Of a stretch of DNA of 64,000 bases, positions 1-64,000 are shown piece by piece (within the stretch, counting starts at the first letter, position 1; each line of letters opens with the position of its first letter). The notes beneath the pieces were generated by a model, which saw only the letters and a program-made list of their open reading frames with translations, was not told where the DNA came from and did no database searches. The stretch is taken from the NCBI RefSeq assembly GCF_900112175.1, contig NZ_FOYT01000001.1, positions 1,364,001 to 1,428,000 on the forward strand, read 5' to 3'. The DNA is from Halogeometricum rufum (GTDB lineage Archaea > Halobacteriota > Halobacteria > Halobacteriales > Haloferacaceae). Both the position numbers and the translations under genes were made by a program.

Positions 1-973
1 GGTAGTCCACCACGTCGCCGGCCCCGAAGATGCCGGGCACGTCGGTGGCCGTCTGGCCGCCGCCCTCGCCGCCCTTGGCCTTCACGTAGCCCTCGTCGTC
101 TCGTTCGACGCCCGTGCCTTCGAGGAAGTCGGCGTTCGGCGTGTGGCCGATGGCGTAGAACACCGCGCCCACGTCGAAGTCGAACTCCTCCGTCTCGGGG
201 TCGTCGAGTTTGTCCGTCGGGTGGCCCTCGGGGTTCCGAACCATCGTCACGTGGTCGACGCCCTCCTCGGGGGTCCCGTGGAGTTCGGTCACCTCGGTGT
301 TGCGCATGATTTCTATCTCGCCGTCTTCGACTTTCTCCATCACGCGGTCGATCCAGTAGTCCTCCGCGCGGAACTCCTCGCGCCGGTGGGCGATGTACAC
401 CTTCGAGGCGAACTTCGTGAGGAAACTCGCCTCCTCCATCGCGGCGTCGCCCCCGCCGACGACCAGAATCTTCTCGTCGCGGAAGAACGCGCCGTCGCAC
501 GTCGCACACGTCGACAGACCGTACCCCATCAGTTCGTCCTCGCCGGGGATGCCGAGCGTCCGCGCGGAGGCGCCCGAGGCGGCGATGATGGCGTCGGCGG
601 TGTAGACGTCGCCGTTCTTCATCGTCACCGTGAACGGTCGCTCGGAGGCGTCACCAGACTGCGTCTGGTTGCCCGCCGAGGTTCCCTCGGCGACGTCCAC
701 GTCCGCGACGATGCCGTGGTCTATCTCCGCGCCGAACCGTTCGGCCTGCTTCTTCATCCGCTGGATGAGTTCGGGGCCGGAGATGCCCTCCGGGAAGCCC
801 GGGTAGTTCTCGACTTCCGTCGTCAGCGTCAACTGTCCGCCGGGTTCGTCGCCCTCGAACACGAGCGGTTCGTTGTTCGACCGACCGGCGTAGATGGCCG
901 CGGAGAGCCCGGAGATGCCGGACCCGGCGATGATGAGTTTCCGATGTTCCACGAACGCGTCGTCCTCGCTCAT
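1..973 (-). CDS. trxB: Thioredoxin reductase-like NAD(P)/FAD oxidoreductase (C-terminus cut by window edge)
   Basis: The reading frame starts at an ATG at 973 and is still open at base 1, so about 324 residues are visible and only the end is missing. The N-terminus has a dinucleotide-binding GSGISGL loop for FAD. The redox-active CATC pair sits near residue 150 in the context STCATCDG, the hallmark of low-molecular-weight thioredoxin reductases, and a second nucleotide loop (VGGGDAAMEEA) follows. The last visible residues (GIFGAGDVVDY) match the C-terminal FAD-contact segment. The expected role is cytoplasmic NAD(P)H-dependent reduction of thioredoxin. The physiological electron donor cannot be read from the sequence. 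There is no operon partner in view; the next gene is divergent. Confidence 0.93.
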   Translation of the reverse strand, partial: MSEDDAFVEHRKLIIAGSGISGLSAAIYAGRSNNEPLVFEGDEPGGQLTLTTEVENYPGFPEGISGPELIQRMKKQAERFGAEIDHGIVADVDVAEGTSAGNQTQSGDASERPFTVTMKNGDVYTADAIIAASGASARTLGIPGEDELMGYGLSTCATCDGAFFRDEKILVVGGGDAAMEEASFLTKFASKVYIAHRREEFRAEDYWIDRVMEKVEDGEIEIMRNTEVTELHGTPEEGVDHVTMVRNPEGHPTDKLDDPETEEFDFDVGAVFYAIGHTPNADFLEGTGVERDDEGYVKAKGGEGGGQTATDVPGIFGAGDVVDY

Positions 974-1206
974 GCCTCGACGTTCGCTAGTCCGGACCTT
1001 TTAGGTTCCGCTGTCGTGCGCGAGAGCCGTCGCAACCGCCACGCGCTACCGCGGTACGGAGCCGCACGCGGCCGCCGCGACGGGCGACCGGTCGGTCGAC
1101 TCACCGTGTCCGACGGCGGCCGGGCGTCGCGCCGGCCGGCGGTCCGACGCGTCTCACCACCGGTCGAACGGCGGGCTTCATACGCCCGCGCCGCCGAGGT
1201 GTTCGC

Positions 1207-1494
1207 ATGCCCGCGGACTTAGAGGAGAAGACCGACCGCTACGGTCGGATGCTCGCAGACGCACTCGCGGCGGCGACGGTGGCCGTCCCGCCGGGAACGC
1301 CCCTCGGCGACGCCGCGACGGAGATAGAGGAGATGGCCGTCTCCTACCTCGAGGACGGCCGGCACTTCCGCGAGACGGACGACCCGGTGAACGCCCTCGC
1401 GTCGTTCTCGTACGGGTACGGCTGGCTGGACGCCGGCGTCAGGATGGGGCTGTTCGAGGTGCCCGACGACACGGACCTGTTCACGACGGAGTGA
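1207..1494 (+). CDS. DUF357 family protein
   Basis: A 95-residue acidic protein. Its second half has the pattern typical of archaeal DUF357 proteins: YLEDGRHF, then a short DDPVNALASFSYGYGWLDAG segment ending in VRMGLF. The family is small, helical and of unknown function. The gene lies between divergent trxB and convergent cysS and has no obvious partner. The ATG at 1207 is the only reasonable start. Upstream, 974-1206 is GC-rich with no clear TATA box. Confidence 0.85.
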   Translation: MPADLEEKTDRYGRMLADALAAATVAVPPGTPLGDAATEIEEMAVSYLEDGRHFRETDDPVNALASFSYGYGWLDAGVRMGLFEVPDDTDLFTTE

Positions 1495-1533
1495 GGCGTC
1501 CGTCTCGCCGTCCTCGGCGCGGTCCGCGTCCGC

Positions 1534-3021
1534 CTACTCGAACCGGAACGACGGGCCGTCGTCGGAGTCCTGCACCTCGACGCCGAGCGCTTCGAGTTCG
1601 TCGCGGAGTTCGTCGGCGCGGTCGTAGTTGCCGGCCTCGCGTTCGGTCTCGCGCACGTCCAACAGGAGCGTCACGAGGTCCTCGGCCACCGTCACGTCGC
1701 CGCCGTCGGCCGGGCCGCCGAAGCCGAGGCCGAACACGTCGCCGCCGAGGTCCTCGAACGCCTCGGCGGCCTCGCGCAGGCCGCGGTAGTCGTACTCGTC
1801 GGCGTCGCCGACGTGCGTGTTCACCGCCCGCGCGAGTTCGATGAGCGCGGCCATCGCCTCGCGGACGTTGAAGTCGTCGTTCATCGCCTCGCGGAACTCC
1901 TCGCGGGTGGTCTCCACGGCGTCCCGCAGGTCGTCGTCGGTCACGGTGGCGTAGGCGTCGGGACTGTCGCACGCCTCGACGGCCGCCTCGTAGGCGCGTT
2001 CGAGGCGGTCCCAGCGCTCCTCGGCCTCCGCCATCGCCTCGTCGCTGAACGTCTGTTCGGCGCGGTAGCCCGTCGAGAGGTAGAACGTCCGAATCACGTC
2101 CACGCCGAACTCCTCTAAGGCGTCGCTGACGGTGAAGAAGTTGCCCAGACTGGAGGACATCTTGTCCTCGTCCATCTGGAGGAGGCCGACGTGGAGCCAG
2201 TACCGCGCGAACGTCTGGCCGGTGGCGGCCTCGCTCTGGGCCACCTCGTTCTCGTGGTGGGGGAAGACGAGGTCACGGCCGCCGACGTGGACGTCGATGG
2301 TCTCCCCGAGGTGCGTCATCGACATCGCCGAGCACTCGATGTGCCAGCCGGGTCGGCCCTCGCCCCACGGCGAGTCCCACGTCTCCCCGCACGGGTCGTC
2401 GACGGGGTCTAACCCCTCGTGGCGGTGTTCGGCGACGGCGTCGGGCGAGACGGCGCCCGCCTTCCAGAGGGCGAAGTCGGCCGGGTGGCGCTTCTCGGCG
2501 CGTTCGTCCGCCTCGCCCTGCGCCTCCATCTCCTCGACCTGCTGGTTCGACAGCTTGCCGTACTCCTCGAACGTCGTCACGTCGAAGTAGACCGACCCGT
2601 TCGACTCGTAGGCGTGCCCGCGTTCCACCAGCGTCTCCACGAGGTCGATTATCTGCGGGACGTGTTCGGAGACGCGGGGGTAGACTTCGGCCCGCTTGAG
2701 GTTCAGCCCCCGCATGTCGCGGATGACGTGGTCGGTGAAGTGGCGGGCGACCGCCGGTTCGCTCTCCCCCAACTCGTCCTCGCCGATGCGCGCGGCTATC
2801 TTCTCGTTGACGTCCGTGAAGTTCTCGACGTGGTGGACGGTGTACCCCTCGTGTTCCAGCCACCGGTGCATCACGTCGGCGTGCATCCAGAGGCGGGCGT
2901 GGCCGAGGTGGGCGTCGTCCGAGACCGTCAGTCCGCAGACGTAGAGCAACACGTCGTCGTCGTCCTGTGGTTCGAACTCCTCGCGTTCTCCCGTCAGGGT
3001 GTTGGTCACGGACAGCGTCAT
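1534..3021 (-). CDS. cysS: Cysteinyl-tRNA synthetase
   Basis: A 495-residue class I aminoacyl-tRNA synthetase that charges tRNA-Cys in the cytoplasm. The first conserved block YVCGLTV supplies a zinc ligand and is followed by HLGH, the variant of the HIGH signature. A central ECSAMS block gives another zinc ligand, and DKMSSS is the ATP-binding KMSKS-type loop. Length is normal for archaeal CysS with the C-terminal helical anticodon-binding domain. The start ATG at 3021 gives the usual N-terminus MTLSVTNTLTGE. It is a stand-alone gene convergent with DUF357. Long antisense frames over it are GC-driven shadows. Confidence 0.97.
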   Translation of the reverse strand: MTLSVTNTLTGEREEFEPQDDDDVLLYVCGLTVSDDAHLGHARLWMHADVMHRWLEHEGYTVHHVENFTDVNEKIAARIGEDELGESEPAVARHFTDHVIRDMRGLNLKRAEVYPRVSEHVPQIIDLVETLVERGHAYESNGSVYFDVTTFEEYGKLSNQQVEEMEAQGEADERAEKRHPADFALWKAGAVSPDAVAEHRHEGLDPVDDPCGETWDSPWGEGRPGWHIECSAMSMTHLGETIDVHVGGRDLVFPHHENEVAQSEAATGQTFARYWLHVGLLQMDEDKMSSSLGNFFTVSDALEEFGVDVIRTFYLSTGYRAEQTFSDEAMAEAEERWDRLERAYEAAVEACDSPDAYATVTDDDLRDAVETTREEFREAMNDDFNVREAMAALIELARAVNTHVGDADEYDYRGLREAAEAFEDLGGDVFGLGFGGPADGGDVTVAEDLVTLLLDVRETEREAGNYDRADELRDELEALGVEVQDSDDGPSFRFE

Positions 3022-3167
3022 CGGTACGTGATACTCCGCTCGCGTTTTTCAACCCGTCGGAACGGGCGGTGAGGCGACGGGAGACCGGACGCGACGCCGA
3101 GCGCACCTGCCCGACGCGTATCGGGACCCGCGGCGAGCGTCGGCGTGTGAGTCGAAAAAAGCGCGGT

Positions 3168-3758
3168 TCAGCTGAGTTGGACGAGTCTCGCCCGCCCGGA
3201 CGCGCTGTTGATGTGGACGTTGAACTCGGTGTCGCCGTCGCGGGCGTGGACGACCCACGCGCTCCGCTGTCGGGACGGAGCCTCGACGTCCGCCTCCGCG
3301 TGGCCGGCGATTTCGAGTTGCTCGCGGGCTATCTGCCGCGCCCGTTCGGCCGTCGTCACCGACTGACCGTCGTCGTTCAGACCGACGGTGGTCACCGGAA
3401 CCGGCGACGTGCGGACGACGCGCTCGGCGACGCTGCCGATGAGGATGCGTTCGACGCCGCTCCGGCCGTGCGTGCCCATGACCACCAGGTCGGCGCCGAC
3501 GTCCTCGACGGCGTCGACGACGGCCGCCGCCGGGTCGCCCTCGCGAACGGTCGTCTCGACGGCGACGCTCCGTTCCTCGGCGCGCGATCTGAGTTCGTCG
3601 AGCGCTCGCTCGCCGCGCTCTGTGGGTTCGTCGTCCGACTCGGCGACGAACAGTCCGTGAACCGTCGCGTCGAAGTGCCCCGCCAACTCGATAGCGTGAC
3701 CCGCGGCGCGCTCCGCCTCCGGACTTCCGTCGCTGGGAACGAGGATTGTCTCGTACAT
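3168..3758 (-). CDS. Universal stress protein (UspA) with extra C-terminal PepSY-like domain
   Basis: Residues 1 to about 140 form a standard UspA fold: MYETILVPSDGS at the start and the nucleotide-binding loop MGTHGRSGVERILIGSVAERV near the end of the domain. About 55 further residues follow (RARQIAREQLEIAG, then SAWVVHARDG and FNVHINSASGRARLV). Their helix-strand pattern resembles a PepSY-type small domain. I chose the start at 3758 because the family begins MYETI; the frame extends 26 codons upstream without Usp-like sequence. An AT-rich box near 3793-3802 fits a promoter about 35 bases upstream. The role is probably a cytoplasmic stress-response nucleotide-binding protein; the tail's role is unknown. 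Confidence 0.85.
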   Translation of the reverse strand: MYETILVPSDGSPEAERAAGHAIELAGHFDATVHGLFVAESDDEPTERGERALDELRSRAEERSVAVETTVREGDPAAAVVDAVEDVGADLVVMGTHGRSGVERILIGSVAERVVRTSPVPVTTVGLNDDGQSVTTAERARQIAREQLEIAGHAEADVEAPSRQRSAWVVHARDGDTEFNVHINSASGRARLVQLS

Positions 3759-3899
3759 GATTACGTCACCGAGCGAGGGTTGGACGTTCACGTAAAAATA
3801 TGTGGTACGAGATTCCAGTCCTCTGAGAATCGACACGTCAGACGGGGTCGAACGCGCCGGACGCGCCCGTCCCGCCCTCCTCGTCGGCGCGGGCGACGC

Positions 3900-4403
3900 T
3901 CAGACCGGCACCGCCTCGAACGTCGCCTCGACGTGTCGAAGCGCCGTCGCCCCCTGTCGTTGCGGGACGACGACGACGAGTTCGTCGTCGGCGACGCCGG
4001 CGGCGTCCACGAGCACGTTCTCGGCGGCGAGTCGGTCGCAGACGACGGCGAGAGCGCGCGTGTCCACGTCGCCGGTGGCGACGAGAGCGGTGAGTTCGCC
4101 CTTCGCGGCCACGAGGGCGACGTCGCCGACGGTCAGCACCCGGTCGTCCTCCTCCGTGGCGACGACGTCCTCGCCCGCGAGACCGACTCCGCTCCGCATC
4201 CGGACCGTGACGTCCCTGTGTTCTGTCTCCAACGGCGGCAGGTCCTCGGCGAACCGGCGGAGGGCGGTCGCTATCGAATCGGTGTCGCCCTCCACGTCCA
4301 GACGCTCGGCGGCGGCCGTGTAGTTCACGACGCCCGCGCGAAGCGCGTAGAGCAGCGACGGACGCGCCCTGACGGCGTCTCGTGTCTCGGCGGCGAGTGA
4401 CAT
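3900..4403 (-). CDS. Haloarchaeal conserved protein (DUF7523-like)
   Basis: A 167-residue protein beginning MSLAAETRDAVRARP. The first third looks helical (LLYALRAGVVNYTAAAERL) and resembles a small helix-turn-helix-type segment. The remainder alternates strands and helices and ends with VVVVPQRQGATALRHVE. I recognise it as a conserved haloarchaeal family, probably DUF7523, whose function is not established. The frame continues upstream to 4655, but the extra residues are low-quality, so the ATG at 4403 was preferred. It is divergent from cbiX across a 196-base gap. An alternative overlapping frame (3838-4572) has an Arg-rich composition typical of a shadow. Confidence 0.75.
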   Translation of the reverse strand: MSLAAETRDAVRARPSLLYALRAGVVNYTAAAERLDVEGDTDSIATALRRFAEDLPPLETEHRDVTVRMRSGVGLAGEDVVATEEDDRVLTVGDVALVAAKGELTALVATGDVDTRALAVVCDRLAAENVLVDAAGVADDELVVVVPQRQGATALRHVEATFEAVPV

Positions 4404-4599
4404 GAGCGAGGAGTCGACCGAACGGAACAAAAGTGTAGTGTCGGGCGAGTCGGTCCCCCGGCGACCGCACGCGGGCGACTCGACGCCGCCCGTGGGCCGT
4501 TGGAGCGGTGGTGCGATGGGCGAACTCCGACTCATAAATCGCGAAGATTCCTTTCCGTAATGCGAAGTCCATAAGGTGGCGCTCCCGTAACCCTCACCC

Positions 4600-5475
4600 A
4601 TGCAAGCGCTGGTCATCGTGGCGCACGGGTCGCACCTGAACCCGGATTCGAGCACGCCGACGCAGCGTCACGCGGACACCATCCGCGCGACGGGAGCGTT
4701 CGACGAAGTGAAGACCGGCTTCTGGAAGGAGGAACCCTCGATTCGGGAGGTGCTCCGCACCGTCGAGTCCGAGGAGGTGTACGTCGTCCCCCTCTTCATC
4801 AGCGAGGGCTACTTCACCGAGCAGGTCATCCCCCGGGAACTCCGTCTCGACGGCTGGGACGTCTCGCAGTGGGACTCGGACGGACTGAGCGCCGACACCG
4901 CGACGCTGACCGCCGCGGACACCGGTCAGACCGTCCACTACTGCGGGCCGGTCGGCACCCACGAGTCGATGACCGACGTGCTGGTGCGCCGCGCCGAGAC
5001 GGTGACCGGGGACCCCGACGTGGGCGAGGGGTTCGGCTTCGCCGTCGTCGGCCACGGCACCGAGCGTAACGAGAACTCCGCGAAGGCCATCGAGTACCAC
5101 GCCGACCGCGTCCGCGCGATGGACCGCTTCGACGAGGTGCAGGCGCTCTACATGGACGAAGAGCCGGAGGTGGACGACGTGACCGACTACTTCGAGTCCG
5201 AGGACGTCGTCGTCGTCCCCCTGTTCGTCGCCGACGGATTCCACACGCAGGAGGACATCCCCGAGGACATGGGTCTGACCGACGACTACCGGACGGGCTA
5301 CGACGTGCCCACCGAAGTCGACGGCATCCGCATCTGGTACGCCGGTGCCGTCGGCACCGAGGGACTGATGGCCGACGTGGTGCTCGAACGCGCCGCCGAG
5401 GCGGGGGCGAACCTCGACGAGGCCATCGCGACGGTGCGCGAGGAGACCAGAGAGACGGGAGCGGCGGGTGACTGA
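4600..5475 (+). CDS. cbiX: Sirohydrochlorin cobaltochelatase, two-repeat CbiX
   Basis: A 291-residue chelatase of the CbiX/SirB superfamily, inserting cobalt into (precorrin/)sirohydrochlorin in the early anaerobic cobalamin pathway. Two homologous halves are visible. The first opens with VIVAHGSHLNPDS and carries VVPLFISEGYFTEQVIPREL. The second opens with VVGHGTERNENS and carries VVPLFVADGFHTQEDIPED. The AHG/GHG histidines are the metal-binding candidates. It overlaps the downstream DR2241 gene by eight bases, so the two are surely co-translated. The ATG at 4600 gives the expected MQALVIVAHG start. Confidence 0.93.
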   Translation: MQALVIVAHGSHLNPDSSTPTQRHADTIRATGAFDEVKTGFWKEEPSIREVLRTVESEEVYVVPLFISEGYFTEQVIPRELRLDGWDVSQWDSDGLSADTATLTAADTGQTVHYCGPVGTHESMTDVLVRRAETVTGDPDVGEGFGFAVVGHGTERNENSAKAIEYHADRVRAMDRFDEVQALYMDEEPEVDDVTDYFESEDVVVVPLFVADGFHTQEDIPEDMGLTDDYRTGYDVPTEVDGIRIWYAGAVGTEGLMADVVLERAAEAGANLDEAIATVREETRETGAAGD

Positions 5476-6577
5476 CGTGCGCGCAGAGCAGTTCGAGGCG
5501 CTCGTCCGCGCGGCGGACGAGAGACCGGTCGACTTCGAGGGCCTGTTCGTCTCGTGGGACGGTGAGGGCTACACGTTCGAGACGCCCGACGCCGCACACG
5601 AGGACCTCTCGCAGGCCGGACTCCACGAGGCCGCCGTGGCCGCCGAGGAGTACGTGACGAACTGGTACCACTGGGAGGCGGACGTCGGCCACGCCGGCCG
5701 GCACCGCCGCGCGTTCCTCCGGAAACTGGAGGCGGCCGACGAGTACGCCGTCCCCGAACGCTACGACGAACTCCGCGAGGGGATGGTGACCGAGTGGGGA
5801 CAGCTCCGAATCACCGCGACGCTCGGCGCGGCGGGCGAACGGCGATACGAGGTCAGACACGAGGACGACGCGGGGACCGACCGCGACCGATTGGACGAAC
5901 ACGCGGACCCGCTGGACGCGCGCGAACTCGCCACCTTCGACGAGCGAGGGCGGTACCGACCGCTGAAGACGGCGCCGACGCTCGTCTCCGGGTGGGTGTT
6001 CCCCGAGTTGGACGGCCGCGAACTCGTGGAGACGGTGGACACGTTCTACCCCGCCACCGTCGCCAACTGGCACCTCGAGTCCGAGGGCGAACTCGACGTC
6101 TCCCACTGGGAGGAGACGATGGAGCGACAGACCGGCATCTACAGCGTCATCCAGACGTGGAACCGCGGCGACGGCCACGAACACGTCGAGTGGGTCGCCG
6201 AGGCCTGCTGTGACGACTCGCAGTGTCTCAAGCGCCGAGAGTGGCAGTACGACGAGGAGACCGAACTCGACGCCGACGGCGGCGACGGCGCGTTCCCCTG
6301 CCGGGAGCCGTGTTCGCTGGTCGTCGCGGCCGCCCGCAAGTGGACGCGACTGGAGGGCGAAGAGAGCCGGACGTACGAGTTCGAACTCACCCCCTCCGAG
6401 AAGGAACAGGTCGAGGAGATAATCGACGCCGTCGCCGACGGCCGGGTCGACGACATCCGCGAGGCGGACATCTACGAGGGCGCGAACCGCTACCGCACGC
6501 GGTTCCTCCGGGCGAAGCGGTTCGACGAGGACGGCAACCTCTCGGGGACGCCGACCGAAGAGGAGACGAACGACTGA
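5468..6577 (+). CDS. DR2241 family iron-sulfur-type protein linked to cobalamin synthesis
   Basis: A 369-residue protein translated from a GTG that overlaps the end of cbiX. It has two cysteine clusters, ACCDDSQC near residues 240-250 and FPCREPC near 280. These fit the 4Fe-4S-binding DR2241 family that often accompanies or is fused to CbiX. The N-terminal 220 residues show Trp/Tyr-rich segments such as NWYHWEAD and TNVxxWHLE-like stretches without a catalytic motif I can name. Coupling with cbiX argues for a role in cobalt chelation or corrin ring formation, but the reaction is not established. The C-terminus is helical and acidic. Confidence 0.8.
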   Translation: MTDVRAEQFEALVRAADERPVDFEGLFVSWDGEGYTFETPDAAHEDLSQAGLHEAAVAAEEYVTNWYHWEADVGHAGRHRRAFLRKLEAADEYAVPERYDELREGMVTEWGQLRITATLGAAGERRYEVRHEDDAGTDRDRLDEHADPLDARELATFDERGRYRPLKTAPTLVSGWVFPELDGRELVETVDTFYPATVANWHLESEGELDVSHWEETMERQTGIYSVIQTWNRGDGHEHVEWVAEACCDDSQCLKRREWQYDEETELDADGGDGAFPCREPCSLVVAAARKWTRLEGEESRTYEFELTPSEKEQVEEIIDAVADGRVDDIREADIYEGANRYRTRFLRAKRFDEDGNLSGTPTEEETND

Positions 6578-6601
6578 CGGACGCGTCCGGCGGGACGCCC
6601 G

Positions 6602-7195
6602 CTACTCGCGGAGCAAGAAGACGGCGCCGACCACGGCGGCGCCGAGGACGACGCCGACGCTGAGAACCACGACGGTGTTCTGGACGACGCTGACGACGAC
6701 GGCGGCGACGGCGACGACGAGGAGGAGCAAGCCGACGACGGGGAGCGTCGCCTGCGACGGGAGGTTCACCTGCGAGGGGAGCGCCGCCGTCAGTTCCTCG
6801 ACTATCGAGGGGTCGGGGTCGCGCTTCGGCGGTTTGCTCAGCGTCTCGTCCACGTCGATGCCGGGCTTCGTGTCCGGCGTCGGGTGGACGGTCACGTCGA
6901 CGTACGCCGTCTCCGCGCCGTAGCCGGTGACTATCTTCAGCTTGCCCGACACCGCTTCGCTCCCCGGGTTCGTCTCGACGCGAACGCGCTGCGATTCCTC
7001 CCCCTCGACGTAGTGGTTGCCCGTCTCTAGGCGTGCCACGCGGGACAGGTCGTCGTCGAGGTGGAGGTGAACGTGAACGGCTTGCCCGACGTTCGCCAAC
7101 AGCACGTCGAACGCACCGGCTACCGAGAACGACGGCGGCGCGCTGATGGCGTGCAGTCCATCACCGTTCAGTTCGACTCGCAGCGACTCGGTCAC
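6602..7195 (-). CDS. Membrane-anchored haloarchaeal protein (DUF7524-like)
   Basis: A 197-residue protein. Residues 1-115 are strand-rich with an immunoglobulin-like feel (VELNGDGLHAIS, VHVHLHLDDDL, GKLKIVTGYG). A Pro-rich linker follows, and two C-terminal hydrophobic segments near residues 150-170 and 173-195 (LPVVGLLLLVVAVAAVVV, VVLSVGVVLGAAVVGAVF) should anchor it in the membrane. There is no signal peptide. I recognise it as a haloarchaea-specific family, probably DUF7524; function unknown. It is convergent with the DR2241 gene, separated by only 24 bases. Confidence 0.78.
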   Translation of the reverse strand: MTESLRVELNGDGLHAISAPPSFSVAGAFDVLLANVGQAVHVHLHLDDDLSRVARLETGNHYVEGEESQRVRVETNPGSEAVSGKLKIVTGYGAETAYVDVTVHPTPDTKPGIDVDETLSKPPKRDPDPSIVEELTAALPSQVNLPSQATLPVVGLLLLVVAVAAVVVSVVQNTVVVLSVGVVLGAAVVGAVFLLRE

Positions 7196-7245
7196 GTCTG
7201 GTTACGTCACCACGCCGATTAAAAAGCGTTCAGGTCGACGCGGAA

Positions 7246-7434
7246 CTACTCGTCGTCCCGCATGTCCGGCGGGAGCAGGTTCGGGATGCCGTCCTCGATG
7301 GGGTACTCCTCGCCCGTGACGGTGCCGACGAGTGTGCCGGAGAGTATCTCGTCGCCGTCGCGCTCCGTGACTTGGAGTTCCAGGTCGCTCTTGTCGAGCG
7401 GGTCGCAGAGGATGTCCATCAGAGATTCCTTCAT
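7246..7434 (-). CDS. Trm112-like methyltransferase-activator domain protein
   Basis: A 62-residue protein starting MKESLMDILCDPLDKSDLEL and ending with YPIEDGIPNLLPPDM. This is the Trm112/UPF0434 zinc-ribbon-like fold that activates several RNA and protein methyltransferases. Only one Cys of the usual pairs is present (ILCDPLDK), as is common in haloarchaeal members. The start at 7434 is preferred over the nine-codon extension (7461), which adds unrelated residues. It lies just upstream of, and parallel to, the DUF7524-like gene with a 50-base gap. Partner methyltransferases are not in this window. Confidence 0.87.
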   Translation of the reverse strand: MKESLMDILCDPLDKSDLELQVTERDGDEILSGTLVGTVTGEEYPIEDGIPNLLPPDMRDDE

Positions 7435-7591
7435 ACCCCGCTGTGAGTCTCGGCGCGACAAAAGACTACGGGTTCGACCCGCGCTGCCGGCGCTCCGCGC
7501 CCCGAACCGCGTCCGGCCGCCGCCGTTCGCTCGTCCCCGAAGTCCGGGAGCCGTCGCGGGATTCTTGCCCGTGGGCGCCGGAGTTCACCAC

Positions 7592-7933
7592 ATGGTCTGT
7601 GCGAAGATGCGAAAGCTGTGGTACGGATTTCTGGTGGCCTACGGTCTCGTGACCGTCGTCGCGCCGCGAATCGTCACGCGACTCAGCGTACGGAAGGGAC
7701 TCCGGGGCTTCGAGAACACGGAGGAACTCGAACCGACCGACTGGTACGTCCGCGCCGTCAGAGCCTCCGGCGTCGGGATGCTCGCCGCCGGCGGTACCGG
7801 ACTGCTGCTCGAAGGACGGGCCGAGGCACGGGAGGCGACGGCCGAGGTGGAAGCCGGCGACGAGACGGCCGCAGCAGAGACGACCGACGACAGGGCTGAC
7901 GACGACGGGACGACCGACGACGAGTCGGTCTGA
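7592..7933 (+). CDS. Small haloarchaeal membrane protein
   Basis: A protein of 113 residues (or 108 if the second ATG at 7607 is used). The core is MRKLWYGFLVAYGLVTVVAPRIV, a probable membrane segment, followed by an amphipathic stretch with LEPTDWYVRAVRASGVGMLAAGGTGLL, a second hydrophobic segment. The tail is acidic and low-complexity with many Asp/Glu/Thr residues. This is a recurrent small haloarchaeal membrane protein of unknown function. The frame is open further upstream to 7262, but that part is antisense to the Trm112-like gene and is not credible protein. Confidence 0.7.
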   Translation: MVCAKMRKLWYGFLVAYGLVTVVAPRIVTRLSVRKGLRGFENTEELEPTDWYVRAVRASGVGMLAAGGTGLLLEGRAEAREATAEVEAGDETAAAETTDDRADDDGTTDDESV

Positions 7934-8022
7934 CCGACGCGGCCGAACATCTCCGGGTCGTCCTCCTGCGAACTGGGAATCGCCGCGCTCGTTTTTCCTC
8001 CGCTTCCCGTGGGCCGACTCGC

Positions 8023-8400
8023 ATGGCAGAAGAGACCCTCTACCGGAGACTCGGCGGCAGCGACGCAATCGCGGCCGTCGTCGACAGCTTCTACGACCGC
8101 GTCCTCGCTGACGACCGACTCCGTCCGTTCTTCGAGGACGTGGACATGGCCGAACAGCGCGCCCACCAGACGCAGTTCCTCGCGGCGGTGACGGGTGGGC
8201 CCGTCGAGTACGACGGCGCGGATATGGCGGCCGCGCACGACCACCTCGACATCGACCACGAGGCGTACGACGCCATCGCACGCCACCTCGACGCGGCCCT
8301 CGGCGAGCACGACGTGCCGGCGGACGACCGAGCGGCCGTCGTCGAGGCCGTCGAGTCGTTCCGCGGCGACATCGTCACGCAGGGCGCTCGGTCCGCCTGA
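8023..8400 (+). CDS. glbN: Group I truncated haemoglobin
   Basis: A 125-residue protein of the 2-on-2 globin family. It starts MAEETLYRRLGGSDAIAAVVDSFYDRVLADDRLRPFFEDVDM, the classic helix A/B region including the B10 Tyr. QRAHQTQFLAAVTGGP is the E-helix region, and DMAAAHDHLDIDHEAYDAIARHL carries the proximal F8 His candidate (AAHDHL). Such proteins bind O2/NO in the cytoplasm and are linked to NO detoxification or oxygen handling. Length and motifs are complete. A TATA-like box is not obvious, although tttttcc precedes at 7992-7998. It is convergent with purA. Confidence 0.93.
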   Translation: MAEETLYRRLGGSDAIAAVVDSFYDRVLADDRLRPFFEDVDMAEQRAHQTQFLAAVTGGPVEYDGADMAAAHDHLDIDHEAYDAIARHLDAALGEHDVPADDRAAVVEAVESFRGDIVTQGARSA

Positions 8401-8510
8401 GACCCGGCGGCGCGGCGGCGTGACGGGAGAGCGGACGAGCGGGAAGAAGAGTAGAGGGCGCGAAATAGGTGAGCGCGCGAGAAGAGACGAGAGCGGCGCG
8501 AACCGAACGG

Positions 8511-9836
8511 TTACCGGTCGAACGGGTTGACGACTTCGACCGTCTCCGCGCGGTCCGGACCGACGCCAACGGCGTAGATGGGCGCGCCGACTTCCTCGGA
8601 GACGTAGTCGAGGTAGTCGCGTGCGGCCGCCGGGATGGCGTCGTAGCCCTCCTCGGCGACGGCCGCCCAGTCGACTTCGTCCCACGTCTCGAACTCGCGG
8701 AGGTTCGGTTCGCAGTCGCCCCACCGCTCGGTCGTCGCGGGCATCGTGAGCAGTTCCTCGCCCTCGAGCGTGTACGAGTGACCCACCTTCACCTCGTCCA
8801 GTCCGGCGAGGACGTCGAGGTGGTTGACGGCGAGGCCGGTGAAGCCGTTCGCGCGCGCGGCGTGGCGGAGCATCGGCATGTCGAGCCAGCCGATGCGGCG
8901 CGGGCGGCCGGTGACGGTGCCGAACTCGCCGCCCTTCTCGCGGATGTAGTCCGCGAGTTCCTCGTCGTCGCCGACGAGTTCGGTCGGGAGCGGGCCCGTG
9001 CCGACGCGCGAGAGGTACGCCTTCACGATGCCGACGACTTCGCCCCGCCCGACGACGGTCGGACCGACGCCGGTGCCGACGGACGCGCCGCCGGCGGTGG
9101 GGTTCGAGGAGGTGACGTACGGGTAGATGCCGTGGTCGATGTCGATGGAGGTACCCTGCGCACCCTCGAACATGACCTCGTCACCGTCGTCAAGTCGGTC
9201 GGTGAGGTAGTCGCCCGCGTTGACGGTCATCTCCTCGTCGGCGAACCGCTCACCGATGGCGCGGTACTCCTCGTAGAGCGCTTCCACGTCGAACTCCTCG
9301 CCCGTCTCGACGCCGAACACGTCCTCGGCGAGGGCGCGCTTCTGGGGGACGACGTACTCGAGTCGTTCCCGGAGCACCTCGGGGTCGAGCAGGTCACCGA
9401 CGCGGATGCCGCGTCGGCCGACCTTGTCCTCGTACGTGGGGCCGATGCCGCGGCCCGTGGTTCCGGCGTCGAGGTCTGAGTCGGACTTGGCCTCCTCCTC
9501 GATGCCGTCGAGGACGCGGTGGTACGGCATGATGACGTGCGCGCGACGGGCGAGGCGCACGTCGGGTTCGAGTCCGCGTTCGCGCAGTTGGTCTATCTCC
9601 GAGAACAGCGTCTTCGGGTTGACGACGCAGCCGTTGCCGAGGACGCCGACTTTGCCGCGGACGGCGCCGCTGGGCACGAGCGAGAGTTTGTACTCCTCGC
9701 CGTCTTCGACCACGGTGTGTCCCGCGTTGTCGCCGCCCTGATACCGAGCGACGACGTCCGCGTCGCCTCCCCACAGGTCGACGAGAGCGCCCTTGCCCTC
9801 GTCGCCCAACTGGGAGCCGACTATCGTGACGGTCAT
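8511..9836 (-). CDS. purA: Adenylosuccinate synthetase
   Basis: A 441-residue GTP-dependent enzyme converting IMP plus aspartate to adenylosuccinate, the first committed step of AMP synthesis. The N-terminal P-loop-like block VGSQLGDEGKGALVD, the QGGDNAGHTV segment and TTGRGIGPTYEDK identify PurA clearly. FEGAQGTSIDIDHGIYPYVTSSN is also diagnostic. The start at 9836 (MTVTIVGSQ) is the family start; the frame runs 58 codons further upstream into non-homologous sequence. A TATA-like element on the minus strand lies near 9888-9895. The gene is single and divergent from the HTH gene. Confidence 0.97.
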   Translation of the reverse strand: MTVTIVGSQLGDEGKGALVDLWGGDADVVARYQGGDNAGHTVVEDGEEYKLSLVPSGAVRGKVGVLGNGCVVNPKTLFSEIDQLRERGLEPDVRLARRAHVIMPYHRVLDGIEEEAKSDSDLDAGTTGRGIGPTYEDKVGRRGIRVGDLLDPEVLRERLEYVVPQKRALAEDVFGVETGEEFDVEALYEEYRAIGERFADEEMTVNAGDYLTDRLDDGDEVMFEGAQGTSIDIDHGIYPYVTSSNPTAGGASVGTGVGPTVVGRGEVVGIVKAYLSRVGTGPLPTELVGDDEELADYIREKGGEFGTVTGRPRRIGWLDMPMLRHAARANGFTGLAVNHLDVLAGLDEVKVGHSYTLEGEELLTMPATTERWGDCEPNLREFETWDEVDWAAVAEEGYDAIPAAARDYLDYVSEEVGAPIYAVGVGPDRAETVEVVNPFDR

Positions 9837-10076
9837 ACTCGGCGCTTCTGTGCCAGCCCTCAAACCGATTACGGTCCACGACCGTGAGATATACGCGTTC
9901 GTGTATCGAAACCGGCTGCGAGCGAAACGGCTACCCATCGACGTGCACCAGTCGTGCGAGTCGTACCCAAAACGGTTATGAGGGAGTGTGCGAATGCTTA
10001 AGCTACCCAATTTCTAGCCGAACGCGGTCGACGGAGAGTAACATTTAAACGGAGGAAAGACGAGTTAACAAATGGC

Positions 10077-10382
10077 ATGATAGACCGACTTGAGAAGGAA
10101 GTGGATATGCTGGAACGGCACCTGCAGGTGCTGAAGATGGTCATCGAGAGCGAGCCTATCGGCATCGTGAAGATGTCCAACGAGACCGGCTACCCACACC
10201 ACAAAGTCCGCTACTCTCTCCGCGTTCTCGAAGAGGAGAACCTCATCGAGCCCTCCAGTCAAGGTGCGATCACGACCGAGCGTACCGCCGAGTTCGTCGA
10301 CGAACTCGACGAGAAACTCGACGAGATCGTCGAGAAACTGGAGACGATGAAGATAGAGGAAGCGGCCGAAATCGAGAGCTGA
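10077..10382 (+). CDS. Haloarchaeal winged-helix DNA-binding protein
   Basis: A 101-residue protein with an N-terminal coiled-coil helix (MIDRLEKEVDMLERHLQVLKMV). A winged-helix segment follows (GIVKMSNETGYPHHKVRYSLRVLEEENLIEPSSQGAITT), then an acidic helical tail (DELDEKLDEIVEKLETMKIEEAAEIE). It should be a cytoplasmic transcriptional regulator or chromatin-type protein. A clear TATA-like tttaaa at 10044-10049 lies 28-33 bases before the ATG, implying a leaderless transcript. Upstream AT-richness suggests a well-expressed gene. No neighbouring operon is seen. Confidence 0.8.
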   Translation: MIDRLEKEVDMLERHLQVLKMVIESEPIGIVKMSNETGYPHHKVRYSLRVLEEENLIEPSSQGAITTERTAEFVDELDEKLDEIVEKLETMKIEEAAEIES

Positions 10383-10642
10383 GGTCGCCCGACCGCTGGT
10401 CCCACGTCGAAGTGACCGCGCGAACGCGCGGAGCGAAGGCTGCGTCGTCGTCTCTCCTAGACGCCGGGCACGCAAGCCGCCGCTCCCGCGAGACGCGGAC
10501 CCCGGACTGACCACGCGGCGACCCTCCTGTTACTCCCCGCTCCGAGTCCCGTCGTTCGGACGAGAGTCGCGTCGCTGACGGCGTCGACGCATCTGCGTGC
10601 ATCGACCGTCGACTCCGAGCGAAAGAAGCGCGACCCGCGCGC
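10383..10642. other. Intergenic region between HTH gene and DUF7527-like gene
   Basis: GC-rich convergent intergenic stretch of 260 bases. No reading frame with haloarchaeal protein character, no tRNA-like fold and no long repeat were seen. It presumably contains the terminators of both neighbours. Confidence 0.5.
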
Positions 10643-12844
10643 TCAGAGTTCCGGCACGTTGACGTGGAACTCGTTGTTCCGCGCCTCGACGAGACAGACG
10701 TGGTAGCCCTGCTTCCGCGAGAGCTTCACGAACGACTTCCGCTTCGACCGGGAGAGGAAGCCCCCGCCCGTCTCCTCGGCGACGGCCTCCAGCGCCTCCG
10801 GTTCGAAGAACGACTCGGTGACGTAGAACGCCGTCGCCATCGCGTCGTCCGCCTCGGCGACGGTGCGCGCGTTCTTGACGAGTGAGGCGACCATCGCCTC
10901 CGTCGCGGCGTTGCGCGAGGTGTTCATGTCGGCGACGAACAACGGGTCGCCCATCTGGTCCCGGAAGATGACGTCGAACTCGCGCTCTTCGACGCCCGAC
11001 TCGGTCTCGAACCCGACGACGCCGCGGAGTTCGATGCGGTCGATGCGCGGGAGTGCGTCGAACAGGTCCGCGAGCGAACTCCGGTTGCCCGTCTCGCCGA
11101 TCTCGTACAGCAGGTCGGTGACGACCCACTCGGCGAACCCGTACTCGGTGCTGTCGTGGAGGAACTCCTCGTACGGCACGCCCTCGACGGCCAGTCCCTC
11201 CGTGTCGAACGTCGTGTGGTGTTCGAGGCGGAGGTTGTCGATGACCTCGTCGCGGGCCGCCTGTCCGTCGTGGGCGTGTTCGAGCGTCGCCTGTCCCTTG
11301 CGGTCGTAGCGGACGAACAGGTTCGTCCCCGAGAGCGCCTGCTCCGGCGACAGCGACTCCTCGGCGACGAAGCCGCCGTTGGCCGCCTCCAACTCCGACT
11401 GGAGGCGTTCGACCTCGGACTCGAGTTCCTCGACGCGCGCGTCGAGTTCCTCGGCGCGTTCGCGGTACTCGTCGCGTTCGACTTCGAGTTCGTCGCGTTC
11501 ATCGGCGAGTTCCTCGCGTCGCTCCTCCGCCTCGTCGAGTTTGTCCTTCAGTTCGGCGACGGCTTCGGCGGACTCGCCCGTCTCCTCTGCCGTCTCGGCG
11601 GCGGCCTCGGCGGCGGCCTCGCGTCGACGTTTCGCCTGTCGTTCCTCGCGGCGTCGGCGGCGACGGGCCTCCTGCCGGTCGCTGCTGCGCTGTGACGCGT
11701 TCGCCGACGAGCGGCCTCGCTGCGTCTGTCTCTGCGCTTGCGCGGCCGCCGCGCCGCCCGACTCGCCGTTCGTCGTGCTGGACTCGCTGGGGTCCAAGGA
11801 CGGGATGGACCGCGCCTCGCGCCACTTCTCCTCGGCGGAGAACGGGTCGTCGCCGTCGCCCGCCGACTGCGTGTCGGCGAGGGCGTCCGGCGCGTCGTCG
11901 TCTCGCTCCTCGCCTCCCGCCTCGGTCGGTTCCTGCGCCGCCGTCTCCGCCGCCGGTTCCGACTGGGCGGCCGTCGCCGGCGCCTGCGCCTCCGGCCGGG
12001 GGTCGTCCGGCGCGGCGGCCGGTTCCGTCTCCGTCGCGTCGTCGGCCGCCTCGTCGGAGTCGGGCGATGCGGACTCGGCGTCCGCCGTCGCCCCGCCCGC
12101 GCGGGGTTCGGGTCGCGTCGGCGTCTCCTCGGCGGGCGCGTCGTCGTCGGTCGGTTCGTCGTCGGTCGGTTCGTCGTCGTCGGCCTTCTCCCCGTCGTCG
12201 GCCGTCGCTTCGGGGTCGTCCCCGGCGTCGACGTCCGGGTCGGGTTCCGGGTCGGACTCCGGTTCCGCCGCCGCGACGGCCGATTCGGGTTCGTCGTCGG
12301 TCTCAAGTTCCGGCAACTCGACGATGGAGACGTCCACCTCCTTCACCTCGTAGATGCCCACCTCGTCGTCCGCGCGTTCGAACGCCTCGTCCCCGGTGAG
12401 CAGTCGTTCGCTGCTGCCGACGAAGGCCGCGCTCATCGACTTGCCGCCGTAGTAGACGACGTAGTAGTCCCCCGAGAGGACGTTCTCCGACAGTTCGACG
12501 TAGCCCGTGAACCCGCCCGCCGAGAGCGTCGAGTCCGCCTCCGAAAGCGGCGTGTTGTTCGTGTAGTAACTCGCGCGCGTCTCTCCCCCGATTTCCCGCA
12601 TGGCGAACAGGAGGGGAAGCGCGGGGTCCGGCGCGCGGTACGCCGTCAACTCCGCGTCTTCGAAGGCGTCGATGTCTCCCTCGAAGACACCGACGAACCG
12701 GCCGTTGAGGACGAACGCCCACGTCATTCCCGACGAGACGGCCCCGGAGAATCCGTCGTCGGCGAGTCGGTGGAGTCCCTCGTACCCCGACTCGACTGGG
12801 ACGGTGTCCCACTCGGTGACCGCGTCGATAGTCTGGCTATCCAT
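10643..12844 (-). CDS. Large haloarchaeal protein with acidic linker and coiled coil (DUF7527-like)
   Basis: A 733-residue protein in four parts. Residues 1-175 form a globular domain (MDSQTIDAVTEWDTVPVESG, SYYTNNTPLSEADSTL, YYVVYYGGKSMSAAFVGSSERLL). Residues about 180-400 are a long Asp/Glu/Ala/Pro low-complexity linker. Residues about 400-490 make a charged coiled coil (repeated EERREELADERDELEVERDE). The C-terminal about 235 residues are a second globular domain with restriction-like alternation (FDVIFRDQMGDPLFVADMN, ending EARNNEFHVNVPEL). I recognise it as a conserved haloarchaeal family, probably DUF7527. Function is unknown; the layout suggests a cytoplasmic scaffold or regulator. No signal peptide. 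Confidence 0.8.
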   Translation of the reverse strand: MDSQTIDAVTEWDTVPVESGYEGLHRLADDGFSGAVSSGMTWAFVLNGRFVGVFEGDIDAFEDAELTAYRAPDPALPLLFAMREIGGETRASYYTNNTPLSEADSTLSAGGFTGYVELSENVLSGDYYVVYYGGKSMSAAFVGSSERLLTGDEAFERADDEVGIYEVKEVDVSIVELPELETDDEPESAVAAAEPESDPEPDPDVDAGDDPEATADDGEKADDDEPTDDEPTDDDAPAEETPTRPEPRAGGATADAESASPDSDEAADDATETEPAAAPDDPRPEAQAPATAAQSEPAAETAAQEPTEAGGEERDDDAPDALADTQSAGDGDDPFSAEEKWREARSIPSLDPSESSTTNGESGGAAAAQAQRQTQRGRSSANASQRSSDRQEARRRRRREERQAKRRREAAAEAAAETAEETGESAEAVAELKDKLDEAEERREELADERDELEVERDEYRERAEELDARVEELESEVERLQSELEAANGGFVAEESLSPEQALSGTNLFVRYDRKGQATLEHAHDGQAARDEVIDNLRLEHHTTFDTEGLAVEGVPYEEFLHDSTEYGFAEWVVTDLLYEIGETGNRSSLADLFDALPRIDRIELRGVVGFETESGVEEREFDVIFRDQMGDPLFVADMNTSRNAATEAMVASLVKNARTVAEADDAMATAFYVTESFFEPEALEAVAEETGGGFLSRSKRKSFVKLSRKQGYHVCLVEARNNEFHVNVPEL

Positions 12845-13011
12845 TTGCCGCTATATCACAGAATCCGAATCAAATACTTTCCGGAGAATCGACCCCGTTT
12901 CGACGCCTGAATGGTCAGTCCGGCGTCAGTAACGGGGGGTCTCGCGTGACGCGCGTCAGACATTCCCGCGTTCGGACAGGTTTTCCGGGGGATGCGCGCC
13001 TCGCGCGCGGA

Positions 13012-13332
13012 CTAGTCGAGCAGGCGCGTCCCGACGGCGGCGACGGGCGCGAGCAACGCGGCGGCGACGGTGACGAGGGGAAGCGGTCCCGCGCCGACCC
13101 ACGCGGCGAGTGCGCCGTGCCACGCCATCCACCCGGCGAACGCGGCGACGAGGACGAGCGAGAACTCCAGGCCGAAGACGAAGGCGCGGCGAACCGACGG
13201 GGCGACGACGCCGAGGAGGACGCCGGCGGCGACGATGCCGGTCCAGTGGACCGCACTCGCGGCGAGTCCGACGACGAACACGACGCCGACGGCCGCCTCC
13301 CCGGTCCGGCCGGACCTGAGCGCGTCTCTCAC
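13012..13332 (-). CDS. Small hydrophobic membrane protein coupled to penicillin acylase
   Basis: A 106-residue protein starting at a GTG whose bases overlap the TGA of the upstream acylase gene (GTGA junction at 13329-13332), so translation is coupled. It contains three or four hydrophobic segments: AAVGVVFVVGLAASAVHWTGIVAAGVLLGVV, FVFGLEFSLVLVAAFAGWMAWHGALAAW and PLVTVAAALLAPVAAV. No catalytic motif is visible. It probably sits in the cytoplasmic membrane and may support or anchor the exported acylase, but this is inferred only from coupling. Confidence 0.75.
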   Translation of the reverse strand: MRDALRSGRTGEAAVGVVFVVGLAASAVHWTGIVAAGVLLGVVAPSVRRAFVFGLEFSLVLVAAFAGWMAWHGALAAWVGAGPLPLVTVAAALLAPVAAVGTRLLD

Positions 13333-15794
13333 GCCGCGGCACCTCCGGACTCGAAGACGATGTCGGGGTCGCCGCCGGGCGAGGAGAGCGTCAGCGGCTT
13401 GTACTCGCCCGCCGCCCACTCGTCCAGTTGGTCGTGGTAGTGGTCAGACCAGAAGACGCCGCTCTGGCCGCCGGGGATGACGCCCCGCGCGGTGTCCTCG
13501 GCGGGCGTCTCCCCGAAGGCGACGACCATCCGCCAACTGCTGCCGAACTGCTCTCCCTCGCCGCCGCGGAAGTTCGACACCGTGAACGCCGACCCGTCCA
13601 TCGGTCGCTCCGGCCAGCCGAGGAACTCGCGGTCGAACGGGTGGTTCAGGTCGAGGCGGTTCAGGTCGCCGTACGTCTCGTAGCCGCGTCTGTCGATGCG
13701 GTCGGCGGTCCGTTCGAGTGCCTCGCGGGCCACGTCCCCGCGCGTCTCCGTCGCCGCCGTCTCCCTGTCGTCGAACCACCGCGAGTCCGCCGGAAGCGTC
13801 TGCGTGACGTACGGGTTCGGGTAGTACGCCGCGTCCAGTCCCGCGTCGGCGAACTCGTCTTCGAACGTCGCCGCGCGGAACTCGTCTCTGAACAGGCGAG
13901 CGACGAGGGCGCCGCGGGAGTCCGCGCGCATCTCGCCGTCCCACGATTCGAGCGTCGCGGCGAGTTCGCGGGCGTCGGGCGACAGGTCGCCCGTCGCGTC
14001 GCGAGCGATGTCGGCGTACGCGACGCCGGCCCGCGAGCGCACGTCTCGTTGGACGGCCAGCACGTCCGCCACCGTCGCGCCGTCCGACGCGCGCGCGTCG
14101 AGCATCTCGTAGATGCGCGCGCCGCGGTAGGGTTCCGAGTAGGTCGCACTCGTCCCCACGTAGAACGGCGGGTCGTCGACGGTGCGCTGGTTCGCCGTGG
14201 CGAGGACGGCCGGGTCGTCGACGTGCGGAATCGACGCGTACGGGACGAACCCGGACCACGACGAGGTGCCGTACGGCGTGTAGCCGGGCCACTCGCCCTC
14301 GCCCGCCGACCCGTCGAATATCCGGTCGCCGCGGACGACTTCCCCGTCGGTCACGCGGAGCGGATACCGACCGGCCGGGTAGTACAGCGTCTCGCCCGCG
14401 CGCGTGGCGGCGACGAAGTTCTGCGCGGGCACGTCCCAGATTCGGAGGGCCGACCGCACGTCGGCCATCGACTCGGCGCGGTTGAGGCGGTAGACGCCGA
14501 GCGACTCGTTCGTCGCGGAGAACCCCGGCCACGCGACGCCGACGGTGCGCCCGCCGCGTTCGACGACCGGACCGTGGACCGTCTTCCGCACGGTCACGGT
14601 CACGTCCGGCGCGTCGGCGACGGGGATGGTCTCCTGCGTCGTCTCGAAGTCGCGGTACTCGCCGTCGTACAGGTACTGGCCGTCGCGCGTCTCGTACGTG
14701 TACTCGTCGGTGAAGTCGCCGCCGACGTTCGTCACGCCCCACGCCACGTCCGCCGTCCGGCCGATGATGACGAACGGGATGCCCGGGAACGTGACGCCGC
14801 GGGCGTCCACCGACTCGCCGACGGCGGTGTGCATCTCGTACCAGACGCCCGGCACCGTCAGCGAGAGGTGCGGGTCGTTGGCCAGCACGGGCTTGCCGCT
14901 CTCGGTGGCCTCGCCCGACAGCACCCAGTTGTTCGACCCGACGACGCGCTTCGTCTCGAACGGCGCGACGGCGTCGTACACCGCGGCGAAGTCGCCGGAG
15001 GCGTTCGCGCCGCCGGCCGCGGCACTCCCCGAGTCGTTCGCCGCCGCCGACGCGGCCACGCCCGCGGCCGTCGCGGGGTCGAACGGCGCGGCGTCGGACG
15101 CCCCGCGGACGATGGGCACGTCGTGCGCCATCGCGTCGGGGTAGAGTTCGGCCGTCGCCTCGGGGCCGAGGCGCGCCCGGACCGTCGCGCGGCGCAGGTC
15201 GGCGAAGTTGCCCGAGAGGCGCCACGCGATGAGTTTGCCGACGAGCAGCGTGTCCGTCGGCTCCCACCGCGTCGGTTCGTAGCCGAGGAGGGCGAACTCC
15301 GGCGGCCGTTCGCCGGCGTCGATGTAGCGGTTCACGCCGGCCGAGTAGGCTTCGAGGGCGGGGCCGGCGTCGGTGTCGCGGAGTTCGGCCCACGACGCCT
15401 CGGCGGCAGCCTGAAAGTCCATCTTCCGGTAGAAGCGGTCCGACTCGACGGCGCGTTCGCCGAACGCGGCCGAGAGGTTGCCGCCGACGAGTCGGCGCTG
15501 GAGGTCCATCTGGAACAGTCGGTCCCGGGCCTGCACGTAGCCGACGGCGTAGTAGAGGGCCTCTTCGTTCTCGGCGGAGACGTGCGGCACGCCCGCCTCG
15601 TCGTACCGGACGGTCGCATGCCCGTACGGACTCTCGACCCGTTCCGCGCCGACGGCCGGTTCCTGTGCGACGCTCTCGAAGGCGTCGCCCGAGAGGGGGG
15701 CCGCGAGTCCGAGGAACGACCCGCCGGCGACGGTGGCGGCGACGACGAGGGCGGCGCACGCGACGGCCCCGGCGACGCGAAGAGACGCGTTCAT
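13329..15794 (-). CDS. Penicillin acylase family protein (Ntn-hydrolase, exported)
   Basis: An 821-residue protein. An N-terminal hydrophobic segment (residues about 5-30) suggests export or membrane anchoring. The alpha-part has PYGHATVRYDEAGVPHVSAENEEALYYAVGYVQARDRLFQMDLQRRLVGG in pieces typical of the family. The autocatalytic cleavage point is SNNW (VVGSNNWVLSG, near residue 285), where the Ser becomes the nucleophile of the beta chain. Downstream blocks LANDPHL, WYEMHT and PGIPFVIIGRTADVAWGVTN are conserved. The substrate is not predictable; candidates are acyl-homoserine lactones or other amides. The start at 15794 was chosen because the frame extends far upstream as Arg-rich non-protein. 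Confidence 0.93.
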   Translation of the reverse strand: MNASLRVAGAVACAALVVAATVAGGSFLGLAAPLSGDAFESVAQEPAVGAERVESPYGHATVRYDEAGVPHVSAENEEALYYAVGYVQARDRLFQMDLQRRLVGGNLSAAFGERAVESDRFYRKMDFQAAAEASWAELRDTDAGPALEAYSAGVNRYIDAGERPPEFALLGYEPTRWEPTDTLLVGKLIAWRLSGNFADLRRATVRARLGPEATAELYPDAMAHDVPIVRGASDAAPFDPATAAGVAASAAANDSGSAAAGGANASGDFAAVYDAVAPFETKRVVGSNNWVLSGEATESGKPVLANDPHLSLTVPGVWYEMHTAVGESVDARGVTFPGIPFVIIGRTADVAWGVTNVGGDFTDEYTYETRDGQYLYDGEYRDFETTQETIPVADAPDVTVTVRKTVHGPVVERGGRTVGVAWPGFSATNESLGVYRLNRAESMADVRSALRIWDVPAQNFVAATRAGETLYYPAGRYPLRVTDGEVVRGDRIFDGSAGEGEWPGYTPYGTSSWSGFVPYASIPHVDDPAVLATANQRTVDDPPFYVGTSATYSEPYRGARIYEMLDARASDGATVADVLAVQRDVRSRAGVAYADIARDATGDLSPDARELAATLESWDGEMRADSRGALVARLFRDEFRAATFEDEFADAGLDAAYYPNPYVTQTLPADSRWFDDRETAATETRGDVAREALERTADRIDRRGYETYGDLNRLDLNHPFDREFLGWPERPMDGSAFTVSNFRGGEGEQFGSSWRMVVAFGETPAEDTARGVIPGGQSGVFWSDHYHDQLDEWAAGEYKPLTLSSPGGDPDIVFESGGAAA

Positions 15795-15856
15795 CGTCGT
15801 ACAGTCGGAACAGCCGCGAATAAATATTGCGTCGGTTGTTCGTTTTCGCGGGCCGC

Positions 15857-16186
15857 TCAGCGCCCCAGCACCGTCAGGACGGCGAGGAAGGCGAGGTAGG
15901 TGAGGAGTCCCGCGGCGAGAACCGTCGCGGCCGCCGGGCCGACGAGGGCGACGCCGACGGCGGCGAGGGCGAGTCCGGCGACGACGGCGACGAGTTGGAC
16001 GGCCGGCCGTTCCCACACGGCCCGCACGCGGACCGCACGCGCGGACAGGACCGCTTCGACCGCGAGTGCGCCCGCCGCCCCCGCGACGACGGCGACGGGC
16101 GTCACGGGCGCGTCGAGGGCGAGGACGGCGGCGACGGCGGGGAGAGCGACGGCGAGTGCGAGGAGTGCGTCGCGACGGCGGCCCAT
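15857..16186 (-). CDS. Hypothetical three- to four-helix membrane protein
   Basis: A 109-residue very hydrophobic protein (MGRRRDALLALAVALPAVAAVLAL, PVAVVAGAAGALAVEAVL, VQLVAVVAGLALAAVGVALVG, VLAAGLLTYLAFLAVLTVLG). Positive residues at the N-terminus suggest a cytoplasmic start. I do not recognise the family. It lies upstream of and parallel to the acylase gene with a 62-base gap and is divergent from the K+ channel gene. Confidence 0.65.
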   Translation of the reverse strand: MGRRRDALLALAVALPAVAAVLALDAPVTPVAVVAGAAGALAVEAVLSARAVRVRAVWERPAVQLVAVVAGLALAAVGVALVGPAAATVLAAGLLTYLAFLAVLTVLGR

Positions 16187-16240
16187 GCGTGACCGAGGGA
16201 CGGCGACCTTTTATCCCTCGGGGGTCCACCGGGAGGACGT

Positions 16241-17893
16241 ATGGTCGATGGGCCTGCCGAAACGCTCTCCGATGCGAAACGTCGGTTGCTGCTGTTCCTC
16301 GTCGGAGTGGCCGCCCTGATGCTCGCGTACGCGGCGCTGTATCGGTGGGGGATGGCGACGTTCGAGGGTATCTCCGTCTCCTACGTCGACGCACTGCACG
16401 TCGTCGTCGAGACGTTCACCACCACGGGGTACGGCGAGGACGCCGCCCAGTGGACGACGGACGCGATGAAACTCATCACCATCCCGATGATGCTGTCGGG
16501 CGTGACGGCCATCTTCCTCACGCTCCCTCTGTTCGTCGTCCCGTTGGTGGAGGAGGCGTTGCGGACCGCGCCGCCGACGGCGACGGCGCGGACGGACCAC
16601 GTCATCATCTGCTCGTTCACCTCGCGGGGCGACACGCTGGTGGAGGAACTGGAGTCCCGCGGCGTCCCCTACGTCGTCGTCGAGTCGGACCGCGAGACGG
16701 CCCAGCGACTCGACGCCGAGGCGTACGAAGTCGTCCACGGCAACCCCGAGTCGGTGGACACGCTGGAGGCCGCGAACGCGGGGGAGGCGATGGCGCTGGT
16801 CGCCGACGCCGACGACGAGACGAACGCCTCCATCATCCTCTCGGCGAAGCAGGCGGCGCCGGACCTGCGCGTCATCAGCCTCATCGAGGACGCCACGCTG
16901 TCGGACTACCACCGGTACGCCGGCGCCGACCAGGTGGTCTCGCCCCGCCGCATCCTCGGGAAGAGCCTCGCGCGCAAGGCCGCCTCACCCATCGCCGCCG
17001 ACATCGACGACGCCGTCGAAATCGGCGACGACTTCGAAGTCGCGGAAGTGCTGGTCCAGCGCGGGTCGGCGCTCGAAGGCGACACCATCGCGGAGAGCGA
17101 CATCGGTCGGCGGACGGGCGTGAACATCATCGGCGCGTGGTTCCGCGGCGAGTTCGTCACGCCGCCGGACCCCGAAGCCGTCGTCGACGAACACACCACC
17201 CTCCTCGTCACCGGCCGAGAGGAGCAGTTGGAGCGACTGAAGGAACTCACGCGCTCGGAGACGCGGCGGTTCCGCCGGGGGAAAGTCGTCGTCGCGGGCT
17301 ACGGCGAGGTGGGCACGACGGCCGCCGACGCCCTCGTCTCGGGCAACGTGCCCAGCGTCGTCCTCGACCGAGAGGACAAGCCGGGCGTGGACGTCGTCGG
17401 CGACGCGACGAACAAGCAGTCGTTCCTGTCGGCCGACATCGACGACGCGCAGAGCGTCATCCTCGCCCTCGACAACGACACCACGGCCATCTTCGCCACC
17501 CTCGTCGTCAAGCAACTGGCGCCGGAGACGGAGGTCATCGCCCGCGCCAACGACGCCGAGAGCATCACCAAACTGTACCGCGCGGGCGCGGAGTACGTCC
17601 TCGCGCTCTCGACGGTCAGCGGTCGCATCCTCGCGTCGAACCTGACCGAGGAGGAGGTCATCGCCCCGCAGTCGCAGGTCGAAATCGTCCGGACCACCGC
17701 CCCGCAGCTAGCGGGCCAGTCGCTCGCCGAGGCGGACGTGCGCGCCCGGACGAACTGTACCGTCATCGCCGTCGAACGCGACGGCGAACTGCTGACCGAA
17801 ATCGGTCCCGACTTCGTCGTCCGCTCGAACGACGTGCTCGTCGTCGCCGGCACCGACGAGGACATCAACCGGTTCAACGTCCTCTGCGGCTGA
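16241..17893 (+). CDS. Potassium channel with two RCK (TrkA-N/TrkA-C) units
   Basis: A 550-residue membrane protein. Two hydrophobic helices (about residues 15-35 and 75-105) bracket a pore loop with the selectivity sequence TTTGYGED, the K+ channel TVGYG-type signature. Two cytoplasmic RCK domains follow. The first begins DHVIICSFTSRGDTLVEEL with a TrkA-C segment (AEVLVQRGSALEGDTIAESDIG). The second begins KVVVAGYGEVGTTAADALV and ends with TrkA-C (LAGQSLAEADVRARTNCTVIAVERDGELL). The role is gated K+ flux, important for salt-in haloarchaea. A TATA-like ccttttatcc at 16207-16216 fits transcription just before the ATG. Confidence 0.93.
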   Translation: MVDGPAETLSDAKRRLLLFLVGVAALMLAYAALYRWGMATFEGISVSYVDALHVVVETFTTTGYGEDAAQWTTDAMKLITIPMMLSGVTAIFLTLPLFVVPLVEEALRTAPPTATARTDHVIICSFTSRGDTLVEELESRGVPYVVVESDRETAQRLDAEAYEVVHGNPESVDTLEAANAGEAMALVADADDETNASIILSAKQAAPDLRVISLIEDATLSDYHRYAGADQVVSPRRILGKSLARKAASPIAADIDDAVEIGDDFEVAEVLVQRGSALEGDTIAESDIGRRTGVNIIGAWFRGEFVTPPDPEAVVDEHTTLLVTGREEQLERLKELTRSETRRFRRGKVVVAGYGEVGTTAADALVSGNVPSVVLDREDKPGVDVVGDATNKQSFLSADIDDAQSVILALDNDTTAIFATLVVKQLAPETEVIARANDAESITKLYRAGAEYVLALSTVSGRILASNLTEEEVIAPQSQVEIVRTTAPQLAGQSLAEADVRARTNCTVIAVERDGELLTEIGPDFVVRSNDVLVVAGTDEDINRFNVLCG

Positions 17894-17935
17894 CTCGCCG
17901 CGCGCCCGACCTGATTCTCCGGCCGTCGCCCGCGT

Positions 17936-18499
17936 TCACTCCCGCGCCCGCATCGGGGCCGGGGGCGCGAGCGCCACCACCCACGTCGCGAGCGAGAGCG
18001 CGCCGATCAGTTCGGGGACGGCGACGCCCGGCCCGATGTCCGCGAGGAACCAGAGCGGCCACGCCGCCACCGAGACGGCGGCGAGGAGGAGCGACGCCCG
18101 CCCCGTCGTCGTCGCCCGCCGACGGACGCCGTCGAGTGCGAGCGTCGCGGCGAGGAGGACGAAGAAGGCGACGGCGACGGGGACGTGCGCCGCCGTGTCC
18201 GACGGGAAGGCCCCGACGCCGACCAGCGAGCACGCACAGAGCGCGTAGACGACGGCGACGGGGCGCGCCGAGCGCCGGAGCGCGCCCGCGTACCCGAGTG
18301 CGAGCAGTCCGCCGAGGACGAGGCCACCGTTGAACAGAAGCGCCGTCGGAGCCGCGACGCCGAGGTCCGAGAGCGCGCTCTCGCTCCACGAGAACGTCGG
18401 GGACACGGCGGTGGCGAGCAGGATGCCGCCGAGTGCGACGGCCGACCCGACGGCTCCGGCGAGGCGAGCGAGCGGCGAGGGGGCGGACTGATCAGTCAC
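17936..18499 (-). CDS. DUF998 family membrane protein
   Basis: A 187-residue protein with about six hydrophobic helices, including LAGAVGSAVALGGILLATAV, FSWSESALSDLGVAAPTALLFNGGLVLGGLLALGY and the final segment with LIGALSLATWVVALAP. The SWSESALSDLG segment after helix 1 is characteristic of DUF998 integral membrane proteins, whose function is unknown. It follows coxC in the same direction with 55 bases between. The tail of the protein faces convergent kch. Confidence 0.85.
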   Translation of the reverse strand: MTDQSAPSPLARLAGAVGSAVALGGILLATAVSPTFSWSESALSDLGVAAPTALLFNGGLVLGGLLALGYAGALRRSARPVAVVYALCACSLVGVGAFPSDTAAHVPVAVAFFVLLAATLALDGVRRRATTTGRASLLLAAVSVAAWPLWFLADIGPGVAVPELIGALSLATWVVALAPPAPMRARE

Positions 18500-18554
18500 G
18501 GGTCGAGGCGGAGAGAAGCGACGAATCGTGACGAGAACGTCGGTCGGGGCGCGT

Positions 18555-19424
18555 TCAGAACGCGCCGGTGCCGAGTTCCGCGCCGACGTAGAGGACGACG
18601 ACGAGGAAGATCCACACCACGTCCACGAAGTGCCAGTACATCGAAGCCGTCGTGACCGAGACGTGGCGTTCGGCGGAGTACTGCCCGGCCAGCGCGCGGA
18701 CGAAGACGATGCCGAGGAGGACCGCGCCGAGGCTGACGTGCAGGCCGTGCAGGCCCGTCAGGCCGAAGAACGCCGAGCCGAACAGCCCGGAGGTGAACGT
18801 GAACTCCGAGTGGACGATGAACTCGTAGTACTCGTACACCTGTCCGCCGATGAACACCACGCCGAGCAGGAGCGTCAGCGCGAGTCCGCCGAGGAACTTC
18901 TTCCGGTCGTTCTTGCGGATTGCGACGTGCGCCCAGTGGAGCGTGAACGACGAGGCGATCAGGAGCGCGGTGTTGATGAGCACCAGCGACCCGACGAGTT
19001 CGGGGACGCCGACGAAGATGTCGGACCACTCGCCCGCCCTGATGTAGAAGTAGTAGCCGAACAGCGCGCCGAAGGTGCTGAGTTCGGAGCCGAGGAACGC
19101 GAGCATCCCCCAGCGGAGCTTGTTCGCGCCCTTCTCGGAGGCGTCGCGCGACCAGAAGTGACTCACGAACGCGTGGTACGTCCAGCCGTACAGTCCGGCG
19201 AGGAAGATGGCGATGCTCCCGACGAGGGCCCCCGGACCGACCATCGGACCGACGATGGCGTTGTCCCCGCGACTGAGGATGTAGAGACCCGCACCGGCGT
19301 AGATGCCGGCCGCGCCGACCGCAGTGACGAACGGCCACCAACTCGCCTCACCGAATCCGCGAGGCCAGTCCTCCACGGCGGGGAGGTGGTGCCCGTGGTC
19401 GTCGTGTGCTTCTTCGGTACCCAT
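18555..19424 (-). CDS. coxC: Haem-copper oxidase subunit III
   Basis: A 289-residue seven-helix membrane protein of the cytochrome c oxidase subunit III family, part of the aerobic respiratory terminal oxidase. Diagnostic parts are WPFVTAVGAAGIYAGAG near the N-terminus, WGMLAFLGSELSTFGALFGYYFY (helix III-type with the conserved Glu) and LTGLHGLHVSLGAVLLG. Near the C-terminus is YWHFVDVVWIFLVVVLYV, the WHFVDVVW signature. The start at 19424 (MGTEEAHDDHGHH) was chosen over an extension of 13 codons. Subunits I and II are not in this window, so the oxidase genes are scattered or further away. Confidence 0.95.
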   Translation of the reverse strand: MGTEEAHDDHGHHLPAVEDWPRGFGEASWWPFVTAVGAAGIYAGAGLYILSRGDNAIVGPMVGPGALVGSIAIFLAGLYGWTYHAFVSHFWSRDASEKGANKLRWGMLAFLGSELSTFGALFGYYFYIRAGEWSDIFVGVPELVGSLVLINTALLIASSFTLHWAHVAIRKNDRKKFLGGLALTLLLGVVFIGGQVYEYYEFIVHSEFTFTSGLFGSAFFGLTGLHGLHVSLGAVLLGIVFVRALAGQYSAERHVSVTTASMYWHFVDVVWIFLVVVLYVGAELGTGAF

Positions 19425-19554
19425 GGACGGGAGTAACCAGCGAACTACTAAAAATCCTCCCAAGTCGTGCCCGCCGGGGCGCGTCGCCCGTGGGGCACTC
19501 GGTGTCGTCGCCGGGGGTCGATTCGCGCACGACCGGCAGGCCGCCCCGGTCGCG

Positions 19555-20625
19555 TCAGTCCGCGCTCGTCGGGGCGCGGTGGTACGGTTGTGCGGCTATC
19601 TGCTCTCGCATCTCCCCGAGGGCCTCGCGCCCGCCGTCGCCGGACATCTCCGAGACGACGGCGAACACCTCCTTCCGGGAGACTTTCACGCCCGTCTTCG
19701 AGAGGGCGTCCTCGGGACGCGCCAGCAGTTCGCGGAGCGTTCCGACCGACAGCAGGAACGGCACGGCCCACGCCGCCAGCGTGTTGCCGTCCGTGGCGGG
19801 CACCGTCTCCAGGTACGTCTGCGCGTCGTCGAGGAACGACGAAGCGTGTTCGGCCGTCCGGCGAACGACCGAGGAGGCCGCCTCCTCGTGTTCGGGGGCG
19901 AGGACGTCCTCCTGCGGGACGCCCTCCGCGCGCAACCACTCCGCGGGCAGGTAGACGTTGTTCTCTGCGGTGTAGTCGTCGTACACGTCCTTCGAGATGT
20001 TGACGAGTTGCAGCAGGAGACCGAACTGCTCGGCGGTGTCGTAGAGGCGCCGGCGGCGGTCCGGGGCGATGTCGCCGCGGGTGACGAGGTTCGTGATGAG
20101 GTTGCCGACGGTGCCGGCGGCGTAGTAGCAGTACTCCTCGAGTTCCTCGCGCGACTGGATGCGCAGGCCGCCGGTGTCGTCGTAGCGTTCGACGAACTTC
20201 GCCATCCCTTGGACGAGTTCGCGCGCCGGCGGGAGAACCGCCTCGCGGACGTCGGCCGGGAGGCCTTCGAGGGTGCGAAGCGTTCGCGGGGCGTCGCGGA
20301 CGACGCGCCAGTCTTCGTTCATCTCCTCGGGGAGGTGCGGTTCGACGTCGGTCACGAACTCCTCGACGTCGGTGTCGTCGTCGGGGTCGAGGACCGCGTC
20401 GTACGTGCGGAGGAGGTCCGCCTGCGCCGACGGCGAGATGTGCGAGGCGTCCTCGACGGTGTCTGCGATTCGGCAGACGAGGTACCCGACGCAGATGTAA
20501 GACGACATGGGTTCGTCGAGGACGTCCACGGTCAGTGCGAAAGTGCGAGAGACCCCCTGAACCGCCTCGTGACACCATTCGAGGTCGGTGCGGTCGACCT
20601 GGGGACGTTCATCCTGCTGAGACAT
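19555..20625 (-). CDS. Squalene/phytoene synthase family protein
   Basis: A 356-residue trans-isoprenyl diphosphate head-to-head synthase. The first Asp-rich motif is DTVED (residues 55-59) after YLVCRIA. The second is the NISKDVYDDYTAENNVYLP region. A YYAAGTVGNLITNL block near residue 165 is typical of the squalene synthase branch (farnesyl-PP to squalene), though phytoene synthase cannot be excluded. A TATA-like box on the minus strand (ttttaatcc at about 20653-20661) lies about 30 bases upstream. It is divergent from the acyl-CoA dehydrogenase gene across only 86 bases, so the two promoters are back to back. Confidence 0.9.
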   Translation of the reverse strand: MSQQDERPQVDRTDLEWCHEAVQGVSRTFALTVDVLDEPMSSYICVGYLVCRIADTVEDASHISPSAQADLLRTYDAVLDPDDDTDVEEFVTDVEPHLPEEMNEDWRVVRDAPRTLRTLEGLPADVREAVLPPARELVQGMAKFVERYDDTGGLRIQSREELEEYCYYAAGTVGNLITNLVTRGDIAPDRRRRLYDTAEQFGLLLQLVNISKDVYDDYTAENNVYLPAEWLRAEGVPQEDVLAPEHEEAASSVVRRTAEHASSFLDDAQTYLETVPATDGNTLAAWAVPFLLSVGTLRELLARPEDALSKTGVKVSRKEVFAVVSEMSGDGGREALGEMREQIAAQPYHRAPTSAD

Positions 20626-20711
20626 TCGGAGTGTAACTCTCTACGGAATGGGGATTAAAAAGTCTCGTGGGGCAGTTCTCGCCGACGGAGAGACAACGTA
20701 AAGTGACGACG

Positions 20712-21875
20712 ATGACAGACTCACGTATGGACTTCGCGCTCTCCGCAGAGCAGAGGCAGATTCGCGACATGGTGGCCGAGTTCGTCGACGAGGAGATTCG
20801 GCCCCGCGCCGCGGAGATAGACGAGACCGACGAGTTCCCCGCCGACCTGGTCGACGAGATGGCCGAGTTGGGGCTCATGGGGATGCCGTTCCCCGAGGAG
20901 TACGGCGGGGCCGGACTCGACTACCACTCCTACGCCATCGGTCTGGAGGAGATTTCCCGCGGGAGCGGCGGACTCGGCACCGTCGTCGCCGCCCACACCT
21001 CGCTGGCGGGCAACATGGTGTACGAGTTCGGGAACGAGGAGCAGAAGCGGGAGTACCTGACGCCCCTGAACACCGGCGAGGACGTCGGCGCGTTCGCCCT
21101 CTCGGAGGCGGGCGCCGGCAGCGACGTGCCCGCGATGGACACGACGGCGCGGAAGGAGGGCGACGAGTACGTCGTGAACGGCGGCAAACTGTGGATATCG
21201 AACGGCTCCGTCGCCGACACGGTGACGCTGTTCGCGAAGACGGACCCCGACGCCGACAACAAGGGTATCTCCTCGTTCGTCGTGCGCCCCGAGGAGGACG
21301 ACGGGTTCGTCGTCGAGGGGACGGAGGACAAACTCGGCGACAAGGGCTGTCCGACCGCGGAACTCCGCTTCGACGAGATGCGCATCCCCGAAGACCGTCT
21401 CCTCGGCGAGGAGGGCGAGGGGTTCGTGCAGGCGCTGAAGACGCTGAACGGCGGGCGCATCACTATCGCCGCGCGCTCCATCGGCATCGCCCGCGCGGCC
21501 CTCGAAGACGCCGTCGATTACGCCGACGACCGAGAGCAGTTCGACCAGCCCATCGCGGAGTTCCAGTCGATAAAGCACAAACTCGCCGACATGGACACGA
21601 AGGTGCAGGCGGCGAAGCTGCTGATGCACAAGGCGGCCGACCTGAAGATTCGCGACGAGTCGTACATCAAGGAGGCCGCGCAGGCGAAACTCTACGCCTC
21701 CGAAATCAGCCGCGAGGTGGCCAACGAGGGCATCCAGATTCACGGCGGCTACGGCTACACGAAGGACTTCCCCGCCGAACGCTACTACCGCGACGCCAAA
21801 CTCAACGAGATATACGAGGGGACGAGCGAGATTCTGCGCAACACCATCGGCGACCGACTGCGCAGCGAACGGTAA
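20712..21875 (+). CDS. Acyl-CoA dehydrogenase
   Basis: A 387-residue flavoprotein catalysing alpha,beta-dehydrogenation of acyl-CoA in beta-oxidation or branched amino-acid catabolism. The N-terminal helical domain starts MDFALSAEQRQIRDMVAEFV. FALSEAGAGSDVPAM is the FAD/substrate loop. YADDREQFDQPIAEFQ and QIHGGYGYTKDFPAERYYRD are family signatures. The catalytic base is the Glu in YEGTSEI near the end. Start ATG 20712 is used; an in-frame ATG at 20727 is also possible. It meets the convergent PadR gene with no spacer: its TAA ends at 21875 and the neighbour's stop starts at 21876. Confidence 0.95.
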   Translation: MTDSRMDFALSAEQRQIRDMVAEFVDEEIRPRAAEIDETDEFPADLVDEMAELGLMGMPFPEEYGGAGLDYHSYAIGLEEISRGSGGLGTVVAAHTSLAGNMVYEFGNEEQKREYLTPLNTGEDVGAFALSEAGAGSDVPAMDTTARKEGDEYVVNGGKLWISNGSVADTVTLFAKTDPDADNKGISSFVVRPEEDDGFVVEGTEDKLGDKGCPTAELRFDEMRIPEDRLLGEEGEGFVQALKTLNGGRITIAARSIGIARAALEDAVDYADDREQFDQPIAEFQSIKHKLADMDTKVQAAKLLMHKAADLKIRDESYIKEAAQAKLYASEISREVANEGIQIHGGYGYTKDFPAERYYRDAKLNEIYEGTSEILRNTIGDRLRSER

Positions 21876-22208
21876 CTACTCCGTTGCGTCGGCGTTCGCG
21901 TCGGCGCCGGCGCTCTCACCGTCGCGCCGCCGTTCGCCCCCTTCGACCCGTTCGGTCAACCAGTCGTAGTGCGCCTCGACGCCCGCCGCGCCGGGGTCGG
22001 TGAGTTCGTACACGTCGGCGATTCCCTCCGTTCTGCGGGCCAGATAGCCCTTCGAGACGAGGGCGTCGAGCGTCCCGTAGAACGACTGGGGGTCGAGTCG
22101 CGTCTCGTAGTGCGCCTCCAGTCGCGTCTTCAGTTTCTGCCCGCGGAGTTCGCCGGCGTCGTAGAGGATTGCGCAGAGGTCGCGGCGGCGACCGCTCTGG
22201 AACCACAT
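21876..22208 (-). CDS. PadR-family winged-helix transcriptional regulator
   Basis: A 110-residue protein with a PadR-type winged helix: DLCAILYDAGELRGQKLKTRLEAHYE, then LDPQSFYGTLDALVSKGYLARR, then the wing TEGIADVYELTDPG. A short C-terminal helix (VEAHYDWLTERVEGG) probably dimerises it, and the tail is acidic low-complexity. PadR proteins usually repress nearby detoxification or transport genes in response to small ligands; the target here is unknown. The stop is immediately adjacent to the convergent acyl-CoA dehydrogenase stop, so the transcripts likely overlap. Confidence 0.85.
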   Translation of the reverse strand: MWFQSGRRRDLCAILYDAGELRGQKLKTRLEAHYETRLDPQSFYGTLDALVSKGYLARRTEGIADVYELTDPGAAGVEAHYDWLTERVEGGERRRDGESAGADANADATE

Positions 22209-22396
22209 ACCGGGAGGTCGGCCGACGGGGTCACGTCACTTTCGTTCGCGGTCGGACGCGCCGGTCGGCGAACGCCCCCGCCGTCGGGACGGGCGCCGGC
22301 GACCGGCCCGTCGACGGTGTGGGGTCCTTCGTCCTCGCCGACTCCGCCCGTCTCCGAACCGATAGTTTCGATTACCGGCCCTCCCTAGAGGCCGTC

Positions 22397-22672
22397 ATGA
22401 CCGACAGCGAGGTGACGGCGAACGACATCACCGCCCGCTACTACGAGACCGGGACCGAACGCGTCCTCACGTTTGACAAGGGCGGGACCACCGCCGCCGT
22501 CGCGCAGAACCGCGAGGGCTACGCGATGCTGAAGGTGCGGCCGACCGCCGACGGCGACGAACTCGAACGCTACTACGGGTTCGACATGGCCTTGGACCAC
22601 GCGGCCGAACTCCTCGGCGTCTCGCCGCACGACCTCCCGGTGCCCGAGGACGCCGAAGACATGGGGATGTAG
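22397..22672 (+). CDS. Small haloarchaeal conserved protein (DUF7111-like)
   Basis: A 91-residue acidic protein (MTDSEVTANDITARYYETGTERV). A beta-rich middle (LTFDKGGTTAAVAQNREGYAMLKVRP) is followed by an amphipathic helix (YYGFDMALDHAAELLGVSP). It looks like a small cytoplasmic alpha/beta protein of a haloarchaea-specific family, possibly DUF7111; no catalytic motif is visible. A TATA-like gattaccgg lies near 22369-22377. The open frame upstream to 22169 is unrelated in composition and was trimmed to the first ATG followed by conserved-looking sequence. Confidence 0.7.
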   Translation: MTDSEVTANDITARYYETGTERVLTFDKGGTTAAVAQNREGYAMLKVRPTADGDELERYYGFDMALDHAAELLGVSPHDLPVPEDAEDMGM

Positions 22673-22795
22673 GGGTCTCGAATCGCGCGGTACCTCCCCG
22701 GTGCAGGCGGTCCTCGGTCGACGGACGACAGATGCCATATCGGCCGTCTCGAGGGTGTGATACTCTTAATTACCGGCGATGCTAATACCGATGAC

Positions 22796-22846
22796 ATGAA
22801 CGCATCGACGACCGGCACCGAAGCGGTTCAGGGACGGCACCGATGA
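22796..22846 (+). CDS. Possible 16-residue leader peptide overlapping the PPK2 start
   Basis: An ATG at 22796 opens a 16-codon frame (MNASTTGTEAVQGRHR) whose stop overlaps the PPK2 ATG in an ATGA junction at 22843-22846. A TATA-like element at 22764-22772 lies about 30 bases before it, so the mRNA probably begins at or just before this ATG. Leaderless translation of the short frame could then deliver ribosomes to PPK2 by coupling. The peptide itself has no recognisable function. Confidence 0.4.
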   Translation: MNASTTGTEAVQGRHR

Positions 22847-23733
22847 CCGAACACCCGGTGTTGCCCGCCGACGAGTCCGTACTGACCACCGTCGACGAAG
22901 CGGACCTGTACAAGGACAGCGGCAAGATCAAGAAGAAGCACTACAGGCGGGAACTCGAACGGCTTCAGGAAGAACTCGTCAAGCTCCAAATGTGGGTCAA
23001 AGACCAAGGTCTGCGGGTCGTCGTGCTGTTCGACGGCCGGGACGCGGCGGGCAAGGGCGGGACGATACACCGAATCACTCGCCGGACGAGTTCCCGGGTG
23101 GTGAAAGTCGTCGCACTCGGCAAACCCACCGAACGCGAGCAGAGCCAGTGGTACTTCCAGCGATACGTCGAACACCTCCCGGCGGCCGGTGAGATGGTGC
23201 TGTTCGACCGGAGTTGGTACAACCGCGCGACGGTCGAGCGCGTGATGGACTTCTGTACCGACGAAGAGTACCGCGAGTTCCTCCGCTCTGCGCCCGAGTT
23301 CGAGCGCATGCTGACTCGCTCGGGCATCATCCTCGTCAAGTACTGGTTCTCCATCAGCGACGAGGAACAGGAACGGCGCTTCCAGAAGCGCAGCAACGAC
23401 CCGAAACGTCGCTGGAAGCTCAGCCCGATAGACCTCGAGGCCCGAGAGCGGTGGGTCGAGTACTCGCGGGCCAAGGACGCGATGTTCACCTACACGGACA
23501 CGGACGGGTCGCCGTGGCACGTCATCAACGCCGACGTGAAGAAGCACGCCCGACTCAACTGCATCAGTCACCTCCTCACGCAGATCGAGTACGAGGACAC
23601 CATGCCCGAACCGACCGAGTTGCCCGACAGACAGACGGACCCGAACTACGAGCGCCCGTCGATCGACAGCCAGAAGTGGGTCCCCGCGCTGTACGGGTCG
23701 AATCCTTCGGCGGCGGACGTCGAGCGGTCCTGA
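22843..23733 (+). CDS. ppk2: Polyphosphate kinase 2
   Basis: A 296-residue PPK2-family phosphotransferase, which moves phosphate between polyphosphate and nucleoside mono- or diphosphates. The Walker A loop GRDAAGKGG is at residues 65-73 and the Walker B-type block FDRSWYNR at 121-128. The lid region RRFQKRSNDPKRRWKLSPIDLEARERW (in part) is characteristic. The single-domain length fits class I PPK2. It is preceded by a TATA-like cttaatta and the 16-codon leader frame. It is monocistronic, with the convergent pssA gene next. Confidence 0.95.
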   Translation: MTEHPVLPADESVLTTVDEADLYKDSGKIKKKHYRRELERLQEELVKLQMWVKDQGLRVVVLFDGRDAAGKGGTIHRITRRTSSRVVKVVALGKPTEREQSQWYFQRYVEHLPAAGEMVLFDRSWYNRATVERVMDFCTDEEYREFLRSAPEFERMLTRSGIILVKYWFSISDEEQERRFQKRSNDPKRRWKLSPIDLEARERWVEYSRAKDAMFTYTDTDGSPWHVINADVKKHARLNCISHLLTQIEYEDTMPEPTELPDRQTDPNYERPSIDSQKWVPALYGSNPSAADVERS

Positions 23734-23831
23734 ACCCGTCTCGACTACGTCCGGCACAGACGCGGCGACCGTCTCCCCTGTTCGACACGGGGTGCCCGCC
23801 GACTGTCGAGGGGGTCTGCGGAACCGACGTT

Positions 23832-24533
23832 TCAGTCGCGCCGCCAGTAGAACATCGGCCCGAGGAACAGGTACGCGAGGGCGAGAAACAGCAGTCCGAA
23901 CGCGAATCCGCGGCCGAGGTCACCGACGAGGCGGCGACCGACCGGGCCGGTCAGGAGCACCGCGAGGGCCTGCACCACGCCCATCACGAGTGCGTCCTGC
24001 GCGTGCAGGTCGGGGTACGTTATCGTCGTCACCATCAGGGCCGCGAGGAGGTAGACGAGGGACACGAGGATCACGGGGTCGGTGAACCCCGCGAGGACGC
24101 CCGCCGAGAGGATGGTGGCCGCCAGCGTCGTCTGGACGCCCTCCGTCTCCGCGAGGTCGCTGTCGTAGGCGGTGTAGAGTCCGAGTCTGGTGACCGCCGC
24201 GGCGACGAACAGCGCCGACCCGAAGAGCGCGACGCCGACCCCGAGCGCGTCGAACGCCCGCGCCTCCCTGACCGCGACGGCGACGAGGAGGGCGGGGGCG
24301 ACGCCGAAGGAGGCCACGTCGGCCAGCGAGTCGAGGTACTCGCCGACGGCCGTCCCGCCGCGCCGGCGGGCGACGACGCCGTCGAGGGCGTCGGCGATGG
24401 CCGCCAGCAGGATGAGACGCGCCGCGAGGGCGACGTCGACCGTCGCCGCGACGGCCGCGAGGAAGCCGAGGGCGGCGTTGGCGACGGTCACCGCGTCGGC
24501 CAGACCCATCTCGCCGACGAAGCGGGGCTTCAT
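23832..24533 (-). CDS. pssA: CDP-alcohol phosphatidyltransferase, archaetidylserine synthase type
   Basis: A 233-residue polytopic membrane enzyme with about seven hydrophobic helices. The CDP-alcohol transferase signature is near residues 48-72: ADALDGVVAR, then GEYLDSLAD. It should condense CDP-archaeol with serine to give archaetidylserine. In haloarchaea the PssA branch also serves the archaeosortase protein-sorting lipid pathway. A minus-strand TATA-like element lies at about 24565-24574, roughly 35 bases from the start. It is divergent from the halocyanin gene, sharing a 147-base promoter region. Confidence 0.9.
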   Translation of the reverse strand: MKPRFVGEMGLADAVTVANAALGFLAAVAATVDVALAARLILLAAIADALDGVVARRRGGTAVGEYLDSLADVASFGVAPALLVAVAVREARAFDALGVGVALFGSALFVAAAVTRLGLYTAYDSDLAETEGVQTTLAATILSAGVLAGFTDPVILVSLVYLLAALMVTTITYPDLHAQDALVMGVVQALAVLLTGPVGRRLVGDLGRGFAFGLLFLALAYLFLGPMFYWRRD

Positions 24534-24680
24534 ACTCTCGGCGTGGACGACCGACGCTTTACGTGTTTATATTCTGCCGCCGCCGACCGACCCGCGGTCG
24601 CACGGACCGCGACGAGTCCGCCCGTCGGTTTCGACGCGCCGACCGCGGCGCATTTAGCTCTCGACCCCCGAGGTTCGACC

Positions 24681-25145
24681 ATGCAGGAACGGCAACGCGC
24701 CGACGGGCCGTCGCGGCGTCGGTTTCTCGCCGGTCTCGGCTCCGTCGCCACCGCGGGACTCGCCGGATGTGCCTCGGCCGCACAGGACGACTACGACGTG
24801 GGGATGACCGCAGTCGCGTTCACGCCGCCCTCGCTCACCGTCTCGGTGGGCGACACGGTCGTCTGGCGGAACACGAGTTCGCGCGGTCACACGGTCACCG
24901 CGTACGACGACGGCATCCCGGACGACGCCGAGTTCTTCGCGACCGGCGGGTACGAGGACACCCAGACGGCCCGCGACGCCTACCACAACGAACTCGGCGG
25001 CCTCATCGACAGCGGTGAGTCGTTCTCGCACACGTTCGAGGTGCCCGGCGAGTATCAGTACCTCTGCGTCCCCCACGAACCGCAGGGGATGGTCGGCACC
25101 GTCGTCGTCGAGGACGGCGGGAGCGAGACGGGAACCGAGTCGTAG
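24681..25145 (+). CDS. Halocyanin-like blue copper protein (Tat lipoprotein)
   Basis: A 154-residue exported cupredoxin. The N-terminus has a twin-arginine motif (SRRRFLAGL) and a lipobox LAGC with the lipidated Cys near residue 30. The mature domain has SVGDTVVWRNTSSRGHTVTAYDD, which supplies the first His ligand. GEYQYLCVPHEPQGMVGTVVV gives the Cys-His-Met ligand trio of plastocyanin/azurin-type copper sites. It should shuttle electrons on the outer face of the membrane, for example towards a terminal oxidase. A TATA-like catttag lies about 27 bases before the ATG. Confidence 0.93.
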   Translation: MQERQRADGPSRRRFLAGLGSVATAGLAGCASAAQDDYDVGMTAVAFTPPSLTVSVGDTVVWRNTSSRGHTVTAYDDGIPDDAEFFATGGYEDTQTARDAYHNELGGLIDSGESFSHTFEVPGEYQYLCVPHEPQGMVGTVVVEDGGSETGTES

Positions 25146-25194
25146 CGAACCCGCCCCGCGTCTGTTCCGGGCCGGTCTCGCCTCTTCGCGCCTG

Positions 25195-25293
25195 TTTCGA
25201 CTCTCGGTGCATCGGTTTCGACTCTCGGTGCACCGGCTTCGGCTCTCGGCTCGTCGGCTTCGACTCTCGGCGCGTCGGCTTCGACTCTTCTGG
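25195..25293. repeat. 21-base imperfect tandem repeat, four units plus partial fifth
   Basis: Four consecutive 21-base units start at 25195, 25216, 25237 and 25258, each of the form (T/C)TTCG(A/G)CTCTCGG(n)...CGG; a partial fifth ends near 25293. Only a few bases vary between units. The array fills the convergent gap between halocyanin and rps3ae. It is too short and lacks spacers, so it is not a CRISPR. Confidence 0.85.
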
Positions 25294-25354
25294 CCGACGC
25301 CGTCGCTACCGACGGTGAGAAATGGGAGAATCGGGTGTTCGAGCGTCGCGTCGA

Positions 25355-26002
25355 TTACGCGTCGTCGACGGCGACGTCCTCTTCGTCCACGTCCACGGCG
25401 GCCTCCTCCTCGGCGGCGACCTCTTCGGGGCGCGCTTCGAGGGTGAACTTCTGGACCTCGACCCGGCGGAGCGGGTAGATGGTCTTGGCCTCGCCGTAGA
25501 TGGCCGACGAGAGGTTCCCGCCGACGACGGCGCTGTCGACGAGTTCCTCGAACGTGCGGTCCTCGGCGGCGTCTTCGACGAAGTCGATCATGACTCGGCG
25601 AATCGCCTGTTCCTGGCTGCGGTCGGCCTTCTTCGTCGTGAACGCCACGGGCTGAATCTGGACGCGGTAGTCGTCCTTCGTCAGCACCGTGATGCTGGCC
25701 GAAATCTTCGACGCGCCGCGGCGGACGAGACTACGGAGGTAGTCCCGTGCGAGTTCGTGCTTGACGAACTCGGTGTACGCCGAGTCGCTGGCCACGTCGT
25801 TCACCTTGAAGGTGAGCTTCGTGTTGTTCGCGCCCTGGTCGCCGGTGAGGTCACCCAGCGTGACCTCGATGGTGCGACCGTCGACTTTCTCCGGTTCGTC
25901 AGCCATGGTCTCACCCAGTTCCTGCCGGTCGAACTGCTCCGGCGCGATAAGGGTGTACCATCGCTTGCCGCGTTTCTGCTTCGAGACTTGTCGTTCGCTC
26001 AT
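25355..26002 (-). CDS. rps3ae: 30S ribosomal protein eS1 (S3Ae)
   Basis: A 215-residue archaeal/eukaryotic-type small-subunit ribosomal protein. The start MSERQVSKQKRGKRWYTLIAPEQFD and the GRTIEVTLGDLTGD block are diagnostic, as are RGASKISASITVLTKD and RRVMIDFVEDAAEDRTFEELV. The C-terminal tail is a haloarchaeal acidic extension. Its ATG overlaps the stop of pcc1 (ATGA junction), so it is translated as the last gene of the rps15 - recJ-like - pcc1 - rps3ae operon. Confidence 0.97.
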   Translation of the reverse strand: MSERQVSKQKRGKRWYTLIAPEQFDRQELGETMADEPEKVDGRTIEVTLGDLTGDQGANNTKLTFKVNDVASDSAYTEFVKHELARDYLRSLVRRGASKISASITVLTKDDYRVQIQPVAFTTKKADRSQEQAIRRVMIDFVEDAAEDRTFEELVDSAVVGGNLSSAIYGEAKTIYPLRRVEVQKFTLEARPEEVAAEEEAAVDVDEEDVAVDDA

Positions 26003-26274
26003 ATGTTGTGGGTTCGTGCTGTGTCGATGACGGCGTCGGCCACCGTCAGGTTGACCACGGTGTCGTCCACCGTGGACTGCAGCCCGCCGGTCGTCTCCCG
26101 TCCGATGGTCGTCACGAGGGTGTCGCCCTCGACGACCATCTCGATGGAGTCGGTGTTGTCCGGACGAAGCGCCGCCGCCACCCCGTCGGCGTCGGCGTGC
26201 GTCGTCCGCAGGCGGGCCGTGCGAGAGGGGGACGCGTCGGTCCCGGTGCCGTCTCGCTCGTTGTCGTCCGTCAC
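25999..26274 (-). CDS. pcc1: KEOPS complex subunit Pcc1
   Basis: A 91-residue protein starting at a GTG that overlaps the TGA of the upstream RecJ-like gene. After a short acidic leader it shows ARLRTTHADADGVAAALRPDN, SIEMVVEGDTLVTTIGRETTGGLQSTVDDTVVNLTVAD and AVIDTA. This is the compact Pcc1 beta-alpha fold that dimerises the KEOPS complex for tRNA t6A modification at position 37. Position between the RecJ-like gene and rps3ae is conserved in archaea. Overlaps on both sides indicate strict translational coupling. Confidence 0.92.
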   Translation of the reverse strand: MTDDNERDGTGTDASPSRTARLRTTHADADGVAAALRPDNTDSIEMVVEGDTLVTTIGRETTGGLQSTVDDTVVNLTVADAVIDTARTHNI

Positions 26275-27464
26275 GTCGATACCTCCCTGACAGCCGCGAT
26301 TAGCTCGGCCTCCGGTGCGTCCGCGTCGAACCTGACGACCGCTCGCTCGGCGTCGCCCGTCCACGCGCCGTCGTCACCGCCGAAGTCGTCGGCGAGGGCC
26401 GACGCCGCGTCCGCCGCGCCGCGTTCGACCGCCGCGACGGCCGCCACGCCCTCGCCGACGACGAGCGTCGTCGGTTCCGGCGCGCGGAAGTCCCGGCAGA
26501 GTCGGGCGACGGTGTCGAGACGTCCCGGGTGCGTCGCCACCTCGTCGGCGGCGCGGACCACGTACACGCCGTCGTAGCGTCCCGTGTGGCCCTCGCGGAG
26601 CGTGCGGTGCGCGGCGGCGGCGTGGTCGCGCCACGCCGCCAGCGCGGGCGTCCGCGCGTCGTGGCCGAGTGCGAGTGCGACGCCGGTTCCGGGTCGCTCC
26701 CGAGCGACGGCGTCCAGCACGTCGGCGTAGCCGCCGAGCGTCGCGAACGGCGCGTCGGGCGTCGCGTACGGCCTGAGCGCGCGTTCGACCGACTCCGCGG
26801 CGCGCGCGGTGGCGTCGTCGTCGCCGGCCACGTCCAGTGCGACCAGCGACGCGAGCGTCCGGTGCGCCGCCGCGTCGAGTTCGGCGGGCAGGTCGAGTTC
26901 CGCGACGGCGGCGGTGGCCGCCTCCCGGTCGCCCGAGAACGACGCGTGCGCGAGCGTCGTGTGCGCGAGCCCGTCGGCCACGTCGGCGACGGGTGCGGCG
27001 ACGCCGGGGCGTCGGTCGACCGCGCCCGTCTCCTCGGCGACGGCGAGCAGGCCGCCGTCCGTCGCGCCCGGGTGGTCGCCGGCGGCGACGACGCCCGCGA
27101 GTGCGAGCACCGGATCCGGTCCCGGTTCGCCCGCCGGCGTCAACGCCTCGGCGACGTCGTACGCGCGGCGACTCGTCGGCCCGTCGGTCGCGCGGAGCGT
27201 CGCGTCCGCGCCCGGGACGTCGCTTCCGACCGCGAGGACGACCCCGTCGTCGTCCGGCGCGCCTCCCGTCGCGGGGAAGGCGCCGGCGCGAACGTGGAAC
27301 GGAACGCCCGCGCGTCGGAGTGCGCGAGCGAGCAGTCCCCCGGCGGCGAGTGCGTCGCCGTCGGCGCGACAGACGACGCGAACGAACGCGGCGTCGGCGA
27401 GCGCGGACGCGACGCTCTCGGCGGGGGCGTCCGGGGTCTGCGTCGGGTCGGGTCGTGCGGACAT
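26271..27464 (-). CDS. RecJ-like/DHH-superfamily phosphoesterase, apparently degenerate
   Basis: A 397-residue protein occupying the archaeal position of the GINS-associated RecJ-type nuclease (GAN), between rps15 and pcc1. Fold-level features remain: VRVVCRADGDALAAGGLLARALRRAG looks like the first DHH-motif strand-loop-helix, VLALAGVVAAGDHPG like a later motif, and a C-terminal DHHA1-like region (VYVVRAADEVATHPGRLDTVARLCRD) follows. The canonical HxDxDG and DHH triplets are not intact: Cys-Arg replaces the first His and no DHH is seen. It may therefore be a non-catalytic Cdc45-like replisome component or a diverged exonuclease. Composition is Ala-rich. It is coupled to pcc1 by a GTGA overlap. 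Confidence 0.82.
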   Translation of the reverse strand: MSARPDPTQTPDAPAESVASALADAAFVRVVCRADGDALAAGGLLARALRRAGVPFHVRAGAFPATGGAPDDDGVVLAVGSDVPGADATLRATDGPTSRRAYDVAEALTPAGEPGPDPVLALAGVVAAGDHPGATDGGLLAVAEETGAVDRRPGVAAPVADVADGLAHTTLAHASFSGDREAATAAVAELDLPAELDAAAHRTLASLVALDVAGDDDATARAAESVERALRPYATPDAPFATLGGYADVLDAVARERPGTGVALALGHDARTPALAAWRDHAAAAHRTLREGHTGRYDGVYVVRAADEVATHPGRLDTVARLCRDFRAPEPTTLVVGEGVAAVAAVERGAADAASALADDFGGDDGAWTGDAERAVVRFDADAPEAELIAAVREVST

Positions 27465-27483
27465 TCGGATTCGAGTCGGCGGC

Positions 27484-27948
27484 TTATTCGAGGAGTTCGA
27501 CGGCGACGTCGTAGCTGTAGGTGAAGTCCTCGTCGAGTTCGTCGCCGCGGTAGTAGTTCACCAGACGGCGAATCTTCGACTCGGTGTTCTGGAGCGCCCG
27601 CTTGTTCTGCTTGTCCTGCGGGTTCTCCTCCATGTGCTCGCGGAGTCGGATGGCGCGCTCCATCAGGTTCCGGAGGTCCTCCGGCAGTTCGGGCGCGGCG
27701 TCGTTCTCCTCGAGGATGGTGGTGACTTTCTTCCCGGTCGCCAGTTTGACGTCCGGGACGGGCGTCCCCTTGACGCCCTCGTCACGGAGCTTCAGACCGA
27801 TCTGACTGGGCTCGTGGCCCTGCTCCGCGAGTTCGACGACGCGGGACTCGATGTCGTCTGCGTCGACGTCGCTCCACTCCGGGGGTTCGTCTGCCACGGG
27901 CCTGTCCGAACCGGACTGGCCGCGGCGGCGGGTGTGCATTCGTGCCAT
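27484..27948 (-). CDS. rps15: 30S ribosomal protein uS15
   Basis: A 154-residue archaeal S15 with the typical N-terminal extension (MARMHTRRRGQSGSDRP, then PEWSDVDADDIESRVVELAEQGHEPSQIGL). The core three-helix part contains ILEENDAAPELPEDLRNLMERAIRLREHME and the rRNA-binding end SKIRRLVNYYRGDEL. The start at 27948 was chosen because the frame upstream (to 28026) is not conserved in style. It is the first gene of a four-gene operon running leftward. Confidence 0.97.
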   Translation of the reverse strand: MARMHTRRRGQSGSDRPVADEPPEWSDVDADDIESRVVELAEQGHEPSQIGLKLRDEGVKGTPVPDVKLATGKKVTTILEENDAAPELPEDLRNLMERAIRLREHMEENPQDKQNKRALQNTESKIRRLVNYYRGDELDEDFTYSYDVAVELLE

Positions 27949-28137
27949 TGGTAGAGATTGGAACGGCACAGACCGCAGAAAGGCGTGACTGGCGACCACG
28001 GTGGTCGCGCACTTCCGCAATCCCAAGCCGCCCGAGGCGGCGAGTCAGATTTGCGGCCGTGCTGTTCCCGTGTGTATCCACCCCCGACCGAGTGAAAAGG
28101 GTTGCGACACTGGCCGTGAGAAAACCGAGTCGAAGGC
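27949..28137. other. Divergent intergenic region between rps15 and tRNA-Ala
   Basis: Holds the promoter of the ribosomal operon on the minus strand and, at its right end, that of the tRNA on the plus strand. I see no protein frame in it. Sequence is GC-rich with short purine tracts and no strong inverted repeat. Confidence 0.5.
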
Positions 28138-28146
28138 CTTAATACC
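28138..28146 (+). promoter_or_regulatory. TATA-like box for tRNA-Ala
   Basis: The motif CTTAATACC begins 38 bases before the mature 5' end of the tRNA, in otherwise GC-rich sequence. This is the usual distance for an archaeal TATA box plus short leader. Since the first genes of the integrated element have no clear promoter of their own, this box may also drive them by read-through. Confidence 0.6.
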
Positions 28147-28175
28147 GACACCGCGGAACGATTGGATGCGTTCGC

Positions 28176-28247
28176 GGGCTCGTAGATCAGTGGTAGATCA
28201 CTCCCTTGGCATGGGAGAGGCCCCGGGTTCAAATCCCGGCGAGTCCA
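28176..28247 (+). tRNA. tRNA-Ala (anticodon GGC)
   Basis: A complete 72-base cloverleaf. The acceptor arms GGGCTCG and CGAGTCC pair over seven positions, including G3-U70, the universal alanine identity pair. The anticodon stem CTCCC/GGGAG encloses loop TTGGCAT with anticodon GGC at 28208-28210. The T arm carries GTTCAAAT. The 3' CCA is not encoded and there is no intron. The last 13 bases are part of the 16-base direct repeat that bounds the integrated element, so this gene is the attachment site. The tRNA stays intact after integration because the element supplies the same 3' end. Confidence 0.97.
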
Positions 28248-28250
28248 CTC
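28235..28250 (+). repeat. attL: left copy of the 16-base direct repeat
   Basis: CCCGGCGAGTCCACTC, covering the 3' T-arm/acceptor side of tRNA-Ala plus three flanking bases. It is identical to 44364-44379; the bases on both sides of the repeat differ between copies. Confidence 0.92.
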
Positions 28251-28256
28251 CGATTC

Positions 28257-28412
28257 TTCCGCCGTACCCAGGGAACACGACCGCACGGTACGTTCTCTGA
28301 GGCGGCTGGATTCGCCATTTCTGGCTTAGAGATTACTCCCTCACAGAAGGGAGTTCAACAGAATTTCAAGTGCGGGCCGCCGCCTGCTTGCGATTTTGTG
28401 AGGGAACGGAGG
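28257..28412 (+). ncRNA. Candidate structured RNA, copy 1 (behind tRNA-Ala)
   Basis: This 156-base block aligns without a single gap to 45194-45349 at about 80% identity (31 differences by eye). The differences are spread evenly over the three codon positions, so it is not protein-coding. Both copies can form the same hairpins: CGTACC/GGTACG (28263-28268 with 28287-28292), GCCA/TGGC (28314-28317 with 28322-28325) and GCGG/CCGC (28372-28375 with 28380-28383). In all three the stems are unchanged while differences fall in the loops. A fourth hairpin (around 28335-28354) forms in both copies with a shifted register. It starts nine bases after the tRNA and is probably co-transcribed with it. Strand is inferred. 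Confidence 0.5.
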
Positions 28413-28420
28413 TGGTCGAC

Positions 28421-28540
28421 GTGACCGTCCACGAGGACGCGAGCTACTGCCTGCGTCCCATCTGTGAGTTCTGCGGCTGTGAATTCGACCGTCCGGAGAA
28501 GCGCTGCGCGGCGCTCGAGGATGGGAGGTGTCAGCCGTGA
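28421..28540 (+). CDS. Cys-rich mini-protein, possible zinc finger
   Basis: A 39-residue frame from a GTG at 28421 (an in-frame GTG at 28412 is an alternative). It carries five cysteines in RPICEFCGCEFDRPEKRCAALEDGRC plus an earlier Cys, in CxxC spacing compatible with metal binding. Such zinc-finger mini-proteins are frequent in haloarchaeal plasmids and viruses. It is the first gene after the structured block and lies at the left end of the element. Too short for the usual gene-finding thresholds. Confidence 0.5.
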   Translation: MTVHEDASYCLRPICEFCGCEFDRPEKRCAALEDGRCQP

Positions 28541-28551
28541 TTCGAAGGCCC

Positions 28552-28641
28552 CCAAAGAGGGTCCGTCACTGTTCCAAGGCAGTGACCCTCTTTGGCGCGC
28601 CGCTCCCGGCCTCGGGAGCTCCCAGACCACCAGAGGTGGTC
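28552..28641 (+). other. Three consecutive strong hairpins between small genes
   Basis: Three inverted repeats follow one another. 28552-28595 has a 10-bp outer stem (CCAAAGAGGG with CCCTCTTTGG), a four-base bulge, a 6-bp inner stem (TCACTG with CAGTGA) and an eight-base loop. 28603-28618 is CTCCCG-GCCT-CGGGAG. 28625-28641 is GACCACC-AGA-GGTGGTC. They fill the gap between the mini-protein stop (28540) and the next start (28646). They look like RNA structure (processing, attenuation or translational control) rather than a coding segment. Confidence 0.7.
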
Positions 28642-28645
28642 CGGC

Positions 28646-28843
28646 GTGTGTGACCACTCGGTTAGACGCATTGAGCGTTACGACGCCGAGATGAGTTCGG
28701 CTAGGGACTCTGTCAACGAGACTTTGGAACATCTCGGTCACCAACAGAGTCGAAACCGCTTCAGGAACTACCGTAGGGTAGCAGTCGGAATCCTCTTGGC
28801 ACGGTTCATCACCTCGAAGGAAACTGGAGGTGCTCAGCGGTGA
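28646..28843 (+). CDS. Small helical hypothetical protein of the element
   Basis: A 65-residue frame starting with GTG (VCDHSVRRIERYDAEMSS) and continuing SARDSVNETLEHLGHQQSRNRFRNYRRVAVGILLARFITSKET. It is basic and mostly helical. The start was chosen just behind the hairpin cluster; an in-frame ATG at 28592 would place the hairpins inside the gene. Its TGA overlaps the GTG of the next gene (28840), so the two are co-translated. Family not recognised. Confidence 0.5.
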   Translation: MCDHSVRRIERYDAEMSSARDSVNETLEHLGHQQSRNRFRNYRRVAVGILLARFITSKETGGAQR

Positions 28844-29583
28844 GCCAGATCGATGTCGATGAACGACTTGCTGAGCTCACCGAGCGCCTTGATGCCCTCG
28901 AAGAGGAAAACGCGGAGCTTCGCGAAGAGCTGCACGAGAAAGACCAGCGCATAGAGCGTATTGAGGAGAACAATCAATGGCTCACGCAGTATGTCGCCGG
29001 TCTCGAAGAGGAAGTATTCGGTGACTGGACTGCTGGAACACTTCTCGCTGAACTGGGAGGTGATTCACTCGGTGACGTCGTTGCCGACCTAGTCGATGAT
29101 GTCGAGGCCGTTCACGATACCGCCACACAAGAGACTCTCGAACGTAAGGTCGGACTGCTCCGGTCTGAGCACGGGGCCATGTTACGGAAGCTCGCCGAAG
29201 AGAGCGGCGTTGACCTCGGAATTACTCACGGGGACATCATCACAAAGGTCCGCGAGGAAGGTATCGATTCGGCTGGCATCGGACATCGGGTCTACAAGAA
29301 GCACCGTCGCGCCGAGATCGTCCTCTCGAACATCGAAGACTGGGGGAAGACACGGACTGTCAACGGCATAACCACGTACCGACTCGAACGGCCAGACGTC
29401 CGTCGGTTCCTCAATTCCCAGCCCGACGTCGACATCACCCTTCAGTCGAAGAACGTCGGTGATGTCTTCGACGCAATTGAGGAACTCGCTGAGGGCTCAC
29501 CTCGATACGTCTCACGGAGAAAGGAAGACGGCACCGACACGCTGTACGTCGGTTGGATCACCAACCGAGGCGAGTCCCAATGA
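28840..29583 (+). CDS. Coiled-coil plus winged-helix-like protein of the element
   Basis: A 247-residue protein starting GTG in a GTGA overlap. Residues 1-60 form a leucine-rich coiled coil (LAELTERLDALEEENAELREELHEKDQRIERIEE). Residues about 80-200 are helical with a winged-helix look (AMLRKLAEESGVDLGITHGDIITKV, HRVYKKHRRAEIVLSNI, TYRLERPDVRRFL). The end is SPRYVSRRKEDGTDTLYVGW. The layout suits a plasmid-type DNA-binding protein for replication, partition or repression. The palindromes directly downstream (29595-29809) are its natural candidate targets. I do not recognise a named family. Confidence 0.7.
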   Translation: MSQIDVDERLAELTERLDALEEENAELREELHEKDQRIERIEENNQWLTQYVAGLEEEVFGDWTAGTLLAELGGDSLGDVVADLVDDVEAVHDTATQETLERKVGLLRSEHGAMLRKLAEESGVDLGITHGDIITKVREEGIDSAGIGHRVYKKHRRAEIVLSNIEDWGKTRTVNGITTYRLERPDVRRFLNSQPDVDITLQSKNVGDVFDAIEELAEGSPRYVSRRKEDGTDTLYVGWITNRGESQ

Positions 29584-29882
29584 CTGTAATGTATATTACG
29601 CCCGTCGTAAGGTCGGCTCAACGGAGTCCAGTAAGCCGCACCGTTCTCGCTCATCCTAAACCACCACCAAACTAAATCTCACCCCTACTGCACCGCAACC
29701 GCACTTGTACTAGCTCCTTTCGTTAGCTGTAAGGCTGCCGACTAACTCGCCGCTAACTCGCTTGTCGCGGCGAGTTAGCTGTTCGACTATCTTACGACGG
29801 GTGTAAGATGAGAACCCTATCCCATTTCGTCGTTATCGAGTTGTATGCTGGTTTTATGTATCTCGAATAGAAGTTCCCCTCA
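29584..29882. promoter_or_regulatory. Repeat-rich intergenic region: candidate origin/operator block
   Basis: Within 299 bases there are three nested symmetries. Two copies of a palindromic site TTAC-N7-GTAA are at 29596-29610 and 29792-29806; they face each other as a 16-base inverted repeat with one mismatch (TTACGCCCGTCGTAAG at 29596-29611). A perfect 12-bp inverted repeat, CTAACTCGCCGC at 29742-29753 with its complement at 29767-29778, follows. Direct repeats CTAACTCGC (29742, 29753) and GTTAGCTGT (29722, 29774) are also present. A TATA-like ttttatgta near 29850-29858 serves the methylase gene. The block fits a plasmid origin with iterons or a repressor operator. Confidence 0.6.
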
Positions 29883-32800
29883 ATGACCACCCTCAAGCAG
29901 ATCACGAAAGATGATATTGCGGGATGGGAGACCCTCAAGGATGTCGCATCTACCTTCGAGAAGCGCGGGCTGAAAGTTCGTGAGACCCTCGGCGAGGACA
30001 ACGAACTCGTCCTCCAGCTCACCGACCGTGAGTTCATCGTTCTCGTCGAAGCGGGGCCAGGGGAATCAGCCTCAGACTTCAAACCCGACGACCGGCGGCG
30101 CCGAACCAACCTCGTCGCTACCAACGACTACGAGGAGTTCACGTTCCTCACCCGCATTCGAGCGCTCGACGGACAACAACACGGGCGCATCAAACACCAA
30201 AAGCTCTCGTTCACGAAGGAGCAGATGACCAGCAAGGGAGGCGAGAAGAACACCATCCTCCAGAAGCTCAACAGCCTCGAGTACGGATCTGCGGCAGCGA
30301 TCTACGACGACCTCTACGATACCAAGCAGGTCGTCAAAGAGTTCTACCAGCAGTTCGAGACGCTTCGCACCGACCTCGTCCAGGAGGTCGCCGGCATCCC
30401 CGACGACCGCGGTGACGCGAAGCAACGGTACGTGCAGGTGACGCTCGACCGGATGATCTTCCTCTACTTCATCCAAGAGAAGCGCCTGCTCGACCGCGAC
30501 CCGAACTACCTCCACGACCACCACAAACAACGCGTGGATGACGGCGAGGACGTCTACGAAGAATTCTACGAGCCGCTGTTCTTCGACTTCCTCGCCGAGA
30601 ACAAGAAGAGCACCGAGTTCGGCGCACTCCCGTACCTCAACGGTGGGTTGTTCTCGAAGAACCCTATCGAGGAGGAGTTCGAAGACGCTCGCCTCGGTGA
30701 GACGACCAAGCAGACCAACGAGCTGTTCGGAGACATCCTCGACTTCCTCTCGGACTGGAACTGGAACGTGGACGAGCGGCTCGACATCGTCGATCCGAAG
30801 AACCTCTCGCCGGCCATCCTCGGGCACATCTTCGAGCAGACGGTCAACCAGAAGGAGATGGGGGCGTACTACACTCCTGAGGAGATCACCGGGTTCATGT
30901 CCCGCCGGACGATTCACCCGTACCTCCTCGACCAGCTGAACGAGGAAGTCGGTGCCAACTACGAGGAGATTGACGACGTCTTCGGGTTCCCCGCTCCGGA
31001 CGCTGAGAGCGGTGTGGAGGCGCTAGCCGACGGCGGGGCAGTCACGGCACAAGTCCCGACAGAAAACGTCGAGACACGGCATGTGGAGACGTTATACCAC
31101 GACTTCCTGAAGGAGGTTCGCGTCCTCGACCCTGCCGTTGGTAGCGGGGCATTTCTGCTCGCCGCTCAGGAAGTGTTGCTGGACATCTACATGCAGTGCA
31201 TCGAGTTCTTCCAGCAGGTTGAAGACGAGGGGAGAGCGTGGAAACTGGAGGAGCGCACAGTTGAGGAACTGGAACGAATCGAAGAAGGGCGAGGGAATCC
31301 CTCGTTATACGCCAAGCAGTCAATTATACTGAACAATCTTTACGGAGTAGACATCGACGAAGGAGCCGTTGAGATTTGTAAGCTCAGATTGTGGCTGTCG
31401 ATGGTCGCAGACATAGAGGACGAACCGAACGAAGTCGAGCCTCTACCAAACATCGATTTCAACATAAGGGAAGGCAACTCATTGATGGGGTTCACAGACC
31501 TCGTCGAAGTCAACGATGATGGCGACGCTCCACTCTCAAACTGGGGGGGTGGCGTTGGTGAAGGCGTACGTGAGATGTATGATGATGTTATTGATGCTGT
31601 GAAGTCTCATCGGAGTGCGTCCTCATCAACTGAGGCATCAGAGGCCCGAAGACGGGCTGAAGCACTGATTGATGAGCACCAGAAAAAGCTGAACGAAAAG
31701 ATACTGGAAAGGTTCAAGGATGCCAATATCAGTGAGATCAGTGCAGACAACTTGGAGCAATTCAAGCCATTCCACTGGGTTCTTGAATTCGCTGTGGTTT
31801 ACGAGTCTGGTGGGTTTGATATCCTTATAGGTAACCCACCGTGGCGAGCGTTAACCCCCGACAGAAATCGATACTTCACTCAATTCGATCCAGGGTTTCG
31901 AACACTCCCTGCGAGCCAAAAAGAAGACCGTATAGAAGAGCTCTGCGAGGACGAAACAATCGCTGAAGGATGGCAGCAGCACGAGGAAGATATTGACCGT
32001 CTCAGAGCCTATTATGGTGAGAACCCAGACTACCAACTCCAGAGTCCGGAAGTTGGAGGGCAAGGGACAACAGACCTTTCAATGCTCTTTTTAGAAAGAG
32101 CATTCCAGCTGAACTCAAACGAGGGGTACACCACATTCGTACTCCCCGGGAAGCTCTTTACCGGAATGTCTTCTGGAGACATCCGTGAACACCTGCTAAC
32201 CAAGACACGGCTAGACTACATCATTGGATTCGAAAACAAGGGTATCTTTGACATTGACGACAGGTACAAGTTTGGTATTGTCTCATTCAAAAACTCTGGA
32301 ACTACCGAACAACTGCGAGCAAAGTTCCTACAACGAGACCTTTCGGTTCTTGAAGACACGGACAGCTTGCTAAGTATCCCAGCCGAGGTTTTAAGAGATT
32401 ACTCCCCTCGAGCGACCATTTTCCCACAAATTTCGAATGGCCGCGAGTTGTCTGTCATGAATACGATTGTCGATCACGCCCCAATTAGTCAAAAGCTGGA
32501 TGACAAATGGGATATAGACATCTACGGTGAAGAACTCCATCGGACACGCGATTCGGAATACTTTGTGGAGTCTCCTGAAGAAGGCGATTACCCCGTTTAC
32601 GGTGGCGGGAACTTCTGGTTGTTCGCGTACGACAATACGTTCGTAGACGATCTTGCAGACATCGAATATTGGGGTGTTGATGAAACACGAACAGACCACC
32701 CAAGTGCCAAATCCCGTGTCAGAGGCAAGAACGAAAAGCGTCTCAAGAAAGCAATCTTCGAGGCCTTCAATGGGACAGGTTCTCAGATTGGGTTTGTAAA

Positions 32801-33485
32801 TGACCTGCTGGAACGCCACAGGGGAGATGGGCTCAAAGAGGACGATGTCCTACTAGACTGTACTACCCATCGGATCGCTTTCCGAGACGTTTCAAATAAC
32901 ACCAACGAGCGGAGTATGGTCGCTGCAATACTTCCAAAGGGAGCTGTTTGTCACAACAAAGCACCTACCATTCGGCCATACAGCATCGAGCCAAAGAAGG
33001 AGGATTTGTCTAAAGAAAATCTGCACGACATGTATGCCAGGAAATTCACTAACTCTGAACTATTCGCCGCTCTGGGCCTTCTTAATAGTATCCCATTCGA
33101 CTATATTGTTCGGACAAAGCTGGATACCACAATGAGTGTCAATGCTATTGAAGAGTCTCAAGCTCCACGATTGTCTGAAGGGAACGACTGGTTCAATTAC
33201 ATCGCAGAACGGTCGGCTAGACTGAACGCGTATGGTGAGGAGTTCACTGATGCTAGAAAAGAAATGGGGGGTATTGAGCCTGCAACTCAAGAAGAGACTC
33301 GAGACGAGATTCAGGCGGAGGTTGATGCTGCTGCATTCCACGCCTACGGTTTCGAAAGGCGAGATGTAGAGTTCGTTCTTGAGAACTTCCATAGGGTTTC
33401 GAGTCCACGCATCATGACTGAGGAGTACTTCGACATGGTGTTTGAGAAGTTCGACCTGTTAGAGGCGGAAGGGCCCTTCAATTAA
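29883..33485 (+). CDS. Large N6-adenine DNA methylase (Eco57I/PglX/DrmMI-like)
   Basis: A 1,200-residue protein. The N-terminal about 320 residues are helical. GAYYTPEEITGFM (near residue 327) opens the methylase domain. The AdoMet-binding motif I VLDPAVGSGAFLL is near residue 413 and the catalytic motif IV NPPW near 648, the D/N-PP-W of N6-adenine enzymes. The C-terminal half should hold target recognition, with YPVYGGGNFW reminiscent of specificity domains. No clear nuclease motif is seen, so cleavage probably depends on neighbours. Base composition changes from host-like GC-rich to AT-richer after about 31,100-31,300, suggesting exchange of the recognition half. The TATA-like box 25 bases upstream implies a leaderless start. 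Confidence 0.9.
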   Translation: MTTLKQITKDDIAGWETLKDVASTFEKRGLKVRETLGEDNELVLQLTDREFIVLVEAGPGESASDFKPDDRRRRTNLVATNDYEEFTFLTRIRALDGQQHGRIKHQKLSFTKEQMTSKGGEKNTILQKLNSLEYGSAAAIYDDLYDTKQVVKEFYQQFETLRTDLVQEVAGIPDDRGDAKQRYVQVTLDRMIFLYFIQEKRLLDRDPNYLHDHHKQRVDDGEDVYEEFYEPLFFDFLAENKKSTEFGALPYLNGGLFSKNPIEEEFEDARLGETTKQTNELFGDILDFLSDWNWNVDERLDIVDPKNLSPAILGHIFEQTVNQKEMGAYYTPEEITGFMSRRTIHPYLLDQLNEEVGANYEEIDDVFGFPAPDAESGVEALADGGAVTAQVPTENVETRHVETLYHDFLKEVRVLDPAVGSGAFLLAAQEVLLDIYMQCIEFFQQVEDEGRAWKLEERTVEELERIEEGRGNPSLYAKQSIILNNLYGVDIDEGAVEICKLRLWLSMVADIEDEPNEVEPLPNIDFNIREGNSLMGFTDLVEVNDDGDAPLSNWGGGVGEGVREMYDDVIDAVKSHRSASSSTEASEARRRAEALIDEHQKKLNEKILERFKDANISEISADNLEQFKPFHWVLEFAVVYESGGFDILIGNPPWRALTPDRNRYFTQFDPGFRTLPASQKEDRIEELCEDETIAEGWQQHEEDIDRLRAYYGENPDYQLQSPEVGGQGTTDLSMLFLERAFQLNSNEGYTTFVLPGKLFTGMSSGDIREHLLTKTRLDYIIGFENKGIFDIDDRYKFGIVSFKNSGTTEQLRAKFLQRDLSVLEDTDSLLSIPAEVLRDYSPRATIFPQISNGRELSVMNTIVDHAPISQKLDDKWDIDIYGEELHRTRDSEYFVESPEEGDYPVYGGGNFWLFAYDNTFVDDLADIEYWGVDETRTDHPSAKSRVRGKNEKRLKKAIFEAFNGTGSQIGFVNDLLERHRGDGLKEDDVLLDCTTHRIAFRDVSNNTNERSMVAAILPKGAVCHNKAPTIRPYSIEPKKEDLSKENLHDMYARKFTNSELFAALGLLNSIPFDYIVRTKLDTTMSVNAIEESQAPRLSEGNDWFNYIAERSARLNAYGEEFTDARKEMGGIEPATQEETRDEIQAEVDAAAFHAYGFERRDVEFVLENFHRVSSPRIMTEEYFDMVFEKFDLLEAEGPFN

Positions 33486-33511
33486 CACCGGAATCATCCT
33501 GTCCACAAGCA

Positions 33512-34543
33512 ATGGTGTACCACGTCAACGACAAAGGTGTCACCGCACTCGAACCCACCAGCTTCGATGCCCTCGACCTGACCGAGGCTGACATCGAAGA
33601 GTGGATCATCGAGACACCCTCGATACTCGACGAAGACCTACTCGTGGTCGCCTCCTAGTACGCCAAGTTCGACCGAACTGCCGAACGTCCCGACGTGTTG
33701 GCACTCGACCCCGATGGGAAGCTCGTGGTCATCGAACTGAAACGGGATAGCGCCGACAAGACGACCGACCTCCAGGCCATCAAGTACGCGAGCTACTGCT
33801 CGACTATCAGTGCCGAGGAACTCCAGCAGGACTACCGAGCGTTCTGGAACAACCGCCGCGACGAGGATGACCAGCTCACACCCGAAGCGGTCGGCGAGCA
33901 GTTCAGCGAGTTCCTCGGCGAGGACGTCGCCACTACTGAGGACGGCTACGCCGATTTCGTCCTAGACGACCGGCCACGGATCTTGCTCGCCGCAGGAAGC
34001 TTCGCCCCGGAGATTACCACGCCCGTCGTCTGGCTGGAACGCGAGTACGGGATGGACATCACATGCATCGAACTAGACGTCCACCAACGCGACGAGGAGG
34101 TGTTCGTCAGTGCGCGGCAGGTGCTTCCGATTCCAGAGGCCGAGGAATACATGGCCAAACGGCGGCAGAAGGAACGACAACAGAGTCGGTCGTCGAGCCG
34201 GGCAGATCGGGCGATCACTGTCTTGTTAGAGGCGGGACTCGTCGCGGAGGGGGACATAGTCCTCTTCGACGACGAAAGCCTACCAGACGACGCTGAGCGC
34301 GAGTACGGCCCGGACGACGACTTCTGGCGTGGTCGAATCACGGGGAAGACTGGTCGGAGTGACAACGTCGAGTGGTTGGAGAACGGTGCAGAGTACTCAT
34401 TCACCGCCCTTGCCCAAGAGGTGCTTGAACGGGCGACTGGTCGTGAGTTCAACGTCAATGGCTATCCCTACTGGATACACCCTGAGCATGAGATGAGCCT
34501 GTCCGATCTCCGACGGTCGAAGGTTGGTGACATCGATTGGTGA
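33512..34543 (+). pseudogene. PD-(D/E)XK nuclease gene with DUF91-like domain, interrupted by an in-frame TAG
   Basis: From an ATG at 33512 the frame reads MVYHVNDKGVTALEPTSF to VVAS, meets TAG at 33656-33658, and continues in the same frame to 34543 with no further defect. After the stop come RPDVLALD and VIELKRD, the D...ExK catalytic core of restriction-like nucleases (NucS/DUF91-like). A C-terminal about 100 residues (FWRGRITGKTG, WLENGAEYSFTALAQEVLERATG) resemble a RAMA-type modified-DNA reader. One base change (GAG to TAG) would explain the break. A shorter product could begin at the GTG at 33695, lacking about 60 residues but keeping ELK. It lies 26 bases after the methylase gene and is probably its restriction partner. 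Confidence 0.82.
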
Positions 34544-34833
34544 GGTTGTGAATGAAGAGCGTTGAGCCTGGAGATAGAGCCCGCATCGACATCCCCCAAT
34601 TGAGATGACCCAGACTTCCAGTATCGCGGCGAGTTATCGAAGTACTCGGGTGTGATGGGGCGCAACCACTGGTGACGAGCAAGACTCGTTTATCTACCGA
34701 ATTCGGCTAGATTCAGGTGGCCAAGTGGATGTGAGGTGGCGTGACCTACGTCCCTGACCCGAGAAATTCGCGAGCTTCTGCAGAGAGTCTCAAAGCACAA
34801 GGCAGCGGTTTGCTGTGATGTTGGAGTTAGTGT
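34544..34833. other. Intergenic region behind the nuclease pseudogene
   Basis: 290 bases without a convincing frame or strong repeat. The right end is AT-richer and presumably contains the promoter of the next gene. No tRNA or known motif was recognised. Confidence 0.4.
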
Positions 34834-35439
34834 ATGATCCCGCCAGAGCTATCGATTACACTTTCCTCCAACAACGAGCGCAATCTTCATCATGTAGGAA
34901 GAAGAGAATATATCATGGTAGAGGTAGTGAAGGAGGGGTTCTTGAATGAAGATATTCGGGAACGCAAGTCATCTCGGATGTTCCCTGAGGACGAATATGA
35001 ACGAATACTCTCAGCTGTCGAGGATGCGCCAGATAGTGTATTTGAGACAGATCAACGGACTCTGGACAGCCACGTAGCAGATGCAATCCCCGACTATTAC
35101 TTCGAAGAAGATGCGGCGTCAGGCCGGAATTCGAAGTGCAAATTGTGGACTCCAGACTTCGACCATAGTGTAGACCTATATCACCCAGAAGAACGGATTG
35201 CCATTGAGATTGAAAAGAGCCAACAGAAACGCGTGAGCGATGACATACTAAAGTTCGTCAAGGGGGGGAAGACGCAACGGAACAACCGTAAGAAGGTCGA
35301 GTTTGGATGTCTGATTGTCCCTGTGAATTGGGGGAGCAAAAATAACAATCTCTACAACGAAGCCATGCAGTGTATGCGGTTCATCAGGAGCGTGCTACAC
35401 GTTGAGGATATCGCAGTAATCGGATATCGAATTCAATAA
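34834..35439 (+). CDS. Small restriction-like nuclease, PD-(D/E)XK type (predicted)
   Basis: A 201-residue protein; an internal ATG at 34918 (MVEVVKEGFLNEDI) is a plausible alternative start, giving 173 residues. LWTPDFDHSVDLYHPEERIAIEIEKSQQKRV has the pattern D-x(n)-ExE-K expected for a PD-(D/E)XK active site (TPDF... IEIEKS). GCLIVPVNWGSKNN forms the next strand. The protein is basic around the motif and low in GC. It is unlike the DUF91-type neighbour, so it is a second, independent nuclease candidate in the same cluster. Its stop is seven bases from the stop of the convergent helicase gene. Confidence 0.6.
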   Translation: MIPPELSITLSSNNERNLHHVGRREYIMVEVVKEGFLNEDIRERKSSRMFPEDEYERILSAVEDAPDSVFETDQRTLDSHVADAIPDYYFEEDAASGRNSKCKLWTPDFDHSVDLYHPEERIAIEIEKSQQKRVSDDILKFVKGGKTQRNNRKKVEFGCLIVPVNWGSKNNNLYNEAMQCMRFIRSVLHVEDIAVIGYRIQ

Positions 35440-35446
35440 GTGTGAA

Positions 35447-38400
35447 TCACTGGCCGATAACGCCCCAACAGATGAGGCGAGCCTGCACAGCACTCTCGCC
35501 CACCAGCGTCGTCTGGTACTCGGCAGATGCTTCGATGTTGTTCTCAATGAACGCTTCCAGTTCGACAAGGAACTCCTCAACGGGCCAGTCACCAAGTGAT
35601 GTGTAATCAGGGTGTTCGCGGAACGTCTCTCGCAACACGCGGTCTTCGTCCGAGTGTTCGAGTTTCACCTTATCCAGTTGGTCGAACAGTGCGTTCGTCC
35701 AATCACTAACCGTATCGTATCCGTCTACAGGTGCTGGCTGGTTTCCATATTGTGGAAGGATCCGCATCTGCATCATGTCGAGCAGCATTTCCTGTGTGGC
35801 TGACTGCCCTCCACCACTGAATACCTCCTCAACCTGCCCTTCACGTATCTCCTCTAACCGCTCGGAGAGATGCTCCTCGATAGACTCTCTGTTCGCAACC
35901 ACTCTGTCTGTATTCCCCGAGAGCTGCTCCCCCTGGGTATCGGGGGTGATGGATAGGGCACCGACTGGTCGCTCTTTGAGGTCACCGCTAAATGGTTTGT
36001 AGTAGAATGCCCGCCGTACCCGTCCAAGCGGTGCATCCTCAGGTTCACCCGTCTCTTCGTTCTCGAACCACAGATGTACAAGGCCGAACACACCCGGACG
36101 CGGGCCACTATCGTGGCCAACGGCGTTCGTATAGAGGAAGTCACGTTCGTCGGTCGGCTCCTCGAAGTAGTCCTCCGCGAACTCGAAGTCGTCCGAAGAC
36201 AAGCCGTAGTCGTCGTTCAGTTCCTCCTTGAGCAGCACGCGCTCGAACGCTGCGTTCTCGTCGCTCCCTGCGTTCCGTAGTAGTGGATTCTTCGAGGTGT
36301 CGTCCAGCTCGTTGTAGTCCGTCACCTCACGAGATTCCCGAATCGACGACTCGATCTCCTCGATCTCGAGTTCTCCGATGGTCTTCTCAGTCTCAACACC
36401 AGCCTTCTCAAGCACCGCATCCTCGTTCGGGTCGAGGATGTTGTTCTCCTTGCCGACGATGAGCGCGATGTCGTTGATCTTCGCCTGCAAGCGCTGGAGG
36501 AGCTTGATCGCCGCCTCAATGTCACCGTCGGGATAGAAGTTGTGTACGTACTTGTCCGCTGTCGAACCGATGCGGTCGATGCGACCGACACGCTGGACAA
36601 TCCGCATGGGATTCCACGGCAGGTCGTAGTTGACGACGACAGAGATGTCTTGGAGGTTCACACCTTCACTGAGAGTGTCCGTCGCGACGACGTACTGCAA
36701 CTCTGTCTCGTCACTCTCGGCTAGCGTCTGCTGGTATCCCGACGCCTCTGGAGCGAACCGTTTGATGACGTCTTGCTTGTTCTCGTCGCCACCTTTGACG
36801 ACCGCACTGTTCTCCATCGTCATGGGTGACGACTCGTTCTCGACGAGTGTCCGATGGACGTAGTCCGCAGTCGCGCGGTACTGCGTGAAGATGAGCACCT
36901 TCTGGTCGTACCCGTTCAGAACGTCGGCTAACCGGTCGATCTTGGGGTCACGGAACTCGCGGAGAGCAAACACTGCTTGGTAGAAGTCCAAGGTAGCGGT
37001 GTCGGCTTCACTCAGATCATGTCGGGGATAGAGGGTGGGGTTGGGGTCGTCTTCAGGCACGTCTGGGAGAACTGCTGCACCGTGATCGGCGAGCCACTGC
37101 TCCAGTTCGACCTCCATGTCCGCTATCGCCCCCGAGTCTCGAGCCACACGCCCGATGAATCGTGAGAGGAAGTACGCGAGGAGGGTGAGGTCTTCGCGAA
37201 TGTACGTCTTCACCTCTCCGACCGTGGCATCGGCTAGCTCGTCGTCCGCATCACCCCCATCGGCTCGAAGCGCACCACTGTCGAAGCCGAACTCCTCGAG
37301 TGTTTGTTCCAGGTCTTCAACTGCGTCTGCTCCCTCGACGAAGTCATCCAGTGTCGAACCAGCCTCGTCGGTGTCGAATGTGCGTAGGACGTCGATGTCT
37401 TCGTCCTCTGGTAACCCCTCAAGGAACCCAAGGAGCGCCCGTTCACTCTCGTGGAGGGTCTGCACCGACTGGACGAATGCATAGGTAGACGACTCTAGCC
37501 GTTTCAGCAGGTTGAGTTTGTAAAGCGCTTTCAGTGTGCTCCCTGCTTTGGGATTCTTGATTGTGATGTGTGGGAGGTGGAGGGCGTCCATCACGTCAGG
37601 CAGCATCCGATAGATTGGCTGGTATGCAGGGGGGAGCGAGTACTGCTCCTTGTTGAGCTCTGGCGGCTTGAAGCTCATCTCGAACTCGTCCTGATCGGTC
37701 AGGGTGTCCTTGACGTGCTTCCGAGTCCGAAGCACCATCACCTCGTTGAGGATTTTGGAAATCTCCTGTGAGTGGCGCTTGAGTTGCTCGGTGATTTGGC
37801 GTTGGTCTTCCTCGGAGGCTTCCTCTTTACCAGCGGCAATTCGCTTGCGCTCGGCTGCGAGGTCAATGTAGTCGTCGAAGGCGCTGAACTTCAGCGACGC
37901 CTTGTTCATGAGTTCGTTTTCGTCGGTAAACAACCCGATGAGGTTCTTGAGGTCGCTCGCCGAGTTGTTGATCGGCGTCGCAGTCAGCATGATCATCGTG
38001 TTGTTCCGGAGAAGCCGAACGTTCGCGTGTCGTCGAGTTCCCTTGTAATCGTCGTCGTCAACCGGGTTCGGTCGCCACTTTCCGTGGTTCCGGAACCGAT
38101 GTGCCTCGTCGATGAGCACAACCTCGAATCGGTTATCGAGGGCGTTCACCTCCTCATACGTGAGGTTCTGGAACTTGCTGATACTCATCACCTGCAAGTG
38201 TTCACCGTCAACTTCGAGACCAAAGAATGGTTCTCCGTCTTCGTCAGTAGCGTCTTGGAGGAGATCACGCCACTGATCAGTTAGGTTGGCTGGGACGAGG
38301 AGAAGGCAGCGGTCACCTTGCTCACGGTAGTCGTAGAGGAGTTCGCCCCCGATGAACGACTTGCCAAGGCCGACGGAGTCTGAGATGATACAACCGTTAT

Positions 38401-39265
38401 ACTGTGAGAGTTTTGTTTTTGCACTCTCATACCCGAGCGTCTGGAAGTAGTAGAGAGGACTATCTCGAACACTGACGTTGCCGTTCAGCTCGTCATAGGC
38501 TAGGAGCTTGTACATCTCGAAAGGCTCCAGGTATGTACCGTACTCCTCGTCAACGTCGTCATCATCATCCTGCTTCCCTTTCCAATCTTGGTACCGTCCA
38601 CTGTTTTCAATGACCGTAACAATCTCTTCGCTAAACTCCTCAGCCTTCGACCACTGATCGTCGAACCATCGCTCGAACTCCCTTGCGTCACCCTGTTCTT
38701 GACTGGTCAGGTTGAGCTCGACGTTGTGACGGTGACCACTCTGTGAGAAGTTAGATGACCCAACAATGGTCGCAGCCGCGCGACGGTCTTTTTCACCCTC
38801 ACGTGTCTTTGGATCCTCCGGAACAGCCCGGAAACAAGCTCCCTTCGCGTGGAAGTATCCTTGCTCTGGGTTCCGAACCCGAACGTCAACCTGGCCACTT
38901 GCGATATAATCCTTGAGATTGTCCAAGCGTTCCACCTGAGCGTTATTTAGACCCGAGATGTCTTCCTTTAGCTCCTCACGAAACTGTTCACGGAGCGTCT
39001 GGCCCTCTTCTATCTCGTCAGAGGTACGCTGGTCTGTTTGCCGTCCCATGAGGATGCGGAAGGGAGCTCGCTCCATCTGCTCTGGATCACGGAGATTTGC
39101 AAGGTCTTCCTTGACAAGGTCGAATCCAGAGAGGTAGAAGTACCCAGTTGCGACACGAATTTCTTCGCACTGAGGGATGACCTTCTTGTAGACGTCCTCC
39201 AGCGTCGAGTCAGTGTTGTCGACGAGTGGATCGAGAGAAAGCATTGGATGATCTCGCATCAGCAT
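35447..39265 (-). CDS. PLD-domain SNF2/DEAH helicase (DrmD-like defence helicase)
   Basis: A 1,272-residue protein. Residues about 1-240 form a phospholipase D-like nuclease domain: ATGYFYLSGFDL, then the HKD-type pieces YFHAKGACF and IVGSSNFSQSG. The helicase core has Walker A DSVGLGKS (near 296), the DEAH box LIDEAHRFRN (near 385), motif III TATPINNS and motif VI QRVGRIDRIG (near 885). The C-terminal about 250 residues are acidic and helical. The SNF2-like core should translocate on dsDNA. Start is uncertain: a TATA-like attttcttta at 39275-39284 sits close, so the ATG at 39244 (MLSLDPLV) is possible. It is convergent with the methylase-nuclease genes, which suggests a shared defence role. 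Confidence 0.9.
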   Translation of the reverse strand: MLMRDHPMLSLDPLVDNTDSTLEDVYKKVIPQCEEIRVATGYFYLSGFDLVKEDLANLRDPEQMERAPFRILMGRQTDQRTSDEIEEGQTLREQFREELKEDISGLNNAQVERLDNLKDYIASGQVDVRVRNPEQGYFHAKGACFRAVPEDPKTREGEKDRRAAATIVGSSNFSQSGHRHNVELNLTSQEQGDAREFERWFDDQWSKAEEFSEEIVTVIENSGRYQDWKGKQDDDDDVDEEYGTYLEPFEMYKLLAYDELNGNVSVRDSPLYYFQTLGYESAKTKLSQYNGCIISDSVGLGKSFIGGELLYDYREQGDRCLLLVPANLTDQWRDLLQDATDEDGEPFFGLEVDGEHLQVMSISKFQNLTYEEVNALDNRFEVVLIDEAHRFRNHGKWRPNPVDDDDYKGTRRHANVRLLRNNTMIMLTATPINNSASDLKNLIGLFTDENELMNKASLKFSAFDDYIDLAAERKRIAAGKEEASEEDQRQITEQLKRHSQEISKILNEVMVLRTRKHVKDTLTDQDEFEMSFKPPELNKEQYSLPPAYQPIYRMLPDVMDALHLPHITIKNPKAGSTLKALYKLNLLKRLESSTYAFVQSVQTLHESERALLGFLEGLPEDEDIDVLRTFDTDEAGSTLDDFVEGADAVEDLEQTLEEFGFDSGALRADGGDADDELADATVGEVKTYIREDLTLLAYFLSRFIGRVARDSGAIADMEVELEQWLADHGAAVLPDVPEDDPNPTLYPRHDLSEADTATLDFYQAVFALREFRDPKIDRLADVLNGYDQKVLIFTQYRATADYVHRTLVENESSPMTMENSAVVKGGDENKQDVIKRFAPEASGYQQTLAESDETELQYVVATDTLSEGVNLQDISVVVNYDLPWNPMRIVQRVGRIDRIGSTADKYVHNFYPDGDIEAAIKLLQRLQAKINDIALIVGKENNILDPNEDAVLEKAGVETEKTIGELEIEEIESSIRESREVTDYNELDDTSKNPLLRNAGSDENAAFERVLLKEELNDDYGLSSDDFEFAEDYFEEPTDERDFLYTNAVGHDSGPRPGVFGLVHLWFENEETGEPEDAPLGRVRRAFYYKPFSGDLKERPVGALSITPDTQGEQLSGNTDRVVANRESIEEHLSERLEEIREGQVEEVFSGGGQSATQEMLLDMMQMRILPQYGNQPAPVDGYDTVSDWTNALFDQLDKVKLEHSDEDRVLRETFREHPDYTSLGDWPVEEFLVELEAFIENNIEASAEYQTTLVGESAVQARLICWGVIGQ

Positions 39266-39334
39266 ACTGACTAAAGAAAATATCCATTGAATTCGCCATC
39301 CACGACCGCGTATTCATCTAGTTGCGAGGCGGTA

Positions 39335-39943
39335 CTACTCAGCAGTCCCTCCCGCTCTCATTGCTTCACCAATTCTCGTTTCTGTTGGTTCCGCAAGATA
39401 CGGCTCAATTGCTGAGTAGTCAGACCAACCCCCGATACTCATCATCGTCCGCACATCGACTTGGCGCTCTACGAGGTGATAGGTTGCCCACGAGCGGCGG
39501 AGGTCGTGGGACGATACTGATTGCCAGCGCGGTTCACTGAGGTCGTTGAAAACTTCGTGAGCAGCTTCCTTCACCCAACGTCGTACTGATGGAGTGCTTA
39601 CGTCCACCCAAGAGTCAGAGGAGTTCATTCCCTTTTCTCGGCTGTATTTGTGGATATCCTCGGCGACGTGATCGGGCATCCAGGCATCACGGATCTTTCG
39701 GTGACCTCCTTTGGTATTCTTCCCGCGAATCTCGAATAACCATATATCTCCCTCTTCAGAGTATCTAAGATGTCTGTCGCTGGGATAGCTCACCTCAGAT
39801 GCTCGCAGGCCACATCTTCCCATCAGCTGTAATGCAATCTCTCGCTTCCACCCGTCTTCGCCGGCTGCACTCTCAAGAAGATTCAATTCATTCGGAGAGA
39901 GCCAGCATTTCGTTATGTCGTCGGCATCGTCGACGCGAACCAT
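39335..39943 (-). CDS. Short tyrosine recombinase without N-terminal core-binding domain
   Basis: A 202-residue protein equal to the catalytic domain of a tyrosine recombinase. The first Arg is in GRCGLRASEVSYP. Near the C-terminus SSHDLRRSWATYHL supplies H-x-x-R, GGWSDYSAIEPYL the next conserved His/Trp position (Trp here), and the Tyr of EPYL is the nucleophile candidate. The usual SAM-like N-terminal arm is missing. It lies in the middle of the element, away from either att site, so it is more likely a resolvase or invertase-type enzyme or a relic of an earlier insertion than the active integrase. Moderate GC. Confidence 0.85.
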   Translation of the reverse strand: MVRVDDADDITKCWLSPNELNLLESAAGEDGWKREIALQLMGRCGLRASEVSYPSDRHLRYSEEGDIWLFEIRGKNTKGGHRKIRDAWMPDHVAEDIHKYSREKGMNSSDSWVDVSTPSVRRWVKEAAHEVFNDLSEPRWQSVSSHDLRRSWATYHLVERQVDVRTMMSIGGWSDYSAIEPYLAEPTETRIGEAMRAGGTAE

Positions 39944-40159
39944 AATCGAGTATTGCAGACAACTCGACTAGTTCTTTCGGTGGACCCACTTCGATTGGAG
40001 CTGAAACAGGGCTAATTTCCAACCACGTAATCGGGTTTTACAATAAAGCGTTCACACAATGACGAGCGATCTCACCGGCGGATTCTAGTGAATCTCTCCA
40101 TCCACCTTCCTAGCAGTCCACAACTGAATACAGTTAGCGGTTCGAATAGGGGGTACGGA

Positions 40160-40642
40160 TTATCTGAAGGGGGCACAGAGAGAGGAATAGTTCGCGTCGA
40201 GGAGTTCACGATTTCGTCCGCCATCTCCTTTCCCTGCTAATCTCCAATGCTCACTCCCGTTCTTATCTTGGACGGGCATATAGAAGTCACCGCTGTGGAG
40301 TTCCTTGTCAGGGACGACGTAGTATTCCTGAGCCTTCGCGCCGAGGAACGCGTGAACCAACGCGGGCCCACGTATGCGTAACTCGTCATTCTTCCGTACG
40401 GACCCTCCCCAGAAGTTGAACGCCTTGCTGTAGTGCATCCACACGAGTGCGTCGCCGGACTCGGTTCGCGCTGTGCAAACGTTTCGTTTCTGTCCGTCTG
40501 TCACGGTGTTGATGTCGTTGCACTCCCGCAATTGTTTCTTGAATTCCTCACGTCGCTTATGCTGGCCCATTACACGGTTTTGCTGTGTTTCGGTCACGGA
40601 CGCTGGCTCATCGTCGTCTTTACTGAAGTCGTCAAGACCCAT
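40160..40642 (-). CDS. Hypothetical protein of the element
   Basis: A 160-residue protein beginning MGLDDFSKDDDEPASVTETQQ. It contains a basic helix (MGQHKRREEFKKQLREC) and a strand-rich middle (ALVWMHYSKAFNFWGGSVRKNDELRIRG, EYYVVPDKELHSGDFYMPV). The end is EHWRLAGKG and NYSSLCAPFR. I do not recognise the family. The start at 40642 was preferred to a GTG at 40657 because an AT-rich box (aaatttaacc on the minus strand, 40668-40678) lies about 30 bases upstream of it. GC is about 50%, well below host genes. Confidence 0.6.
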   Translation of the reverse strand: MGLDDFSKDDDEPASVTETQQNRVMGQHKRREEFKKQLRECNDINTVTDGQKRNVCTARTESGDALVWMHYSKAFNFWGGSVRKNDELRIRGPALVHAFLGAKAQEYYVVPDKELHSGDFYMPVQDKNGSEHWRLAGKGDGGRNRELLDANYSSLCAPFR

Positions 40643-40968
40643 TGACCCACTAAACACGAGTTACCGTAAACGGTTAAATTTTGCCTCACAGACCCTCTAG
40701 AGCGTATTCTACTAGCGTCTAGCGCCTAGTTCTCCAGTACACTAGAGAGGTGGCAGGCTGGTTGCCTATCAGTATCAAACGATATTTCCTAGTGGCCGCT
40801 CAGGCGAGACTCGTACCATTCAACCTTACAACTAGGTCATGATCGACAGATAATGCTATCCAAATTTGATGATATTAACAAATTTGTACGACAGCTAAGT
40901 GATTGATTCGCGTGTTATACTCAAATCGGCCACGAACAAGTTTTCATCGAGTGGTGGTTTCAACTCGC
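40643..40968. other. AT-rich intergenic region with a CTAG cluster
   Basis: 326 bases with no protein frame. Seven CTAG tetranucleotides occur between 40697 and 40835 (at 40697, 40712, 40719, 40726, 40742, 40789 and 40832), although CTAG is generally avoided in haloarchaeal DNA. Farther right the sequence AAATTTG occurs twice (around 40861 and 40879), 18 bases apart. This may be a regulatory or maintenance locus of the element. Confidence 0.6.
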
Positions 40969-41181
40969 TCAATCCTCGACCGGGGAAGTCTTCCGGTCGT
41001 ATCGGTCTATTAGCAGAGAGAGCTTGTCATCTGCAGACAACTTCGAGATGTCTACGTTGATTGTTCCTTGTAGTGCGTTATCGATTCGTGCGACCGTTCT
41101 TGGGTCAAGACGAGGGTATTCGTCAGGCCGATCCTGAGAACTTTGGTCCGTCTCTCCTCGTTTTCTGGAATCAAACCCCAT
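40969..41181 (-). CDS. Small hypothetical protein with palindromic start region
   Basis: A 70-residue hydrophilic protein: MGFDSRKRGETDQSSQDRPDEYPRL, then DPRTVARIDNALQGTINVDISKLSADDKLSLLIDRYDRK. The second half is helical and resembles small regulator or antitoxin-type proteins, but no family is recognised. The start codon lies inside a perfect 7-bp inverted repeat (AAACCCC-ATACA-GGGGTTT, 41172-41190), so the protein or another regulator could bind its own start region. Confidence 0.5.
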   Translation of the reverse strand: MGFDSRKRGETDQSSQDRPDEYPRLDPRTVARIDNALQGTINVDISKLSADDKLSLLIDRYDRKTSPVED

Positions 41182-41283
41182 ACAGGGGTTTCACAGGCCC
41201 TATACATGTATTCTACCACCTCCGTGATGGTGAATTAACCGCGTAACGCGGGTCAGACACGACAAGATAGATTTGGAAGGCCT

Positions 41284-41317
41284 TGTTGAAACCCTCTACT
41301 TGTGATAGGTTTCAACA
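41284..41317. terminator. 10-bp inverted repeat (hairpin)
   Basis: TGTTGAAACC at 41284-41293 and GGTTTCAACA at 41308-41317 are perfect complements with a 14-base spacer. It lies between the small gene and the host-like glycine-rich gene. It could be a terminator or an operator. A single copy, so not a CRISPR repeat. Confidence 0.45.
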
Positions 41318-41440
41318 GTCCTCCTGAATACACAGCGCGAGTCGGCTGGAGCCGAGCGGGGGACTACGGTGGGCGGAAAAGTCACCGGCAGACCACCGGA
41401 CACCGAACCGGTTTTCTTACTGCCAGGCCGGCCTTGGGCC

Positions 41441-41629
41441 ATGGCATCGGACGACGAAGCGGAGTCGTCGATGGACGAGGAGCGGTTCGCTCTCGGCATC
41501 TCGCTCGGGGTGTCGCTGGGCGTTTCGTACGGCATCATGTCCGACAACTTCGGCCTGGGTATCAGTCTTGGCCTGGCCGTCGGCGTCTCGCTGGGGCTGC
41601 TGTGGGGGCAGGCCGCCGAGAGCGAGTAG
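41441..41629 (+). CDS. Small glycine-zipper membrane protein
   Basis: A 62-residue protein, MASDDEAESSMDEERFALGIS, followed by repeated small-residue segments (LGVSLGVSYGIM, LGISLGLAVGVSLGLLWG). These form two short hydrophobic, glycine-rich helices. The GC content (41,330-41,640) is clearly higher than the flanking element DNA, as in host genes. The ATG at 41441 was preferred to the upstream one at 41369, whose extension is not protein-like. Function unknown; the glycine spacing suggests close helix packing in the membrane. Confidence 0.6.
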   Translation: MASDDEAESSMDEERFALGISLGVSLGVSYGIMSDNFGLGISLGLAVGVSLGLLWGQAAESE

Positions 41630-42019
41630 AGGAGTAACGGGTGACAGCTCGGCGTGCCAAGTGCATTGTTTGTCAACAAACAGGAGCAACCGCGATTTTC
41701 GGAGGGCTTCCATCCAATCAGGCTACTGGACGTACCTGTAACTTCCCGAGGATTTCAACAGAGCCATTTTGGAATTATTATTGGAACCAAGTGCTTTATA
41801 GGCTGGGCTTGACCTGCGGCCCAGATTTCTCGGCCTGGGTCTGACCTGCTCTTGAACTGGTTCAGACCTGCTCTTGAACTGGTTCTGACCTGATCCGTTT
41901 GTTGTAGTGCGTTTCCGGATGTGGGGCAGCCCTTGCTAGCAGCTACGAAACCCAATCCCGGGCACCAGGGATCTCACGATCCTGTACCGAGGCCCCAAAT
42001 ACCTCGGAAGATCAGTTGC
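41630..42019. other. Intergenic region with 22-base tandem repeats
   Basis: 390 bases without a protein frame. A 22-base unit, (T)C(T/A)GACCTGCTCTTGAACTGGT, is repeated at 41840-41861 and 41862-41883 with one difference, and a partial third unit begins at 41884. Related GACCTG words occur just upstream (around 41813). Iteron-like, but only two full units. Confidence 0.6.
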
Positions 42020-42712
42020 TCACTCGAACCCACGATTGTCGTGTTGGTTATCAGACGCTCTTGAGTCTTCACTCCGGTGTCTCGATTCATCCCGAACGAA
42101 TTCCACCATCTCCTCAAAACTAATTCTACGGCAATGAATCAGATATTCAACTTCCTTGTTTGAAAGTGGCTTATCGGATCTGAACTTTGACTCTAATCGG
42201 TCAAGGTTTACATCGGGATCAGACACCGTGATGTTAACATCGACATCCCGAACCGTGCCGATGCTACCATATGCATCTTCAAGTCCCTCCTCAACGAGAC
42301 TCTGGATAATCTCTACCGAGTGTACGTCTTCTGATTCAAAGAAATCAAGACCCTCAAGGGACTCAAACAGGCATTGATAGCAGAACGCGTGCATACTTCT
42401 AAATCCGCCAGTCATTATCGGAGGCACGTCTTCGTTGACTTCGACGATATCCCACTCTAATTCCGGAGGTCCTAGCTCCTCCCCTTGATGATGCCTCATT
42501 ATGGGTGATCGGCCATCCGAGGACAGCATTACCTGAAGTCGGTCTTTTGGCTCCATGTGTGCAAACAGAAGTGAGAAATCGGTAATTGCACTACGGACAC
42601 GTTTTCTTATCCGCATGCGTTGATTTCGATTTGCTGCGTCGCTTTTAGATGAGTTTCCTCGGAGGTATTCGATGTCACCGTTAGTTAGAATCCCGGCAGT
42701 TCTATCTGACAT
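42020..42712 (-). CDS. Haloarchaeal conserved protein of unknown function
   Basis: A 230-residue protein starting MSDRTAGILTNGDIEYLRGNSSKSDA, then NRNQRMRIRKRVRSAITDFSLLFAHM. This N-terminal block (GILT...YLRG...R.RIR.RVR.A..DFSLL) is a recurrent haloarchaeal family often found on islands and plasmids. The rest contains a histidine/cysteine segment (HAFCYQCLFESLE) and ends in a hydrophilic tail. The role is unknown. The start at 42712 was taken at the family-like MSDRT; the 32-codon extension to 42808 overlaps the divergent small gene. Confidence 0.7.
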   Translation of the reverse strand: MSDRTAGILTNGDIEYLRGNSSKSDAANRNQRMRIRKRVRSAITDFSLLFAHMEPKDRLQVMLSSDGRSPIMRHHQGEELGPPELEWDIVEVNEDVPPIMTGGFRSMHAFCYQCLFESLEGLDFFESEDVHSVEIIQSLVEEGLEDAYGSIGTVRDVDVNITVSDPDVNLDRLESKFRSDKPLSNKEVEYLIHCRRISFEEMVEFVRDESRHRSEDSRASDNQHDNRGFE

Positions 42713-42777
42713 AGGTGCGTAACAATGCTCTGTTACGAAACCAATCCCTATTATCCCTCCCGGCACTGTATCAAATG

Positions 42778-42912
42778 ATGCCCACTGAATCATCCATCCC
42801 CTGTTCAAAAGGAACTCGCGACTCTGTCAGGGCCCTGAAACGGGGTGGGCAAACGTATGACGAACTGTTGCAGCTAATGGTCACACAGTATGACCCAGAC
42901 GCTCCAGCATAG
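42778..42912 (+). CDS. VapB/ribbon-helix-helix-like small protein (orphan antitoxin candidate)
   Basis: A 44-residue frame, MPTESSIPCSKGTRDSVRALKR, then GGQTYDELLQLMVTQYDP. The pattern 'IPVSKxTRDxLRxLKRGGxSYDxLLxxLLxQYDP' is common in haloarchaeal short antitoxin-like proteins: a strand followed by two helices. No toxin gene (VapC PIN or other) is adjacent; the neighbours are the divergent conserved gene and empty DNA. The start may be the preceding ATG at 42775. It could be an orphan antitoxin or a small DNA-binding regulator of the element. Confidence 0.6.
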   Translation: MPTESSIPCSKGTRDSVRALKRGGQTYDELLQLMVTQYDPDAPA

Positions 42913-43281
42913 TACTCTCTAAGAGCAGCCCGAACGGTTGTTCCGGTCTCATGTTCACTGGTTCCGGGTTCCGTTCGAACCACTCAGCAAGGTCGGAGCA
43001 GCAACGGACGTGCTCCTATCCAAAGATTAGTCTTTGGGAGTAAGAGCATTTGGGTCCGTTGTCTGCACTTCCGATTCGCGGTCAAATTAGCAATACACCA
43101 AGATAATGGTTCAGACACCTGCTGCCCAAAAATGCACCCAACAGAATAGCTCAGATGACTCGTTTCATTCGCAGATCACTTCTCGTGCTGCGCAGATCGA
43201 ATCAGGGTGGTCCGATTGAGCGGATCAGATGAGCGTCGAAGCACATTTCGTGAAGCAACGCCACCACAAAATCGGGGTTCC
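42913..43281. other. Intergenic region before the integrase gene
   Basis: 369 bases with no convincing gene. A perfect palindrome CCAAAGATTAGTCTTTGG (43021-43038; 7-bp arms, four-base centre) may act as operator or terminator. The integrase frame is open from a GTG at 43207, so part of this stretch could be coding if that start is used. Confidence 0.5.
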
Positions 43282-44286
43282 ATGAGTGACGGACTTACAC
43301 CCACGATGCCTGCCGAGGCCGTGGAGTGGTACCTCGCCGAGCGAGAGCCCGAACTCTCGGAGAAGACGTTGCAGAACCAGCGATATCGACTCGAACAGTT
43401 CCTCGCGTTCTGCACCGAACACGAGATGGACAACATGAGCGCGATCACGGGACGGGACATTCACCGTTTCCGTGTCTGGGCAAGCGAAGACATTCAGCCA
43501 GTCACGCTGCGTGGCTATCTCCAGACGTTCCGTGTCTTCCTCGAGTTCTGTGCGGCTATTGAGGCCGTCGAACCGGGGATGCGCGAACGCGTCCAGATCC
43601 CAGAAGTCGAACCGGAAGACGAGGCGCGTGACGAGCACATCGCGGCAGACAGAGCAAGAGACCTGCTCGAGCATCTCGAGAGATTCTCTTACGCTAGCCG
43701 CGACCACGTCGTCCTCGCTCTCTTCTGGCACACGGGGATTCGACTCGGGAGTCTTCGCTCGTTCGACGTCGGGGACTTCGACAGAGACACGATGTGTCTC
43801 GACCTCCGACACCGTCCGGAGACTGGCACGCCGCTGAAGAATAAGAAGGCCGCAGAGCGGTCTGTCGCAGTCGGTTCCCACTACTGCGACGTGATCGCGG
43901 ACTACATCGAGCACAACCGGCACGAAGTCACCGACGACCACGGCCGCAGTCCGCTCATTACGAGTTCGCGAGGTCGGCTCTGCGACGGAGCCGTCAGAGA
44001 GGCGATCTATCGGATAACCCAGCCGTGTGAGACTGGCGGCTGTCCGCACGACAAGGATCCGGCAACTTGCGAGTACCGACGACACGGTAAGCGCGCTGGT
44101 TGCCCATCGTCACGATCGCCTCACGGCATTCGTCGTGGATCGATCACCGACCATCTGCGCAACGGTACGCCGCAGGAGGTCGTCTCCGAGCGGTCGGACG
44201 TCTCGAAGGACATCCTCGACCTGCACTACGACGAGCGCACCGAGCGAGAGAAGATGGAACTTCGACGCGAGTTCCTCGAGGGATAA
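43282..44286 (+). CDS. Tyrosine integrase of the tRNA-Ala element
   Basis: A 334-residue site-specific recombinase. The N-terminal SAM-like core-binding domain runs from AVEWYLAEREPELSEKTLQNQRYRLEQFLAFC to LRGYLQTFRVFLEFC. The catalytic residues are Arg in HTGIRLGSLRS (near 153), Lys in the LKNKKAAERSVAV turn, H-x-x-R in SPHGIRRGS (near 281-284) and Tyr in LDLHYDER (near 316). A four-cysteine insertion (CETGGC, then CEYRRHGKRAGC) precedes HxxR and may bind zinc. It ends 78 bases from attR, the usual place for an integrase that catalyses tRNA-site integration and excision. ATG at 43282 preferred; a GTG at 43207 is possible. Confidence 0.95.
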   Translation: MSDGLTPTMPAEAVEWYLAEREPELSEKTLQNQRYRLEQFLAFCTEHEMDNMSAITGRDIHRFRVWASEDIQPVTLRGYLQTFRVFLEFCAAIEAVEPGMRERVQIPEVEPEDEARDEHIAADRARDLLEHLERFSYASRDHVVLALFWHTGIRLGSLRSFDVGDFDRDTMCLDLRHRPETGTPLKNKKAAERSVAVGSHYCDVIADYIEHNRHEVTDDHGRSPLITSSRGRLCDGAVREAIYRITQPCETGGCPHDKDPATCEYRRHGKRAGCPSSRSPHGIRRGSITDHLRNGTPQEVVSERSDVSKDILDLHYDERTEREKMELRREFLEG

Positions 44287-44363
44287 CGCATGACGAACTC
44301 CACTCCACGACCGATGGGTCGACGTTCTACCAGAGCCTCGGCAGGCAACCGTATTGACCAAGG

Positions 44364-44379
44364 CCCGGCGAGTCCACTC
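44364..44379 (+). repeat. attR: right copy of the 16-base direct repeat
   Basis: CCCGGCGAGTCCACTC, identical to the tRNA-Ala 3' end at 28235-28250. No tRNA is formed here because the upstream sequence does not match the rest of the tRNA. It marks the right border of the integrated element. Confidence 0.92.
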
Positions 44380-44886
44380 GGTTTCTACAGAACTAAATTG
44401 GACAGCCAGCGCCGTATCTACCACTGAATACGACCACGACCGAAGGGCAGTTGCTACCTGAAATCGGCAAGCGCGTCCGAAGGCATTTGCACCCTCTCGA
44501 ACGGTCGTACCCGTGCCGGTCATGGGTTTCACTCAGGGCTGCAATTCTACGATAGTAATCTTTGCCCCCGGCCTCCTCGGATGATGACTCGATTAGACAG
44601 ATGACGTCGAGATTGTGCGCTCAGGTACTGGTCGGTCCAATCGTGAACGAGGGGCGGCCGGTGATTCAGCTCTGTAGAACGTCTCAGACTTCGATAGAAG
44701 AGACGTGCTGAATAGAGAGAACATATTTAGCAGAGCCGATGACGAGAGGTTACGTTCTCCGAATACGTATGTGGATGTGAAACTGCTTGGACAGCGGAGC
44801 CAACGTGTTCACTCGAATAATCAGTATTCTCCTCCGTGTGAAGTCGTCTCCGATTTATGCCCCGCGGCGTCGTGCGACTATGTACC
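44380..44886. other. Gene-free region outside the element
   Basis: About 500 bases of intermediate GC right of attR. Frames present are short and lack haloarchaeal protein character. No further att copy, tRNA or long repeat was seen. It may be the decayed remainder of an older insertion at the same tRNA, since a second copy of the structured block lies just beyond, at 45194. Confidence 0.45.
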
Positions 44887-45135
44887 ATGCCACTATACAT
44901 GGACATCCACAGAGGTGTTGATGGAAGCGCTGAAGACGTTATTGAGGCGCACAAGAAAGACGTCGAAACCCAACAAAAACACGGTGTGAAATATCTGAAT
45001 TACTGGTTTTCCGACGACGAAGACGCTGTCTTCTGTCTGTTCGAAGGCCCAAGCAAAGAAGCGGGTGAGAAAGTTCACAAAGAAGCTCACGGGCTCACCG
45101 CAGACGAGATATTCGAAGTCGAACAGGGCGAATAA
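44887..45135 (+). CDS. DUF4242 family protein
   Basis: An 82-residue protein, MPLYMDIHRGVDGSAEDVIEAHKKD, then GVKYLNYWFSDDEDAVFCLFEGPSKEAGEKVHKEAHGL and TADEIFEVEQGE. The pattern LYMDxH, YWFdEdagtvFCLfeaP and VHxEAHG is the DUF4242 ferredoxin-like fold; actinobacterial members bind nickel through histidines. Two of the likely ligands (His8 and the HKEAH histidines) are present. The frame upstream of the ATG at 44887 is not conserved in style. Single gene; regulation not visible. Confidence 0.88.
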   Translation: MPLYMDIHRGVDGSAEDVIEAHKKDVETQQKHGVKYLNYWFSDDEDAVFCLFEGPSKEAGEKVHKEAHGLTADEIFEVEQGE

Positions 45136-45193
45136 CTCGAACTGACGGGAAACACGCCTTTTTGAAGAATGATAGAGCTTGTAGGCGTGTGCC

Positions 45194-45349
45194 TTCCGCC
45201 GTACCTAAGCAACACGACCGCGAGGTACGTTCTCTGAAACGGCTGGATTCGCCACTTTTGGCTTCGAGAACGCTCCCTCGCAGAAGAGCGTTCGACAGGA
45301 TTCCAGGAGCGGGCCACCGCCCCCTTGCCGTTCCGTGACGGAACGGGGA
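45194..45349 (+). ncRNA. Candidate structured RNA, copy 2 (outside the element)
   Basis: Ungapped counterpart of 28257-28412. Fully conserved blocks include AACACGACCGC, GGTACGTTCTCTGA, CGGCTGGATTCGCCA and GCGGGCC. The CGTACC/GGTACG, GCCA/TGGC and GCGG/CCGC hairpins are intact. The 3' hairpin here is perfect (CCGTTCCG-TGA-CGGAACGG, about 45328-45346), while copy 1 keeps part of it through G-U pairs. It sits in the convergent gap between the DUF4242 gene and the HTH-10 gene, with no tRNA in front. Strand and transcription are inferred from the first copy. Confidence 0.48.
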
Positions 45350-45385
45350 TGGTCGGTCGTGTCTACTCTACCGTCGCAGACGCGC

Positions 45386-46060
45386 TTACGGGTCGATGCC
45401 GAACTCGTCCATCACGGCACGAACGATGTTCGCTTCCGCCTTCTGTAGATGGTCGCTGGCCGTCGACGGTGCACAGTCGAGTTCGGCGGCGACGTCTTCG
45501 TGAGTCGCTCCGCGGGGCTGCTCGTAGTAGCCGAGTTCGAGTGCGACGACGACTGCCTCGCGCTGTCTGTCGCTCAGCCAGGCCACCGGATCGTCGGCGT
45601 GATTCTGGAGACGGCCGATTTCGTCGATCCGTACTTCGACACCATCGGGTGCTGCTTCGAGCGCGCGTTGGAGTGCCGCAGCGTCGCCGACCACGCGAGC
45701 AGACATGGCCCCGTCGCGGTAGACGATGGGTTTGCGGACGACGACGCCCGTCTGTTCGCTCGCTCGATGAACGGCGGCGAACAGGGGGGTCTCTCGCGGT
45801 CGCATCACGACCAACACGTAGGTCAGACGCTGGACCGTCTCGGACAGTTCCACCGAATCGATCCCAGCGGTCTCGGTCGCCCGCGCTGCGAAGGTCGCTG
45901 GGTCGCCGTCGATGGTGTACAACAGCGTCGACTGTTCGTCCGCCGCCATGCTCCAATCGATCAAACGAGCCTCCGAGACGTCAGGCGAATCGGCCAACAG
46001 CTCGAAAAACGCCGGTGCGCGGTCCTCGTCGACGTCGACGGTGAGTCGGAGGTGTTTCAC
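45386..46060 (-). CDS. HTH-10 family (bacterio-opsin activator-like) regulator
   Basis: A 224-residue protein starting at a GTG (VKHLRLTVDVDEDRAPAFFELL). The N-terminal half is a mixed alpha/beta sensor-like domain. The C-terminal HTH-10 domain is clear: LSDRQREAVVVALELGYYEQPRGATHEDVAAELDCAPSTASDHLQKAEANIVRAVM. These regulators are abundant in haloarchaea and often control an adjacent gene; the divergent cupin gene 90 bases away is the natural candidate. The frame extends 14 codons upstream to 46102, but the KHLRLTV start matches the family. Confidence 0.88.
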   Translation of the reverse strand: MKHLRLTVDVDEDRAPAFFELLADSPDVSEARLIDWSMAADEQSTLLYTIDGDPATFAARATETAGIDSVELSETVQRLTYVLVVMRPRETPLFAAVHRASEQTGVVVRKPIVYRDGAMSARVVGDAAALQRALEAAPDGVEVRIDEIGRLQNHADDPVAWLSDRQREAVVVALELGYYEQPRGATHEDVAAELDCAPSTASDHLQKAEANIVRAVMDEFGIDP

Positions 46061-46149
46061 GGCCCGTCTATCGACCGAGGCGCGGATAAACCCCACATGC
46101 ATACCTCACAGAACCTCCATTCCACGAGCGGTCGTAACGCGAAATAGCG

Positions 46150-46899
46150 ATGGAACCCGAGGCGCGGTCCGACAGTCGAAGACAGAGCACCGACGAGAGA
46201 GGGGAAAGAACCCTCTCGACTGGTCGCCCGCTCGTCGACGGAACCCCCGTCGACGGGCCGACACTCGAACTGGATCCTGACGGTGCTTCGGGCGTCCGCT
46301 TGAGACAGTCGCCTCACCCACTCGTGTCCGACCCGGCCAGTAAGACGTGGGCGACACTGCTGGAGCGTCCGGACTCGGGGGAGACCGATCGGCCAGTCCT
46401 CGTCCAGTGGGTGTCCCCGGACTCGCCCGAACCTCCGGTCCACCACCACCCGAAGACGGAGACGTTCAGGACGATCGAGGGGGAGGTCACCGTGGTTCGT
46501 GAGGGAGATTCGATTCGACTCGGTCCTGGAGAATCACTGACCGTCGAACCGGGGCGAGAGCACACGTTCCGCAACGATACCGACGACGTCGTCGCGTTCG
46601 AGGCCGAACTTCCCTCTCTTCGAACGGCGAAGGGGCTCTACACGGCCTGGGGGGTAGCTCACGAACGCGGCCGCGACGAGGACGGCGACTATCCCGGCCC
46701 GGGACTGGTGGAATCACTCGCGGTCGCGGCGGATCTCTCCGGCGAGACGACGATGGCGGCGGTCCCCCTGCCGGGACGGCGACTCCTCTGGGCCACCGTC
46801 GGGCGAGTCGCTCGGCTGTCGGGTGCGACCGGCATCGACGATGCGTATCTCGACGACTCGTTTTGGAATCAGCACGTCGAGCAGCCAGCGTGGGAGTAA
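46150..46899 (+). CDS. Cupin-domain protein
   Basis: A 249-residue protein. The central cupin motif 1 is PPVHHHPKTETFRTIEGEVTVV, with the HxH metal ligands and downstream Glu. Motif 2 is PGREHTFRND with the second-motif His. The flanking segments are acidic, with a short hydrophobic-like C-terminal part (MAAVPLPGRRLLWATVGRVARL). Such proteins bind a metal in a small beta-barrel and range from enzymes to sensors; the activity is not predictable here. It is divergent from the HTH-10 regulator. ATG at 46150 gives an N-terminal acidic leader that may be disordered. Confidence 0.88.
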   Translation: MEPEARSDSRRQSTDERGERTLSTGRPLVDGTPVDGPTLELDPDGASGVRLRQSPHPLVSDPASKTWATLLERPDSGETDRPVLVQWVSPDSPEPPVHHHPKTETFRTIEGEVTVVREGDSIRLGPGESLTVEPGREHTFRNDTDDVVAFEAELPSLRTAKGLYTAWGVAHERGRDEDGDYPGPGLVESLAVAADLSGETTMAAVPLPGRRLLWATVGRVARLSGATGIDDAYLDDSFWNQHVEQPAWE

Positions 46900-47049
46900 C
46901 TCGGCTCTTCTGAAACCCGCTGCGATACGAAACTGTGAGAGGAGAAGAACGGGCTCGACACCGTCCCGGCGTGGTGATCGAGACCGCGATTCACGAACTG
47001 TCGACGACGTGTGCGGCGCTCCGGGAGATTCGTCGGCCCCCTCCCGGTG

Positions 47050-49293
47050 TCAGCGGAAGAGCCGCTGTCGAATCGACCGGGGGTGCGGCCGTTCGGCCAG
47101 CAACACGGTCGTGTCGAGGTCGTCGAGGACGGACAGCGTCAGCGACCCGCCGACGATGCGGGACACGAGGCCGCGCTCCGTGGCCCCGACGATGACGAGC
47201 GACTTGCCGGCCGCGGCGTCCCCGATGGCGTCCTCGACGTCGCCCGTCTCGACCAGCAGTTCCGCTCCTTCGAGGCCGTGGTCGTCGACCCACTGCTCGA
47301 GGAACTCCCGGCCGGCCGTCGGGTCGTCGGCCACGTGCAGCACCGAGACGCGCGCGTCGTTCGTCTCGCGCAGCGCTCGCGCGACGTCCGCGGAGAGGTC
47401 CGAGGAGTGCCCGCCGGCGGTCGGCAGGAGAATCTCGCTCGGGTCGAACCCGCGCTCGTCGAGGACGAGCACGTCACACGGGAGGTCGTGCGTCAGTTCG
47501 TCGAGCGGACCCTCGACGCGCCCGCCGGCGAGTCGCGTCCCGCTGTGACCCATGACCAACCGCTCGATGCCGTGTTCGCGAGCGAGGTCGAATACTTCGC
47601 CGAGGCCCTCGTGCGAGAGGACCGTCCGCGTCTCGACCGACACGTCCAGCCGCTCCGCGTCGCGTCGCGCGTCGGCCACGAGACGCTTGGACGTCTTCGA
47701 GATGCGGTCGCGCTGGGCGGCGGCGGCCTCCAGTGAGGTCTGGTCCGGCACCTGAATCACGTGCGTCGCGAGGACGCGCCCGCCCTCGTGTTTCGCGAGT
47801 GCGGCGCCGAGGGTGACGAGCGACCGCTCGGTTCGGGGGTTCGAGAGCGCGACCATGGTCGTCGGGGCGTCCGCCTCGCGACCCGAGCCGTTCGGCGCGA
47901 CGGTGGCCGCCGCACCGACGACCGAGGGCGGCAGGTCGCCGTCCCGGTCGAGGACGTACTGGCCGAGCAGCCCCTGTCTGGTCGTGTTCGTGCGCGCGTA
48001 GGCGAAGTACCAGACGACGGCACCGACGACGAAGAGGCCCGACAGGAGGAGTTCCTGTCCGCCGACGAACCCCAGCAGTCCGAGCGACAGCACGATGCCG
48101 ACCAGCGGCGTGACCGGATAGAGCGGGACGGTGAACGCCGGGTCGTACTCCGGGTCCGTCTCCCTGAAGACGATGAGCGCGGCGTTCATGAGCGCGTAGA
48201 CGACGAGGTGGAGGACGCTCGCCGCCTTCGCGAGGACCTCGATGTCTCGCCCGAGCGCGGCGATGAAGACGACGATGACCGCCCCCGTGACGACGATAGA
48301 GCGGTACGGGGTCGCGTACTTCGGGTGGATCTCGTTGAGCCAGTTCGTGACGATGCGGTCGCGGCCCATCGCGAAGTTGATTCGAGCCGACGCAAGGATG
48401 GACGCGTTCGCGCTGGAGGCGGTCGCCAGCAACGCACCCAGCGTCACGATGGTGACCGCCACTCCCGCGAGACCGACGGGGAACGCGACCTGCGTCGCCT
48501 GCGTGAGCGGGGCGCTCTGGCTGAGTTCCGTCCACGGCACCACGCCGAGCATGATGCTCACCAGAATCGCGTAGAGGACGGTGACGATGGCGACGCTGCC
48601 GATGATCGCCAGCGGGAGGTTCCGGCCGGGGTTCTTCAGTTCCTCGGCGACGGTCGCGATCTTCGCGTAGCCGAGGAACGAGACGAACACCAGCGCCGTC
48701 CCCGGGAGGATAGCGCCGTATCCGAGCGGCGCGACGCCGCCGTCTCCGAGGACCGTCGCGAGGTCGAACGACAGCCAGCCCTGGACGGCGAACAGGGCGA
48801 GAATCGCCAGCAGGATGGTGACGATGACCGTCTGCACGCCGCCGGTCTCCTTGGCACCGATGTAGTTGACGCCGACGAAGACGGCGCCGGCGACGAGCGC
48901 ACCGACCTGCACGTCGGTGAGGAACAGCACGTCCGGCATCGGGACGAGCGTGGCGAGGTACTGCCCGAAGCCGATGCTGTAGAACGCGCTCGCGAACGCC
49001 AGTCCCATCCAGTCGCCGAGGCCCGCGATGGAGCCGAACAGCGGGCCCAGGGCGCGGTTGACGTAGTAGTAGCCCCCGCCCGCCTTCGGCATCGCCGTCC
49101 CGAGTTCGGAGACCGAGAGCGCGTTCACCAGCGCGATGAGACCGCCGACGACGAACGAGACGACCACGATGGGACCCGCGGCGCTGGCCGCCACGCCGGG
49201 CAACACGAAGATGCCCGCTCCGATCATCGTCCCGATACCGATGGTCAGCGCCGACAGGAGGCCGAGGTCCTTCGCCAGTTCCTCGTCGCTCAT
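47050..49293 (-). CDS. APC-family amino-acid permease fused to two Usp domains
   Basis: A 747-residue protein. Residues about 10-440 are a 12-helix amino acid-polyamine-organocation transporter: LTIGIGTMIGAGIFVLPG is the helix 1 signature, and GGGYYYVNRALGPLFG and EELKNPGRNLPLAI are further signatures. The rest (about 460-740) contains two UspA-like domains (TTMVALSNPRTERSLVTLG; VMGHSGTRLAGGRVEG; LVIVGATERGLVSRIVGGS). The transporter half should import amino acids in symport and the Usp half may sense nucleotides. Its ATG overlaps the stop of the UspA gene (ATGA at 49290-49293), so both are one transcript. Confidence 0.93.
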   Translation of the reverse strand: MSDEELAKDLGLLSALTIGIGTMIGAGIFVLPGVAASAAGPIVVVSFVVGGLIALVNALSVSELGTAMPKAGGGYYYVNRALGPLFGSIAGLGDWMGLAFASAFYSIGFGQYLATLVPMPDVLFLTDVQVGALVAGAVFVGVNYIGAKETGGVQTVIVTILLAILALFAVQGWLSFDLATVLGDGGVAPLGYGAILPGTALVFVSFLGYAKIATVAEELKNPGRNLPLAIIGSVAIVTVLYAILVSIMLGVVPWTELSQSAPLTQATQVAFPVGLAGVAVTIVTLGALLATASSANASILASARINFAMGRDRIVTNWLNEIHPKYATPYRSIVVTGAVIVVFIAALGRDIEVLAKAASVLHLVVYALMNAALIVFRETDPEYDPAFTVPLYPVTPLVGIVLSLGLLGFVGGQELLLSGLFVVGAVVWYFAYARTNTTRQGLLGQYVLDRDGDLPPSVVGAAATVAPNGSGREADAPTTMVALSNPRTERSLVTLGAALAKHEGGRVLATHVIQVPDQTSLEAAAAQRDRISKTSKRLVADARRDAERLDVSVETRTVLSHEGLGEVFDLAREHGIERLVMGHSGTRLAGGRVEGPLDELTHDLPCDVLVLDERGFDPSEILLPTAGGHSSDLSADVARALRETNDARVSVLHVADDPTAGREFLEQWVDDHGLEGAELLVETGDVEDAIGDAAAGKSLVIVGATERGLVSRIVGGSLTLSVLDDLDTTVLLAERPHPRSIRQRLFR

Positions 49294-49766
49294 CCGCCGA
49301 CCTCGGTGTCGCTCTCTCGCGTTCGAGCGTCCGGCGACGAACTGGTGTCACGACCCGGGGTGAGCGAGACGACCGGGAGTGCGGGGGCCGACACGAGTCG
49401 GGCGGCGGTGTCGCCCGAGAGGAACCGGGCGAGGCGACTCCCGCCGCGGGGGCAGAAGGCGATAGCCGTCGCGTCGGCGTCGAGGGCCGTCTCGACGACG
49501 GTCTCGGCGACGTTCGTTCCGAACGCCACGCGCGTCTCGACGGTCACCGCGTCCCCGAGTCGTGATTCGACGGCGGCGAGAATCTCGGCCGCGTCCGCCC
49601 GCCGTTTCGCCATGGGTGCTTTGTCGGCCACTCCGCCGCCCTTCTCGATGACGTGAACCGCGACGACGGACTGAACGTCGTCCAGATGCCGCGACAACGC
49701 GGTCACGGTCGCGACGGCGTCGCGTTCGTCTGCGACGGGGACGACGACGCGTTCGAGAAGCGACAT
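49290..49766 (-). CDS. Universal stress protein (UspA)
   Basis: A 158-residue single UspA domain, MSLLERVVVPVADERDAVATVTALSRHLD, ending in FCPRGGSRLARFLSGDTAARLVSAPALPVVSL, which is the nucleotide-binding loop region. The start at 49766 was taken at MSLLERV; four further codons upstream are possible. It precedes the permease with an ATGA overlap, making a stand-alone Usp plus transporter-Usp fusion operon. Confidence 0.87.
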   Translation of the reverse strand: MSLLERVVVPVADERDAVATVTALSRHLDDVQSVVAVHVIEKGGGVADKAPMAKRRADAAEILAAVESRLGDAVTVETRVAFGTNVAETVVETALDADATAIAFCPRGGSRLARFLSGDTAARLVSAPALPVVSLTPGRDTSSSPDARTRESDTEVGG

Positions 49767-50276
49767 CCTGTCAGCCACCTCCGGGAGTCGGCGACGAGAG
49801 CGGGTACTGAACCGTCCGGTTCCCGGTTGCTGCCGGCTCTCGTGGGGGTGTCCGCCCCCGAACGTCTCGGCGTGTGGTGGGTGTCGGCTCGTCGTCGACG
49901 GATGCGCCGCCGTCGGTGGTCCACGTGTTCATATGCGCCCCCGAAGTTGCGAGATGGCATAAACACTCCGCCTCAAATTTCGATATAAAAAATTAGTGGC
50001 CCTTGATTTTCTATATCGATACTACACGGAGACTCGAACGGTGTGCGTCGACCGGGCGCGCTCTGTGACGACGGGGACGGCGAGACGCGGCGACGCCGTC
50101 TCGTCCCGGTCCGAGCGCCCATCCCGTCGGCCGCATCCGCCGGCCGACGCCTCTGAATGACTCGGGCCGTCGCGTGACGGACCGCTTCCGTATCGAAAAA
50201 CTCGGGGCGGCCAGGAAACCGTTATGTGAGTATAGCCGGTATTCGATTCGGAAATCGAAAATCCGCCCCACCCGAC
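49767..50276. promoter_or_regulatory. Divergent control region of the usp-permease operon and Lrp-TrkA regulator
   Basis: 510 bases without a gene. AT-rich core at 49970-50022 containing a perfect 8-bp inverted repeat, TCGATATA (49980-49987) and TATATCGA (50012-50019), with a 24-base spacer. It can serve as a regulator site for both sides; the neighbouring Lrp-family regulator (50277) is the obvious candidate binder. TATA-like sequences overlap both arms. Confidence 0.55.
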
Positions 50277-51062
50277 ATGCCCCACGACAACACCGACTAC
50301 CGACTCGACGAGATCGACCGACGCATCATCCACGCGCTCATGGACGACGCGCGCAACACGTCCGCCAGCACACTCGCGGCGGAGGCCGGCGTCTCGGGCG
50401 CGACCGTCCGAAATCGCATCCACAACCTCGAAGACGCCGGGATAATCCGCGGCTACACCGCTCAGGTCGACTTCGAGTTGGCCGGCGGGAAACTCACCAA
50501 CCTCTACCTCTGCGACGTTCCCGTCACCGAACGCGAGGCCATCGCGCACGAGGCGCGGACGATTCCGGGGGTGACCAACGTCCGCACGCTGATGACCGGC
50601 CGTCGCAACGTCCACGTCCTCGCGGTCGGCGAGAGCACGAGCGACCTCCGACGCGTCGCGCGGCGACTCACGGACATCGGCATCCACATCGAGGACGAAG
50701 ACCTCGTCGAAGAGGAACTGTTCGCCCCGTACGGTCCGTTCGACCCCGACGACGGCGAACGGGCACCCGAGGCGAACGACTTCATCAGCCTCACCGGGAC
50801 CGCGAGCGTCGTGGAAGTCACCGTCCAGTCCGAGGCACCCATCGCCAACCTCACACTCGAAGCCGCGGCGGACCGGGGAATTCTGGACGGAGAGACGCTC
50901 GTCATCGCCATCGAACGCGGCGACCGCGAACTCACGCCGCACGGCGACACGGTCGTCCAACCGGACGACATCGTGACCGTCCTCTCCAGGGCCGGCGAGG
51001 ACGCGAACGCGCTGTCGGCGTTCCGCGAACCGCAGTCGGAATCGGAGTCGACCGCCCGGTAG
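50277..51062 (+). CDS. Lrp/AsnC-type regulator with C-terminal RCK_C (TrkA-C) domain
   Basis: A 261-residue protein, MPHDNTDYRLDEIDRRIIHALMDDARNTSASTLAAEAGVSGATVRNRIHNLEDAGIIRGYTA, a standard Lrp helix-turn-helix. An alpha/beta RAM-type domain (NLYLCDVPVTEREAI, GVTNVRTLMTGRRNVHVLAVGE) follows. The last about 75 residues are a TrkA-C domain (VVEVTVQSEAPIANLTLEAAADRGILDGETLVIAIERGDRELTPHGDTVVQPDDIVTVL). It probably responds to an amino acid or nucleotide and controls the flanking APC-Usp transporters. The ATG at 50277 was preferred over the 17-codon extension. Confidence 0.92.
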   Translation: MPHDNTDYRLDEIDRRIIHALMDDARNTSASTLAAEAGVSGATVRNRIHNLEDAGIIRGYTAQVDFELAGGKLTNLYLCDVPVTEREAIAHEARTIPGVTNVRTLMTGRRNVHVLAVGESTSDLRRVARRLTDIGIHIEDEDLVEEELFAPYGPFDPDDGERAPEANDFISLTGTASVVEVTVQSEAPIANLTLEAAADRGILDGETLVIAIERGDRELTPHGDTVVQPDDIVTVLSRAGEDANALSAFREPQSESESTAR

Positions 51063-51111
51063 CGGCGTCCGACCGCTGGACGACGGCGGCGAGGTTCGGT
51101 CGGTCGTCGCC

Positions 51112-51609
51112 TCAGTCGCTCGTCTCGGCGGCGTCCGACTCGTCGTCCCGTTCGAGCAGACCGCTGTACGGGCAGACGTACTCGTCTCTGATGATCTGTT
51201 CGTCCACGATGTCGAGTCCGAGTTCGTCGAGTTCCTCCGCGATTCGGTTGAGGTCGTCGTGGCTCTCGCCGATGGCGTTCACGTACACGTTTCGCTTCCC
51301 GGTCATGATCTCTCGGACGGCCGTGACGCCGTCGACGCCCCGCGCCTGCTTCGAGAGGGTACCGCGCCGCGTCACCGGCGCCGTACAGATTATCTTGGTG
51401 TACAGCGGGTAGCCGGCCAGGTCGTAGTCGATGTCGACGTGGTAGCCCCGGATGATACCGCTCTCTTCGAGTTTGTTGAGCCGAGTCCGAACCGTACTCG
51501 AGGACAGGTCGAGTTCCGCGGCGATGTCGCTGGACGACGTTCGTCGAGCGTCCTGCTGGAGGTAGTAGAGGATGGATCTGTCGACCGAGTCCAGTTCTCC
51601 GTCTTTCAT
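51112..51609 (-). CDS. Lrp/AsnC family transcriptional regulator
   Basis: A 165-residue protein, MKDGELDSVDRSILYYLQQDARRTSSSDIAAELDLSSSTVRTRLNKLEESGIIRGYHVDIDYDLAG, with a classical Lrp helix-turn-helix. The effector-type domain is ICTAPVTRRGTLSKQARGVDGVTAVREIMTGKRNVYVNAIGES, followed by an acidic tail with EYVCPYSGLL. It is convergent with the Lrp-TrkA gene and divergent from the second APC-Usp permease. A TTTGACG-ACC-CGTCAAA palindrome lies in the shared upstream region (51761-51777). It probably regulates itself and/or the permease. Confidence 0.92.
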   Translation of the reverse strand: MKDGELDSVDRSILYYLQQDARRTSSSDIAAELDLSSSTVRTRLNKLEESGIIRGYHVDIDYDLAGYPLYTKIICTAPVTRRGTLSKQARGVDGVTAVREIMTGKRNVYVNAIGESHDDLNRIAEELDELGLDIVDEQIIRDEYVCPYSGLLERDDESDAAETSD

Positions 51610-51760
51610 CTCTCGGCCGGTTCGTCGCCCCGCGTCTTAGTCTGCCCGTTCGCGCGTCGTCGGCCCGAACGGGCGGCCGTCGCCTCCGAGCGTCGACGGA
51701 CCGCTCTCCCGGTCGGCGACGACCGAATTTGAGGACAGTATCCGTGTATAACGATTATAT

Positions 51761-51777
51761 TTTGACGACCCGTCAAA
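51761..51777. promoter_or_regulatory. Perfect 7-bp palindrome upstream of the Lrp gene (candidate operator)
   Basis: TTTGACG-ACC-CGTCAAA sits in the AT-rich part of the 442-base gap (51610-52051) between the divergent Lrp gene and the APC-Usp permease, directly next to attatatttt (51754-51763). An inverted repeat overlapping a TATA-like sequence is a typical autoregulatory arrangement. The rest of the gap is GC-rich and has no gene that I can support. Confidence 0.55.
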
Positions 51778-52051
51778 GATATCGTCTGATTTATGGTGTT
51801 CTGTCTGCGAATGTGGGTATGTCGCGAAGAGACTCTGCGGAGCGTGAGCCGGCACTCGCCGACGGAACCGCGAGGGCCGGGCGGTATCGACAGCGAGTAC
51901 GATCATCCGACGGAAGCGGGGCGACGAACGACACGTGCGGCGGCGAACGCGCGGCGTTCGTCGTCGCCGACGTCGGGCGTGAACCGACCGCGTTCTCGGA
52001 GGGACGCGTGAGAGGGCCGAACGGCACTACTTCCGGCCGCGACGACACCGC

Positions 52052-54229
52052 ATGAAGGAACTGGAACGAGACCTCGGGCTGCCGTCCGTCCTCGCCATCA
52101 GCATCGGCGCGATGATCGGGAGCGGCATCTTCATCCTCCCCGCACTCGCGCTGGAAATCGCCGGCCCCGCGGTGATCGTCGCCTATCTGCTCGCGGGACT
52201 GCTCGTGATACCCGCGGCGCTCTCGAAGTCGGAGATGGCGACCGCCATGCCCGAGGCCGGAGGGACGTACGTCTACATCGAGCGCGGGATGGGACCGCTG
52301 CTCGGAACGGTCGCGGGCGTGGGGACGTGGTTCTCGCTGTCGTTCAAGGGCGCACTCGCCCTCGTCGGCGGCGTGCCGTACCTGCTGTTGCTGTTCGACC
52401 TCCCGCTGAAACCGGTCGCGCTGGCGCTGGCCGGCCTCCTCATCCTGGTGAACGTCGTCGGAGCCAAGCAGACGGGGCGGCTCCAACTCGCCATCGTGGT
52501 CGTCATGCTGGGGGCTCTCGGCTGGTTCGCCGCCGGGAGCGCCCCGAGCGTCCAGTCCGCGAACTACGCCGAGTTCTTCGGTTCCGGCGTCGGCGGACTC
52601 TTGGCCGCCACCGGTCTCGTGTTCGTCTCGTACGCGGGCGTCACGAAGGTCGCGAGCGTCGCCGAGGAGGTGGAGAATCCGGGTCGCAACATCCCGCTGG
52701 GCATCCTCGGTTCGCTCGCGTTCACGACGGTGCTGTACGTCGGTATCGTCGCGGTGCTGGTCGGGATAACCGAACCCGGGAGCGTCGCCGGGTCGCTGAC
52801 GCCCGTCGCCGTCGCCGCCGAGGTGACGCTCGGCCGCGCGGGCGTCGTCGCCGTCATCCTCGCCGCGATTCTCGCCTTGATCTCGACGGCCAACGCCGGC
52901 ATCCTCTCGTCCTCGCGGTACCCGTTCGCGATGAGCCGAGACAGCCTCGCGCCGCCGTCGCTGTCGGCCGTCAGCGACCGGTTCGGGACGCCGGTGACCT
53001 CCATCACCCTCACGGGCGCCGTGCTGTTGGTGCTCATCGCGTTCGTCCCGGTTCTGGACATCGCGAAGCTCGCGAGCGCCTTCCAGATTCTGGTGTTCGT
53101 CCTCGTGAACGTCGCCGTCGTCGCCTTCCGGAACGGGAGCGTGCCGTACGAACCGGAGTTCACCTCGCCGCTGTACCCGTGGATGCAGGGCTTCGGCGTG
53201 GTCGCCGGACTGCTCTTGCTCACGCAGATGGGGACCGTCGCGCTCGGCGGCGCGGCCGTCATCACGGTCGCCAGCGTCGTCTGGTACCTCCTGTACGTCC
53301 GACCGCGGGTGGACCGCGAGGGCGCCGCGACCGACGCCGTCCGGCGGCAGGTCGGCAGAGACGCCCTCGAACAGGTGGAGATAGCCGCGTCCCAGAACGC
53401 CCACGAGGTGCTCGTCGCCCTCACGAAGAACGTGAGCGAAGAGCGCGAGCGCTCGCTCGTCGCGTTCGCCGCCGACGTCGTTCGCCCCGACGACGGCCGC
53501 GTGGTCGCCGTTCGGTTCGAGGAGGTGCCCGACCAGGTACCGCTCACCGAACAGGTGACGGTCCAGTCCGACGCCGACCGCTCCTTCGAGCGGCGAGTCG
53601 AGGCGCTCTCCGAGGAGTTCGGCGTCGCCGTTGAGGCCGACGAAATCGTGAGCCACGACACGAAACACGCCATCGTCAACCTCGCGGCCGACCGCGGCGT
53701 CGACGCCGTCGTCGCGGAACACGAACCGCTCCGACTCCGGTCCCGACTGTTCGGTGACCCCGTCGACTGGGTCGTCCGGCACGCCCCCTGTGACGTGCTC
53801 CTCGTGGACAACCTCGGGTACGGCCGCCCGGAGCGGGTGGTCCTCTCCGGCGAGAACGGACCGTACCACCCGCTGGCCGTCGGCGTCGCCGAGAGCGTCG
53901 TCGCCGCGAACGACGGCCAGTTGTCGCTCTGGTACCCCGCGGACGCGACCGGCAGCGACGAGGGCGCTCGGACGATAGACGACTACCAGTCCGAACTGAG
54001 CCGACTGCTGTCGGTCCCCGTCAGCGCGGAGACGGTTCGAACCGACGGCGGGCGACGGTCTCCGCCCGACCTGTTGGTGCGCCGGGGGTCGTCAGACGCC
54101 GTTCGCGACGCCCTGTTCGACGACCGACCCGCGTTCCCCAGTCCGGGGTGTACCACGGTCACCGTCTACCCGCACGAGTCGCGACGGCCGGGGTTCGTTC
54201 GGCGGTTCCTCGAACGCGCCACCTTCTGA
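52052..54229 (+). CDS. APC-family amino-acid permease with C-terminal Usp domains (second copy)
   Basis: A 725-residue protein. The 12-helix transporter core has the helix 1 signature AISIGAMIGSGIFILPA, then EAGGTYVYIERGMGPLLG and EEVENPGRNIPLGILG. The Usp-like tail (from about 450) has SLVAFAADVVRPDDGRVVAVRFEEVP and APCDVLLVDNLGYGRPERVVLSGENG. Compared with the first copy the tail is more diverged, and the second Usp domain lacks a clean glycine loop. Predicted to transport amino acids; the Usp part may tune activity. It is divergent from the Lrp gene and probably controlled by it. ATG 52052 chosen from the typical MKELERDLGL start. Confidence 0.92.
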   Translation: MKELERDLGLPSVLAISIGAMIGSGIFILPALALEIAGPAVIVAYLLAGLLVIPAALSKSEMATAMPEAGGTYVYIERGMGPLLGTVAGVGTWFSLSFKGALALVGGVPYLLLLFDLPLKPVALALAGLLILVNVVGAKQTGRLQLAIVVVMLGALGWFAAGSAPSVQSANYAEFFGSGVGGLLAATGLVFVSYAGVTKVASVAEEVENPGRNIPLGILGSLAFTTVLYVGIVAVLVGITEPGSVAGSLTPVAVAAEVTLGRAGVVAVILAAILALISTANAGILSSSRYPFAMSRDSLAPPSLSAVSDRFGTPVTSITLTGAVLLVLIAFVPVLDIAKLASAFQILVFVLVNVAVVAFRNGSVPYEPEFTSPLYPWMQGFGVVAGLLLLTQMGTVALGGAAVITVASVVWYLLYVRPRVDREGAATDAVRRQVGRDALEQVEIAASQNAHEVLVALTKNVSEERERSLVAFAADVVRPDDGRVVAVRFEEVPDQVPLTEQVTVQSDADRSFERRVEALSEEFGVAVEADEIVSHDTKHAIVNLAADRGVDAVVAEHEPLRLRSRLFGDPVDWVVRHAPCDVLLVDNLGYGRPERVVLSGENGPYHPLAVGVAESVVAANDGQLSLWYPADATGSDEGARTIDDYQSELSRLLSVPVSAETVRTDGGRRSPPDLLVRRGSSDAVRDALFDDRPAFPSPGCTTVTVYPHESRRPGFVRRFLERATF

Positions 54230-54300
54230 CCGACCCGTCCGCAGGCCCGCCTGCGAAGGCGGTCTCCCGCCCGAGTCCGCGTCTCAGGCGTTCGACTGCC

Positions 54301-54846
54301 TCATCCGCTCCCGTCCGCCGTCTGCGTCTCTGTCTTCGTCGCCGTCTCCGTCGCTGTCTGCGTCTCTGTCTCTGTCTCTGTCGTCGTCTGCGTCTCTGTC
54401 TCTGTCGTCGTCTGCGTCTCTGTCTCTGTCGTCGTCTCCGTCGTCGTCTCTGTCTCTGTTGCCGTCTCTGTCAGCGTCGTCGTCGGCGTCTGGGTCTCCG
54501 TCGCCGTCGCCGTCGCGGTTCGGGTCTGTGTTTCGGCCGTCGTCGCTGTGTCCGTCGCCGTCGGAGTTCGCGTCTCGGTGGGCGTCGACGCGTCCGTCGG
54601 TACCGGCGTCGGCGTCGCGGTCGGTACTGCGGTGGGCGTCGCCGTCTCGGCGGGCGTCGACGCGTCCGTCGCCGTCGGCGCGGCGGTCGCAGTCGTCGCG
54701 GGCGCGTCGCTCTCGGACGCGGTCGCCGTCGATACCGCCGTGCTGACGTCCGTAATCGTCTCGCCGGACCCGCTGTCGGGACCGACGCCGGTGCAACCCG
54801 AGAGGACGACCAGAAGTAGTACGACGAGAGGAGCCAAGCGTGTCAT
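54301..54846 (-). CDS. Thr-rich lipoprotein without a folded domain
   Basis: A 181-residue protein with an N-terminal signal sequence and lipobox LSGC (Cys at about residue 18), so it is probably lipid-anchored on the outer face. The remainder is almost entirely Thr, Ala, Pro and Glu, with repeated ETQTTTETETQ-like units encoded by a CTGTCTCTG-type microsatellite at about 54345-54475. No globular domain follows; the protein stops at GSG. Thr-rich stalks are usually O-glycosylated. A stalk with nothing beyond it is odd and could be a truncated protein or a spacer in the cell envelope. Confidence 0.8.
   Translation of the reverse strand: MTRLAPLVVLLLVVLSGCTGVGPDSGSGETITDVSTAVSTATASESDAPATTATAAPTATDASTPAETATPTAVPTATPTPVPTDASTPTETRTPTATDTATTAETQTRTATATATETQTPTTTLTETATETETTTETTTETETQTTTETETQTTTETETETQTATETATKTETQTADGSG
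54345..54475. repeat. Short-period repeat encoding Thr/Glu stalk
   Basis: Repeated GTCTCTGTC(GTCGTC)TGCGTCTCTGTC-like words with a 6- to 30-base hierarchy, giving TTTETETQ-type residues on the minus strand. Such tracts can change length by slippage, always by multiples of three here, so the frame is kept. Confidence 0.8.
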
Positions 54847-55009
54847 CTACTGGCTCCGGTGACGGACTGGACCCCGAATGTTATGCGGTCTGTATCGACA
54901 GGTCGCTATCAGGTCTCGGCGGTGTCGAGACCGGTCGCCGTCGGCCGGTACCGCCGGTCAGGGCGCGGACGCCGAACGCCGAGTCAGTTCCCCGCCGTCC
55001 GTTCGGCGG

Positions 55010-56179
55010 TCACGTCGTCTCCGCTCGGACCATCTCCTCGAACCGCGCCAGTCCCGTCTCGATGCGCGCCCCGTCGTTGGCGAAACTGAATCGCAGGTAC
55101 CCCTCGCCGGCGTCGCCGAACGCGCTTCCCGGCGCGGCGACGACGTCGTACTCGTAGAGGAGTCGCTCCGCGACGTCCATGCTCGTCCCCGGGAGGTCGC
55201 TCACGTCCACGAAGGCGTAGAAGGCCCCCTCGGGACGGGCCATCGAGACGCCGGGAATCTCGCCCATTCGCTCCACGAACAGGTCGCGCCGTCGCTCGAA
55301 CGCCGCCTTCATCTCCCGGACGGGCGCTTCGGGGCCGGTGAGCGCCGCGAGGGCGGCGTACTGGGCGGGCGTGTTCACGCAGGAGGTGGTGCTCTCGTGA
55401 ATCTTCGTCACCGCCGCCGTCACCGCCTCCGGACCGCTGAGCCACCCGACGCGCCACCCCGTCATCGCGTACGTCTTCGAGCAGGAGTCGACGGTGACGA
55501 CGCGTTCGGGGTGGTCGGTCACGGCCGCGAGACTCGGCTGGGACCCCTCGTAGACGAGTTCGTGGTACACCTCGTCGGCGACGACGACGGCGTCGTGGTC
55601 GGCGGCGGCCTCGACGACCCGTTCCATCTCGTCCGTGTCGAACACGCGGCCGGTCGGGTTCGACGGCGAGGTGAGGACGACGGCGCCGGTGCGGTCCGTG
55701 ACGGCGTCGACGACCCGGTCCGCGTCGAACGCGAAGCCCTCGTCGGCCGGCAGGGCGACTTCGACCGGCGTCGCCCCCGCGAGTTCCGTCTGCGAGAGCG
55801 GGTTCGGCCACGCGGGCGTCGGCACGACCACCTCGTCGCCGGGGTCGGTCACCGTCAGGAGGGTCAGATAGAGCGCTTCGACGCCGCCCGTCGTGACCAC
55901 GACCCGGTCGGCGTCGGCGGCCACGTCGCGGCCGCGCAGTCGGTCGGCGATGGCCTCGCGAAGGGGAGCGATGCCCGCGTTCGCCGTGTAGTTCGTCTCG
56001 CCGTCCCGCGCCGCCGTCGCCGCCGCCTCGACGACGTGGTCGGGCGTCCGGAAGTCGGGTTCGCCGACTTCGAGGTGGACGACGTCGTCGCCGTCGTGCG
56101 CGGCCGCGAGGTCGAACAGCCGCCGTATCTGCTGCGGTTCTATCTCCGCCACCCGGTTCGAGACGGTCGGGTCGGTCAT
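55010..56179 (-). CDS. Pyridoxal-phosphate aminotransferase (AspC/class I type)
   Basis: A 389-residue PLP enzyme. The N-terminal part has VVHLEVGEPDFRTPDHVVEAA and TNYTANAGIAPLREAIADRL. The catalytic Lys is in VDSCSKTYAMTGWRVGW (SKTYAMTGWR signature). LTSPSNPTGRVFD is the PLP-phosphate region, and FSFANDGARIETGLARFEEM carries the carboxylate-binding Arg region. Substrate specificity (aspartate, aromatic or kynurenine-like) cannot be decided. Start ATG 56179 gives a normal MTDPTVSNR beginning. It is divergent from the formate/nitrite-type channel gene. Confidence 0.94.
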   Translation of the reverse strand: MTDPTVSNRVAEIEPQQIRRLFDLAAAHDGDDVVHLEVGEPDFRTPDHVVEAAATAARDGETNYTANAGIAPLREAIADRLRGRDVAADADRVVVTTGGVEALYLTLLTVTDPGDEVVVPTPAWPNPLSQTELAGATPVEVALPADEGFAFDADRVVDAVTDRTGAVVLTSPSNPTGRVFDTDEMERVVEAAADHDAVVVADEVYHELVYEGSQPSLAAVTDHPERVVTVDSCSKTYAMTGWRVGWLSGPEAVTAAVTKIHESTTSCVNTPAQYAALAALTGPEAPVREMKAAFERRRDLFVERMGEIPGVSMARPEGAFYAFVDVSDLPGTSMDVAERLLYEYDVVAAPGSAFGDAGEGYLRFSFANDGARIETGLARFEEMVRAETT

Positions 56180-56326
56180 CGGTTCTCCTGCGTCGTCGGG
56201 GGCCTTGGCTGTTGGGTCGCCGGCGGCCGTCGTTCGCTCCCCGTTCGCACTCCCGTGCGCCCCCGGTCAGCCTTCGTCGGCCGTAAGAAAGTCCACGCGA
56301 CCCCGAAAACGCCGAGGGGAGACACG

Positions 56327-57151
56327 ATGAGTTCCGAAACGTCCGACCCGTCCGGCGCGTCGCTCTCGTACCGGCACATCCTCGAACGCGAGATGGAGAA
56401 CGCGCTACAGGAGATACACCGCCCGCCGGGCGGCGTCTTCCTCTCGGCGTTCGCCGCCGGTCTCAACCTGAGTTTCGGGGCGCTGTTCATGGCGATGGCG
56501 CTGACGTTCTCGGGCGGGTTCGACTCCACGCTCGTCCAGCAGGCGGTGTTGGCCGGCGTCTCCGCCGTCGCCTTCCTGTTCGTCGTCGTCGGCCAGACGG
56601 AACTGTTCACCGCGCACTCGACGATGGCCGTCCTCCCCGTCCTCGACGGGCGCGCGTCGCTCGCGGACCTCGCGCGCGTCTGGGGCGTGACGTACGCGGG
56701 GAACCTCCTCGGCTGTGCGGCGTTCGCCGTCCTCGCCGCCACACTCGGGCCGGCGATGGGCGTCGTCGCGCCGCGGGCGTTCGGCACGCTGGCGTCCGCA
56801 CTCCTCCCGTTCCCGTGGTGGGTGATTCTTCTCAGCGGCGTCGTCGCCGGCTGGCTGATGGGGCTCGTGACGTGGCTCTCGGCGGCCAGTCGCGACACCG
56901 TCGGCCGAGTGCTGTTCGTCCTCCTCGGCACCGCGACGATCGGCTTCGGCCCGTTCCACCACAGCATCCTCGGGACGACGGAGGTGCTGACGGCGGCGAT
57001 ACTCCTCGGGGACGTCGGCGTCGACGGCTTCGCGCACTTCCTCGTGTGGACGACGCTCGGCAACGTCGTCGGCGGGTCCGTCTTCGTCGGCCTGCTCAAC
57101 TACGGCCACGTCGCGCTGGCGGGCGAGGAACACGACGTGGAGTTCGAGTGA
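56327..57151 (+). CDS. Formate/nitrite transporter family protein (FocA/NirC-like)
   Basis: A 274-residue protein with six hydrophobic helices: GVFLSAFAAGLNLSFGALFMAMAL, VAFLFVVVGQTELFTAHSTMAV, LLGCAAFAVLAATLGPAM, WWVILLSGVVAGWLMGLVTWL, GTATIGFGPFHHSILGTTEVL and TLGNVVGGSVFVGLLNYGHV. The GxELFT segment after helix 2 and the final NxxGG(S)xxVGxxxY block are family signatures. It probably conducts small monovalent anions such as formate or nitrite. The ATG at 56327 follows GACACG; nothing upstream is better. The reverse frame and the second plus frame are shadows. Confidence 0.92.
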   Translation: MSSETSDPSGASLSYRHILEREMENALQEIHRPPGGVFLSAFAAGLNLSFGALFMAMALTFSGGFDSTLVQQAVLAGVSAVAFLFVVVGQTELFTAHSTMAVLPVLDGRASLADLARVWGVTYAGNLLGCAAFAVLAATLGPAMGVVAPRAFGTLASALLPFPWWVILLSGVVAGWLMGLVTWLSAASRDTVGRVLFVLLGTATIGFGPFHHSILGTTEVLTAAILLGDVGVDGFAHFLVWTTLGNVVGGSVFVGLLNYGHVALAGEEHDVEFE

Positions 57152-57202
57152 CGACGCGCGTCGACGGCCGTCGCGTCGCGGCGGCGCGCGTTCGCCGGAC
57201 GC

Positions 57203-57523
57203 TCACCACCGGTCTTCGAGGTGGTCGCGCGACCCCTCGCTTCGGGACCGGTCGTCGCGAGACCGGGTGCCGTCGGCGACCCGATGTCCGGTCTGGTCCG
57301 CTCTCCCCTCTAACGCGTCGGCGATGCGCTCGACGGAGTCGACGAGGCGGACGAACGCGCCGAGGAGGTAGTACGCGAGGAACAGGCCGTACACGAGGGC
57401 GCAGAACAGGACGCCGAGCAGAATCTGTCCGGCGACGACGACGCTGTACGCGAGGACGAGGAGGCAGAGTACCGCGACTCCTGCCTTGACGCCCCGGGAC
57501 GGGGCGGACGGCTGGTCGGACAT
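57203..57523 (-). CDS. Small membrane protein
   Basis: A 106-residue protein starting MSDQPSAPSRGVKAG. It has two hydrophobic helices (VAVLCLLVLAYSVVVAGQILLGVLFCALVYGLFLAYYLLGAFVRLV) followed by a hydrophilic, charged tail with many Arg/Asp residues. No family recognised with certainty. It is convergent with the formate/nitrite transporter gene. Five codons upstream (MQHPVM) are possible but unlikely. Confidence 0.65.
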   Translation of the reverse strand: MSDQPSAPSRGVKAGVAVLCLLVLAYSVVVAGQILLGVLFCALVYGLFLAYYLLGAFVRLVDSVERIADALEGRADQTGHRVADGTRSRDDRSRSEGSRDHLEDRW

Positions 57524-57604
57524 GACCGGGTGTTGCACCGTTCAGGGTATCAAGATTGTCCCCTCGACACTACACTTAATTACCCCCTCGATGAACGGTT
57601 CGAC

Positions 57605-58375
57605 GTGCCTCTGCAGGGAGACAGTCGGGGGGTGAGCGACGTGCTGGGGTTCGTCCTCGTGTTCGGCCTCGTCGTCGCCTCCGTCGGAACGGTGTACGCC
57701 TTCGGGGTGGGGGAACTCCGAGACGCGCGCGACTACGAACGGGTAAACAACGCCGAACGCGCGTTCGAGGTGTTCGCCGACAACGTCGACGACGTGGCCC
57801 GCCGCGGCGCGCCGAGTCGCGGAACGGAACTCAAACTCGCCGACTCCACGCTCGGATACGGCGAGACGACGGTGAACGTCAGCCTCGACGCCACGCCGGC
57901 GACGCCCGCCGCGAACGCGAACAACTCGACGGGTGCCGTCTCGCTGTCGCCCGTCGTGATGACCCTCGGCGACGCCGGCGAGGTGCGGTACGCGACGGGG
58001 GCCGTCCTGCGGACGGACGGGGACGGCCCGCCGCGGATGGTCCACGAACCCGACTTCGTCTTCGACGAGGACCGCGTCGTCGTCCAACTCGTGCGGTCGG
58101 TTCCTCAGGGGACCACGCAGGTGGGGGGCGAGCGAATCGCCCGCATCCGGACCGTCGAGACGTCCCGGACGACGCTCCTGACGCGGACCGACGCGTCAGT
58201 GACGCTCCGGTTCAACGTCTCGTCGCCGTACGCGCCGGCGTGGGGCGACTACTTCGAGTCGGAAGGGTTCTCCTGCGACGCCTACACCGACAGTTCGACC
58301 GAGGTGTCCTGCAGTCTCGACGACGTGTCGCGCGTCTCCGTCGTCCGCGCCACCGTCCAGACGGCGTTCGAGTGA
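57605..58375 (+). CDS. Pilin-like protein of the DUF7289 type
   Basis: A 256-residue protein. After a short leader (VPLQGDSRG) the sequence VSDVLGFVLVFGLVVASVGTVYAF is an archaeal type IV pilin-like N-terminus: a prepilin-peptidase-type Gly then a hydrophobic helix. The rest is an extracellular strand-rich domain with NNS/NVS sequons and one possible disulfide (SCDAYTDSSTEVSC). The start was set to the GTG at 57605 because the TATA-like cttaatta at 57574-57581 is about 25-30 bases upstream, consistent with a leaderless transcript. The gene is convergent with the Tad-like cluster, so it may belong to the same structure but is expressed separately. Confidence 0.82.
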   Translation: MPLQGDSRGVSDVLGFVLVFGLVVASVGTVYAFGVGELRDARDYERVNNAERAFEVFADNVDDVARRGAPSRGTELKLADSTLGYGETTVNVSLDATPATPAANANNSTGAVSLSPVVMTLGDAGEVRYATGAVLRTDGDGPPRMVHEPDFVFDEDRVVVQLVRSVPQGTTQVGGERIARIRTVETSRTTLLTRTDASVTLRFNVSSPYAPAWGDYFESEGFSCDAYTDSSTEVSCSLDDVSRVSVVRATVQTAFE

Positions 58376-58457
58376 CGCCAGGCGGCGTTCGAGTGATGCA
58401 GAGGGCGACGCGAGCGGGGTCACAACCGACGTGGTTCGACCCGGCGGCGGTGCTCGG

Positions 58458-59936
58458 TCACTCCAGTTCGACCGTGACGTTGTTCTCCGTCACGTGGAGA
58501 AACGTGATGTATCGGGAGGAGGTGGTGGTGTCGTACCGGAGTTCGCCCGTCGAATCGTCCACGTCGAGTCGGGCTTTCCCGCTGTTTCCGGGGCCGTGCC
58601 AGACGCTCAGGTCGAACTCCGGCGCGAAGAAACTGAGGTAGTGTCTGGTGAGGTGGCCGGCCGTCGTCTCCTCGCCCGGCGTGAACGTGGTGTTCTCGCC
58701 GTCGGCACCCGAGTGGTTGAACTGCGCCTCCGAGGCGAGGGGAGCGTCCCACGTCAGCGACGTCTCGTCCGTCGCCCCGGGGCCGCCGTAGGTCATCGAC
58801 ATGGGACTCGTGTAGTTCACCGAGATGGTCTCCGTCGAGCAGTCGATGCTGACCGGGCCGGTTCCGGCGGGGATGCTGTCGTTCGTCCAGACGTGCTGGC
58901 TCCCGCTCCCGTTGCGGTAGTAGACGGCCATCGTCATGTCCGCGTCCTTCCCGTTCTTGCAGTAGTTCCCGATTCCCTTCGGGACGTGGACCACCGTCTC
59001 GTACGCCTGCGCCCCCTTCGTCGCGTAGAACGAGAAGTCCATGTTGTTGTTGCCGCCGTTGGACTTCGCGAGCGACACCTCGAACTGCCTGATGGGGTGT
59101 TTCGAGGCCATCCCGCGAATCTCGACGCCCTCGTTCTTCGCCGGGAGGGCGAACGACCCGACCATCCCCACGGTGGCGAGTTCCAGCGTCGCGGTCCGGT
59201 TCGCGTGGTCGAGGGTGACGTTCCCGGTGGTGCGCGTGCGGAAGTACTCCGCCCATCCGCGGTAGAACTCGCTCTGGACGGTGACGTTCACCGACCCGTT
59301 GCGGACCGGATTGCGGTACGGCGTCGTCCCGTCGGCGTACGTCTCCCACCCCGGGCCGGACGCGTCCGGTTTCGGGTAGACGCGCGCCACCTCGTCGCGC
59401 CGCGAGACCACCGCTCGCACCCGGCCCGACCCGGAGTCGGCGTTCCGAACGCGGACCACGGGGAGCGTGAGCGTCGCGTCGCGGTAGTGGAACTCCGGCG
59501 GCGACACCATCGACGTGCCGCCCTCGCTCTGCCGCCAGACGCCGCCGCCCTGGTACGTCACGTCGGTCGTCTCGGTTCGGTAGGTGACCGACCCGAGCGA
59601 GGCGTTGTAGACCACTTCGTCGCTGTCGGCGGAGTAGTTGTAGTGGGTGATGCGTATCCACCCGTCGTCGGGCGAGACGGCGTACTGGCCGTCCGAGGAA
59701 CTCCGCAGCGACACCGACTCGCGTCCGGTCTGTCCCAACCCCACCATCGCGGTGACGGCGTCGAACTGCGTCATCGACTGCTCGGCGCGTTCGACGTCCA
59801 CCGACTGCTGGGTCGCGGACATCGCCGACGACCCGACGCCGACGATGATGCCCGTCCCCAGGAGCGTCATCCCGAGGAGGAGGACGACGGCGACGGTGGA
59901 GGAGACGGCGCGCCGGTCGGGGGCGACCGATCGCAT
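58458..59936 (-). CDS. Large pilin-like envelope protein (DUF7289-like), end of the Tad-like cluster
   Basis: A 492-residue protein with a pilin-like N-terminus, DRRAVSSTVAVVLLLGMTLLGTGIIVGVG. It is followed by a long extracellular domain with many N-glycosylation-type sequons (NYS, NAS, NVT, NRT, NDS). Segments such as GWAEYFRTRTTGNVTLDHANRTATLEL and VHVPKGIGNYCKNGKDADM with paired cysteines are visible. It is predicted to be exported and inserted through the Tad/pilus machinery. Its ATG overlaps the preceding gene's stop (ATGA at 59935-59938), closing a run of overlapping genes. Exact DUF assignment not certain. Confidence 0.82.
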   Translation of the reverse strand: MRSVAPDRRAVSSTVAVVLLLGMTLLGTGIIVGVGSSAMSATQQSVDVERAEQSMTQFDAVTAMVGLGQTGRESVSLRSSSDGQYAVSPDDGWIRITHYNYSADSDEVVYNASLGSVTYRTETTDVTYQGGGVWRQSEGGTSMVSPPEFHYRDATLTLPVVRVRNADSGSGRVRAVVSRRDEVARVYPKPDASGPGWETYADGTTPYRNPVRNGSVNVTVQSEFYRGWAEYFRTRTTGNVTLDHANRTATLELATVGMVGSFALPAKNEGVEIRGMASKHPIRQFEVSLAKSNGGNNNMDFSFYATKGAQAYETVVHVPKGIGNYCKNGKDADMTMAVYYRNGSGSQHVWTNDSIPAGTGPVSIDCSTETISVNYTSPMSMTYGGPGATDETSLTWDAPLASEAQFNHSGADGENTTFTPGEETTAGHLTRHYLSFFAPEFDLSVWHGPGNSGKARLDVDDSTGELRYDTTTSSRYITFLHVTENNVTVELE

Positions 59937-60469
59937 CAGGCGCCACCCCCAGGTGCGGCGGCGAACGCCGACGGCGGCGCGACGGCGGGCGAGACGTCGT
60001 CGCCGGACTCGAACGACAGCGTGTCGGCCGCCGGGTCGTAGACGACGACGACGCTCCCGCCGGCGAGACTGGCCGACTCGACGTCGACGCCGGTGCGAAC
60101 CGTCACGGTCACCGACTCTCCCGTCCGACCGGTCGAGAGGGTGATGTCGTGCGTCCGCGGCGTCGTCACCGACGGTTCGCTCACCTCGATTCGGTAGGGC
60201 GTCCCGGCGACGGTCCGCGGGAGGTCCACGCTCACGCGGACGGCGTTCGCGCCGTCGCCGGCGCGGACCATCCGGTCGACGTCCACGGTGCGGGCGGCGA
60301 CGCGTTCGGAGAGCACCGACAGTTCCCGCTCTGCGACCTGACTACGCTGGTCGTCGACGTACTGGCCCGTCCCGACCAACAGCACCGAGACGAGAACCGC
60401 GGTGATGGACAGCGTCAGGACGTATCCGAGCGTCGTGGAGACGCCGCGGTCGGCCTCACGCGCCCGCAT
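59936..60469 (-). CDS. Pilin-like protein (DUF7266 family)
   Basis: A 177-residue protein, MRAREADRGVSTTLGYVLTLSITAVLVSVLLVGTGQYVDDQRSQVAERELSVLSERVAARTVDVDRMVRA. The short charged leader ends in Gly and the following VSTTLGYVLTLSITAVLVSVLL helix is of class III pilin type. The rest is a strand-rich domain with TPYRIEVSEPSVTTPRTHDITLSTG. Both ends overlap neighbouring genes (14 bases with the DUF7261-type gene, ATGA with the next), showing translational coupling. Confidence 0.85.
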   Translation of the reverse strand: MRAREADRGVSTTLGYVLTLSITAVLVSVLLVGTGQYVDDQRSQVAERELSVLSERVAARTVDVDRMVRAGDGANAVRVSVDLPRTVAGTPYRIEVSEPSVTTPRTHDITLSTGRTGESVTVTVRTGVDVESASLAGGSVVVVYDPAADTLSFESGDDVSPAVAPPSAFAAAPGGGA

Positions 60470-61436
60470 TCGGCACCTCCACCGTGGCGTTGTAGTGCGT
60501 CTGCGGACTGCGGTAGATAACGGTCACGTCCGCGGTGTAGACGGCCGCCGTGTAGAACGGCGTCCCGGCGTCGCGCGACAGCGAGGGAAACGCCCCACCG
60601 TCGGCCCGCCGGTCGACGGCCACCGAGTACGTCCCGGCGGCCGCGTTCGAGGAGACGAACGTCACGTCGAACGGGTCGTCGGTCGTCGCGAACGCCCCGA
60701 GGGCCGGACAGGACTCGCCCGCCAGCGTCGCCGCCCGCGCGTCGAGCGTCACCCGCCCGTCGTCGGGCGCGCGGCACGTCCGGACGGTGCCGTCCGGTTC
60801 GCGGACGGTCACGCCCACGTGCCCGTCGTTCCGTTCGTAGACGAACAGCGACCGGTTCTCGCCGTCCGTCTCGGTGAGGTTCACCCGGAACGCGCCGTCC
60901 GCGACGAGTTGGCTCACGTCGTCGCCGTCGTCGGCCACGGGGGCGAGCGCCGACGTAGAGAGGTTCATCGTCGGCCCGCGGACGCCCGTCGCGCCGGTGA
61001 CCGCCGTCCACTCCGTCGCGCCGCCCGGACTCGACAGGGCGCGCGCGGCGTCCGTCTGTGCGACCCGCGACCCGTTCCGGACAGTCACGACGCGCGTCTC
61101 CGTCCCGGTTCCCGAGAGCGCGCCGTGGGCGGCGGCGTCGTCACTCCAGTTGGCGACCCCGCGGCGCAGCGACTCGTTCAACGCCCGATAGGCCCCGTCG
61201 ACGCCGACGGCGCTCGAATCGTTGTCGTGGCGGTTGACGTACGCGACCGTCCGTTCGGCGGCGACGACGGCCTCGGTGCGGTAGTTGACGACCTCTGTGG
61301 ACTCGCTCACGTCCGACCGGGTGGCGACGTTGCCGGTGTAGATGGTCGTGTTCACGAGGAGCGAGAGGACGACGAACAGCGTCGCCATGGCGAGGGCGGT
61401 GACGAGGATGAGCTGTCCACGGTCCCCGTCGGTCAC
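60456..61436 (-). CDS. Pilin-like protein (DUF7261 family)
   Basis: A 326-residue protein starting at a GTG in a GTGA overlap. MTDGDRGQLILVTALAMATLFVVLSLLVNTTIYTGNVATR is a short leader plus pilin-like membrane helix of the RGQLILVTAL type. The extracellular part contains an N-glycosylation-type pattern and one possible disulfide (VRTCRAPDDG and ESCPALGAF). The upstream part of the open frame (to 61793) is an Arg-rich shadow. Predicted surface or pseudopilin component of the Tad-like apparatus encoded here. Confidence 0.83.
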   Translation of the reverse strand: MTDGDRGQLILVTALAMATLFVVLSLLVNTTIYTGNVATRSDVSESTEVVNYRTEAVVAAERTVAYVNRHDNDSSAVGVDGAYRALNESLRRGVANWSDDAAAHGALSGTGTETRVVTVRNGSRVAQTDAARALSSPGGATEWTAVTGATGVRGPTMNLSTSALAPVADDGDDVSQLVADGAFRVNLTETDGENRSLFVYERNDGHVGVTVREPDGTVRTCRAPDDGRVTLDARAATLAGESCPALGAFATTDDPFDVTFVSSNAAAGTYSVAVDRRADGGAFPSLSRDAGTPFYTAAVYTADVTVIYRSPQTHYNATVEVPNAGA

Positions 61437-62032
61437 ATCCGCCACGTCACCACCTCCACGACGACGACGTTCCGGACGGGACCGTCGGGCTCCACGTCCG
61501 GGGCGAAGTACGCGTCCCCGGCGTCGGCCAGCGTCGTCGCCGTCGGATTGCCGTCTCGGTCCCGGAGCCTGTCGTCGTCGTACAGCGTGACGGTCCACGT
61601 CGCGGTGGAGGCGTGGTCGCTCGGTTCGCCGAGGTAGACGACCTGCTCGCGGATTCGCTGGTCGTTCCGCCAGAAGTAGACGTTCAGGTTGTACGCGACG
61701 CCTCTGTCGAGGAGGGCCTCGTTCAACGCCCGGCCCAGCGCGGTGTCGTCGGGCGCGCCGTCGTGGTAGCCGTCCCACGGGGCCCCGTGCCACTGCCGCT
61801 TCGAGTCGTTCCAGTACAGCAGGCCCGCCCGGAGCGTGCCGTTGGCCGCCTGCGTCGCGAGGACGTCCTCGGCGACGGTGGCCTGGTGGTCCTCGATGCG
61901 TTGGTTCGACGTGCTGCCGGTCAACGGCGTCACCGCCGTCACTTGAAGCGCGAAGGCGACGCTGGAGAGGAGCAGGATGCCCGCGGCGATGGCCTCCAGC
62001 GTGTGGGCCTGTCCGCGACGGTCCGGCGTCAC
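61433..62032 (-). CDS. Pilin-like protein (DUF7288 family)
   Basis: A 199-residue protein (GTG start in GTGA overlap; an adjacent GTG at 62035 is possible): VTPDRRGQAHTLEAIAAGILLLSSVAFALQVTAVTPLT. The leader-Gly-helix arrangement again suggests prepilin-peptidase-type processing. It continues with WNDSKRQWHGAPWDGYHDG and NALLDRGVAYNLNVYFWRND-like stretches. The order TadC - this family - neighbours matches the haloarchaeal Tad-like clusters. Confidence 0.83.
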   Translation of the reverse strand: MTPDRRGQAHTLEAIAAGILLLSSVAFALQVTAVTPLTGSTSNQRIEDHQATVAEDVLATQAANGTLRAGLLYWNDSKRQWHGAPWDGYHDGAPDDTALGRALNEALLDRGVAYNLNVYFWRNDQRIREQVVYLGEPSDHASTATWTVTLYDDDRLRDRDGNPTATTLADAGDAYFAPDVEPDGPVRNVVVVEVVTWRM

Positions 62033-62559
62033 CACACCCTCACCACCAGTTGCCGCGTCCGGTCGTCGACGAGGACGACGCGCCGCGTCGTCGCCACGCC
62101 CCGGTTGTCGGGCACGGGCGGCCCGGCGCGGAGTTCGCGGGTCGAACCGCCGATGCCGGGCGGTGCGTCGAGTTCGGCGACCGTCTCGCCGTCGTAGACG
62201 GTGACGTTCACGGCGACGTGCTCCGCGCCGAGCGTCGCCGCGACGGTGTCCGTGCTGGCGTCGAAGCCGCAGTCCACGCCGGTGTCAGTTCCCGTCTGCA
62301 CCTGCCTGAAAAACGACCACGTGCACGTCGCGTTCAACGCGCCCGGCGTCGCCGGGTCGCCGAGAGCGTCGCCGGTCAGCGTCGCGGCGAGTCTGTCGCT
62401 CGTCTGCGTCCGGTCGGACGACGCGAACGGTTCGAAGATGCCGGGGACGAACGCGACGACGAAGACGACGACGAGGAGGAACACGCTGACGCCGACGACG
62501 AAGTCCATCGTCGTCTGGGCCCTGTCGTTCGGTCGCGAGCGAGGGTCGCGCACGCTCAT
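62029..62559 (-). CDS. Pilin-like protein (DUF7287 family)
   Basis: A 176-residue protein starting MSVRDPRSRPNDRAQTTMDFVVGVSVFLLVVVFVVAFVPGIFEPF: a basic leader, AQTTMDFVVG, then a hydrophobic helix, the pattern of archaeal pseudopilins. The soluble part has ATCTWSFFRQVQTGTDTGVDCGF (likely disulfide) and AVNVTVYDGETVAELDAPP. The ATG overlaps the TGA of tadC (ATGA at 62556-62559). It is the first pilin-like gene after TadC. Confidence 0.85.
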   Translation of the reverse strand: MSVRDPRSRPNDRAQTTMDFVVGVSVFLLVVVFVVAFVPGIFEPFASSDRTQTSDRLAATLTGDALGDPATPGALNATCTWSFFRQVQTGTDTGVDCGFDASTDTVAATLGAEHVAVNVTVYDGETVAELDAPPGIGGSTRELRAGPPVPDNRGVATTRRVVLVDDRTRQLVVRVW

Positions 62560-64000
62560 CCGACCACCGCCCACACCGCCAGCGCGATGGTCTGGAGTAT
62601 CACGACGAACTTGACGCCCGAGACGATGTCCGCGCTCCGGATGTAGCCGCTGATGAACCCCGAGAGCGTCGCCTGCAGCGTCACCGCGTGGAGGAAAAGC
62701 AGCGAGAGCATCGCCGTGTCCACGGACCCGCCGAAACTCGGCCCGCCCTGAACCGCCTGCGACCCCGAACTGCTCGCACTCGCCTGCGAGGTGAGTCCGG
62801 CCATCACGTCGAGGAACTGCGTCTTCAGGATGGCCATCACGGCCAGCAGCGTCAGGTACGTCATCAGGATGATGGCCACCTGCATCCGCGTCCGCGACTT
62901 CCGCTCGCGTTCGATGTCGTCCTGGTTCTCCGACGCCTGCGCCGCCGTCGTCAGCACGTCCGTTATCTGGCTCGACGCCTCCTGCGCCTTCGAGATGAGC
63001 TTCACCGTCCGGGCGAGGCGGGGGATGTGGTACTTGTTGTTGAACTCGACGAGCGCCGACCGGAGACTCATCCCGTAGTTCACCTTCGCGTGCATCACGT
63101 CGAACTCGTCGGCGAGTTTGCCCGAGGAGGTGTCCGAGACGGTCTTGACGGATTCCAAGAGCGTCTGGCCGGTGTCGTTGGCGCTCGACAGTTTGCGGAG
63201 GTTCTCCGACAGTTTGCCGACGACGGCCTGTCGAGAGCGGTTGTTCCAGCCGTGGAAGAACGCCAGCGGGATGCCGACGACGTAGACGGGGACGTACCAC
63301 CAGACGAACGTCCCCCAGATGGGGTTCTCCAACATGCCGTCCCACGAGAGGGGGGCGGCCTCGCCGACGACGGCCGTCAGCACGAGGACGGACGCGGCCG
63401 GGACGGTGAGCACGAGCGTGTAGAGCGGGTGGTCCCTGAAGAAGAGGTGCGGGCGTTCGAGCAGCCGTTTCGTCTTGTACGTCCCCTCACGGGAGCGAAC
63501 CCGGTCGAAGAGGCGGGAGTCGCCGACGAAGCTCTCGACGAGTCCCATGTGAATCAGCCCCTCCCGGTGGCTCTGTTCGAGGCGGTCGGAGGCGCCGTCG
63601 GGTCTGAGGTAGCCGTCCCCCGGTTCGTCCTGCTTCACCGTCGAGACGAGGACGAGGAAGCCGACGCCGGTGAGCGGAATCAGGCCGTACACCGTCGCGT
63701 ACAGCAGCGACTGCTGGGCCTGCCCCAGCATGCTCATGATGACGAGGATGATGATGAGAAGCAGGGGGAACAGCGAGAGCGTCATGTACATCTCGCCGAA
63801 CAGTTCCAGCGTCTCCAGCGTCATCTCCTGCTCCTGTTTCGCGGTGCGGAGGTGCTTCTCCTTCTTGTCGTCGAGGAAGCGCTCCATGTTGCCGCCGGAG
63901 TTGACGATGGAGAGCATGTCGGTCAGGAACTGCGCCAGTTCGTCCGACGGCGTCACCATCGCCTGGTCGCGGATGGCGTTCCGGTAGTCGGTGCCGAAGT
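62556..64000 (-). CDS. tadC: TadC/PilC-like type II secretion system F protein (N-terminus outside window)
   Basis: 481 codons are in the window, and the frame is open at base 64000, so the gene begins to the right. Residues visible include TDYRNAIRDQAMVTPSDELAQFLTDMLSIVNSGGNMERFLDDKKEKHLR and the T2SSF-type pattern SANDTGQTLLESVKTVSDTSSGKLADEFDVMHAKVNYGMSLRSALVEFNNKY, with seven or so hydrophobic helices. Such proteins form the inner-membrane platform that works with a TadA-type ATPase to assemble pili. The ATPase gene should lie just outside the window. It is coupled downstream to five pilin-like genes. Confidence 0.92.
   Translation of the reverse strand, partial: FGTDYRNAIRDQAMVTPSDELAQFLTDMLSIVNSGGNMERFLDDKKEKHLRTAKQEQEMTLETLELFGEMYMTLSLFPLLLIIILVIMSMLGQAQQSLLYATVYGLIPLTGVGFLVLVSTVKQDEPGDGYLRPDGASDRLEQSHREGLIHMGLVESFVGDSRLFDRVRSREGTYKTKRLLERPHLFFRDHPLYTLVLTVPAASVLVLTAVVGEAAPLSWDGMLENPIWGTFVWWYVPVYVVGIPLAFFHGWNNRSRQAVVGKLSENLRKLSSANDTGQTLLESVKTVSDTSSGKLADEFDVMHAKVNYGMSLRSALVEFNNKYHIPRLARTVKLISKAQEASSQITDVLTTAAQASENQDDIERERKSRTRMQVAIILMTYLTLLAVMAILKTQFLDVMAGLTSQASASSSGSQAVQGGPSFGGSVDTAMLSLLFLHAVTLQATLSGFISGYIRSADIVSGVKFVVILQTIALAVWAVVG

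Follow-up and report, generated by a model that had tools for sequence, protein, structure and literature searches.

A reading frame across attP, and a candidate structured leader, at a tRNA-Ala(GGC) integrative element of Halogeometricum rufum

In pleolipovirus-like proviruses, a coding sequence spans attP from the integrase gene to the gene behind attP, which in pleolipoviruses encodes a CxxC protein, and this coding sequence is split on integration (Dyall-Smith & Pfeiffer 2021, PMC7911831). In the virus SNJ2, circularisation forms one operon, which begins within the integrase gene, includes the att-spanning orf26 and extends to a replication gene (PMC13107129). SNJ2 orf26 is translated, the only such frame for which translation in the circular form has been shown, and nonsense mutants of any gene of the operon, orf26 included, fail to replicate (PMC13107129). 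Tests in Haloferax volcanii and E. coli found overlapping stop/start pairs to be strictly coupled in 13 of 14 cases (PMC6728339).

The locus described here lies in a stretch of 64,000 nucleotides of the Halogeometricum rufum genome (contig NZ_FOYT01000001.1, positions 1,364,001 to 1,428,000), referred to throughout as the window. A block of sequence present there in two copies had been taken in a first-pass annotation for a stand-alone structured RNA. It is strongly supported that the block instead belongs to an attP-bridging ORF, of which it is the attL-side half; split ORFs of this kind are already known, and the block is not a new free-standing RNA. What is new is the wide group of tRNA-Ala elements that carry it, together with evidence that selection keeps the RNA fold and the open frame more than the peptide.

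The repeated block and its element

In a blastn search of the window's own genome the block occurs in exactly two places, 28256-28418 and 45193-45355, which align without gaps over 163 nt at 81% identity (E 1.8e-38). This bears out the two-copy ungapped repeat of about 80% identity reported earlier. The placement given then also holds, with copy 1 directly behind tRNA-Ala, which ends at 28247, and copy 2 outside the element, beyond the attR core. The features concerned are:

28176..28247, plus strand: tRNA-Ala (GGC), the target of the element (ARAGORN, Rfam RF00005)
28235..28250, plus strand: attL core CCCGGCGAGTCCACTC, the 3' end of tRNA-Ala; 16-nt direct repeat with 44364-44379
44364..44379, plus strand: attR core CCCGGCGAGTCCACTC, 16-nt copy of the tRNA 3' end
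28251..44379: integrative element of about 16.1 kb, attL to attR (att repeats, integrase, cargo)
43207..44286, plus strand: SNJ2-type tyrosine integrase (PF00589; identity to pleolipovirus integrases)
28256..28418, plus strand: copy 1, read as the attL-side part of the attP-bridging ORF, a folded RNA (blastn, frame, fold, joined ORF)
45193..45355, plus strand: copy 2, decayed relic (blastn; no att core, TAA, P1 mismatches, no zinc-finger gene)

The element is placed at about 28251-44379 because the copy of the tRNA 3' end at 44364-44379 sits behind the integrase gene. The attR core begins 77 nt behind that gene, and the order of integrase, then under 100 nt or so, then att recurs in several related elements. 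Copy 1 is the attL end of this element. An integrase homologous to IntSNJ2 and a 16-nt core in the 3' end of tRNA-Ala mark the element as SNJ2-type. The integrase is about 43-44% identical to those of the pleolipoviruses SNJ2, HRPV9 and HHPV4 (for SNJ2, 44% over 93% of the length). SNJ2 itself reportedly inserts at tRNA-Met.

The cargo is defence-like, with a type IIG-like methylase (29883-33485) and a PDC-S11-like protein (33695-34543), and also includes a PLD/SNF2 helicase (35447-39265, minus strand) that matches HKD and Snf2 models. A Pfam scan of ten window proteins returned restriction-type cargo and integrases, with no spike, membrane or replication protein among those ten. A second, short integrase-family protein is encoded inside the element (39335-39943, minus strand) and is ~80% identical to ones in the elements labelled L081, L093 and L097; perhaps it has an accessory role, or is a remnant. 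Divergent from tRNA-Ala, an S15-Halobacteria ribosomal protein leader (Rfam RF03143; 28009-28071, minus strand) lies ahead of the S15 gene.

Copy 2 carries an in-frame TAA (45206-45208), shows mismatches in P1 and broken helices, and has neither an att core nor a zinc-finger gene. It is best understood as a decayed end left by an earlier element at this site, and the earlier view of it as a second functional RNA fails on these grounds. The 3' end of a gene for an HVO_0513/HTH_10 regulator (45386-46102, minus strand) abuts the relic.

Further homologues were collected with blastn and then with a covariance model built from twelve copies. Such a search had been proposed as a check in the first-pass annotation, and it found homologues across haloarchaeal genomes, with compensatory changes in the helices P1 and P4 described below. 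By the covariance model, homologues occur in 35 of 391 genomes of the class and in 21 of 86 genera, hence in at least 21 haloarchaeal genera; in the window's own family they occur in 16 of 170 genomes, and in two other families in 22 of 125 and 10 of 146. Carriers include species of Natrinema, Halorubrum, Halovenus, Natronosalvus, Halomarina and Natrarchaeobius. Almost every strong match has the block starting 10 nt after tRNA-Ala(GGC) or after a truncated tRNA 3' end, CCCGGCGAGTCCACT, which is the attachment core. Four other genomes of the genus have, behind the same tRNA, other sequence (two), the block (one) or an internally deleted remnant (one), and some genomes hold two tandem copies of the block. 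The fixed place behind the tRNA, the patchy presence, the other sequence in congeners and the tandem copies are the signature of a mobile element. Tandem copies in the same direction lie 9 kb apart in L054 and 5.7 kb apart in L096, as expected from repeated integration at one tRNA.

No Rfam family matches the block at gathering score, so the statement that no named RNA family fits it holds as far as Rfam is concerned. Viral contigs searched with one 20-nt pattern, plasmid records searched with copy 1 (blastn) and phage records searched with copy 2 (blastn) gave no match.

The bridging frame and the fold of the block

When the right end of the element (44290-44379) is joined to the left end (28251-28424), an 87-codon ORF runs across attP and ends with TGA at 28422-28424. 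The att core sits inside this ORF, which is split when the element is integrated. Its parts, and the gene over which it ends, are:

44290..44379, plus strand: 5' half of the bridging ORF (MTNSTPRPMGRRSTRASAGNRIDQGPASPL), immediately downstream of the integrase gene; L081, L158, L091, L092 and L085 have a similar one
28242..28424, plus strand: 3' half of the bridging ORF, att core through stop TGA 28422-28424, coding for ...SPLRFFRRTQGTRPHGTFSEAAGFAISGLEITPSQKGVQQNFKCGPPPACDFVRERRWST* (open frame, joined ORF)
28408..28415, plus strand: Shine-Dalgarno-like GGAGGTGG, 5 nt before the zinc-finger start codon (from sequence; kept in most copies)
28421..28540, plus strand: gene for a 39-aa zinc-finger microprotein, GTG start (conserved core ICxxCG...C.AL...C, pN/pS 0.30)

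In the window, 3 nt lie between the integrase stop and the start of the bridging ORF, and the start is similar in five more elements. As in the described attP-bridging coding sequences, the start closely follows the integrase gene on the same strand, the ORF contains attP and is split on integration, and it ends over the gene for a CxxC protein, whose GTG (28421-28423) overlaps the bridging stop TGA as GTGA. All six elements with both ends in hand give a joined ORF of 86-87 codons that ends at the same place. In a seventh (L100 with L050) bridge and zinc finger form one 114-codon ORF across attP.

The bridging frame is open in 25 of 26 full-length copies. It contains a single stop in these 26 copies versus 14.3 +/- 2.7 expected from column shuffles (0 of 1000 as low), and the other two frames contain 68 and 70. 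Exceptions are L027 and L074, in which the frame is broken, and a few copies without a recognisable zinc finger. In the same 17 copies pN/pS is 0.95 in the block versus 0.30 in the zinc-finger core, and the value for the block is no lower in the open frame than in the other two frames. The coding claim therefore rests on the open frame, its length and the junction, and not on codon bias. Translation through the block seems to be under selection, the peptide sequence much less so. An open frame with unconstrained amino acids explains the even spread of differences over codon positions, which had been read as evidence against coding. That argument does not hold, as copy 2 is decayed and carries an in-frame TAA and the frame is open across the family.

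Each of the 26 copies of the block tested folds better as RNA than its dinucleotide shuffles do (mean z -2.8). The mean z is -3.0 on the plus strand and -2.0 on the minus strand (p 0.016); the zinc-finger region gives -0.9 and the sequence upstream of the tRNA -0.5. Two helices show compensatory changes:

28261..28306, plus strand: hairpin P1, pairs 28261-28266/28301-28306, 28269-28275/28293-28299 and 28280-28282/28287-28289, mostly with a GNRA loop
28337..28405, plus strand: long-range stem P4, 28337-28346 paired with 28396-28405 around a variable 3' hairpin (covariation)

For P1, scored jointly with the pairing of the att core and TGGATTCGCC, 11 pairs are changed on both sides (four of five measures are reached by 0 of 500 shuffles), and P4 has 20 cells with a change on both sides (0 of 500 shuffles), in both cases against shuffles that ignore the relatedness of the copies. 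The three hairpins put forward as conserved in the first-pass annotation (CGTACC/GGTACG, GCCA/TGGC and GCGG/CCGC) are not supported: they show no covariation among 32 homologues, with two pairs changed on both sides and as much reached by 170 of 500 shuffles. Selection on structure thus stands as a general claim, as the fold beats shuffles and P1 and P4 show compensatory changes, but the hairpins it was built on are not the conserved ones. Other candidates were set aside, among them a local hairpin CTCCC/GGGAG without covariation, the weak 3' hairpin P3, and a reading as an H/ACA guide RNA, for which Rfam gave no match.

A 27-nt 3' motif lies at the same place in HHPV4 and pHK2 (0 of 500 shuffles as high) and more weakly in SNJ2 and Halfgib1. 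It is read in a different frame in HHPV4 and pHK2, which points to constraint on the nucleic acid.

TGGATTCGCC is an inverted copy of the tRNA 3' end, with 8-10 nt of complementarity to the att core at fixed spacing. Its predicted pairing with the tRNA 3' end is suggestive only, a lead and not a result. An integration switch built on this pairing was set aside as no more than suggestive, with two tRNA changes compensated and at least two uncompensated. The Shine-Dalgarno sequence is unpaired at 0.23 with the native and 0.25 with shuffled upstream sequence (p 0.47); because the fold hides it no more than shuffled sequence does, an off-switch by sequestration is unsupported. A Shine-Dalgarno/anti-Shine-Dalgarno switch (GCCACUUUU with GAGGUGG) was likewise discarded, with 89% of cells paired, no covariation and no extra hiding relative to shuffles. 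In the circular plasmid PL23 of Natronomonas pharaonis an unannotated zinc-finger ORF lies directly behind the integrase gene (L175, 20411-20535, minus strand); the circle thus has integrase and then zinc finger, but no copy of the block.

A proposed coupling and other explanations

The explanation that we favour, with a probability of roughly 0.7, is that the block serves as a structured leader which is translated and ties the zinc-finger protein to the circular state, forming half of the attP-bridging ORF of a tRNA-Ala(GGC) element, and that copy 2 is the decayed end of an earlier one. We infer its leader and coupling part by putting together the SNJ2 operon data (PMC13107129) and the coupling at overlapping stop/start pairs (PMC6728339). 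Excision and circularisation would make the integrase gene, the 87-codon bridging ORF and the zinc-finger gene contiguous on one strand. Ribosomes on a transcript that comes from the integrase region of the circle would translate the block and re-initiate at the zinc finger. Integration would leave the ORF cut and without a start, behind a processed tRNA, and synthesis of the zinc finger would fall. The half of the ORF contained in the block may in this way signal to the element its own state, inserted or free.

A bolder version, to which we give somewhat less than even odds, treats the att-spanning ORF as a sensor of genome shape. Its peptide would be irrelevant, the frame being kept open and folded only for the passage of ribosomes in the circle, and re-initiation would occur at a zinc-finger regulator made, for that reason, only when the element is free. 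If so, the nonsense phenotype of SNJ2 orf26 would be at least partly a loss of coupling.

The bridging ORF could instead encode a fast-evolving functional protein of the sort proposed for SNJ2 ORF26, produced in the circle alone, with the RNA fold incidental. The open frame, the fixed length and the fixed start and stop positions fit such a protein, as do residues that are frequent in the bridging peptide (PQG, AGFA, PSQ, RW). A GFP fusion of SNJ2 ORF26 is stable, and nonsense mutants of the gene do not replicate, which the SNJ2 authors take to mean that the protein itself is required (PMC13107129). However, the pN/pS of the block does not fall below that of the other two frames and is far from that of the adjoining zinc finger, fold and covariation exceed those of neighbouring sequence, and the 3' motif common to HHPV4 and pHK2 sits in another reading frame. 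Such a fast-evolving protein is rather unlikely. The peptide appears almost free to vary while frame and fold are kept, which suggests that coupling, rather than loss of a protein, could account for the replication defect known from orf26 nonsense mutants.

It is quite unlikely that the block acts at the DNA level, as an attP arm with binding sites for the integrase or helper proteins, including the inverted tRNA 3'-end copy TGGATTCGCC. The block always adjoins the att core, its complementarity to the core has a fixed spacing and includes two compensated changes (L041, L067), and archaeal att sites are reviewed as needing extra flanking nucleotides (PMC8371274). Yet such an arm leaves the open frame unexplained, one strand gives the stronger fold signal, many G-U pairs being retained, and some tRNA-side changes are uncompensated (the L036 group and L075). 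The original view of the block as a stand-alone structured non-coding RNA, co-transcribed with tRNA-Ala, shares with the coupled leader the fold, the covariation and the fixed place behind the tRNA. Against it, one frame is kept open through the block, with 1 stop where 14 are expected, and joins the ORF behind the integrase gene across the att core in every element tested; patchy presence fits mobile elements, and Rfam gives no match. We regard it as highly improbable. On the coupled-leader explanation, what looked like a mystery RNA becomes a specific part of how haloarchaeal mobile elements may sense integration.

Comparison with known systems

Rfam cis-regulatory leaders such as S15-Halobacteria RF03143 resemble the block in being structured RNAs ahead of a small gene in haloarchaea. 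The candidate leader in the window differs in matching no Rfam family and in being itself an ORF that integration splits. The termination-reinitiation pairs of Haloferax volcanii (PMC6728339) share with it the stop/start overlap (GTGA/ATGA) and a Shine-Dalgarno sequence inside the upstream ORF. Unlike in those pairs, the upstream ORF in the window is whole only in the excised circle.

The orf26 of Natrinema virus SNJ2 (PMC13107129) is likewise formed by circularisation, downstream of an SNJ2-type integrase gene and upstream of one or more small genes; there the small downstream genes belong to one operon and the ORF is translated. However, orf26 reads the shared 3' motif in a different frame from the bridging ORF of the window.

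The attP-bridging coding sequences of the proviruses (PMC7911831) also start just behind the integrase gene, span attP, end at or over a CxxC gene and are split in the provirus; the likeness is one of arrangement, with no relation of peptide sequence established. In contrast to those proviruses, the element in the window looks non-viral, carries defence genes and is inserted at tRNA-Ala(GGC), and some of its relatives fuse bridge and zinc finger. The idea of a bridging coding sequence, described for a handful of proviruses, thereby comes to cover tRNA-Ala elements of at least 21 genera.
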